This document shows positions 1 to 46,651 of a DNA stretch of 46,651 nucleotides, piece after piece; positions within the stretch are counted from its first letter, which is position 1; the number at the start of each line of letters is the position of its first letter. The notes under the pieces were generated by a model. That model searched no databases, was not told where the DNA came from, and saw nothing but the letters and a program-made list of their open reading frames with translations. The DNA comes from an uncultured Candidatus Poseidoniales archaeon (lineage in GTDB: Archaea; Thermoplasmatota; Poseidoniia; Poseidoniales; Poseidoniaceae). The DNA lies in contig CAJJCM010000002.1 of NCBI GenBank assembly GCA_905182635.1, positions 1-46,651 of the forward strand, written 5' to 3'. The position numbers and the translations under genes were made by a program.

Positions 1-3000
1 CTCGGTGGGGGCCCTGCTGTTCGCCAGTTGGTCCAAGACTCAGCAACAGGAGGCATGGGTGTTGAAAACTTAGCGATTTCTCCTGTCAGCGGTCAGAGCG
101 GCCTGCTTGGAAGAACGATGGGGCAAATCTTTGCTAATTTCTCAATTGCGGCTGTTTTGGATTCATCGCAAGGGATTTACGGATTTTCGAATCTTGATTT
201 GACGGCTTCCTGCTCTGCCGCTTCATTCTGTCGAGTTCAGCCTGCAGATACCAACAGTGATTGGGCAGGGCCGTGGTCATCGACTGGGCATACTGTTGAA
301 GGATGGGGCATTCGAGCGTTCAAGTTCACACCTGGCATCTCCTCGCCTGCTCCCTTAACCATGCGATTAACTGCAGATGTAAGTCAATTTGACGGTGTCG
401 TCGTTTCACGTGCCACTACGGATGGTTTGTGGACTGCTACAGATTTAAATTTCCAAAACAACGTTGCTACTGCACTCATTCCCGGTTTCGGAAATTTAAC
501 CGATGAAGTCTGGGCCATCACTTGGTATGCCAGCACAATCGCCGATTGCGATCGGACCAGTTGCGGGCCATCGTATCCACAAGGCACCGTAGATATCGAA
601 GCCGCCCGCATCACATCCCCTGCTACATTGACTCTCAATACGACCACGCTGAGTGATCGTGATGGTGACGGTTCACCTGACACTGCTCAAGTAAATTTCG
701 AAGTATTTTCAAACGCCTTCTTCGAAGACCTTGATGTCACAACCAAGGTTCTTGACAACAGTGGAGTTGTTGTTGATACCCAAACTAAGCGAGTTTCGGC
801 TGGTGGCGGTACGGCTACAGAAGAGAGTATTTGGTTCACTGCACCCTACAATTCTCAATATACCTTCCAAATGGAAATGCAAGATATGATTGGCATAACC
901 GCCGATACGTTATCCACTTCTCCTCAAGTGCTCAACAACATGATGCCAACGGCAAACGGCACACTTTCACCAAACGAATCCCAAACTTGGGAGAACATTC
1001 AATTTTCGGGTGATGGATTCGATGCATGGGGTCTATCATTTGACAACAATTCGTTGCCTTACCTCGATGCACCGATTGCATATGCTTGGGATTTCGGAGA
1101 TTCAACAACCTCTGGCTTGAAATCGCCGTACCGTTCCTACCAATCTATTGGCTTATACAACGCAACTCTGCGTGTCCAAGACCAAGGTGGCTCATGGTCT
1201 GATGTCGATGTTCTACCGTTGAATATCACCGACACCACTCCACCAATTCCTTTGATTACGGTTAATAATTTATTAATCGAGGAGGAAATCACCATTCTCA
1301 CCAATCAAATGATTTTGTTTTCAGGCTCTTTGACCGTCGACAATGTTCCAACTCAGAATTTATCATTCCAATGGGATTGGGGCGATGGAATGACCGATGG
1401 TGGAATCGGTATGTTTGACGCACCTCACGGATGGGGAGATATCGATGGAGTCAATGCTACTTACGACCTGACACTGACCGTTTCAGATGGCATCAACATC
1501 GGTGTCAAAAGTATTCTTGTTCATGTCAACAACCGAATTCCGTATCAAATCTTTTCGGAAAACTTGTCGACGTATACCTATACTGCAATCGTGATGCCAG
1601 ATGTGTTCAAAGATTCTGATGGTAGCATCGTCTCTTATTCGTGGGTTTTCCCTGATGGCGTCAATCTTGACGGTGGAGTGACGATGCGAGACGATGAATT
1701 CACACTTACGACTTCGAATAATCCCAATCCGATGCCATCATGGGATACACCCGGAATAAAATCAGCTGAATTAACCGTGACGGATGATGATGGAAGTTCG
1801 GCATCTGCAGTGTTGTTGATCTCTGTTTTGAATCAAATCCCAGTTGCAGATTTTATTGTTAAAACAACCACTTCCGGAACTTCAATTATTGATTTCAGAG
1901 TTGAAGACGGCCAAGTCGAAACTCCATACACCTTTGATGGGCGCACTTCATTTGACCCTGATGGCACAGTTGGAGATTCAAGCGATTTGACCTATAACTG
2001 GAGTTTTTCTGATGATGAATCCTTTGGCGCAAGTCCGCAAGTCACTCATTCCTTTTCTCTGCCGGGCGTTCACACGGTGACTCTTATCGTGACCGATGAG
2101 GCCGGTGCACAAAGCACTGCCAGAGTGTTGACGGTTGAAATTGCCAACCCTTTGCCAATCATCGCTGTTCAAATCCTCGATGCTTGGTCGAACGGCGAAC
2201 AAATAACTGATTCCAGTGTTCTTCCTGAAGTGACCGATTTAGATTGGTCTCGAACCTTTAACGAACAAGAAGAAACGTTTGCAGCACCGCATTCTTTACT
2301 GTATTTCGATTCCGATGGAACCCGTGATGGTGACCAATCATTTGAAGGGAAATATGTTCCATTGGATGTCAATTCACCCGATTGGAACGGTCTTGTCCAA
2401 TACAGTTGGGATTTCGGTGATGGTTCCCCACTTGACCATGAAGCAACACCTTGGCATGCCTATTCACTTCCTGGTAAATACACGGTGTCACTCACAGTTC
2501 GAGATGCATTTGGTACGGGAGATGTCACTCGTGCATATTTCACGGTCATCATCGATCATCCGCCGGTGATTCACGACATCTTCACTCCAGAGGATGTTAT
2601 TGTTTCAGATTCACACTCTTTCTCAGCAAACATCTCAGATATTGAAACAGACCTTGGTCTTGCAATCTATCGCGATACGAACATCAATGATGGTTCAATC
2701 TCCGACCGGGATGAAACGCTCAGTCCAGTCTTGCAGATTCGCTGGGACATGGATATTGAAACCGATGCAGATAACAACGGAAATCCCGCAGATGACTGGA
2801 TTGAACCACAGGCTGGCACTGAGACTCGTGTTGCTGGAAGATGGACTGAAGTCGGCACCTATACACTTCGTTTGGAAGTTTGTGACAGCGTCGGCATCTG
2901 TGATTCCATGGACCGAGAACTCGATGTCAATCCCGAACCTACTGCACCACCATCTTTGTCAGATTTCAGTGTTGAAGAATGGAAGAGTTGGCTTGCTGAT

Positions 3001-3264
3001 GCCGGTTCTGACCTTGCAACCTTTGTTGCTCTGATTGCGGTGGCGTTGATACTTGGTTGGCTTGTCATGCGAGACAAGTCTGAACTTGAGGATGAAGCAA
3101 AGCAAGCAGCAGAGACCTATACCGATGTCGAGCATGTCGAAGACCAAGGTGGTTTACTTGGCATGGACCACCATGCCCCACCGCCTGTACCGGGAATCTT
3201 ATCGAAAGACGAACGTAGAAGTGATGACAGTGGATATATTCGGCCTCTTCGACGAAGAGGTTGA
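1..3264 (+). CDS. Large PKD-domain surface/secreted protein, C-terminal TM anchor and short cytoplasmic tail; 5' end truncated by the window
   Basis: Frame is open from base 1 (LGGGPAVRQLVQD...), so the TTG at 28 is not necessarily the start. Repeated PKD-type motifs: YAWDFGDSTTSG, FQWDWGDGMTDG, YNWSFSDDESFG, YSWDFGDGSPLDHEATPWHAYSLPGKYTVSLTVRD. Hydrophobic segment ATFVALIAVALILGWLVM near the C-terminus. Confidence 0.8.
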   Translation, partial: LGGGPAVRQLVQDSATGGMGVENLAISPVSGQSGLLGRTMGQIFANFSIAAVLDSSQGIYGFSNLDLTASCSAASFCRVQPADTNSDWAGPWSSTGHTVEGWGIRAFKFTPGISSPAPLTMRLTADVSQFDGVVVSRATTDGLWTATDLNFQNNVATALIPGFGNLTDEVWAITWYASTIADCDRTSCGPSYPQGTVDIEAARITSPATLTLNTTTLSDRDGDGSPDTAQVNFEVFSNAFFEDLDVTTKVLDNSGVVVDTQTKRVSAGGGTATEESIWFTAPYNSQYTFQMEMQDMIGITADTLSTSPQVLNNMMPTANGTLSPNESQTWENIQFSGDGFDAWGLSFDNNSLPYLDAPIAYAWDFGDSTTSGLKSPYRSYQSIGLYNATLRVQDQGGSWSDVDVLPLNITDTTPPIPLITVNNLLIEEEITILTNQMILFSGSLTVDNVPTQNLSFQWDWGDGMTDGGIGMFDAPHGWGDIDGVNATYDLTLTVSDGINIGVKSILVHVNNRIPYQIFSENLSTYTYTAIVMPDVFKDSDGSIVSYSWVFPDGVNLDGGVTMRDDEFTLTTSNNPNPMPSWDTPGIKSAELTVTDDDGSSASAVLLISVLNQIPVADFIVKTTTSGTSIIDFRVEDGQVETPYTFDGRTSFDPDGTVGDSSDLTYNWSFSDDESFGASPQVTHSFSLPGVHTVTLIVTDEAGAQSTARVLTVEIANPLPIIAVQILDAWSNGEQITDSSVLPEVTDLDWSRTFNEQEETFAAPHSLLYFDSDGTRDGDQSFEGKYVPLDVNSPDWNGLVQYSWDFGDGSPLDHEATPWHAYSLPGKYTVSLTVRDAFGTGDVTRAYFTVIIDHPPVIHDIFTPEDVIVSDSHSFSANISDIETDLGLAIYRDTNINDGSISDRDETLSPVLQIRWDMDIETDADNNGNPADDWIEPQAGTETRVAGRWTEVGTYTLRLEVCDSVGICDSMDRELDVNPEPTAPPSLSDFSVEEWKSWLADAGSDLATFVALIAVALILGWLVMRDKSELEDEAKQAAETYTDVEHVEDQGGLLGMDHHAPPPVPGILSKDERRSDDSGYIRPLRRRG

Positions 3265-3312
3265 CCGTTAGTTTGTATAACCCCCTTTTGTATCGCTGTA
3301 TGAGGAGAAGCC

Positions 3313-4479
3313 ATGTCATCGCATATACGAGTGAGTTCAATTACGTTGACCTTGCTCTTACCGATGCTTTTGGTGTTACTTTCCAGCCCAATCTCTATGC
3401 AGGTTCAAGCTGCGGATTCTTGCGCGGGTGATACTTCCCCGATTCGCTGGAATGAGACGGCTCAGCGAACGGCTTTGGTCCCCCATTACAACGGCAATTG
3501 GTGGAATAGTTGGCTCGAGGAGGACGGTAGAGACGATGGAAGAAGGGGTAATGGGAATAACAACGGGGATAACAATGACGATATGGCGGAAGAACCTCAA
3601 ACACCTTCAGATGTGGTTGTGGGTCCCGAAGAACCCTGGATGTATGAATCTTGGATGTTGCCTCGCCTTGAACCACTTGAGGAAAACCATTACACAACGA
3701 TGTTAATTGGTAACGACAGCGTTGGTGCTTTGAGGGTAAATCTTTCAGCCGATTATCGGACGACGGTTTGTGTCCGCCTTCAAGATACCAATCTCAATGC
3801 GGTTGAAGGGGACGTCTATCTCTTCACGACTGAGGAATATGAGAGTTATACTCAATCGTATAATACGGCTCATGAAACATCCGACTTTCGGTTCGACGAA
3901 ATCGAAGAGTCGCTTTCGAATATTCCACCTGAATGGAGAAGTTTAAATTTTTTAGGTTGGAAATCGTATCGAGATTCACATGAATATGAGCGGACTTCTG
4001 AAGTAAATTTCGCCTTGAACCTCGACGGTCCAGAGATCTACTCGTCACTCTTTTCAGGAACGGATTGGCAGGATTTCTATATCGTCATCGACACTTGGGA
4101 TAATGTCCATGATAACGACGCAGTCGCTCCGAATTCAATTATCGCAGCGGACGTTACCATCATTACCACTGAACGAAGTTTCATCCTCCCTCCATTCACA
4201 GTATCTCTTGTATTCTTGGTGACATTTCTCGGAACACTTGCCATCCCGTTTATCCTCAATGCAAAGTATATGAAAGCAGGATTGATCGCTGAGATGCCAC
4301 AAAACATAGTCCCCTCACTGGATACTCCTGCTGAATATCCACAGCCACATCCTCCGGTAGTCCCGCCTCAAAAAGAGGTCGTCAGCCTTCCCGAACCAGC
4401 ACGAATTGAGCCTTCTGGATATCAATCGGTTTCAGAAGGACTTGATGGGCAAGTCCGTGTAGAATCAGAGTTGCCCTAA
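3313..4479 (+). CDS. Hypothetical membrane/secreted protein with N-terminal signal and C-terminal TM segment
   Basis: N-terminal hydrophobic signal (LTLLLPMLLVLLSSPISMQVQA), Asn/Asp/Gly-rich linker, late TM (FTVSLVFLVTFLGTLAIPFIL). No family recognised. Confidence 0.7.
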   Translation: MSSHIRVSSITLTLLLPMLLVLLSSPISMQVQAADSCAGDTSPIRWNETAQRTALVPHYNGNWWNSWLEEDGRDDGRRGNGNNNGDNNDDMAEEPQTPSDVVVGPEEPWMYESWMLPRLEPLEENHYTTMLIGNDSVGALRVNLSADYRTTVCVRLQDTNLNAVEGDVYLFTTEEYESYTQSYNTAHETSDFRFDEIEESLSNIPPEWRSLNFLGWKSYRDSHEYERTSEVNFALNLDGPEIYSSLFSGTDWQDFYIVIDTWDNVHDNDAVAPNSIIAADVTIITTERSFILPPFTVSLVFLVTFLGTLAIPFILNAKYMKAGLIAEMPQNIVPSLDTPAEYPQPHPPVVPPQKEVVSLPEPARIEPSGYQSVSEGLDGQVRVESELP

Positions 4480-4509
4480 AAACGCCGTTTGTGAGGGCTA
4501 TCTTCGAAC

Positions 4510-5436
4510 TTAATACTCAAGGAGTCTCCAAGCATCTTGGAGGTCTCGAACGTTCACAAGGCCCTTGTCAGAGAGGCGGAATTCATCTCGCATGGTTGCG
4601 TAGACCAAATCTTGCCCAAGTGTTGGGGCGTGAATCCGAGTCCAATCGCCACCGTTTCCAAGCGCCATGATGCTGTAAGGGGGGGTCGAATCTTGAGCAC
4701 TCAATGTGTTTGCTGCATCGACGAGTTGGAGTGCGTCTTGGTGGTCTTTGAGTGTGCTGCAGAATTTGACGAGATCTCCACTGTCTGCGTTTGAAGTGAC
4801 AAAAGAGACGATATCTTCAGAACTTGGTGTCCCATTCATATCATGCTGCGATGCGATAATTTGACATTTTGCTGCTTGAGCGGCTTCAACAAGAGCTTTA
4901 CGATCTTTGGCTTTAATCGATAATTCGAGGTCAATCCATTTGACCTCTGACTCGATAGCGGATTGAAGAATGACAAGGCGTTGCTTCTCATCACCTGAGA
5001 AATGGCCGCCGTCACGAACGGAGCGAACTGAAAAAATAACTGGGAGGGCGATTGCTTCTTTGAGTGCGGCGATGGATTTTTCGACATCGACTTCTTCAAA
5101 GTCCATAACAGGCCATTCATTGACTGAAGGCATGGTCGAGATACGCTTGCCTTCCGCATCCTCGGTAATAGTTGCTTGAGGCTTTTTGAGATACAGCCGG
5201 TCAAAACGAACTTCAATCATATTGGCGCCTTGAATTCCTGCACGAGCAGCTTCGTCAACCATTGCTTTCACGGTTGTTTCTTCAAGAGATACGCATATCT
5301 TGGGGTTGGGCATACTTTCGGCGACTTTGGCACGCTTCTTAACGCTCTCGCTTGTATTGTTTTGAGGATTCAGTCCTAATGCGGAGGTTTTCCGGCTTTT
5401 TTTTGACCGCATTTGTTGGTGATTTTTCCGGCTCAA
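4510..5436 (-). CDS. aroD: 3-dehydroquinate dehydratase, type I
   Basis: KICVSLEETTVKAMVDEAARAG..MIEVRFDRL, PVIFSVRSVRDGGHFSGDEKQRL, IASQHDMNGTPSSEDI, GDLVKFCSTLKD are type I AroD-like. The true start may be the internal ATG at 5313 (MPNPKICVSL). Confidence 0.85.
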   Translation of the reverse strand: MSRKNHQQMRSKKSRKTSALGLNPQNNTSESVKKRAKVAESMPNPKICVSLEETTVKAMVDEAARAGIQGANMIEVRFDRLYLKKPQATITEDAEGKRISTMPSVNEWPVMDFEEVDVEKSIAALKEAIALPVIFSVRSVRDGGHFSGDEKQRLVILQSAIESEVKWIDLELSIKAKDRKALVEAAQAAKCQIIASQHDMNGTPSSEDIVSFVTSNADSGDLVKFCSTLKDHQDALQLVDAANTLSAQDSTPPYSIMALGNGGDWTRIHAPTLGQDLVYATMRDEFRLSDKGLVNVRDLQDAWRLLEY

Positions 5437-5505
5437 AAGAGTGTTCTTGAACGCGAAAAGTTAGCCTGAAATGCAGGTGGTTTGACACCCCTTTTGGAGT
5501 ACCTT

Positions 5506-5529
5506 TATACCCCCTCGGCACAGGGTATA
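5506..5529. promoter_or_regulatory. Inverted repeat TATACCC-N10-GGGTATA overlapping a TATA-like element upstream of gyrB
   Basis: TATACCC (5506-5512) and GGGTATA (5523-5529) are exact reverse complements with a 10-nt spacer; CTTTATAC resembles an archaeal TATA box. Lies in the divergent aroD/gyrB intergenic region. Confidence 0.45.
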
Positions 5530-5616
5530 GTTGTAGAGGGGCGTGAGGAGAGCGGAATAGGGGACTGCGGTCCAAAATTATCCTGTCAACTGCCTCATTT
5601 TTCAACTCATTTCTGA

Positions 5617-10330
<4,714 letters not shown>

Positions 10331-10416
10331 TCTTCCTAACGAAGCGACGCCTTCAAACATGATTCCATACTGTGCGTGTTTGTACCGGCCCCCGTCGGCC
10401 GTTGCGGTGATGTTTT

Positions 10417-11673
10417 ATGGATGAGCGCTCATTGATTTATAATTGGAATACTGTAGACTATGAACTCAACCGAAAACCAGCCAATCACCCCCATGGAGTT
10501 TGGTTCGATGATGAGACTCTTCGAGACGGATTGCAAAGCCCAAGCGCTCGAAACCCAACCATTGAACAAAAAATTGAATTACTCACTTTTATGGAAAATC
10601 TTGGCATTCAAAAGGTGGACCTTGGCCTGCCTGGCGCAGGTCCATACCATTTGGAACACATCGATGCATTGATGTCTCATATCACTGAAAATGATTTCAA
10701 AATCCGACCCGGTGCTGCAGTTCGAACACTCATGAATGACATCGAACCTTTGGTTGAGTTACAAGTCAAACATGGCACTCCAATCCAGGCCAGCGCTTTC
10801 TTAGGCACCAGCCCAATACGTCAATATACAGAAGGGTGGACAATCGAAAAACTTCTTACAACGATGGAAAAACCAGTTTCTTTTGCGATTGAAAACGATG
10901 TACAGGTTATGTTTGTCACCGAAGACACAACCCGTTCGAAACCGGAAGATGTCAAAATCATCTACCAACGTGCAATGGAATTGGGAGTCCGCCGTCTTTG
11001 TATTTGCGATACATGCGGTCACGTCACTCCAAACGGGGTCAAAAAGTTGTTACAATTCATCGATGAAGAAGTCATCAAAGATGCAGGCTACAAGCGTGCA
11101 GAAATCGAAGTTAACTGGCATGGTCACCAAGATCGTGGCTTGGGTGTTGCGAACAACATCGCTGCTGTTGAAGCAGGTGCAGACGTTATTCACGGAACCG
11201 CGTTGGGTGTCGGGGAACGCGCCGGCAATGCTCCACTTGACCTGACTTTGGTCAATCTCAAACTTCTCGGAGTGATTGATAACGACCTTACCCAACTGGG
11301 TGCTTATGTGAAAAAGGCAAACGAATACATCGAAGTACCTCTTCCTCGTAACTATCCCGTCTTTGGTATGGATGCTTTTGAAACTGGAACTGGTGTTCAC
11401 GCTTCTGCCGTGATCAAGGCCATGCGGAAGGGCAACAATTGGTTAGCAGACCGAGTGTATTCTGGTGTCCCTGCTGGAGATTTTGGACTGAAACAAGTTA
11501 TCCGTATTGGACATATGGCCGGTCGTTCAAACATCATTTGGTGGCTTGAACAAAACGGCTATGAAACTCCAGATGACCTTGTAAACCATATTTTTGAAGT
11601 GGCCAAAAGCCAGCGACGAAACATGGAAGAGATTGAAGTGAAGAACGCAGTTGATGCTTTCCTAAACGCTTGA
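10417..11673 (+). CDS. 2-isopropylmalate synthase / homocitrate synthase family (HMGL-like TIM barrel) lacking the LeuA regulatory domain
   Basis: FDDETLRDGLQSPSARNPTIEQKIELL, CDTCGHVTPNGV, VNWHGHQDRGLGVANNIAAVEAGADVIHGTALGVGERAGNAPLD are hallmark motifs. Exact substrate cannot be called from sequence. Confidence 0.85.
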   Translation: MDERSLIYNWNTVDYELNRKPANHPHGVWFDDETLRDGLQSPSARNPTIEQKIELLTFMENLGIQKVDLGLPGAGPYHLEHIDALMSHITENDFKIRPGAAVRTLMNDIEPLVELQVKHGTPIQASAFLGTSPIRQYTEGWTIEKLLTTMEKPVSFAIENDVQVMFVTEDTTRSKPEDVKIIYQRAMELGVRRLCICDTCGHVTPNGVKKLLQFIDEEVIKDAGYKRAEIEVNWHGHQDRGLGVANNIAAVEAGADVIHGTALGVGERAGNAPLDLTLVNLKLLGVIDNDLTQLGAYVKKANEYIEVPLPRNYPVFGMDAFETGTGVHASAVIKAMRKGNNWLADRVYSGVPAGDFGLKQVIRIGHMAGRSNIIWWLEQNGYETPDDLVNHIFEVAKSQRRNMEEIEVKNAVDAFLNA

Positions 11674-13005
11674 TTAGGCTTCAGCCTCTTCTTCGTTTTC
11701 GGAGAATGTGTCACCTTTGACAGCGTTCAATTCCTTTGTTACCGTCCATTCGGACTCAACACTTCCGCCACTCCATTCTGCATCGACAGCGACTTCGTCG
11801 ACTTCAGTCTCCTCTCTCCAAACGGGTTCACTTTGTGAGCCGCACACAAGGAAACGGCCATTGTCATCAATTTGGTCGTTCAACAGACGGAGATGCTTCG
11901 AAATCGGTAAGAAATGCCCAACAGGCATTCCTGCTGCAGTAAAGGGATTCGTGGCTGCGCCAATGATCAATCCATCTTCAGGGGCAACCACATCGACGGT
12001 AATACCCGGTGTCCCTGGGTCTGAGATGGTTGCGATGACTTCACCTTCACGCATTACTGAGCCTGCTGAGACAAACATGTCCAACAAGCCACTCTCGCCT
12101 GCTCGTAGCCAGTGTGAACCACTTGCGAGCATTCGGAATCGTGGGCGATGAGGATTACCATCGATCATACGCAGCGAACGAAGAACATTCAAGACACCAT
12201 GCATGGCGACCTTGACCGCTTCGTGGTCAAGGGAATTCGCCCCGCCACCTTCGTAGGTAATGACTGGGATGTCAAGTTCGATTGCTGCTTTGCGCAAAGA
12301 CCCAGAGGGTGGTTTTGAATCGAGAATAATTTCAATTCCAAAAGCTTTCGCAAGAATATTTGAACCAGCATGAGTTAATTTTGCACGAAGTTGTGGCATA
12401 TTGGAGCGACCTTTTCCAGCACTGTGCAAATCGACAATTGCGTCAACGTCGGAGAACAAATACTTCCATGTTTGAGCCGCCACCCGCCTTGTAGTGGAGC
12501 CTTTCATGTCTCCAGGGAAATTGCGATTCAAATCACGACCATCGGGGAAGTATCTCGATTTCGACCGATATCCGGGTAAGTTGACAATCGGCACAATACG
12601 AATGGTTCCAGCCAATTGCATAGGGTCGAGAGGTTTTCCAGAATCTGTAAAGTTGTTTGAAAGTAAGTGTGTACATGTTGAGGGGCCGGTCAACTCATCG
12701 CCGTGTACACCACCGAGAATGGTAATGGTTGGGCCAGGTCGAATGCCATGTAGAATCGTGACTGGAATCGGCCATGAATCCCCCAAATTGGTATTGAGGA
12801 GTGGGAGATGAACGGTTCGCATTGTACCCGGTTTGATGATTTTACGATAGAAGCGTGCATTGGGCCATTTTGCACTTCGATCCCATTCGGGCCGGTCTTC
12901 TAATTTGTGTGCCGCCATTGCTTCTTGAATGGCGTTTCTTCTTCGTTTTGGAAGTTCATGGGCAACACGAATTTTGGACTTCGTCCGTGGTTTCTTTGCT
13001 GCCAT
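11674..13005 (-). CDS. Succinylglutamate desuccinylase/aspartoacylase family zinc carboxypeptidase-like protein
   Basis: GPTITILGGVHGDELTGPSTCTHLL, YFPDGRDLNRNFPG, AIVDLHSAGKGR, plus a C-terminal VVAPEDGLIIG biotinyl-like segment. Confidence 0.8.
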   Translation of the reverse strand: MAAKKPRTKSKIRVAHELPKRRRNAIQEAMAAHKLEDRPEWDRSAKWPNARFYRKIIKPGTMRTVHLPLLNTNLGDSWPIPVTILHGIRPGPTITILGGVHGDELTGPSTCTHLLSNNFTDSGKPLDPMQLAGTIRIVPIVNLPGYRSKSRYFPDGRDLNRNFPGDMKGSTTRRVAAQTWKYLFSDVDAIVDLHSAGKGRSNMPQLRAKLTHAGSNILAKAFGIEIILDSKPPSGSLRKAAIELDIPVITYEGGGANSLDHEAVKVAMHGVLNVLRSLRMIDGNPHRPRFRMLASGSHWLRAGESGLLDMFVSAGSVMREGEVIATISDPGTPGITVDVVAPEDGLIIGAATNPFTAAGMPVGHFLPISKHLRLLNDQIDDNGRFLVCGSQSEPVWREETEVDEVAVDAEWSGGSVESEWTVTKELNAVKGDTFSENEEEAEA

Positions 13006-13096
13006 GGTGTTGGCAGTGAACCCCCCTCAATAAGAATGCTCATATATTCGTACAAACAAGCAAAGAAAACAAGTGCTTACAGGTGAGCCCAAGGTT

Positions 13097-13564
13097 ATGG
13101 AAGAAGTCGGTGTACAACGTCAATATGCTCCAAGTTCGATATGTTTCGGATGCGGTCCAGCCAATCAACAAGGTTTGCAAATCAACAGTATTCGTATTGA
13201 AAACGGACTTTCAATGGAGTTTCTGCCCGAACAGCACCACCAAGCCTTCCCCGGTATGATTAACGGAGGAATCATTGGAACCCTTTTGGATTGCCATGGG
13301 AATTGGACGGCGGCTGTTGCGCTTATGGATGCACAAGGTCTCGAAGAGCCACCGTGTACCGTTACAGCCTCTTATACGGTTAAATTACGCCGCCCTACAC
13401 CGACAGATACCGTTCTCAAAGTGACCAGTCAAATCAAAGAATTAAGTGATGACCGAGTAGAAATTGAATTGCTCTTGGAAGCGAATGACAAAGTCTGTGC
13501 AACGGGGAGTGGACTGTTTGTTGCGGTGAAAGAAGGGCATCCTGCTTATCACCGATGGAGTTGA
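13097..13564 (+). CDS. PaaI-like hotdog-fold thioesterase
   Basis: YAPSSICFGCGPANQQGLQI, HHQAFPGMINGGIIGTLLDCHGNWTAA, PCTVTASYTVKLRRPTPTDTVL. ATG at 13097 preferred over the upstream TTG at 13073. Confidence 0.8.
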   Translation: MEEVGVQRQYAPSSICFGCGPANQQGLQINSIRIENGLSMEFLPEQHHQAFPGMINGGIIGTLLDCHGNWTAAVALMDAQGLEEPPCTVTASYTVKLRRPTPTDTVLKVTSQIKELSDDRVEIELLLEANDKVCATGSGLFVAVKEGHPAYHRWS

Positions 13565-14103
13565 GCCAAACAATGGCAAAACCAAGCAAAGAGCAGGTTC
13601 TTCTCTTGGATGAGTTGAGAAACTTCGTCATTGAGGTCATGCGAGATATGCCTGAGTGGGTTGATGCAAAAGTTGAGCGTTTGCGCTCAATACCATTGGG
13701 TGTGCTTCGTAGGAATGCAACCCAACGTCATGGAGTTACTCGTTGGCGACGAGGTGTTGACCTTCGTTCCCTCAACCCAGAAGATGTTGAAGTGATTGAT
13801 ATTCATCCTCAAATGTTGAATCCACAGTGGAAGGCATATTCTGCCTTTGTCTTACACCATGAATACATTCATGCGCTTGGATTACGTGCTCATAATACTC
13901 TTTTTCGAACACTTGAGGCGGCTTGGCCTGGCCGTACAGCCGGTGGACATGGTACTCAGTTTACCGAACACCTGCGTCGCGAAAAAGCGATTTGGCTATG
14001 GTGTTGCCCAGATTGTCAACAAGAATTCCCACGACAAAAACCATCTCGTAGAAAATATCGATGTCGTAAATGCAATACGATTCTTATCGATAAAAAAATC
14101 TAA
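13555..14103 (+). CDS. SprT-like zinc metalloprotease-domain protein with C-terminal zinc ribbon
   Basis: Zinc-binding HHEYIHALGLRAHNTLF motif; C-terminal CCPDCQQEF...YRCRKCNTIL ribbon. Internal ATG at 13573 is an alternative start. Confidence 0.7.
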   Translation: MELSQTMAKPSKEQVLLLDELRNFVIEVMRDMPEWVDAKVERLRSIPLGVLRRNATQRHGVTRWRRGVDLRSLNPEDVEVIDIHPQMLNPQWKAYSAFVLHHEYIHALGLRAHNTLFRTLEAAWPGRTAGGHGTQFTEHLRREKAIWLWCCPDCQQEFPRQKPSRRKYRCRKCNTILIDKKI

Positions 14104-14159
14104 ATATCGCCTTAGCATCAAACCATTGAATTGAAGGGAGATGATGAATACGGCAATCT

Positions 14160-16214
14160 ATGGGCTGTCGTCATGGTGGTGAACAGCGGCCAATCCGTCC
14201 ATTACTTCTTCTTCTCAGTGTGTTGCTGCTGCCTCTTTTAATCTCAGGAGTCCAAGCGAACTTGAATCAATCAAGCGATGGTGGCGAACTTTTTTTATCA
14301 TGTATTCAAGACAATGAATGCTTCTTAACTCCAGTTGCCACCGGAGAAGAAGTCATTTCAGATACGGTATTCGCCTCACCTGCACAACCCGATACGGTCA
14401 CACTTGAATTTGAAATGGACCCGCAGCAAAAAGAGTTGGCCTTACTCCCGAGTCTTCTCAAATCGATGGTTGTTGATTTGCGATTCACCGGTGAATTCTC
14501 AGGCGCTAATAAACCAGAACTCGAAGTTTCGTTGATTCTTGCTTCAACGGTCACGACATGGAACTTTGATGCAGAAGTCTTACCCTCAGCAACCACTTCA
14601 AATCCCTATACCTTGGAGGATGAAGCACTCAATTTGAACGGAGAACGATTACTGTGGCCAGAGCAAACTGTACGATTGCGATTGACGTTTGTTCTTGACC
14701 GACCGGGGACATGGGAATTGCACCTTCGTGGAGCTTCATCCTTGTATTTAGAAATTCCATGGTCCGAAGATATCGATGCTCGAAATACCGACGAGCCATC
14801 CAGCGACCTCGAACCTCAGTCCACCATTTTTGAAACGATTCATTACGGGGCCTTACTCGAGAACGATCGAGATTGTTGGACCTTTACGATTGAACAACAC
14901 GAACTGTTAAACATCTACCTTGAATGGGAAACTGTTCCAATCGAAATTCAACAAAGTCATGGTTTACCCGACCTCATTCAACCCTCTGGGCGCCTATCGG
15001 CTTCACCGGATGTAATTGTCAAAGAAAACGATGATTCGACTCGAATTACTTACCGTTGGCGTGCTCTTCCTCTTGGAGAATATATCTTCTGTATTGGAGG
15101 GACTGCAGGGAAATTCCAACCCTATATTTGGACCGGCCAACTTTCATATGAAGGTTCAGGCCCTCTCAATCCAAATGACTTTGATGGCAAGGCTTTCTAC
15201 CCCTCAGGTACTGCGCTCTTAGGCGATGAGAATGAAGCAGTATCCCTCACACAATCTGGCTTTGGCCTTCTCTTCCTTGGCTTTTTAGCATTGATTGGAT
15301 TTGTGATTGATGGCCTTCGTAATTCAACCTCTACTTTGCTTCGGTTTGGGGTTTTCACGCCAGGTGTAATTTTCTTACTCGTTGGAGGCATTTTACATCC
15401 GATGTGGGTCTTGGGCGATGAAGTTCAAACCGAATCCGAAATACAACTTGATGATTTGATTGAGATGCGACTCCAACAATTGTGGGATGTTTCGTATCCT
15501 GGTGTCCCCGAACAAGTCTTAGTAACTCATACAGGTTCAACTTGGGGCATGCTCGATGGTGATAATTTACAACTCAGACTTCTTGTTGAGGAGGCACATC
15601 CACTCCCCGATGGCCGATGGCAATTGATTGTACCAGAATTACAAGACCTACGTCTCGACCAAGCCATTTTCTCTCAAGTCGCTCAAGGAGGCGGTCAAAC
15701 GACCGACCAAGGTATGCTTGAACAACAAACAGTTCGCTTTATTCTACTCGCTGGGCGTTCTCTGCTTCTCGATATGCTGATGCTCGAAGCAATGATGGTG
15801 GTCGATGAACTTCCAAAGTCTTCCGTCTTCCATGTTGATTTTGATATGGTGAATGCTCCAGCAACTGGTTCAGTCAATGTTCCTGCTTGGTCAACACGCC
15901 CGGCATCAGTGAGTGTAAACGACTGGGTTCTGCTTCAAGGGGCTTTATTCCCAGAACAGATTTCTGTGAGTCTTTGCGATTGTGATTTAGACCTCTTAGA
16001 TGTCCGTTTTATCGAATCGCCTGGCTTTGATATCGGTGATGTCCCGCAAAACATCAACATCGAGAATGCTTCAGGACTCATTGGTTATTCGACACAAGTT
16101 GCTCTTTTTGGACTGTTCCTTTGTGTATTCGCAAGCCGAACTGAATATCAACGCCGTCAAAAAGCAAAAGCTCTCGCAACAACATTCTTTGGTCAAGAAT
16201 CAAAGTGGGATTGA
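14160..16214 (+). CDS. Hypothetical multi-TM membrane protein with N-terminal signal and large extracellular regions
   Basis: Signal (PLLLLLSVLLLPLLISGVQA), central TMs (GFGLLFLGFLALIGFVIDGL; FGVFTPGVIFLLVGGILHPMWVLG), C-terminal TM (STQVALFGLFLCVFASR). Confidence 0.7.
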   Translation: MGCRHGGEQRPIRPLLLLLSVLLLPLLISGVQANLNQSSDGGELFLSCIQDNECFLTPVATGEEVISDTVFASPAQPDTVTLEFEMDPQQKELALLPSLLKSMVVDLRFTGEFSGANKPELEVSLILASTVTTWNFDAEVLPSATTSNPYTLEDEALNLNGERLLWPEQTVRLRLTFVLDRPGTWELHLRGASSLYLEIPWSEDIDARNTDEPSSDLEPQSTIFETIHYGALLENDRDCWTFTIEQHELLNIYLEWETVPIEIQQSHGLPDLIQPSGRLSASPDVIVKENDDSTRITYRWRALPLGEYIFCIGGTAGKFQPYIWTGQLSYEGSGPLNPNDFDGKAFYPSGTALLGDENEAVSLTQSGFGLLFLGFLALIGFVIDGLRNSTSTLLRFGVFTPGVIFLLVGGILHPMWVLGDEVQTESEIQLDDLIEMRLQQLWDVSYPGVPEQVLVTHTGSTWGMLDGDNLQLRLLVEEAHPLPDGRWQLIVPELQDLRLDQAIFSQVAQGGGQTTDQGMLEQQTVRFILLAGRSLLLDMLMLEAMMVVDELPKSSVFHVDFDMVNAPATGSVNVPAWSTRPASVSVNDWVLLQGALFPEQISVSLCDCDLDLLDVRFIESPGFDIGDVPQNINIENASGLIGYSTQVALFGLFLCVFASRTEYQRRQKAKALATTFFGQESKWD

Positions 16215-16217
16215 AGT

Positions 16218-16844
16218 TTACTTCTTTCCTTTCTTTGCTTTTTCTTTAGCATCTTGAATGACGTCATCAGAATCAACGCCTGCCTTTTTAGCAGCCTCTT
16301 TGATGATTTCTTCCTCTCGTGTAGAGATTTCTCCATCTTTGGAAGCGGACTTGACTACAGCATCGATGTTCATCTTTGCGGCTTCTTCATCGGTAATGCC
16401 CAATGCGTCTTGGAATGATTTCAATTCAGCCAATTCTACTTCGGTGATGATTCCATCTTCCCAAGCGGCTTCATAGGATTCCAAAAGGAAGGAACGGTAT
16501 GCGTCTGGATTGACAAGAACATCTCGGATCAGGCCATGATTCGGGCCGTCATCCTTTTGTGACATCTCAAGGATAGCAATCGAGCGACGCATTTCCTTGA
16601 CTGCCATATCTTTGAGGCCGTGTCCAGCCCAAACTGCACCTGCTGCGATGACAGCAGCAGCAAACCAACGCATGACGTCAGGATTAACAAATTCCCAAGG
16701 TGCGACAAGGTGGAAAATACCGAGCACAGCCATTGCTGCACCACACATAACTTCGACCCAGTCATTCATATCCGGTTCATCTTGAAAAATCGAAAGTCGT
16801 TCTTCAACCATGGTTTCAACATCATCGCCCATGTGTAAGGACAT
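16218..16844 (-). CDS. Membrane protein with two TM segments and a C-terminal TerB-like helical region
   Basis: TMs VMCGAAMAVLGIFHLVAPWEF and MRWFAAAVIAAGAVWAGHGL; acidic EAAWEDGIITEVELAELKSFQDALGITDEEA / SASKDGEISTREEEIIKEAAKKAGV resembles TerB-like repeats. Confidence 0.6.
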   Translation of the reverse strand: MSLHMGDDVETMVEERLSIFQDEPDMNDWVEVMCGAAMAVLGIFHLVAPWEFVNPDVMRWFAAAVIAAGAVWAGHGLKDMAVKEMRRSIAILEMSQKDDGPNHGLIRDVLVNPDAYRSFLLESYEAAWEDGIITEVELAELKSFQDALGITDEEAAKMNIDAVVKSASKDGEISTREEEIIKEAAKKAGVDSDDVIQDAKEKAKKGKK

Positions 16845-16923
16845 GAGAAGCCGGGTCTTATGGGTGTCGGATTGAACCTATCCAAGCGTTGTCCTTTTGG
16901 ACTGTTGGCGCGGTTGAGGATAC

Positions 16924-19539
16924 ATGGAGGCGACCGAGCGGGCAGTGATGGCCTTAGATTTGCCTCCAAAGGTGCTCAAGTTCTTGACAGAAACGTGGGG
17001 AATCAAACACCTCCATCCCCCTCAGCACGAGGCGATGCCGAGTGTTTTGTCAGGTGCCAACACTTTACTCGCAATTCCAACTGCAAGCGGCAAGTCATTA
17101 GTTGCTTACCTCGGTATTGTGCGGCGTTTACTCGTCGATGAACCGGGTTCAAAGGCCGTGTATATTGTCCCTCTCAAAGCCCTTGCAAGTGAGAAGCATG
17201 AAGACTTGGTTGCCTTGGGTGGTTCGGTCGGATTAACCGTTGGGCTTGGCATAGGTGATGCTTCGGGAGAAGCCAAAAAAATCGACGAATGCGATATTCT
17301 GGTATGTACTTCAGAGAAACTCGATTCATTAATGCGAAATCGGTCTGAACTTATGGCAAATGTATCGATTGTAATCGCCGATGAATTTCATCTTATGAAT
17401 GATTCAACTCGAGGCCCAACCCTGGAAATAAACCTCACGCGATTACGATACCTTCGCCCAAAAGCACAAATTATCGCTCTTTCAGCCACGGTTGGCAATT
17501 GTGAAGAATTGGCTACCTGGCTCGATGCAAACCTCGTCATTTCATCATGGAGGCCCGTCGCTTTGGAATACAGCACCTTTCATGATTTACACCTTGAACC
17601 TCGACTTGTTCAAGCCGCAGGTCTGTCGACAGAAGCAGATGTACTCCAACCTCCACGTGACCTCGAAGGGCCAAAATCGCACCCGAGTTGGGTGGTTGTC
17701 AATGATGCAATCGACCAAGAGGGGCAAGTGCTGATCTTTGTCGGAACTCGACGCAGTGCTCAGTCCGAGGCTTTGAAACTCTCCAAACGAGTTGAAAAGC
17801 GACTCAAAAAAGAAGACCCTGACCGGCTGAAACGCTTGGAACTCTTCGCTTCAACACTTGAAGGGCGTAGTCAAACGGCCATGGCGGAGCGCCTTGCCGA
17901 ATCAATACGGGGCGGTATTGCATTCCACCACGCAGGCCTAACCCACGGCCAAAGAAAGGCCATCGAAGGCGCTTTTAAAGAGGGTTTACTCATTGGATTA
18001 ACAGCAACACCAACGTTGGCAGCAGGTGTCAATTTACCTGCTCGCAGAGTCTTGGTTCGAGACCTCAAGCGTTGGCATGATGGAATGAGTCGTCCACTTC
18101 CAGTGATGGAGGTTCGCCAAATGCTTGGCCGGGCTGGCCGTCCAAAGTACGATACTTTTGGAGAAGCATGGGTCTTGTGTAAGGGGACGGATGGCTGGAG
18201 TATTGCTGATGATGTCAGCGAACGGTATTTCTTTGGACCCGTAGAATCGATTTCCTCAAAATTAGCAAGTGAACCAGCATTACGCGCTCACCTTTTGGCT
18301 TCAATTGCAACTGGAGGATTTCGTCATCGTGGTGAAATTGGTGATTTCTTTTCAGCTACTTTCCTTGGATCCACCATCTCGAAAATGCAACTCAATGAAC
18401 GCCTTGATGAAATGCTAAATTGGTTGGTTGAAGAACGATTTATTCGTAAAAAAGGCATCGATGAAGCCTATGCTCAACGTCGTGCAGATGCTCAAGTAAG
18501 CAGTGATGAAGAAGAAAACTGGGACGATGAAATGCCAATATGGGCAACCATCGCCCAATCAACGGGTGGGGTTGAATTGCGTTCAAGTCGTTCAGAACAA
18601 ACTCCGCTGCCCAAGTCATCGACTGCGTTTACACAGGCCTCCTTAGGTTTTACTTCCGCTTCGGATTTGGCTCAAGTAGGAGGTTGGTCTGCGCCTTCAG
18701 CGAACGACCATTCCTCGATGGAATATGAAGCGACTCTGATGGGTGAGCGGATCACACAACTCTATCTTGACCCACTTTCGGCATCGGTCTTGCGGACAGG
18801 CCTTCGAAGGGCAGTTCGTCGGAAAGTACGTCAAAACGGTCCAGTAACCGACTTTGGCTTGATGCATTTAGCGTCTTCAACCCCTGATTTCTTACCACTT
18901 TGGGCTAAGAACTCTGAAATGGAACGAAGTTCTTCTCTTTGGCTCAAAACCAATGCTGTAGAAGATGAATTGCTCGCGGATGATTCGTTGGAAGAACGAT
19001 TACTGGGTAAGGTCAAATCAGCATGGATGCTTGAAAAGTGGATTGAAGAGGAAACACTGCGCACCATCGAAAGTGATCTTGATGTTAGCCCTGGAGATGT
19101 CAATCATCGTGTCGACCTCATGGGATGGCTTCTTGCTGCTGCCCAGCAAGTTCTTCTGACGGATGACGCCTTTGCTGAGGAACACCTTCCAATCATTGGA
19201 GAGATTGCTACCATTCTCGATATGTTGAGGCAACGAGTCCGGCATGGTTGTAAAACTGACTTGCTGCAATTGGTCAACATCAAGCATATTGGGCGTGCGC
19301 GTGCACGAGAATTGGCCGGTATGGGCATCAGAACACCGAAAGGGGTCATTTCAATGGACCGCCCGACGCGAAACAAAATCTTGGCAAAACGAGGATGGGG
19401 CCCACAGTTACTCGAAAAAATTCACAAAGAAGTCGAAAAAGTCCTCCGTCGCCCCGAATCGCCAGAAAAGCGGAGTAAGGCAATCACTCAACGTGATGAC
19501 GATGTTCCACTTTCGGATGAGACTCCATCGGATAATTGA
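16924..19539 (+). CDS. hel308: Ski2-family ATP-dependent DNA helicase Hel308
   Basis: LLAIPTASGKSLVAYL (Walker A), IADEFHLMND (DExH), SATVGNCEEL, FHHAGLTHGQRKAIEGAFKEG, TPTLAAGVNLPARRVLV, QMLGRAGRPKYDTFGEA, HhH-like C-terminus. Confidence 0.92.
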   Translation: MEATERAVMALDLPPKVLKFLTETWGIKHLHPPQHEAMPSVLSGANTLLAIPTASGKSLVAYLGIVRRLLVDEPGSKAVYIVPLKALASEKHEDLVALGGSVGLTVGLGIGDASGEAKKIDECDILVCTSEKLDSLMRNRSELMANVSIVIADEFHLMNDSTRGPTLEINLTRLRYLRPKAQIIALSATVGNCEELATWLDANLVISSWRPVALEYSTFHDLHLEPRLVQAAGLSTEADVLQPPRDLEGPKSHPSWVVVNDAIDQEGQVLIFVGTRRSAQSEALKLSKRVEKRLKKEDPDRLKRLELFASTLEGRSQTAMAERLAESIRGGIAFHHAGLTHGQRKAIEGAFKEGLLIGLTATPTLAAGVNLPARRVLVRDLKRWHDGMSRPLPVMEVRQMLGRAGRPKYDTFGEAWVLCKGTDGWSIADDVSERYFFGPVESISSKLASEPALRAHLLASIATGGFRHRGEIGDFFSATFLGSTISKMQLNERLDEMLNWLVEERFIRKKGIDEAYAQRRADAQVSSDEEENWDDEMPIWATIAQSTGGVELRSSRSEQTPLPKSSTAFTQASLGFTSASDLAQVGGWSAPSANDHSSMEYEATLMGERITQLYLDPLSASVLRTGLRRAVRRKVRQNGPVTDFGLMHLASSTPDFLPLWAKNSEMERSSSLWLKTNAVEDELLADDSLEERLLGKVKSAWMLEKWIEEETLRTIESDLDVSPGDVNHRVDLMGWLLAAAQQVLLTDDAFAEEHLPIIGEIATILDMLRQRVRHGCKTDLLQLVNIKHIGRARARELAGMGIRTPKGVISMDRPTRNKILAKRGWGPQLLEKIHKEVEKVLRRPESPEKRSKAITQRDDDVPLSDETPSDN

Positions 19540-19564
19540 AAGAGAATATCCATCTGGAATCACC

Positions 19565-20122
19565 ATGGCACAACCTCCGTTCCCATGCTTTGCTTGGTGT
19601 TCAGAGCAGCCAGTTGATGCCAAGAGGCTCCTCCAAACATTCCTTGAACTCCGTCCAAACTCTCAATGGGTAATGGTCGGTGATGGATGCGTGCAATCCA
19701 ATCTCCAATTGTGGACCGCGTGGATGTGTGCATCTCGAAGATGGATTCGTAAGACTTCATTGGCTCGCTCGCTCGACGCTGAGTTCTTGCGCTATCTTTC
19801 GGGAACCCACCATGTTTCTGAAGCCTTCAAACGGTCGGGTGTTCGAGACGATGACAATGCGGGTTTTGTTGTTTTTTTACCCGAGGCCATCGCTACTGAT
19901 GAAACTCAAGCGGATTGCCAAGTGGTCGAATATGACTTTGAAGATATTGAACTCCAAGCAACTTCGATGCTTTCCCGTCTTGAACTCGAAACGAATTCGG
20001 ATGAATATATTCTTTCAAAATTAGGGGCACTCCGGCTGGGAATGAAATTTGAATCCGAACAAGAAGTCCTTACCGAATCTGCACTTATTGGACATATTCT
20101 CTCTTCTGAATTTACTTCGTGA
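19565..20122 (+). CDS. cgi121: KEOPS complex Cgi121-like subunit
   Basis: AEFLRYLSGTHHVSEAFKRSGV resembles the Cgi121 core (FLRYLSG..QISEAI.R.G); small protein immediately downstream of hel308, a recurrent archaeal arrangement. In-frame ATG at 19565 preferred to the ORF-track start at 19244 inside hel308. Confidence 0.75.
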   Translation: MAQPPFPCFAWCSEQPVDAKRLLQTFLELRPNSQWVMVGDGCVQSNLQLWTAWMCASRRWIRKTSLARSLDAEFLRYLSGTHHVSEAFKRSGVRDDDNAGFVVFLPEAIATDETQADCQVVEYDFEDIELQATSMLSRLELETNSDEYILSKLGALRLGMKFESEQEVLTESALIGHILSSEFTS

Positions 20123-20173
20123 GCAAAACGAAATAGAGTAGAGTTCAAACACCATTGCTTCTACCGCCTTTGT

Positions 20174-21616
20174 ATGGTGATGAGCGCAAGTCCAACTGAT
20201 GAGCACAGACCGAGTACAGGTCGCTACCTCGATCAATCGAAAATACAAGCTGCACTTGACCATGCACAAGACCTTGGTGCATCGTATGCGGAAGTTCGAT
20301 TGATGGCAATTACCGATTCGAGTGTCGCTCTTCGAGATGCAAAACTTGAGCGAGCAATTCCTGGACAAGAAGTTGGCGTCACCTTGAGAATTTTGGCGGA
20401 CGGTGCGTGGGGTGTTCATTCGACCACGGACTTAATCTCTTTACCATCTCAAATTGAATCGACGGTTCGACTGGCAAAAGCAGTTGCTGCTCGCCGTTCC
20501 TCTAAAGACAGACCCGTTCAGTTGGCGGAAGTCCCCATTTTGCAAGACGAGATTCATTGGAAACCAAAGCAAGATGTTCGTAACACGGAGTTACAAACTA
20601 AAATTGATTATTTGAACACACTCCATGACAGTGCGGCAGACGATGACCGCATTATTTCAGTGACGTGTGGCTGGAGCGATGAGCACCTCCATACAGAACT
20701 GATGACCAGTGAAGGAATGAACCGAGTTTGGTCATTCCAACGTTCACTCATCAATGCAAGCGTCACCGGTCGAGATGGTGACGAGGTAGTATCCTATAGA
20801 ACAAGACACGGCGGAGAAGGTGGGCTTGAAGTTATCGAAGCATGTGACCTCGGACAACTCGGTGAATCAGCCCGAATTGCCACATTACGTCTCCTCAAAG
20901 CAGAACGAGCACCTTCTGGTAAATTGCCACTGATCGCCGACCGCGATTTGACAGGTGTCTACATTCACGAAGCACTGGGCCATCCATGTGAAGCCGACCT
21001 TGTGGCTGCTGGTGATTCATGTCTTGCTGGGAAACTCGGTCAGACCATCGGAAATGATATTGTATCGGTCGTTGATGACCCTACAATGCGTGGTGGCTAC
21101 GGAGCCCATCCAATCGATGATGAAGGACTCGACACTCGTGAGAAAAACCTCATCAAGAAAGGTGTTCTTACAGAATACCTCAATCATCGAGAGACTGCGC
21201 ATCACTTTGGCATAGAGCCAAATGCAGGTGCACGAGCCCAAGATGGCTTGCACCATCCACTTGTTCGCATGTCGAACACAATGATCAAGGGTGGAACGCA
21301 CAATGACATCGATGAATTGATGGAAGACATTCAGTATGGCGTTTTTGCTTGTGGCTCTCGTGGCGGTCAAGTCGATACAGGTCGTGGCTCATTCCAATTT
21401 GCAGCCCAAGAAGCTTGGTTGATTGAAAACGGAGAAATCACTCGTCCATTGAAAGATGTAAGCGTAAGTGGTTTGACACTTCAAATTCTAAAAGATGTTG
21501 ATGGATTAACCCGGGATGCACGCCTTGCAGCCCCTGGATTCTGTGGCAAAGGACAAACTGTCCCTGTCGGTGACGGCGGCCCAATTATGCGAATTTCTCA
21601 GGCTCTGGTGGGCTGA
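20174..21616 (+). CDS. tldD: TldD family metalloprotease
   Basis: YAEVRLMAITDSSVALRDAKLER, zinc motif VYIHEALGHPCEADLVAAG, GGYGAHPIDDEG, YLNHRETAHHFGIEPNAGARAQDGLHHPLVRMSNTMI. Confidence 0.93.
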   Translation: MVMSASPTDEHRPSTGRYLDQSKIQAALDHAQDLGASYAEVRLMAITDSSVALRDAKLERAIPGQEVGVTLRILADGAWGVHSTTDLISLPSQIESTVRLAKAVAARRSSKDRPVQLAEVPILQDEIHWKPKQDVRNTELQTKIDYLNTLHDSAADDDRIISVTCGWSDEHLHTELMTSEGMNRVWSFQRSLINASVTGRDGDEVVSYRTRHGGEGGLEVIEACDLGQLGESARIATLRLLKAERAPSGKLPLIADRDLTGVYIHEALGHPCEADLVAAGDSCLAGKLGQTIGNDIVSVVDDPTMRGGYGAHPIDDEGLDTREKNLIKKGVLTEYLNHRETAHHFGIEPNAGARAQDGLHHPLVRMSNTMIKGGTHNDIDELMEDIQYGVFACGSRGGQVDTGRGSFQFAAQEAWLIENGEITRPLKDVSVSGLTLQILKDVDGLTRDARLAAPGFCGKGQTVPVGDGGPIMRISQALVG

Positions 21617-21618
21617 AA

Positions 21619-23022
21619 ATGCTTCCAGATGATGCAGTCGACCGTATTGTAGCGGGTTGCCGAAGCATTGGTGCTCTCTGTCAAAGCCAAGGTGTTCAAC
21701 AATGGGAAATCGTGGCCACACAATCGTATGGGCACAGCATAGACATTGAAGCGGGTAAAATCGCCCTTGCTGCCGGAGGCGGTGAAGGTGGCTATGGTAT
21801 TCGGATTGTCGAAGATGGACGATTTGGTTATGCATATCTTGTCGATTTAGGCTCTGCAGATTATGCCATTCAACAAGCACGCGATATTGCTAAAGTATCG
21901 CCTTCTGTGAAGGGTTTTGTCCTTCCGAGTGAACAAGAGGCGAAAAAAGTAGGAGGATTGTTTGACAAGAACATCCTCAGTATTGGTCCCGAAGATTTAC
22001 TTGAACAGGCTGATGCGATTTTGAGTGAAGTTGCTTCCCTTGATGAACGAGCCGTCGTTACTGGCGGTGGCTTAGGCGTTGGAGCAAGTGCTGATGCGAT
22101 TTTTTCCAGTGAAGGGATCGAGTCCAGCGGTGTGACGACTTCACATGGAATTGGTGTTCAAGTTTCCATCGATGCCGATGATGAGTTGACCAGTTCATAC
22201 GAAGGTGATTCAAGTTGTCAACGCCTTCAGAATGTACCTGATTGTATTGCTGTTGCTGTTGATTGGGCACAGAAGACCCGTGGGCCTATTGAAGTCAATA
22301 CCGAAGCACATGACACTCCAGTTTTGATGACAAGTGAAGGTTTTTCACCGTTGTTTTCAATGGTCGTTCCTTCTGCTGTTCGTGGTGACCGGTTGGTTCG
22401 AAATGAATCATTCTGGTCTGGAAAGCAAGGTGAACTTGTGCTTGCAGACGACCTTTCACTCATCGATGATGGAAGAATGGAGGGCGGAAAATCGGCTTCT
22501 TCTCGAGATGGAGAAGGCGTTCCAACTCGCCGCCAAACCTTAGTCGAAAACGGCCGTCTTGTTGGTTCATTGTGGTCGACAAGAGATGCTGCACAACAAG
22601 TGGCTGAAGGCCGTATCGAACATGCAGAAACCAACGGTTGTGCAGTTCGAGGTAGTCATCAAAGTCCACCGGGTACTGGCTGTGCTGATTTACAAATGGT
22701 TTCCTCTCGAAAAAGCTCCTCGCAAGAGGCACTTCTTGAGCGAATGGAAGACGGTTACATCGTCCATAGCGTCATGGGGGCGCATACTGCGAATCCAACC
22801 AGTGGTGATTTCTCGGTTACATCGAGTACGCTCTTGCGGGTCGAGGGTGGAGAAATTCTAGGACCGGTTAAGCAAGCTGGGCTATCTGGTAATCTTGCTA
22901 AGGCTCTTTCTAAAGAAGTGTACCTTGGGAATGATGTTCGTATCCAAGGATCTTATTCATCCGGCAACATGCACCTTCCTGACGTCCTGTTGATGCAAGG
23001 ATTACGAATCAACCCCGCATAA
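21619..23022 (+). CDS. tldE: TldE/PmbA family protein
   Basis: Directly downstream of tldD; WEIVATQSYGHSIDIEAGKI, DTPVLMTSEGFSPLFSMVVPSAVRGDRLVRNESFW, RDGEGVPTRRQTLVENGRLVGSLWSTRDA; no HExxxH motif. Confidence 0.88.
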   Translation: MLPDDAVDRIVAGCRSIGALCQSQGVQQWEIVATQSYGHSIDIEAGKIALAAGGGEGGYGIRIVEDGRFGYAYLVDLGSADYAIQQARDIAKVSPSVKGFVLPSEQEAKKVGGLFDKNILSIGPEDLLEQADAILSEVASLDERAVVTGGGLGVGASADAIFSSEGIESSGVTTSHGIGVQVSIDADDELTSSYEGDSSCQRLQNVPDCIAVAVDWAQKTRGPIEVNTEAHDTPVLMTSEGFSPLFSMVVPSAVRGDRLVRNESFWSGKQGELVLADDLSLIDDGRMEGGKSASSRDGEGVPTRRQTLVENGRLVGSLWSTRDAAQQVAEGRIEHAETNGCAVRGSHQSPPGTGCADLQMVSSRKSSSQEALLERMEDGYIVHSVMGAHTANPTSGDFSVTSSTLLRVEGGEILGPVKQAGLSGNLAKALSKEVYLGNDVRIQGSYSSGNMHLPDVLLMQGLRINPA

Positions 23023-23213
23023 GTCTCTCAGTCGCTTGATTCGATAATCAACGGAAAGGAACAAAGTCCACGGCATTCTTTATGTCCTGTCGTCTCTCCT
23101 GTAGTTATCCATGGAGGTCAAGGGAGTGTACAGTCTCAACCAAACCGCACGAAAGCCCGCAGCCTGTTCTCCGTACAGGCCCCGAACGAACACGTCTGGC
23201 GGAGGTCTTTGCA

Positions 23214-24908
23214 ATGTCTGAAAAATACGAAACGCACGTTAAATCGATACTCGCAGAATGTCCTGATGCCAATCCGGAGGAAGTATCTGCAGCCTTTGCA
23301 AAATACGAAACAGAATTCTTTATTCCGCCACAAGATGCTATGCGTTCGATTCTTCGACGCTTCAAGGGTGAAACAACACCTACTCCATCAGCAGGGACCT
23401 CTGGTTCATCCTCTTCAGCACCTAAACCCACACGTAAGGTGAGCCGATTAAGCGAATTGAAAGGCGACGACCGAGAAATCGAGATTGAAGTGGAAATTAT
23501 TTCCCACAATATTCGTGACCAAACGATTCGAGGCGAGGAAAAGCAAATCGCCTTTGGACTTCTTGAGGATAACCCTTGGGAAGAGAATGGTGAGAAAAAC
23601 CGTTGGGAATACAAAGATTGGGGCCCGAACTCCAATATTACTCCCGGTTCAGTCGTTCGTATTGAAGGTGCTTCAGTCAATGAATATCAGGGGAAGATGT
23701 CGTTGAACATCAATCAATCCACCCGTATCGCTGTTATTCGTGAAGGAACACGCCCTGTGACCGCCCCTGGCGAGGCTCAAGACATCTCGAGTTTGCCATC
23801 TGAGGGCTATGTCTGCATTGTTGGACGAATTCTTGCCACTCGCCCCGACCAGATTCACCGTAAGGATGGTACGGGCTCAATTGATATCATTCGAGGCCGC
23901 CTCGCAGATGAAACAGGTACTATTGGTTTCCTTTCATGGGAGCCTCTTGAACACGAAGTAGGAACGCTTCTCAAGATTGAAAGTGCACAAGTTCGAACGT
24001 TCCGAGATACACCTGAACTCAACTTCGGGCGGACAACAAAAATCGAAGTCTATCACGATAAGAATTTTGCAAATGTCGACGCACTCTCTGAACAGACCGT
24101 ACTGACTTTATCTGAACTCCGAGACGGAGCACGAGATGTTGACGCAGTCGTTCAAATTACTGAATGGGCAAAACGTTCGTTCACCCGTGATGGTGAAGAG
24201 CGCTTCCTCTGGTCGGGTCAAATCGCTGACCCAACCGGCCGTTGCAGAATGAGTGCATGGAGTGAATTGCCCATTACTGAAGACCAATTGCCGTTAACTG
24301 TTCGTCTCAAAGGCGTACGTGTGCGTGCCTGGCAAGGCATCCCCGATATCACCATTGACACAATCGATCAAGTCGAAATACTCGATGCACCTCCTTGGGA
24401 CAGCGAATTGGATTTGAAAAACCATACCGTTGAAGTCGCTTTGCATGAACTTTCTACCGGTGCAAGCCGAATCGGAATCTCGACCAGTGCAATTGTGGTT
24501 AGTGTTCGAGAAGATTCTGGCTTTATCAAACGGTGCACAGAATGCCGTCGAGTTCTCCGAGAAGGAGCTTGTGCTGATCACGGACCAAACGATGGTAACA
24601 ACGATATACGCCTGCGTTTGGCTATTGATGATGGACGTGCTAGTGTCTCTTTGTTGACGAATAAGGACGCAACATTGAGTCTTCTTGGAATGAATGAATC
24701 CGAACTTCAAGGTGCTATTGACGATGCTGGACAGATTGCTTTTGTTCAGTCCTTGCGTGAAAAGATGCTCGGGCGTAAAATCAATGCTTCAGGCCGTACC
24801 ATTGTCGATGAACAAGGTGCTATGCTGCTCGCAGATGGTGCTTCAATGATTGACGAAGATGCAGGATTACGGGCGACTGAAATCCGTGCTCAATGGAGGG
24901 TTGCTTGA
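23214..24908 (+). CDS. Replication protein A, multi-OB-fold ssDNA-binding protein with zinc finger
   Basis: OB-fold-like segments (RLSELKGDDREIEIEVEIIS.., YVCIVGRILATRPDQIHRKDGTGSIDIIRGRLADETGTIGFLSW.., LSELRDGARDVDAVVQITEWAKR..WSGQIADPTGRCRMSAW), Zn motif CTECRRVLREGACADHG. ATG at 23214 (MSEKYETHVKSIL) preferred over the 23082 start. Confidence 0.88.
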   Translation: MSEKYETHVKSILAECPDANPEEVSAAFAKYETEFFIPPQDAMRSILRRFKGETTPTPSAGTSGSSSSAPKPTRKVSRLSELKGDDREIEIEVEIISHNIRDQTIRGEEKQIAFGLLEDNPWEENGEKNRWEYKDWGPNSNITPGSVVRIEGASVNEYQGKMSLNINQSTRIAVIREGTRPVTAPGEAQDISSLPSEGYVCIVGRILATRPDQIHRKDGTGSIDIIRGRLADETGTIGFLSWEPLEHEVGTLLKIESAQVRTFRDTPELNFGRTTKIEVYHDKNFANVDALSEQTVLTLSELRDGARDVDAVVQITEWAKRSFTRDGEERFLWSGQIADPTGRCRMSAWSELPITEDQLPLTVRLKGVRVRAWQGIPDITIDTIDQVEILDAPPWDSELDLKNHTVEVALHELSTGASRIGISTSAIVVSVREDSGFIKRCTECRRVLREGACADHGPNDGNNDIRLRLAIDDGRASVSLLTNKDATLSLLGMNESELQGAIDDAGQIAFVQSLREKMLGRKINASGRTIVDEQGAMLLADGASMIDEDAGLRATEIRAQWRVA

Positions 24909-25837
24909 TGCAATCTGGAACACGTGCAAAGCGCCAACCTGCTTGGCACATGCTTGCCTCTGAATACAGTGAAGCTACGCTCAATGAGAAAGGCTCAGGT
25001 GAATATGACCCTTCCTTTGTCATCACGAAACTTGGCGCTAAAGTCAACAGAGTGGTCGTAGCGGGACTTTTGGAACGACTTGAAGTTCGAGAGACATCCA
25101 ACGGTTCAACACTCCACCAGGGACAAATGCGTGACCCATCAGGGGTCCATTACTTTTCAGTTGGAGATTATGCAACTGAATCAATGCGTGAACTTACGTT
25201 GGTTTTGGCTAAGAAACTCGAAGCTGGAGAGCCGGTACTTCTCCTCATGGTGGCTAAATCAAAATGGTATCAAACCGATGAAGGAGCAATCTATACTTCA
25301 CTTCGTCCTGAGGAAGCATGTGAGATTGATGCGCAACAGTATGCTCTTTGGCTGACTCGAACCTGTGAAGACACTCTACAGAGAATGAAGCATTTTTCTG
25401 ATTCGTTGTCGGCTGAACCTACACGAGAAGGATTGATTGGCGCAGGAATTCCGGAACACATGGTCGATGGGCTGCTTGTGTCTCGAAATCATTATGGTGA
25501 GATTGATATTGAGAATTATACCCTCAACATCATGCAAGCTTTGGATATTGCTGAAGGACGCATGGAGGCAGCCAGCCAGCCAGTCGCCGCACCTGCTCCA
25601 AATCAAGATGCAGATGCAGGTGAAGTTGCTACAGGTGACGAATCTGAGGTAAAGGAGACGATTATCTCGATTATTGAGCAACTTGACCAAGGCGATGGTG
25701 TCGATTTTGAAACTGTGTTAACCAATACAGTCGCACGTGGATTTGACCGAAGTTTGGCTGAAGATAAACTCGATGAACTCTCAAATGAAGGCACACTCCA
25801 CGAACCAAGATTTGGTTGGTTTAGAATCGTAGCCTGA
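24908..25837 (+). CDS. RPA-associated protein (COG3390-like) with C-terminal winged-helix domain
   Basis: RAKRQPAWHMLASEYSEATLNEKGSGEYDPSFVITKLGAKVNRVVVAGLLERLE..MRDPSGVHYFSVGDY is typical of euryarchaeal RPA-associated proteins; TGATG overlap with the rpa stop; C-terminal MCM-like wHTH. Confidence 0.8.
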   Translation: MQSGTRAKRQPAWHMLASEYSEATLNEKGSGEYDPSFVITKLGAKVNRVVVAGLLERLEVRETSNGSTLHQGQMRDPSGVHYFSVGDYATESMRELTLVLAKKLEAGEPVLLLMVAKSKWYQTDEGAIYTSLRPEEACEIDAQQYALWLTRTCEDTLQRMKHFSDSLSAEPTREGLIGAGIPEHMVDGLLVSRNHYGEIDIENYTLNIMQALDIAEGRMEAASQPVAAPAPNQDADAGEVATGDESEVKETIISIIEQLDQGDGVDFETVLTNTVARGFDRSLAEDKLDELSNEGTLHEPRFGWFRIVA

Positions 25838-25897
25838 TGATTTTGACCCCCAACATTGAAGTCCTTACCACTGCGTGGGTAGAATAGAGGTCAACAT

Positions 25898-26251
25898 ATG
25901 GCTGGCATAGATTTTTTTATTCGCCCCGCATCAGGAACTACAAGCGCAGATTGGGTGCGTATACCCAATTGTGACATGAAAGTCCGTCTTACACGTCGCC
26001 TTACACGCACAATTATTCGTGGTGAGGAGGGCGACGACCTGCATGATGAAGGTTCCGAATCAGCCGTTTATACCGTTAAAGGAGAAATCGTGCTTGATGA
26101 TTACAAGCGAGTCCTTACCATGTTCCGGTCTGGCCAACCTTACATTCATGATCCATTTGAAGAACGAGATGTCAAAGTAATATTTGCATCGCTGGAATAC
26201 GATGGTTCAAATGAAATGTTCAAATTTGAATTACTCGAAGATATTGTGTGA
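25898..26251 (+). CDS. Hypothetical 117-aa protein at the head of the Tad-like cassette
   Basis: Intact ORF 9 nt upstream of the TadC-like gene in the same orientation; family not recognised. Confidence 0.65.
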   Translation: MAGIDFFIRPASGTTSADWVRIPNCDMKVRLTRRLTRTIIRGEEGDDLHDEGSESAVYTVKGEIVLDDYKRVLTMFRSGQPYIHDPFEERDVKVIFASLEYDGSNEMFKFELLEDIV

Positions 26252-26260
26252 GATGAGATT

Positions 26261-26842
26261 ATGCGAAAATTGGATGAGCAGAGAGAAGTTCTCTATGTCA
26301 TCCGAACATTGGATGTCTTGATGTCCTCAGGGGTTGGTCTTGAAGCAGCGATTCACACCATTGGAAGTGGCGGTTACGGCATCATTTCAGAAGATTTCTC
26401 AGGCATAATGACCCGTTTACAAAAAGGAAGCAGCCGTGGGTTAGGGTCTGAGTTGAAGAGTATGATGAACAAAGCAGGTTCGGAAGGCTACCGCCGACTC
26501 CTCAATACAATGTACACCAACGTCACACAGAACACTGACATCATTGAAACTATTCGAAAGCAAGGCGCACGTATGGAAAATGAACGTTCCGAGTCAGTCA
26601 CAAAATACATTGAAGAACTCGGTTCAGTCCCTGAAACTCTTCTTTCCATTGGTATGATTGGACCGATTATCTTAGCGATTGCCGGACTTATTCCACAGTT
26701 GATGAGCGGTGAGATGGGTGCATTCATGAAATTACCACCGACCGCCACCATCAACATCGTGGTAAATGTCGGACTCGCTTTGACATTGTTTGGGATGTTC
26801 ATGATTGGCTTGAAAGCCCATACGAAGGACCCGGGGTTGTGA
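26261..26842 (+). CDS. Type II/IV secretion system F-domain membrane protein (TadC/B-like)
   Basis: IRTLDVLMSSGVGLEAAI..., GSVPETLLSIGMIGPIILAIAGLIPQL; two C-terminal TMs; next to a second F-domain gene and an ATPase. Confidence 0.75.
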   Translation: MRKLDEQREVLYVIRTLDVLMSSGVGLEAAIHTIGSGGYGIISEDFSGIMTRLQKGSSRGLGSELKSMMNKAGSEGYRRLLNTMYTNVTQNTDIIETIRKQGARMENERSESVTKYIEELGSVPETLLSIGMIGPIILAIAGLIPQLMSGEMGAFMKLPPTATINIVVNVGLALTLFGMFMIGLKAHTKDPGL

Positions 26843-27579
26843 TTTTCATGATATACGGGTTGATTGAAACATTCAACGAGAATCTCTTGTTGCTGGTGCT
26901 GCTTGTATTCGGTATAGCAAGTGCTGCTGGTGGAGTCCCTCCAATGCTTGAGCGCAAAAGGCGCCGTTCTATAGAAAACACACTCCCCTCTTTACTCGAA
27001 TCCCTCTCGGATTCAGTTGGTGCAGGACGTGGCATTCAAGAAGCGATGATGGAGCAATCCCGAACGCTTCCTGGCGTGCTTGGACAATTACTAAAAGAAA
27101 CTCTTGAAGAAAGCCATTCTTCCTCATTTGATGCTGCACTTGCTGCGTTTGCTGCAAAAACGCGCTCATCACAAGTCCAACGTGTCATGGTCTTGATTGA
27201 GACTGCGATTGAACAAGATGCCCCTCTCCAAGGCATCCTTTCGGATTTAGCAATGGATTACGAACGCTTGAACGATCTAATGAATAAGCGAGAAGAAGAG
27301 TTATTGGGCAAAGGTATACTCATCGTTCTCTTCATCAGCATCGGTTTGCCAGTGCTTATCGCCTTCATCGTTGGATTATTTACACCTGCGAACAAGGGTT
27401 TTCAAATCGATTCATTCAATGTCACCTTTTCACTTTTCTTTGGAGCAGCATCTGCAATTGCTATTGGCGTTTCAGGTCGAATGCTCGGGCGATTTAAAGA
27501 TGCACTTTGGTGGATGCCAGGGTGGGTTGCACTTTCAATGGGCCTCTATCTCGGGGCAGTCATAATGATTGGAGGATGA
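26839..27579 (+). CDS. Type II/IV secretion system F-domain membrane protein (TadB/C-like)
   Basis: LPSLLESLSDSVGAGRGIQEAM..., REEELLGKGILIVLFISIGLPVLIAFIVGLF; overlaps the previous gene by 4 nt. Confidence 0.78.
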   Translation: MIFMIYGLIETFNENLLLLVLLVFGIASAAGGVPPMLERKRRRSIENTLPSLLESLSDSVGAGRGIQEAMMEQSRTLPGVLGQLLKETLEESHSSSFDAALAAFAAKTRSSQVQRVMVLIETAIEQDAPLQGILSDLAMDYERLNDLMNKREEELLGKGILIVLFISIGLPVLIAFIVGLFTPANKGFQIDSFNVTFSLFFGAASAIAIGVSGRMLGRFKDALWWMPGWVALSMGLYLGAVIMIGG

Positions 27580-27583
27580 AAAA

Positions 27584-28822
27584 ATGAGTGAACTAGTCTT
27601 AGCGCAATACGGTCGAGTAACAATTTATACTGAAGAGAATCATCCATCGCCGATTTATCACGTCGATGGAGCAATTGAACCAAATCCCTATGGAGACCTC
27701 GCGGTTCTTTTGGAAGATGATGCACTTGAAGAAGTGATGTACAATGGTGGAACACAATGTGTGAAAGTCGCCCACCGTGATCATGGTATGTGCCGAACAA
27801 ACCTTTGGGTTGATGACGATTCAGGAATTCAAATTGCCAAGAACATCGCCGCCTTTACCAACGTACCACTTGGTGATGGACCCGGCCTTGTTCCCATCTT
27901 CGATGGACGACTTCCCGATGGTTCCCGTGTCAACGGCACTATTCCACCGGTGACTCCTGATGGCCCTACGCTCACCATCCGTAAATTCAGAGAAGACCCA
28001 TTAACTATGATTGATTTAGTAAAGTTCGGTACGGTCAACTCCCGTCTTGCAGCAATGATGTGGGTCTGGATTGAAGGTCTCGACAGCCGCCCAGCAAACT
28101 TTGTTATTGCTGGTGGAACAGGTTCTGGTAAAACTACCACACTCAATTGTCTCGGGATGTTTATTCCATGGGACCGCCGTTTGCTCACAGTAGAAGATAC
28201 CGCTGAATTGCAAGTCTATCACGACCACTGGCTTCGTATGGAGACTCGCCGACAACGCGCAGATGGAACCCCTGAAGTCGATATGAATGATTGTCTCAAG
28301 TCAAGTCTTCGTATGCGACCTGATCGAATCATTGTAGGAGAAGTTCGTGGACCTGAAGCAGCAACATTGCTTACAGCCATGAACACCGGCCACGATGGTT
28401 CCTTCGGTTCACTGCACGCTAATACGGCTCAGGAAACGGTCACTCGTATGATTAACCCTCCAATGAATGTCCCCCCAATTATGCTCGGCGGACTTGATTT
28501 AATCATCATTCAAGCACGACTCCACGTCAATGGAAAAACGGTTCGTGTCATTACTGAAGTCGCTGAGGTTGCAGGTATGGAGGGTGACAAACCTCGTTTA
28601 AACATCATCTGGAAGTACAATGCTGCCACTGGTCAAATCGAGGAAACTGGAATACCTTCCAAACTTCGCGAAGTAATTTGTTCAGCTGCAGGTATCTCAC
28701 CCGATGTGTTTGAAAAACACGTTGCACAACGTCAAGCGATTATCAAAGACTTGGCACGCCGTGATATTCACGACATCCAAACAGTAACACAAGTTATCCA
28801 AAACTTCTACGCATCGCGTTGA
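27584..28822 (+). CDS. Type II/IV secretion system ATPase, CpaF/TadA-like
   Basis: [23 protein letters not shown] (Walker A), [59 protein letters not shown]. Confidence 0.93.
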
Positions 28823-28828
28823 AGAGAA

Positions 28829-30703
28829 TTAACCACGTAAGCGGGCGAGTAAGTCATCGATAGCATCGATTTTTCCGCGAGCGGAATTGAGTCGGTCAGA
28901 TGCATCACTGACGGATTCAGCAATGACGATTTCCACATCCGGTTGTTGTTCAGTTTTCGGCTTGAATGCTTCTGCAAGTGCTTTCAGTTCAGTCACAATA
29001 GCGTCGACTTGATTATCTGATATCATGATTCCAGGTGCAATCCGAGGAATTTCCGAAGGGGAAATAAAACCTAATTCAGCGCCAATGATTCCAGCACAAG
29101 CAAGAACCCGTGGTCGTAGGTCAATCGTGTTGACCTCATAGCCTTTCGATTCAAGGAATCGAATCACCAAGGCTTGTTGTGAGTCTGAGAAACTTCCTTC
29201 ACTTGATTCAAGGATAGTTTCCACCAATTCTTCAAACCCAGCAATGTTTCGTTCAAGGCGGTCAACCGTCATTCGTTCAATATCGGTGAAATGAACAGCA
29301 CCATGTTGGAGGACACGAAGAATACGATTACGACGTGCAATCGATGGGTCTTGTAGTGCTTCTTCTTGATGGATTTCTATATGCAGGTCGAAAAGGGCAT
29401 GGAGTCTTCCAGAAATACTTGGGATTCTCAAATCGAGACCCATGTCATGTCCAATTTGTTCAAAAGTCATTCGTGCACGAACTAAATCACCATCCGAAGA
29501 TGCGAGGGTATTATTCAACTGACCGCGGAGCACATCACGAGCGTTTTCAAAATTACGCAGTGCTTCACGCTCTCTCCAAGAGTTTGGCATTGCAAAGACT
29601 GCATCCTTTTCAGTTTGAGATCGGAACTCAAGTTCCATCAAAGTATTACGAATTCCGTCGCTTACCGCAGGGATTTCAACTGCAAAACCATGGCTGGAGA
29701 GGCTGCGGATGAAAGCTTCGAGGTCTTCTCCATCACTGGTGCTGCTCACTGCTAAGAAATCTCTACCTGCTGATTCAATTTCTGCTGCCCGAGCTGTCAA
29801 CTCAAGTAAGACTGCTTCAACTTCGAGGCTATGTTCGACAACCTCTGCAACATGAGCACTTTGAACCATTGCTGGTGTGCTATCAGTGTCGATTTCCCTT
29901 TGTCCTGCTCGAAGAACATCATCGATTGAGGCAGCAAGTGGGGCGCGTGAGATTGGAATGCCTTCTTGAGCAAGTTCAGTTCGCATTTCAGTTTCTTCTT
30001 CGAACGTCCATCCTTCTGGATGTTGAGACACAAATGTCTCGGCCGTTTCGAGTACGACATCCTGTTCATCAATGTGAGTTTGTCCGGGCGATTCATTCTT
30101 AGAATCTTCAGTTGGACTCGGTATTTCAACGGCTGAATCGCCACTTCGTGGCCGACGCAGACTCTTCTTGACTTTACCCCAGCCACCTTGTTGATAGGCC
30201 AAAACGCCCGCGATACGAACAAGTAAAGCCTGTTTATTCCCAGAGAGGGGTAATTCCAATGTCTTACACAATTCATGCAATTCATCGCGAGTCAATGAGT
30301 CCAGTGATTCAGGAACGAATTGTTTTGGGTCGTGATTAAGATGCAGATACAGGCGTTGACGCCGAGCACGAACAGAGCCTGATTTTTTGATACCAAATAT
30401 TCCAAGAATTTCACCGATTTCGGCGTTCATGAGGTTTTTAATTCCATTTGGTGAAAGGTCCCATTCGTCCAATATAAGTTGTTGAATCAATCGTCCTCTG
30501 ACCACTTCAACAGAGCCATTTTTTGGTAAGTTGTAAGTGACCGCTAGCTCTTTGAGTCCATCAAAACGCGCTTGATAGAGTTCGTTCAAGAGTTCGCCTT
30601 TTGCAGTCACAGTCTCACCTACAGTGGAGTTTCGGTTCAAAGGGGTATATGTGTCTTCGCTGTGTTGCGATGCGGAAAAGGGCAATTCTTCGACTGTTTT
30701 CAT
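28829..30703 (-). CDS. SAP/HeH-like repeat protein with large helical C-terminal region
   Basis: Three consecutive SAP-like repeats: FDGLKELAVTYNLPKNGSVEVVRGRLIQQLI; MNAEIGEILGIFGIKKSGSVRARRQRLYLHL; LTRDELHELCKTLELPLSGNKQALLVRIAGVL. ATG at 30703 preferred over the 30763 start. Confidence 0.65.
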   Translation of the reverse strand: MKTVEELPFSASQHSEDTYTPLNRNSTVGETVTAKGELLNELYQARFDGLKELAVTYNLPKNGSVEVVRGRLIQQLILDEWDLSPNGIKNLMNAEIGEILGIFGIKKSGSVRARRQRLYLHLNHDPKQFVPESLDSLTRDELHELCKTLELPLSGNKQALLVRIAGVLAYQQGGWGKVKKSLRRPRSGDSAVEIPSPTEDSKNESPGQTHIDEQDVVLETAETFVSQHPEGWTFEEETEMRTELAQEGIPISRAPLAASIDDVLRAGQREIDTDSTPAMVQSAHVAEVVEHSLEVEAVLLELTARAAEIESAGRDFLAVSSTSDGEDLEAFIRSLSSHGFAVEIPAVSDGIRNTLMELEFRSQTEKDAVFAMPNSWREREALRNFENARDVLRGQLNNTLASSDGDLVRARMTFEQIGHDMGLDLRIPSISGRLHALFDLHIEIHQEEALQDPSIARRNRILRVLQHGAVHFTDIERMTVDRLERNIAGFEELVETILESSEGSFSDSQQALVIRFLESKGYEVNTIDLRPRVLACAGIIGAELGFISPSEIPRIAPGIMISDNQVDAIVTELKALAEAFKPKTEQQPDVEIVIAESVSDASDRLNSARGKIDAIDDLLARLRG

Positions 30704-30775
30704 CCCTCCATTTGTGTGTAGAGTGTAGATTCTACGGGCAATGGTTTGAAGAGTATGAAGCACTGGAGAGTCGTG

Positions 30776-31357
30776 ATGGCAAGAACTGTGAAGGCTACAA
30801 AACTCGCTCTCAAGGAAGCGAATGGGCTTGTCGAATCCCTACGGGAACTGGTTTGGTCAGATTTGAAAACTCAGTATGCTGGTTTTGAAGAAATACTTCA
30901 TTCACGAACAAGTGATGCTGAAGAAGCAATTCTTGATGCCACCAAAGGAAAGTTGGCAATTATTGCTGGAATTGGCGTGATGCGAACAGAACTCGAACGA
31001 GCTCAACGTCGATTTTCCCGCTCAAATGACCCCAATGAGTTACGAGAACTTTTAGTCGATTTAGGAGGTCGAATCTCCCGTTTGAGAGAAGCCAATGACA
31101 ACATTGTTGAATCGCTTAAATCAGTATTGAACCCAAACTTGTCCGGCGTTGAAATTGTTGAAAAGTTTGCTTCTGACCTTCAACGCTCAGCCGGGACATG
31201 GGAGCGTAACGGCCGCGAAATCGATGAATCGATTCTCGAATTATGCGATGGTAATGAACCGGCTGAACTGGGTGACTTTGAGCAACACATTACCAAACAA
31301 GGGTATGGAGCATTACTCGAACATCCTTCTCATTCCTCTTCTGATGAAGAGGCTTGA
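30776..31357 (+). CDS. Hypothetical predominantly helical protein with acidic C-terminal tail
   Basis: Intact ORF from internal ATG 30776 (MARTVKATKLALKEANGLVESLREL); ends PSHSSSDEEA. No family recognised. Confidence 0.6.
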   Translation: MARTVKATKLALKEANGLVESLRELVWSDLKTQYAGFEEILHSRTSDAEEAILDATKGKLAIIAGIGVMRTELERAQRRFSRSNDPNELRELLVDLGGRISRLREANDNIVESLKSVLNPNLSGVEIVEKFASDLQRSAGTWERNGREIDESILELCDGNEPAELGDFEQHITKQGYGALLEHPSHSSSDEEA

Positions 31358-32580
31358 AGTGAATGGAGATTCAATAAAGCGGGCCTTGCAAGGCTGTATT
31401 CTTCGGGAAGTCCAGGGTATTTCCTCACCATTTCTTCATGTTCAGTTTGCATATTTTCAAGCAGGATTGAAAATTCTTTGAGAACGTTAACCATTCCCAT
31501 GTGGCTTTCTTCAAGTTCGCAAATACGTTCTGCACTTGCAGTTACAGTCCCAGAAAAGTTCAACGTTTCAATTTTTATTTCCAAGCGTGGACTCGTAGAC
31601 AAACCCTTCTTTGGAACTGACCGGGCCCATTTTTCAGCCCCAATTAAACGCTTACCACTTACTTTCCCTTGAGTAAGCGTTGAGTCAAGTAATGAATCAT
31701 TGGTGAAGTCGTCATTCGAGCGCTGTGCTTCGTTGAGAATCGTCTTAAATTTACGCTGTTCGACAAAGATGCCAACAATTGGATGAATTTCTTCAGGCAA
31801 CGAGTCAAGTAAGGCCCCTTCGATTCTATGAGCGAGGTATGCACTTGGATCGAACATCGGCAGAACAATCGCACTCGGGAATCCCGTACGGCTGACCAGT
31901 AAAGTGAATCCATACAATGGTGGTGGGATGAAATGGGTGCGTTCAGGGTTTTCACGTTGCAGGCCAAGTGTATGACGGCGTGATTTGAACTTCAATGCCG
32001 AATGTTCACCTCGTGAGACGATGAATCCTTCCAATAATTGATCTTGGCGACATTCTTCAATCCAATGGATTCTATCTTCTTCATCTAAATTGAGATACGC
32101 ATCAAGTTTGCCAATACGGTCAGCAAATTGTTCACTCGTCAGTAGGATGAGGTCGTTACGAAGACGGCGCATTTGCCGTCGAAGCAGTTCATTGTCACAG
32201 ACGACTAAGGCCTGTGAACACAAATATTCTGGTTTGTCACCAGAGACGAGGACCCATGTTGGTTCTCGGCGTGGTAGGATTCCAACGATCGATAATCCCT
32301 CAACATCGAGGTTTCTCCAATCCAAGGCACTCATTGCTACAAGGTCGCCAGTACCCTTTTGGAGAGTTTCAATTGCTGATTCAATATGGGGGAGTTGGAC
32401 CAATTTGAAATCAAATTCCTTGCGGTTTTGTTCGATGGTTCGTTCAATTTGAAGACGTACACCATCACGGCGTGATGCAGTGGTTAGGACTTCAAGTCGA
32501 ACCTTCTCTGTCAACACATCACCTCGGCGAGGATGAATCCTCACATTACAAGGCCGGAGACTACGGGTTAAGAAGGACAC
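31330..32580 (-). CDS. Divergent porphobilinogen deaminase (HemC)-like protein with C-terminal extension
   Basis: IVGILPRREPTWVLVS ~ HemC 'ICEREDPRDAFVS'; ELLRRQMRRLRNDL ~ 'SLRRQCQLAERRPDL'; RIGKLD ~ 'RLSKLD'; HFIPPPLYGFTLLVSR ~ 'ISLPAVGQGAVGIECR'. GTG start at 32580 inferred by matching the HemC N-terminus. Confidence 0.6.
   Translation of the reverse strand: MSFLTRSLRPCNVRIHPRRGDVLTEKVRLEVLTTASRRDGVRLQIERTIEQNRKEFDFKLVQLPHIESAIETLQKGTGDLVAMSALDWRNLDVEGLSIVGILPRREPTWVLVSGDKPEYLCSQALVVCDNELLRRQMRRLRNDLILLTSEQFADRIGKLDAYLNLDEEDRIHWIEECRQDQLLEGFIVSRGEHSALKFKSRRHTLGLQRENPERTHFIPPPLYGFTLLVSRTGFPSAIVLPMFDPSAYLAHRIEGALLDSLPEEIHPIVGIFVEQRKFKTILNEAQRSNDDFTNDSLLDSTLTQGKVSGKRLIGAEKWARSVPKKGLSTSPRLEIKIETLNFSGTVTASAERICELEESHMGMVNVLKEFSILLENMQTEHEEMVRKYPGLPEEYSLARPALLNLHSLQASSSEEE
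31335..31352. terminator. Perfect 7-bp hairpin within the convergent coding overlap
   Basis: CCTCTTC-TGAT-GAAGAGG, inside the 28-nt 3' overlap of the two convergent genes. Confidence 0.35.
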
Positions 32581-32595
32581 CCCTGTAGGAGAGTC

Positions 32596-33579
32596 GTGGC
32601 CAGTGTTGAGTTGAAAGCCAGTGACCGCCTCGAAACAATGAGGTTTTTGGTCGATGCCGAGCTTGAGGCGTTGATTGAAAATGAAATCAAGAACGGCTCG
32701 GGACAAGTTGCTGAACTGTGTGGCTCAGTACTCCTTGCAGGTGGTAAACGCCTTCGCCCATTATTGATTCTCCTGGCCCATGAAATCGCTGGAGGTACTG
32801 ATGTCGAGGAGATTATGCCGCTTGCACTGGCATCTGAAATGATTCACACAGCAACCTTAGTCCATGATGATATCAATGATGAAGCCTCACATCGACGAGG
32901 AATCGAAACAATTCATTCTCGAGTCGGTCTTCCAAAAGCTGTAATTGCTGGTGATTGGTTATTTACACAAGGTTTCGCACTTGGTGGGCAATATGATGAA
33001 CGAATTGTCCGTATCTTAGCCCAATATTGTGCTGACCTTGCAGTTTCAGAATTCGAACAACTTGACCATGTTCTTGACCTTACGACTTCTCCCGAGGATT
33101 ATCTCAGTATTGTTCGAGGAAAAACGGCTGGACCTTTTGCAGCTGGGTGCTATGCTGCGGGCTTAGTAGCGGGACTTTCTGAAGAGCAAGCATCTTCGCT
33201 CAAATGTTTTGGAATGGAACTCGGAATCGCCTTCCAATTGGTCGATGATTTACTTGACTTACGAGGTGATGAACGAATGGGTAAACCCAGAGGAGCGGAC
33301 GTCATTGAAGGGAAAATGACACTCCCCTTGATTCATGCATTGACTCTTTCCCACGGTGAAAAGCGACAACGTCTCGCCTACATCATAGAAAATTTTACCG
33401 ATGATTCGTTTGATGAATTGATGGTGTTGCTCAATCATTCTGGCAGTTTGCATTATGCAGAAATATTAGTGAGTACTCATTTAGAACGAGCAATCGCAGC
33501 ACTCGAAATTTTTCCAGAAAGCGATGCAAAGAGATTGATGTTCCATGTCACTGATTATGTCATGCGTCGACATGTGTGA
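32596..33579 (+). CDS. Polyprenyl synthetase (likely geranylgeranyl/farnesyl diphosphate synthase)
   Basis: GGKRLRPLLILLAHE, LVHDDINDEASHRRG (first Asp-rich motif), FQLVDDLLDLRGDE (second Asp-rich motif), GKPRGADVIEGKMTLP. GTG start at 32596; ATG at 32638 possible. Confidence 0.9.
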   Translation: MASVELKASDRLETMRFLVDAELEALIENEIKNGSGQVAELCGSVLLAGGKRLRPLLILLAHEIAGGTDVEEIMPLALASEMIHTATLVHDDINDEASHRRGIETIHSRVGLPKAVIAGDWLFTQGFALGGQYDERIVRILAQYCADLAVSEFEQLDHVLDLTTSPEDYLSIVRGKTAGPFAAGCYAAGLVAGLSEEQASSLKCFGMELGIAFQLVDDLLDLRGDERMGKPRGADVIEGKMTLPLIHALTLSHGEKRQRLAYIIENFTDDSFDELMVLLNHSGSLHYAEILVSTHLERAIAALEIFPESDAKRLMFHVTDYVMRRHV

Positions 33580-33587
33580 GGGATTAT

Positions 33588-34733
33588 ATGGCTCGTAAAG
33601 AGGTCGAACATCGCCAAGTGATCGTCATTGGTGCAGGGCCTGCAGGTTCCGCATGTGCGCAACGACTTGCTGAAGATGGCATTGATGTTCTGATGTTAGA
33701 ACGTAGAGAGATTGTTGGAAACCCTGCTCAATGCGGTGAATGTATACCGAATTGGGGTGAGGTTGTTGGTACTTTTTCTCATCTTGATGACCATCAATGG
33801 CTAAAAGATTATTTTGAATTCCCTGACCGTTTAAGACTTCATGATCTTGATAATATGCGAGTCTTCCTTCCTTCGGGAAAAGCCTACCATTTCGATTTGG
33901 ATGCTTTCGCAGGTCATCGTTTACACTTTGATGGATTCCTTTGTGACAAGGCGATTAACGCTGGTGCTGAGATTCATACCGGTGAAGCACTGACTCGGAT
34001 TCAACACCAATCAAAACTTGACCGAGACCTTTTGATTACGAGCCATGGCCGGTATTCGTTTGATTTCTTGATTGATGCAAGTGGTTCATTGGCACATGTT
34101 GCTCGGCTACGCCATGGTGGCGATGAACGCTATAGACCAAAAGACCAAGTTCCTACTGTCTATGCTCAAGTCCAGGGAAAAGTACCAGAAACCTTTGATG
34201 TATTTTTGGGTTCAGTTGCCCCCTCTGGCTATGCGTGGATTATTCCAAAGGGTCCAGACACTGCAAATGTTGGTATTGGAGTGCGTGCAGGATATTTGGA
34301 AGGTAATTTGAAAGACCATTTGATTGAATTTTGTGCCTCTTTAGATTTTGAAATACTTTCTTGGGGTGGAGGCTGGATTCCGATGGGTGGTCCAGTGAAA
34401 ACAATGGTTGATGGAACAACATTGGCTGTTGGTGATGCGGCTGGACTCGTCATGCCAAGTAACGGTGGCGGTATTTCTCAAGCGATTATTTCTGGATGTT
34501 TTGCAGCAGAAGCGATTCTTGACAATCTTCGAGATGGAGCGTCTTTGACCATGTATGAGACTCGAGTTCGGGCCTCGATGGGGAGGGCGTTGAAGAATTC
34601 CCTTCGTTCCAAGAATATGGGCTATGCGTTCTTCAAAGGGGACTTGGTTACAGAAGCGTTGTTGAGAATCCTTGGTCCAATCGGTGGAATCAAACGAGCC
34701 ATGGAGTGCGATAAGCCGATGTGGCTTTTCTGA
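33588..34733 (+). CDS. Geranylgeranyl reductase family FAD-dependent oxidoreductase
   Basis: VIVIGAGPAGSACAQRLAEDGIDVLMLERREIVGNPAQCGECIP (Rossmann FAD plus GGR-like motif), TTLAVGDAAGLVMPSNGGGISQAIISG; follows the polyprenyl synthase gene. Confidence 0.88.
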   Translation: MARKEVEHRQVIVIGAGPAGSACAQRLAEDGIDVLMLERREIVGNPAQCGECIPNWGEVVGTFSHLDDHQWLKDYFEFPDRLRLHDLDNMRVFLPSGKAYHFDLDAFAGHRLHFDGFLCDKAINAGAEIHTGEALTRIQHQSKLDRDLLITSHGRYSFDFLIDASGSLAHVARLRHGGDERYRPKDQVPTVYAQVQGKVPETFDVFLGSVAPSGYAWIIPKGPDTANVGIGVRAGYLEGNLKDHLIEFCASLDFEILSWGGGWIPMGGPVKTMVDGTTLAVGDAAGLVMPSNGGGISQAIISGCFAAEAILDNLRDGASLTMYETRVRASMGRALKNSLRSKNMGYAFFKGDLVTEALLRILGPIGGIKRAMECDKPMWLF

Positions 34734-34807
34734 AAGGGCGCAAAAGGGGTATTCTGACCTTCTTTTGAAACGGTTGGTTCAAGTCCTATCGATACTTCAG
34801 TCGTTTC

Positions 34808-35305
34808 ATGCGCAATGTGCGGAGGTCACTTGACAATGAGGCAGTCAGCCCCGTTATCGCCACCGTATTGCTGCTTGCAATCACAGTTATGCTTTCGAGC
34901 ATGGTCTTCGTTTTGATGCAAGGTACACTTACCACGACTGAGAAACCACCTGCACAAGCGACCGTCAGTGTTCGTGGATTGTCAAACGGTTTCCACGTGA
35001 TTCGTATGACGTCTCTAGACCAAACAATAGACCCAGCTAAGATTCAATATGACCTTTATCCGGAGAATTTAGATGACGGTGACCCGATTCGTGGTACAGT
35101 CAGTGACTCGAATGTCTATGGGTTGATTGGAGCCAACGTTTCTTTCCATGATCGTGATGCAGGTTATTCTGTGAGTCAAGGTGATTATTTTGTCATCGAC
35201 TCGACGACGGTAGGCTCTGATTCAGGCACCTGGCGATTCAAACTCGTTGATTTATCCACCAATTCGGTAATGATTGATGTTATTTTACCGCCGATAGAAA
35301 TTTAG
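34808..35305 (+). CDS. Archaeal type IV pilin N-terminal-domain protein
   Basis: N-terminal NEAVSPVIATVLLLAITVMLSSMVFVLMQGTLTTTE is the hallmark archaeal pilin motif. Confidence 0.87.
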   Translation: MRNVRRSLDNEAVSPVIATVLLLAITVMLSSMVFVLMQGTLTTTEKPPAQATVSVRGLSNGFHVIRMTSLDQTIDPAKIQYDLYPENLDDGDPIRGTVSDSNVYGLIGANVSFHDRDAGYSVSQGDYFVIDSTTVGSDSGTWRFKLVDLSTNSVMIDVILPPIEI

Positions 35306-36310
35306 TTAGCCACCGATGAATGACATCTCTACGGGATGTCTTGTTTCTTTGAGTTGAGTTCTCAATTCTGAATACCGGTCTTCTCGATGTAGCCAGATAT
35401 CTCGAATAATCGTTGCAATCTCTTGTTCATCCGCACCAAAGCGAAGGATTCCACGTAAGTCAAATCCTTGTTCTGAAAATAAGCATGTGTAGATTGAACC
35501 ATGTGCAGAAAGGCGTGCACGAGAACAATCCCCGCAAAACGGTTTGGTCACCGATTCGATGAAACCAACGGTTGAACCATCAACGAGGCGCCATAATCGG
35601 GCAACATCAGAGGGGTGAGCAGCAGCTCTTGGTTCAAGTGGTCCGAAATGGTCTCGTAGAACCTCCCTCATCTCTTGTCCACTCATTACCGAATCGAGGT
35701 TCCAATTATTAGTGGTTCCAACATCCATGAATTCAATGAACCGGACGATTATGTTGCGTTCGCTACAGGCTTTTGTTAAAGGGACTATTTGAGACTCATT
35801 GACGCCTTTTTTGACGACGCAATTGACTTTAACTGGTAAGCCAATCTTTTGAGCAACATCAATTCCCTTGAAGACATCTTCAGGCGAACTTTTACTGTCT
35901 GTAATCGTTTGAAATAATTCTGTATGCACAGCATCAAGGCTAACGGTGATTCGGTTGAGACCACTTTTGAACAGTATCTCTGCATGACGTTCAAGCAGCA
36001 CACCGTTGGTGGTTAATGCGATATCAAGTTCAGAATCAAGGTCACGTAGTAAAGCGATAAAGACATGTAAATCTCTTCGAAGAAGTGGCTCTCCACCGGT
36101 GATTCTGACTTTTGAAAGCCCCAAAGGGAGCAACGATGCAACCACACTTGTCATTTCTTCGTAACTCAAAATCTCCTCTTTTGCCAAAAAAACATGCTCA
36201 GGACCAAAGTTTTCTCTCGGCATACAATATGTGCATCGGAAATTGCATCGGTCAGTGATGGAGATTCGAAGGTCCCTCAATGGGCGACCGAGTGAATCCT
36301 GCAACGACAT
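35306..36310 (-). CDS. moaA: GTP 3',8-cyclase MoaA (radical SAM, molybdopterin biosynthesis)
   Basis: LRDLRISITDRCNFRCTYCMP, VRITGGEPLLRRDL, KPFCGDCSRARLSAHGSIYTCLF (second FeS motif), C-terminal Gly-Gly (MSFIGG). ATG at 36310. Confidence 0.95.
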   Translation of the reverse strand: MSLQDSLGRPLRDLRISITDRCNFRCTYCMPRENFGPEHVFLAKEEILSYEEMTSVVASLLPLGLSKVRITGGEPLLRRDLHVFIALLRDLDSELDIALTTNGVLLERHAEILFKSGLNRITVSLDAVHTELFQTITDSKSSPEDVFKGIDVAQKIGLPVKVNCVVKKGVNESQIVPLTKACSERNIIVRFIEFMDVGTTNNWNLDSVMSGQEMREVLRDHFGPLEPRAAAHPSDVARLWRLVDGSTVGFIESVTKPFCGDCSRARLSAHGSIYTCLFSEQGFDLRGILRFGADEQEIATIIRDIWLHREDRYSELRTQLKETRHPVEMSFIGG

Positions 36311-36366
36311 AGTGCAGGCTATGCGACTGAGGCTTTTTATTCTGTGTTGCAAGGGTTGATGGGTGC

Positions 36367-37818
36367 TTGGAGTCTGGGACCATCATGGGGAGAGGTTGGG
36401 TGAAGCGTTGGACCTCATCTGGCAAAGATCACCGACGTAACGACCTTCGTATTCTTCGAATCACGCCGAGGTCGAATTCGACTCCGATTCAATGGCGGTT
36501 ACCGCCTTCAAAGAGCCACTTAATTCGTGCACTTGCTTTGTTTTCTCAGACCCAACAACACGTCACATTGGAGAACGTCGCCTCTGCAGGTGACGATGTG
36601 AGGGCAATGCGTTGCAGCCTTGCGCAAATGGGTGTTCATTTCGATGACTATGACCGTGAAGGTCAGTTACTTCAGCAAAAGAATCCGATGGACCTTGGCC
36701 CACACCCCAATTCGGTACAGTGGGTCCTTACCGGTGTCGGTCCGTTCGGTTTCAAACGTCCAGCCAGCGTACTCAATGCTGCGAATTCAGGCACAGCCCT
36801 CCGGTTTTTAGCAGGTATTGCAGCCCGAATGGAAGGTCCAATCATGTTGGATGGTGACCATTCACTGCGTCAGAGAGACTCTGATGCCCTGTGGGATTCG
36901 CTCAAACAGGCTGGGGTAGAGGTCTCGATTGGCCAAGGAAAAGAACGTTTACCTGTACTTCTCAGTGGTCCTTGGAAAAAGGAGAAACTTGAACAAGGCA
37001 TCGAACTTGACATCACCCGTTCAAGCCAACCGCTTTCGTCATGGATGCTGGCATCCGCAGCACTTCCAGTGGACATACAACTCAACCTTCAGGGTAAAGG
37101 TGTCTCAAACCGTCATTCAAAATTGACGGCTGAAATGATTCATCTCACCGGTGGAAAGGTTGAACTGGAAGGCGGCCAGTGTATGCTTTCACCTTGGGAA
37201 CCATCGTTCGAGGGGACCTACACGGTCCCTGGTGATGCTTCAATGGCTTCGTTTGCATTCTTGGCGACTCATTGCCTCGATGCAGAAGTAGAACTCCACG
37301 GTTGGCCGGGCGATGAACAAGCCATCGGGCATGAACTTCTTTCCAAATACGCTATAGAATGTGGCATTAAGTGGGATGGTGACCTGTTAAAAAGTATTGG
37401 TTCAACCCTCCCAGTTACGTTGGATGTCATCGATTCAAATGACATTCTACCCCCTCTTGCTGCATTGCTTTCACTAGGGCCTGGTGGGCGAATCAGCGGA
37501 GCTGCACATGCGGTTCACAAAGAGAGTGACCGCTTATCTCGAACAGTAGAATTGCTCAGTTTCTTTGGAATTCACGCAACCTTGCACGATGATGGAATCG
37601 AAGTCGAAGGCAATCAAAAGCCAACCATGCCCCAACAACCAGTGCCGACATTCAACGACCATCGTTTATTCATGACAGCAGTACTTCTTGCCTCAAAAAC
37701 AGGTGGTGAAGTGATTGGACATACACTTCATCATGTTGCTGATGAAGCCTTTGTGCAGCGTTTACAAGAGGCTGGTGTTCAAATTGAAGCGACTACAACA
37801 CCCTCGCTTGCTGATTAA
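36367..37818 (+). CDS. aroA: 3-phosphoshikimate 1-carboxyvinyltransferase (EPSP synthase)
   Basis: LPPSKSHLIRALAL, LNAANSGTALRFLAGIAA, DSNDILPPLAALLSLGPGG, HKESDRLSRTVELLSFFGI, FNDHRLFMTAVLLA. Exact start uncertain. Confidence 0.92.
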   Translation: MESGTIMGRGWVKRWTSSGKDHRRNDLRILRITPRSNSTPIQWRLPPSKSHLIRALALFSQTQQHVTLENVASAGDDVRAMRCSLAQMGVHFDDYDREGQLLQQKNPMDLGPHPNSVQWVLTGVGPFGFKRPASVLNAANSGTALRFLAGIAARMEGPIMLDGDHSLRQRDSDALWDSLKQAGVEVSIGQGKERLPVLLSGPWKKEKLEQGIELDITRSSQPLSSWMLASAALPVDIQLNLQGKGVSNRHSKLTAEMIHLTGGKVELEGGQCMLSPWEPSFEGTYTVPGDASMASFAFLATHCLDAEVELHGWPGDEQAIGHELLSKYAIECGIKWDGDLLKSIGSTLPVTLDVIDSNDILPPLAALLSLGPGGRISGAAHAVHKESDRLSRTVELLSFFGIHATLHDDGIEVEGNQKPTMPQQPVPTFNDHRLFMTAVLLASKTGGEVIGHTLHHVADEAFVQRLQEAGVQIEATTTPSLAD

Positions 37819-39827
37819 CCGTGACGGCCAAAATGGTGGTCGAGAGAATCTAAAGGAAGTCGTAATGCGGTCGGACGCCCATGTACGCAAGCCCATGGAT
37901 TGGTGATACGTCGCATGTCATCGACCAATCTCCGCATTTCAGGTAAAGTCAACTTTTCATTCGCTTTGACTGCACCTCGGCATGCATTGAGAAATGCGAG
38001 GTGGTCTTTTCGTCGGTCAACCGTTTCCAGTGGTGCTCCATCTTCGGCGGTGTCTTGCAGTAAGTCGAGTAGAAATGGAATCAATTCTTCACCCGCCAGC
38101 AAGTGAGGTGCGGCGTCAATCACCCATCCATTGTCATTTTCACGCAACGAAAACCCAACATCACTCAACGTATCCACCGCTGCAGACATTCGTGCTGATT
38201 GGCGGGCATCGAGGTCGAGTTGAATCGGTTCAAGTTTGGTTTGACTCTCCCACAATGAGGCATCGTGCCGCAAACGTTCGTATCGAATACGCTCATGGAG
38301 TGCATGTTGGTCGATCAACAGCAATTCACCTTCGGCTTGAACTAAGATGTAAGAATCTGCGAATTGAGCCAAAGGTTCCATTTCAGGTAATTCATTGATT
38401 ATGCCAGTGAGAGGTTGTTCCTCATTCGGAGAACTTCGATGCCCACAGCCTGCATGACGATGAAGGGTCCTTTCAGCAGGTGATAATGCCGGAGCGGTTG
38501 GTTTCTCATCCATTCCAGGTAATGTTTCTTGGGCTTCTGGAGCCGTTGATTGGGGGCGCTTCTTTTCAACAGACTCAAGTTCAGTTGCTTCTTTTCCATG
38601 AAGATTCAATTGCGCACCTGCAGCAATTGCCCATGCTGGAGGTGCTTCGATTTTCGATTCATTGGGAAGCACAAGGGCAGGAGCGCCTGCAGCCGCGTCC
38701 AATGGGTTGACTGAAGGCGTATCTACAGCAGAAAGGTGTTCTTGAATCGAAGTCACTTTCTGCATGCCAAGGCCTTGTAGCCCGGGAATGCCACCGGCAG
38801 CATCAGGTTGAGTCGGGACGGATTCAAGTGTGTGAGCGATGGCACGTTCAAGACGCTCCAATACACGCCAGGAATGGCGAAGACGAACTTCTCGCTTGGT
38901 AGGGTGGACGTTAACATCGACTTCTTCGGGTGGTAAAGTCAGTGAGAGGACGGCAATGGGGTGTCTTCCTTGCATCAATCGGGTGCGGTAACCTCGGCGT
39001 ATGGCTTGAAGGAACGGTCCTGCAGCAACGGGGCGTCCATTGATGAGAATATGGATGTCATCGCCTTTACCTCGGGTGATATCTGGCGTACTGATCCATC
39101 CACTCCACCGTTCTTGACCCGGTGCTTCAGCATCGTTTCCAGGTGGGGTTATTTCGAGCATTGACTCAACTTGGCCACCGAGTAAGTCGAAGAGCCTGTC
39201 CATCATAGATTCAGCCGGAGGAATGTCGAGCATGACTCGTTCATCGATGACCAGGCGGAATCCAGTGAATTGGTGGGCCATTGCATGTGCTACGACCACA
39301 TCGACGACTCGAGCGTTTTCAGTGGCAGGGCGTCGCTGGAATGCCAAACGGGCGGGAGTATTACGGAACAGGTGCTCGACATCAACACGGGTGCCATGTT
39401 GCATGCCAAAAGGTTCTACAAGCCCTTTTTCACCGTTCTTCATCGCTATTGATTTTCCTTCTTTTCCCTTGGGGCGACTTGAAATTGAGAGATGAGATAC
39501 CATGCCGATACTCGCCAAAGCCTCACCGCGGAATCCGAGCGTATGAATCGAATTCAAATCCTCGGCCTTTTGCAATTTTGAGGTTGCATGTCGGTCCAAT
39601 GCTAAACGCAAATCTTGTTCATCGATTCCGTTTCCATCATCTTCAATACGAATCAGGTCAAAACCTCCACGCTCAACGGTAATTACAAGACGAGTAGCAC
39701 CTGCATCAAGGCTGTTTTCAAGCAATTCTTTGACCACTTGTGCTGGTCGTTCAACGACTTCTCCAGCTGCAATATGCCCGATGGTTTTTTCATCAAGTTG
39801 TTGAATTCTGTTCGGTTCAGACATCAT
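37815..39827 (-). CDS. mutL: DNA mismatch repair protein MutL
   Basis: IGHIAAGEVVERPAQVVKELLENSLDAGATRLVI, IEDDGNGIDEQDLRLALDRHATSKL, TLGFRGEALASI; C-terminal endonuclease motif DQHALHERIRYE. Confidence 0.95.
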   Translation of the reverse strand: MMSEPNRIQQLDEKTIGHIAAGEVVERPAQVVKELLENSLDAGATRLVITVERGGFDLIRIEDDGNGIDEQDLRLALDRHATSKLQKAEDLNSIHTLGFRGEALASIGMVSHLSISSRPKGKEGKSIAMKNGEKGLVEPFGMQHGTRVDVEHLFRNTPARLAFQRRPATENARVVDVVVAHAMAHQFTGFRLVIDERVMLDIPPAESMMDRLFDLLGGQVESMLEITPPGNDAEAPGQERWSGWISTPDITRGKGDDIHILINGRPVAAGPFLQAIRRGYRTRLMQGRHPIAVLSLTLPPEEVDVNVHPTKREVRLRHSWRVLERLERAIAHTLESVPTQPDAAGGIPGLQGLGMQKVTSIQEHLSAVDTPSVNPLDAAAGAPALVLPNESKIEAPPAWAIAAGAQLNLHGKEATELESVEKKRPQSTAPEAQETLPGMDEKPTAPALSPAERTLHRHAGCGHRSSPNEEQPLTGIINELPEMEPLAQFADSYILVQAEGELLLIDQHALHERIRYERLRHDASLWESQTKLEPIQLDLDARQSARMSAAVDTLSDVGFSLRENDNGWVIDAAPHLLAGEELIPFLLDLLQDTAEDGAPLETVDRRKDHLAFLNACRGAVKANEKLTLPEMRRLVDDMRRITNPWACVHGRPTALRLPLDSLDHHFGRHG

Positions 39828-42477
39828 GTGTTCCTCCAAGCATTTTCTTTAGTCTGTAGAGTGCTTCATGTGCTTGTCGTGGCGAAAGTTCATCAGCATC
39901 GATCTGTGAAAGATAAGCCAGCGTTTCTTTCTCTTCGGAACTGATGCTCGGCACAGGTTGCGTCGTTCCATTTTTTTGTGTCAGGGCGGCTGCAGCAAAA
40001 TATCCCATCAAACTGGATTGACCATCAGCACGAGCAGAAGGTGTTCCCGACTCTCCTGCCTTGGCGCCGTGGGCTTGTTGTTCTAGGAACGCAAGAAGGT
40101 CACTTGCCCGTTCGACAACCGGGCGTGGTAATCCCGCTAAAGCGGCGACTTGCACTCCATATGAATCGTCACATGGCCCATCTGCAACCGTGTGAAGGAA
40201 TCGAAGTTCGCCGTCTGCTTGCGCCACTTGAACATGGACATTGACCAACCCATCGACTTCGCCTTCCAAGCCAATCAATTGATGATAATGAGTGGCGAAT
40301 AAAGTGCGCGAGCCAATTCTCTTACAGATGTCTTCAGTCACTGACCAGGCGATTGACAAACCATCAAATGTTGAAGTTCCACGACCAATTTCATCGAGTA
40401 AAACGAGAGATTGCGAAGTTGCTCTCCGAAGAATGTGTGCGACTTCAATCATTTCCATCATGAAGGTTGAACGTCCACGACGCAGGTCATCACTTGCTCC
40501 AACTCGAGTAAATATACGATCGACTAATCCAATTCTTGCTTTCTTAGCAGGGACAAAACTTCCGGTTTGGGCAAGAATAGTCAGCAGCGCAGTTGTCCGA
40601 AGGTAGGTCGATTTACCACCCATATTCGGTCCAGTAATCAATAGGAAGTTCCGTTTCTTTTGCATTTGAATATCATTGGGGACAAATCCAGATTGCATTT
40701 CGAGGGCTGGGTGTCGGGCCCCCTCCACCTTGAAGTGGTGACCGTCGGTTAATTCTGGTCGAGTCCATGAACGGGAGCGTGCGATAGAGGCAAAACATTG
40801 GAGGACGTCGATTGCAGCAACCCGACCAGCAATATTCGCCAGTGCTTGTGCATGTATTCGACTCCGCTCACGCAGAGAAGTAAATTCGCGATATTCCAAC
40901 TCTTTGACCTTGGTATCAGCAGTGAGCAATAGGTCGTCTCTTTGTGACAATTCCTCAGTCACGTATCGTGAACCATTGGTCATCTGTTGCTTTCTGCGCC
41001 ATTCTTCGGGAACTTTTACTTCATTGGATTTGGTCACTTCGATAAACCAACCAATTTGTCGATTCATTCGTACTTTCAGAGAAGGTATCTCCAATTCAGC
41101 ACGTAACTTGGATTCTAAATCACTGAACCACGAATGTCCGGATGCTGAAGTCTCTCGGAGTTCATCAATCGCCGAATGTAAGCCAGGGCGGATCAATGAG
41201 CCATCACGAATACTGAGAGGTGGTTCATCGACGAGTGTTCGGCGAATATCTTCTGCAAGGTCGCTCAAGGCATCTAATTCATGAGAAAGGTGTCCTAAGA
41301 GTGGATTTTCAGTTTCGTTGCAGAGGTTGATGATTGCCGGCATACGTTCCAAGGCATCGGAAACGGCCAGTAAGTCGCGACCGTTTGAACGGTTATAGGC
41401 GAGTTGAGTTGCCAAACGTTCCATATCTCGAAGTCCACGGAGCGCTTCTCGTATCCCATCAAGGCGTCGAGCAGAACGCGAAAGTGAACCAACTGCTTCA
41501 TGGCGAGCACTGATCGCTTCAAGATTGCAAAGTGGCCGTAGAATCCAAGTTTTCAACAATCTTCTTCCCATCGAACTCCGGCATGCATTCAATGTTGAAA
41601 GTAGGCTGCCTTCGAATTCACCAGCAAGTGTCGATGTTAATTCCAAGTTCCTCAAAGTTGTTTGGTCCAGTACCAGGTGTCCAGATTCATCGATGATTTC
41701 GATCTCACGAAGTGGAATCTCATCAGCAATATGCATGGTCGCAAGATAGTCAGCGGCTAAACCAGCAGCCGCCAAAGCAAGTGGGGCGTCATCTAAATCC
41801 AAATGCCCTAAATCAGCGACTTTGAGGACTTTTTCAAGTCGATCCCTGCGTTTATTTTCACTGGCTCTGTGCTGACTGATGAGCACGCTATCGAGGTGTG
41901 AGAAGAGGGCGCACAAGGCAGTATCTTCAGCATCTTGAGGTGAAACTACGATTTCAGTTGGTCGCCAACGCATGATTTCATCCAGTGCTCGAGCAAATCG
42001 ATCTTCGCCATTCAAGTGTGATGCCCATGCCTGTCCTGTAGACGCGTCGACAATGCCGAGGCCAAGTGCAGACTTTCCAAGTGTTACAGATACCAAGAGG
42101 GAACGTTCATCTGTACCGAGTAATGATTCCTCATACAAACTTCCTGGGGTGTAGACTCTCGCAACGATACGTTCCAGTAACTTCGCCCCTTCTCTGAGTT
42201 CTTGTTCTTGCTCTGCCACAGTGACTTTGTGTCCTGCTTTGAGCATCACCCGTATATTATCTTCAAGTGCATGCCAAGGGAATCCAGCCATTTGAATCGG
42301 CTTATCGGCTTTTTTATCACGTGAAGTTAATGCGAGACCGAGGACTTCAGAACCAACCACAGCATCCTCGTGAAACAATTCATAGAAGTCACCCATACGA
42401 AAGAAAAGAATAGTGTCGGGATGTTCCTCCTTGATGTCCATAAATTGGTCCATCATCCCCCTTTTTTCCATGCACAA
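39817..42477 (-). CDS. mutS: DNA mismatch repair protein MutS (MutS1 type)
   Basis: FFRMGDFYELFHEDA (mismatch-recognition F-x-E), LLITGPNMGGKSTYLRTTALLTILAQTGSFVPA, STFMMEMIEVAHILRRATSQSLVLLDEIGRGTSTFDGLSIAW. Confidence 0.97.
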   Translation of the reverse strand: MCMEKRGMMDQFMDIKEEHPDTILFFRMGDFYELFHEDAVVGSEVLGLALTSRDKKADKPIQMAGFPWHALEDNIRVMLKAGHKVTVAEQEQELREGAKLLERIVARVYTPGSLYEESLLGTDERSLLVSVTLGKSALGLGIVDASTGQAWASHLNGEDRFARALDEIMRWRPTEIVVSPQDAEDTALCALFSHLDSVLISQHRASENKRRDRLEKVLKVADLGHLDLDDAPLALAAAGLAADYLATMHIADEIPLREIEIIDESGHLVLDQTTLRNLELTSTLAGEFEGSLLSTLNACRSSMGRRLLKTWILRPLCNLEAISARHEAVGSLSRSARRLDGIREALRGLRDMERLATQLAYNRSNGRDLLAVSDALERMPAIINLCNETENPLLGHLSHELDALSDLAEDIRRTLVDEPPLSIRDGSLIRPGLHSAIDELRETSASGHSWFSDLESKLRAELEIPSLKVRMNRQIGWFIEVTKSNEVKVPEEWRRKQQMTNGSRYVTEELSQRDDLLLTADTKVKELEYREFTSLRERSRIHAQALANIAGRVAAIDVLQCFASIARSRSWTRPELTDGHHFKVEGARHPALEMQSGFVPNDIQMQKKRNFLLITGPNMGGKSTYLRTTALLTILAQTGSFVPAKKARIGLVDRIFTRVGASDDLRRGRSTFMMEMIEVAHILRRATSQSLVLLDEIGRGTSTFDGLSIAWSVTEDICKRIGSRTLFATHYHQLIGLEGEVDGLVNVHVQVAQADGELRFLHTVADGPCDDSYGVQVAALAGLPRPVVERASDLLAFLEQQAHGAKAGESGTPSARADGQSSLMGYFAAAALTQKNGTTQPVPSISSEEKETLAYLSQIDADELSPRQAHEALYRLKKMLGGTHDV

Positions 42478-42579
42478 TACACTCCTTGCTCTCGCTGGAG
42501 TTTACTGTCATTGCCGAGAGCACATGAAGGTTCTCGCGCAGGCTTGAAAGAACAGTTGTTTTCAAGCGTTAAGCGTGAA

Positions 42580-43830
42580 TTATTGATTCTGCCGTATTCG
42601 CTTAGATGCCGTCCACAACATCACACCAATGACGACGGTGGATGCAGTGACGAAAAGGAAGTTCAAGAAACCTCTCCCACTCTCTATAGAGCCAATCGCT
42701 AAGGTGTCAATCGAGTAGGTTGCAGCGTCTCCATTTGCATTTATCCCATAGGCATAAACGACATCATTAGAGACATCTGAAGTTTCGATCGTCAAAAGCA
42801 AAGGTTGTGCCAAAGGCATTTTCTCAGCAACGCCATCAACCATACGAACGACAGAGGTACTTCCTGCGCTTCCGAACAGCCAAACTGCTCCGTTTTCATC
42901 GAGTGTTGCTGAAACACTGGAAAAGTCCACAGTTGTCGTCGTTCGGTCTTTGGCGATATGGACTGCCGAATCCGTTCCTGCTGCAAGCAAAGTTCCGTTG
43001 TCAAGTCGAACCAATGAGTGAATCTCTCCCTTGTCCAGTTCTTCAATAGATGTAAGCATTGGCGAGGTAGGTCCAGCCGACCAAGAAATGAAGCCGATAA
43101 CGGGGTGCTTTATTGGTGCAGCAGGGCTATCTTCATCGGCACCAAAGGCATTGGTCGTCAAACCAATTGCAATCCAGGTGCCATCATCTAACGCTTCAAC
43201 CATATTCCAAGCGATGTTGCCGGAATTCACCATTGCAGCGGTCAATGTCGCATTTCCAAAAGCATCTTGAGCTGGTAAAAGTTCTGAGCCTACGGAACCA
43301 AAACCACGAAGACTGGTCGAGTCTCCTTCATCGGTAACCATCAGCCAGCGGTACGAATCACCATTTGGTTGTTCAGCAACATCAACGACATCAAAAACTT
43401 CTTGGTTGCTGTTGAGAGGGAGAATGGTGCGTTGTGATACCTCAGCATTGACATGGATGATTTCAAGGGTATTGTTTGAAGGAGAGACAACAATACTTCC
43501 GTCGTGCAGTTCAGTCATGAATGTCATTCCTAACACATCATCATAATTTGCACCGATATCATTGAGGATACCCGCATCATCTTGATGCAAGATAATTCCA
43601 CCTTCATCGCCGAGGATTAAAGCGGTGTAGGTGCCAGAATCACCGTAGATAATGTCCAATACTCGTCCATCGACTGCATCGAGTCCATTACTTCTGTATT
43701 CGACACCAGGGAGCGAGGATGTGCCTTGTATGGCGAGAGCGCCGATAATTATAAAGACGAAAAAGCCGGTTATAGCAAGCCATTGATGTTCCGATTCTTC
43801 TTCAAGAAGACCGCGCCAACCCTTCGCCAT
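42580..43830 (-). CDS. Hypothetical membrane-anchored extracellular protein, beta-propeller-like repeats
   Basis: N-terminal TM (WLAITGFFVFIIIGALAIQG), repeated W/GD-rich strand-like segments, C-terminal TM (FLNFLFVTASTVVIGVMLWTAS). ATG at 43830 (MAKGWRGLLEEE). Confidence 0.6.
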   Translation of the reverse strand: MAKGWRGLLEEESEHQWLAITGFFVFIIIGALAIQGTSSLPGVEYRSNGLDAVDGRVLDIIYGDSGTYTALILGDEGGIILHQDDAGILNDIGANYDDVLGMTFMTELHDGSIVVSPSNNTLEIIHVNAEVSQRTILPLNSNQEVFDVVDVAEQPNGDSYRWLMVTDEGDSTSLRGFGSVGSELLPAQDAFGNATLTAAMVNSGNIAWNMVEALDDGTWIAIGLTTNAFGADEDSPAAPIKHPVIGFISWSAGPTSPMLTSIEELDKGEIHSLVRLDNGTLLAAGTDSAVHIAKDRTTTTVDFSSVSATLDENGAVWLFGSAGSTSVVRMVDGVAEKMPLAQPLLLTIETSDVSNDVVYAYGINANGDAATYSIDTLAIGSIESGRGFLNFLFVTASTVVIGVMLWTASKRIRQNQ

Positions 43831-43979
43831 GATTACAGGATGCGAAACGAGCACATGAAACCTTTTATCGAACCATGAGCCAAGTATCTGTTCTCTAATT
43901 CGGGATTTCTTGCGGCAAGGCTTGAGGCGGAGAGATGATAAAGGGAATATAGGTGGCAAGAATGCTTGGAGAGAGTATC

Positions 43980-44519
43980 ATGGCACGTAAACCAGCATCA
44001 ATGTATCGCCGCCTTAAGGGGCCTGCCTATACCCGCCGTAAGTACATTGGCGGTGTTCCGAACAACAGAATTCAGTCATTCCACTCAGGAAACCGTGTTG
44101 CTGCTGAGACTGGGCAGTTCAAAGTCATCATGGAACTCCGTGCTGACAACGACTGTCAAATTCGACACACTGCCCTTGAAGCAGCCCGTGTTATTTCAAA
44201 CTCCACCATCCGTAATATTGCAGGAACTCAAGGCTACGCTCTTCGAGTCCACACCTTCCCTCATCACGTGCTTCGTGAAAATAAGCAAGCAACTGGTGCT
44301 GGTGCTGACCGTGTTTCTCAAGGAATGCGCTGCGCATTCGGAAAGAATGTCGGAACAGCCGCTCGTGTCAGACGAGGACAACGAGTTATGTCTTTGCAAG
44401 TCAATCCAGAGCACTACCTCACTGCCCGTGATGCAATGCGTAAGGCCAGCATGAAGTTCCCTACTCCATGCACCGTCCGCTTGATTCAAGGACACGAGCA
44501 CCTCAAGGGTCTCATTTGA
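43980..44519 (+). CDS. rpl10e: 50S ribosomal protein L10e (uL16)
   Basis: MARKPASMYRRLKGPAYTRRKYIGGVPNNRIQSFHSGN, LRVHTFPHHVLRENKQATGAGADRVSQGMRCAFGK. Confidence 0.95.
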   Translation: MARKPASMYRRLKGPAYTRRKYIGGVPNNRIQSFHSGNRVAAETGQFKVIMELRADNDCQIRHTALEAARVISNSTIRNIAGTQGYALRVHTFPHHVLRENKQATGAGADRVSQGMRCAFGKNVGTAARVRRGQRVMSLQVNPEHYLTARDAMRKASMKFPTPCTVRLIQGHEHLKGLI

Positions 44520-44523
44520 AATC

Positions 44524-44570
44524 CATTGGGTTTTGCCCAATGTCGGACAAACCTCTGTTTGTTGAGGCTT
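44524..44570 (+). terminator. Tandem hairpins plus T-tract between rpl10e and ABCE1
   Basis: CATTGGG-TTTTG-CCCAATG (44524-44542) and ACAAAC-CTCT-GTTTGT (44547-44562); alternative CCTC...GAGG followed by CTTTTTGG. Confidence 0.45.
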
Positions 44571-44635
44571 TTTGGGCGTGAGTTCCATAAGTCTGAATAA
44601 AAATCAATCGTTGAAGCAAACAAGGAGGTGGATGA

Positions 44636-46414
44636 ATGAGAGTCGCAGTTCTAAAGGAAGATCATTGTCAACCGAAGAAATGCAACGATGAATGTCAAGT
44701 TTTCTGCCCACCGGTTCGTAACGGTCAAGAATGCATCATCATGGATGATAAGACTGGTAAACCTCACATTTCTGAGAGCCTCTGCATCGGTTGTGGTATT
44801 TGTATTAACAAATGTCCGCATGATGCTTTAATTATCGAACAATTGCCAAGTGAACTGGAAACCGATATGATTCACCGGTATTCTATGAATGGTTTCCGTC
44901 TGTTTCGTTTACCAACACCTTCGAAGGAAAGTGTCGTTGGAATTCTTGGGCCAAACGGGATGGGGAAATCAACTGCAATCAATGCACTTTCAGGTCGAAT
45001 GGTCCCCAACCTTGGCGATTGGATGAACAAAGATGCCGATTGGGATGATATTATTGAATCACTTCCCCGTGGCGAATTACGAGATTTCTTTATTTCGGTT
45101 GAAAAGGGTGACATCAAAGTGGCTTTGAAACCACAGAATGTCGATCGCTTACCAAAGAAAATCCAAGGCACAGTCCGAGACTTGCTTACAAGGGTGGACG
45201 AGAGGAACATGTTCGAAGAGCTGACCAAAGAACTGGCAATCGACCACTTGCTCGACCGAACTGTACAGCAACTTTCTGGCGGTGAATTACAACGAATGGC
45301 AATTTGTGCTACACTGTTGCGTGATGTGGATGTTTATTTCTTCGACGAACCCTCATCCTATCTGGATATTCACGAACGTATGCGTATTGTAAGAATCATA
45401 CAAAAATTAGCAGAGACAAAGCGTGTGATTGTAATTGAACACGACCTCGCAGTTCTCGACGTACTTGCAGACTTGGTCCACATCGTCTATGGTGTAAAGG
45501 GTGCTTTTGGAATCTTCACACCCGCGCGAACGACTCGCCAAGCCATCAATACCTATCTCGATGGTTTCTTGCCAGAACAAAATGTTCGTATTCGTGATAA
45601 ACCAATCAAGTTCCTTAATCACAGTGACCGTGTATCTGAAACTGGCAGTGAAGTCGTTTCTTGGGGTGGCCTTTCGAAGAAACTTGGCGAGTTCCAACTC
45701 ACCACAGGCGAAGGCGCAGTACATCGTTCAGAAGTGGTTGGTGTCGTCGGTCCAAACGGCACAGGCAAAACTACGATGATCAAAATTTTAGCAGGTGAAC
45801 ACGGTTACGATGAAGGATGGGTCACTGAAAATGCGACGGTTTCATACAAGCCTCAACACATCGATGTCGACATGGATTGCAGTGTGCAACTATGGCTTGA
45901 CAGCGAGATTGGTCCAAAGTGGCGTGTTGGTGAATACAATGTCAACGTCATTCGTGCATTAGGTGTTGACCAATTACTTCCAAAACGAGTTAAGAAACTC
46001 TCTGGAGGTGAACGCCAAGCCGTTGCTATCGCAATCTGCCTTGGAAGAGATGCCGACCTTTACCTGTTGGATGAACCTTCAGCCCACCTTGATGCAAACG
46101 CTCGAATGGAGGCTGCGAAGGCAATACGAAGAACGATGGAAGCCAATGAGAAATCAGCATTTGTCATTGACCACGATGTTTACTTTATTGATATCGTGAG
46201 CGATTCTCTCCTTGTCTTTGAAGGCGAAGGTGGAATTCACGGTAAGGCGGAAGGCCCGTTCAAACTTCGTGAAGGAATGAATCGTTTCCTTGAAGGAGTC
46301 AACGTCACGTTCCGGCGTGATCATGATTCAAAGCGTCCACGAATCAACAAAATCGAAAGTCGAAAAGACCGAGAACAACGAGGAGTCGGAGACTTCTATT
46401 CCTTTGACCATTGA
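44636..46414 (+). CDS. ABCE1/Rli1 ribosome-recycling ATPase
   Basis: N-terminal Fe-S domain (CQPKKCNDECQVFCP..., LCIGCGICINKCPHDAL); two ABC domains (GILGPNGMGKSTAINAL / LSGGELQRMAICATLLRDVDVYFFDEPSSYLD; GVVGPNGTGKTTMIKILAGE / LSGGERQAVAIAICLGRDADLYLLDEPSAHLD). Upstream SD AAGGAGGTG. Confidence 0.96.
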   Translation: MRVAVLKEDHCQPKKCNDECQVFCPPVRNGQECIIMDDKTGKPHISESLCIGCGICINKCPHDALIIEQLPSELETDMIHRYSMNGFRLFRLPTPSKESVVGILGPNGMGKSTAINALSGRMVPNLGDWMNKDADWDDIIESLPRGELRDFFISVEKGDIKVALKPQNVDRLPKKIQGTVRDLLTRVDERNMFEELTKELAIDHLLDRTVQQLSGGELQRMAICATLLRDVDVYFFDEPSSYLDIHERMRIVRIIQKLAETKRVIVIEHDLAVLDVLADLVHIVYGVKGAFGIFTPARTTRQAINTYLDGFLPEQNVRIRDKPIKFLNHSDRVSETGSEVVSWGGLSKKLGEFQLTTGEGAVHRSEVVGVVGPNGTGKTTMIKILAGEHGYDEGWVTENATVSYKPQHIDVDMDCSVQLWLDSEIGPKWRVGEYNVNVIRALGVDQLLPKRVKKLSGGERQAVAIAICLGRDADLYLLDEPSAHLDANARMEAAKAIRRTMEANEKSAFVIDHDVYFIDIVSDSLLVFEGEGGIHGKAEGPFKLREGMNRFLEGVNVTFRRDHDSKRPRINKIESRKDREQRGVGDFYSFDH

Positions 46415-46429
46415 GAGGCTGATGATACA

Positions 46430-46651
46430 ATGCCCGTAGGAATACCACCACTTGGAGGCCCATTGGGGCGCTCACGTTCACGAATTTCTGCGAGCGGCTT
46501 GACCACCTTTCTTCGTTGTAAACGTCAATGGTTCCTTGGTTCTAAAGTTGGGATTTCAGGACCATTGCGGCCATCCCAAGTGATTGGAATTGTACTTGAG
46601 GATGCATTCTGTAGTTTGATGATGCAACGTCCAACAGTACACATTGAAACG
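46430..46651 (+). CDS. PD-(D/E)XK (RecB/Cas4-like) nuclease family protein, 3' truncated by the window
   Basis: Open frame from ATG 46430 to the window end (MPVGIPPLGGPLGRSRSRISASGLTTFLRCKRQWFLGSKVGISGPLRPSQVIGIVLEDAFC...); ISASGLTTFLRCKRQWFL resembles RecB-like N-termini. Missing from the ORF track because it has no stop in the window. Confidence 0.5.
   Translation, partial: MPVGIPPLGGPLGRSRSRISASGLTTFLRCKRQWFLGSKVGISGPLRPSQVIGIVLEDAFCSLMMQRPTVHIET

Follow-up and report, generated by a model that had tools for sequence, protein, structure and literature searches.

The window, the whole 46,651-nucleotide stretch of DNA analyzed here, belongs to a genome bin of the Poseidoniaceae (Marine Group II archaea) that is about 67% complete. 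On its minus strand lies a gene for a HemC-like protein, divergent from a GGPP synthase gene and adjoining a same-strand gene for a SAP-domain protein (Table 1), an arrangement that we found at 18 of 18 loci from both Poseidoniales families. The SAP protein carries N-terminal SAP motif(s) and was predicted by AlphaFold (AF2) to have an all-helical C-terminus; a Foldseek search of the PDB with its C-terminal part returned no fold match (best E value, 1.3). In a phylum survey of 245 genomes at least 80% complete, with the source genome added as the center, the SAP protein was confined to the same 77 Poseidoniales genomes as the HemC-like protein, a perfect co-occurrence that could also arise if a fixed block of genes were passed on vertically. 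The C-terminal part of the SAP protein has a mean identity of 84% in close relatives, and many second-family members have a shorter form of the protein. Elsewhere in the window, two adjacent genes at 23082-25837 encode proteins (608 and 314 aa) that match no Pfam family and are kept beside the SAP gene or T2SSE/T2SSF pilus genes in both families, and adjacent MutL and MutS homologs with a complete bacterial-type domain make-up lie at 37815-42477 on the minus strand of this archaeal genome.

Table 1. Features of the HemC-like locus, with positions in the window
Feature	Position	Strand	Basis and remarks
SAP-domain protein	28829..30610	-	Probable GTG start at 30610 (aligned start regions), ORF to 30763; Pfam SAP; downstream of the HemC-like gene
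Small convergent gene between the SAP and HemC-like genes	30746..31357	+	Poseidoniaceae loci only; no Pfam family
HemC-like protein, putative pseudoenzyme	31330..32514	-	394 aa, TTG start; ortholog starts, Shine-Dalgarno, hhalign, AF2/Foldseek, dN/dS
Strand-strand-helix, proposed rest of HemC domain 3 (residues 309-357)	31444..31590	-	Forced global hhalign and AF2; moderate confidence
Cofactor-loop-equivalent region (Cys position = Ile243), then family-specific insert (residues 231-285)	31660..31824	-	Profile alignment, residue table, family alignment
Short divergent promoter shared by the HemC-like and GGPP synthase genes, with the 5' leaders of both	32515..32595	.	About 80 bp; alignment of 12 orthologous regions
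GGPP synthase	32596..33579	+	Pfam polyprenyl_synt, 4.8e-61; divergent neighbor in every locus examined
Geranylgeranyl reductase-type flavoprotein	33576..34733	+	Directly follows GGPP synthase at almost every locus examined

The minus-strand open reading frame at 31330-32580 is real, as the original prediction held. The start codon varies among orthologs (TTG, GTG, or ATG), and these share in-frame stops on the 5' side followed by an invariant CCGAGGTGA a few nucleotides before the ATG, GTG, or TTG. Given these upstream stops and the Shine-Dalgarno-like CCGAGGTGA, the real start is therefore the TTG at 32514. It follows from the same evidence that VRIHPRRGDV, proposed earlier as an N-terminal match to HemC, is part of an untranslated 5' leader with a ribosome-binding site and not of the protein. 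The aligned interval between the HemC-like and GGPP synthase genes contains, in addition to CCGAGGTGA, an invariant 12-nt block (TCCTTCTTAACC in the minus-strand reading), which may simply be the core promoter. The CCGAGGTGA ribosome-binding site is unusually constant ahead of weak start codons (TTG/GTG).

The window protein alone gave nothing significant against Pfam and NCBIfam, and an hmmsearch of the PDB with a profile of its close relatives found no HemC match; the relation to HemC is visible only by wider alignment, profile-profile comparison, and fold. The family profile aligned locally via hhalign with 20 archaeal canonical HemC sequences over 179 collinear columns, from domain 1 through into domain 3, at 24% identity and with a score of 122 bits (P = 2e-16), compared to 19.8 bits for a reversed profile and 13.5 to 18.3 bits for six column shuffles. 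The curated cutoff of PF01379 was passed by some orthologs, and a member from the second (Thalassarchaeaceae-type) family scored 20.8 bits against the cutoff of 22.1. Searching a small sequence set with the HemC-like family profile (hmmsearch) recovered canonical HemC at an E value of 1.6e-9. The AF2 model, built from 20 window-related sequences, had a mean pLDDT of 67 and a pTM of 0.54, with pLDDT values of about 60 to 94 in domains 1 and 2. When this model was compared to the PDB with Foldseek, ranks 1 to 32 were all porphobilinogen deaminases (E values of 7.8e-13 to 4.4e-10), with a clear gap to the next folds, which began at 3.8e-8. These alignments were near full-length, and the TM-scores were modest (0.40 to 0.61), as expected given that domain placement is uncertain in the model. 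The HemC fold in the original prediction was thus borne out by both the controlled profile alignment and the deaminase matches of the model, rather than the model showing neither a deaminase nor a periplasmic-binding-like fold, and the protein is almost certainly a true, very divergent homolog of HemC. In our tree the HemC-like family formed one clade (100/100) on a long stem, apart from the HemCD fusion proteins, and its attachment point among archaeal HemC was unsettled. The idea that the family descends from the HemCD fusion found in some of the same genomes gained no support, given the separate clades and a family profile that matched other HemC and not HemCD.

Roles have been assigned in HemC to Cys242, Asp84, Arg149, and Arg155: Cys242 binds the dipyrromethane cofactor, Arg149 and Arg155 serve chain elongation and exit, and the D82A and D82N mutants of the Bacillus megaterium enzyme are inactive (PMC8561815). 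We mapped residues through the profile alignment for 33 diverse family members, using the E. coli HemC numbering. Lys83, Arg131-132, Arg176, Gln198, and the mobile loop (residues 45-57) were also included, which we take to be functional positions of HemC. At the position of Cys242, a Cys was present in 20/20 canonical HemC sequences versus 0/33 family members, which have Leu, Met, Ile, Glu, or Val (Ile243 in the window protein). The absence of the cofactor Cys that had been predicted was therefore confirmed, none of the diverse orthologs retaining it. Several other proposed correspondences did not hold up. The Asp thought to be kept in SALD occupies the catalytic Asp84 position in only 11 of the 33 members, and the RIGKLD motif is not conserved even inside the family. 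The Arg-Arg pair described as kept appears to be displaced: in the ungapped profile alignment, the Arg131-132 positions are Leu or Ile, and the family's own Arg112-Arg113 falls two residues later. The Lys83 position is variable, that of Arg149 (Glu, Asn, Val, or Lys) is never conserved, and that of Arg155 is Arg in 10/33 members, an uncertain assignment given that the region aligns with gaps. Arg176 and Gln198 are lost, and the mobile active-site loop is deleted in the global profile alignment. Overall, the family has lost most of the Arg and Lys residues with which HemC binds its substrate. Retained from HemC are the structural positions Pro197 and Gly248, plus Arg209. The family also has an invariant set of its own (Leu51, Asp57, Arg113, Gln114, Arg117, Arg119, Arg168, Arg179, Arg180, Arg209, Glu316, and Gly322), and position 181 is mostly His. 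Judged by its sequence, the HemC-like family is a HemC homolog that fails the tests for a porphobilinogen deaminase, and it is very probable that the window protein is not one.

Following residue 252, there is a family-specific insert of variable length, about 55 residues in the window protein and far fewer in most relatives, and then a predicted strand-strand-helix (residues 310-356) where the remainder of HemC domain 3 would be expected. The C-terminal region of the AF2 model has pLDDT values of about 50 to 68. On the basis of the forced global alignment onto domain 3, together with the near full-length Foldseek alignments, we read this part of the protein as domain 3 with an insert. What had been described as a non-HemC extension of about 170 residues is thus probably mostly domain 3 resuming after the insert, and not a foreign addition, as far as a forced alignment and a moderate-confidence model can indicate.

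The dN/dS values between orthologs were 0.02 to 0.10, which shows strong purifying selection on the HemC-like gene, although synonymous sites were near saturation in most pairs. In the 245-genome survey, the protein was present in 77/77 Poseidoniales genomes (42/42 Poseidoniaceae and 35/35 of the second family) and in none outside this order, where the one further weak match was a canonical HemC; five genomes from a different family within the class did not have it. A sample of Poseidoniaceae had the protein in 55 of 58 genomes, the three misses being bins that are 57-77% complete. Canonical HemC, by comparison, occurred in only 15 of the 77 Poseidoniales genomes with the HemC-like protein.

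Heme synthesis genes were patchy in the 58-genome sample: canonical HemC (as the HemCD fusion) and HemB were each detected in 18 genomes, HemA in 17, and ferrochelatase in 22, with COX1 in 56. Among the 55 genomes with the HemC-like gene, 37 were without HemA, HemB, and HemC and 18 had at least one of them, and the presence of the gene was independent of the pathway (Fisher P = 1). One single-contig genome that is 96% complete (G011) has no HemA, HemB, or HemC, yet the HemC-like gene is present. Some Poseidoniaceae carry a complete bacterial-type heme operon, as seen at 3406-11938 of locus L118 (G035:C12:84000-98000). The order of this operon is hemA-hemCD-hemB-hemL-hemE-hemF, and the gene after these encodes an amine-oxidase-type flavoprotein, probably the protoporphyrinogen oxidase (hemY). 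Given that the operon occurs in about 18 of the 58 genomes though COX1 occurs in 56, most of the sampled Poseidoniaceae may, from their gene content, be heme auxotrophs. The view that the protein is an exapted tetrapyrrole enzyme gained strength from its universal presence irrespective of the heme pathway, the survey of HemA, HemB, and HemC in the same genomes showing these to be mostly missing while the HemC-like gene stays.

The explanation that we favor, and that we find moderately probable taken as a whole, is that the protein descends from archaeal HemC, has lost catalysis, and is kept as an anion-binding pseudoenzyme together with the SAP protein. The hinged cleft of HemC would be kept as a non-catalytic binding site, with its pocket geometry taken from the predicted model. 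A new basic set (Arg113, Gln114, Arg117, Arg119, Arg168, Arg179, Arg180, mostly His181, and Arg209) would line this cleft and could hold an anionic ligand. The partner of the HemC-like protein would be the helical SAP-domain protein encoded at this locus, through which the complex would be recruited to nucleic acid. On present sequences and models, the odds are about even that the HemC-like protein binds a ligand without catalysis and has the SAP protein as its partner. Historically, heme synthesis would have been lost in the lineage, leaving HemC without a task and its fold free for a new role, and a complete heme operon with the fused HemCD would have been gained separately by some lineages. 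A more specific version, in which HemC was orphaned by the loss of heme synthesis in Poseidoniales ancestors and became a core non-tetrapyrrole component, a cleft-shaped sensor or scaffold that joins the lineage-specific SAP protein in acting on DNA or RNA, is tentative and on balance doubtful.

The protein might instead be a tetrapyrrole sensor, carrier, or salvage protein that binds imported heme or linear tetrapyrroles in archaea that do not make heme but have heme-copper oxidases. Such a role would be consistent with the HemC ancestry, the conserved basic residues, and the detection of COX1 in nearly all Poseidoniaceae compared to HemA, HemB, or HemC in 17 to 18 of 58. However, the gene is equally present with and without the heme operon, it was never beside heme genes in the loci examined, and most of the pyrrole-binding residues of HemC are lost, so we regard this role as unlikely. 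Regulation of the divergent GGPP synthase and reductase genes, with the HemC-like cleft sensing a metabolite and the SAP protein binding the shared promoter, would account for the invariant divergent arrangement in two families, the conserved block in their short shared promoter, and the SAP domain. Given that SAP domains are not typical of transcription factors and that any core promoter is expected to show conserved blocks, this appears quite unlikely. Strong purifying selection and a sharply conserved set of new polar residues could also be expected of a new enzyme whose cleft has evolved another reaction, but the family has no invariant Cys or Ser, and its few invariant acidic residues (Asp57 and Glu316) form no recognizable catalytic arrangement, making a new activity improbable.

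Two further readings have very little probability. A divergent yet working HemC would be in keeping with the homology and with the lineages that have no canonical HemC. Against it are the loss of the cofactor Cys, Asp84, Arg149, the Arg131/132 register, and loop 45-57, the absence of HemB and HemA as well, which would leave such an enzyme with no substrate, and the retention of the HemC-like gene in genomes that have HemCD; the residues and the missing HemA and HemB largely rule this out. It is similarly hard to credit that a generic periplasmic-binding-protein-like fold came to resemble HemC by convergence only. Type II binding-protein folds do come next in the Foldseek list (E values of about 1e-7), but the top matches are all deaminases aligned over nearly their full length, and the profile match reaches domain 3, which binding proteins do not have.

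HemC is among the most conserved of the tetrapyrrole enzymes. The universal and selected presence of this homolog in an archaeal order that is among the most abundant in the ocean suggests a core function beyond those known. The heme pathway itself is patchy, given that most of the sampled Poseidoniaceae have heme-copper oxidase genes and no detectable HemA, HemB, or HemC. Since some orthologs pass the PF01379 cutoff, automatic annotation may label them HemC and overstate heme synthesis in Poseidoniales. In the literature searched, with few subscription journals covered, we found no HemC homolog that is universal in a lineage and without the cofactor Cys, nor, within the same limited search, a report of this family or of heme auxotrophy in Poseidoniales. 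A study of 199 Poseidoniales-associated families does not name the HemC-like family in the portion available to us (PMC9258230).

Collectively, the family can be set beside three known systems. It resembles HemC/hydroxymethylbilane synthase (PF01379, TIGR00212) in its homology over the 179 collinear columns, its predicted three-domain fold, and the structural Gly and Pro and the Arg206 equivalent that are kept. It differs from HemC in having no cofactor Cys, conserved catalytic Asp, or mobile loop, in the changes at the Arg149, Arg131, Arg132, Arg176, and Gln198 positions, in the insert within domain 3, and in a presence independent of heme genes. The HemCD fusion of Poseidoniaceae (PF01379 and PF02602) belongs to the same protein family and is at times found in the same genome, but it keeps the HSxKD motif, as well as the GGGC cofactor motif in the L118 copy, is placed in the heme operon, and forms a separate clade. 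Type II periplasmic-binding-protein folds (MetQ, SsuA, and the effector domains of OxyR/LysR) appear, from the model, to have in common with domains 1 and 2 a hinged two-domain cleft, although they have no HemC domain 3 and gave a weaker Foldseek match. They show that such folds can act as non-catalytic ligand binders, and if the sensor or scaffold reading is true, the Poseidoniales protein would represent a ligand-sensing module derived from HemC, in principle much like the bacterial regulators with binding-protein folds.
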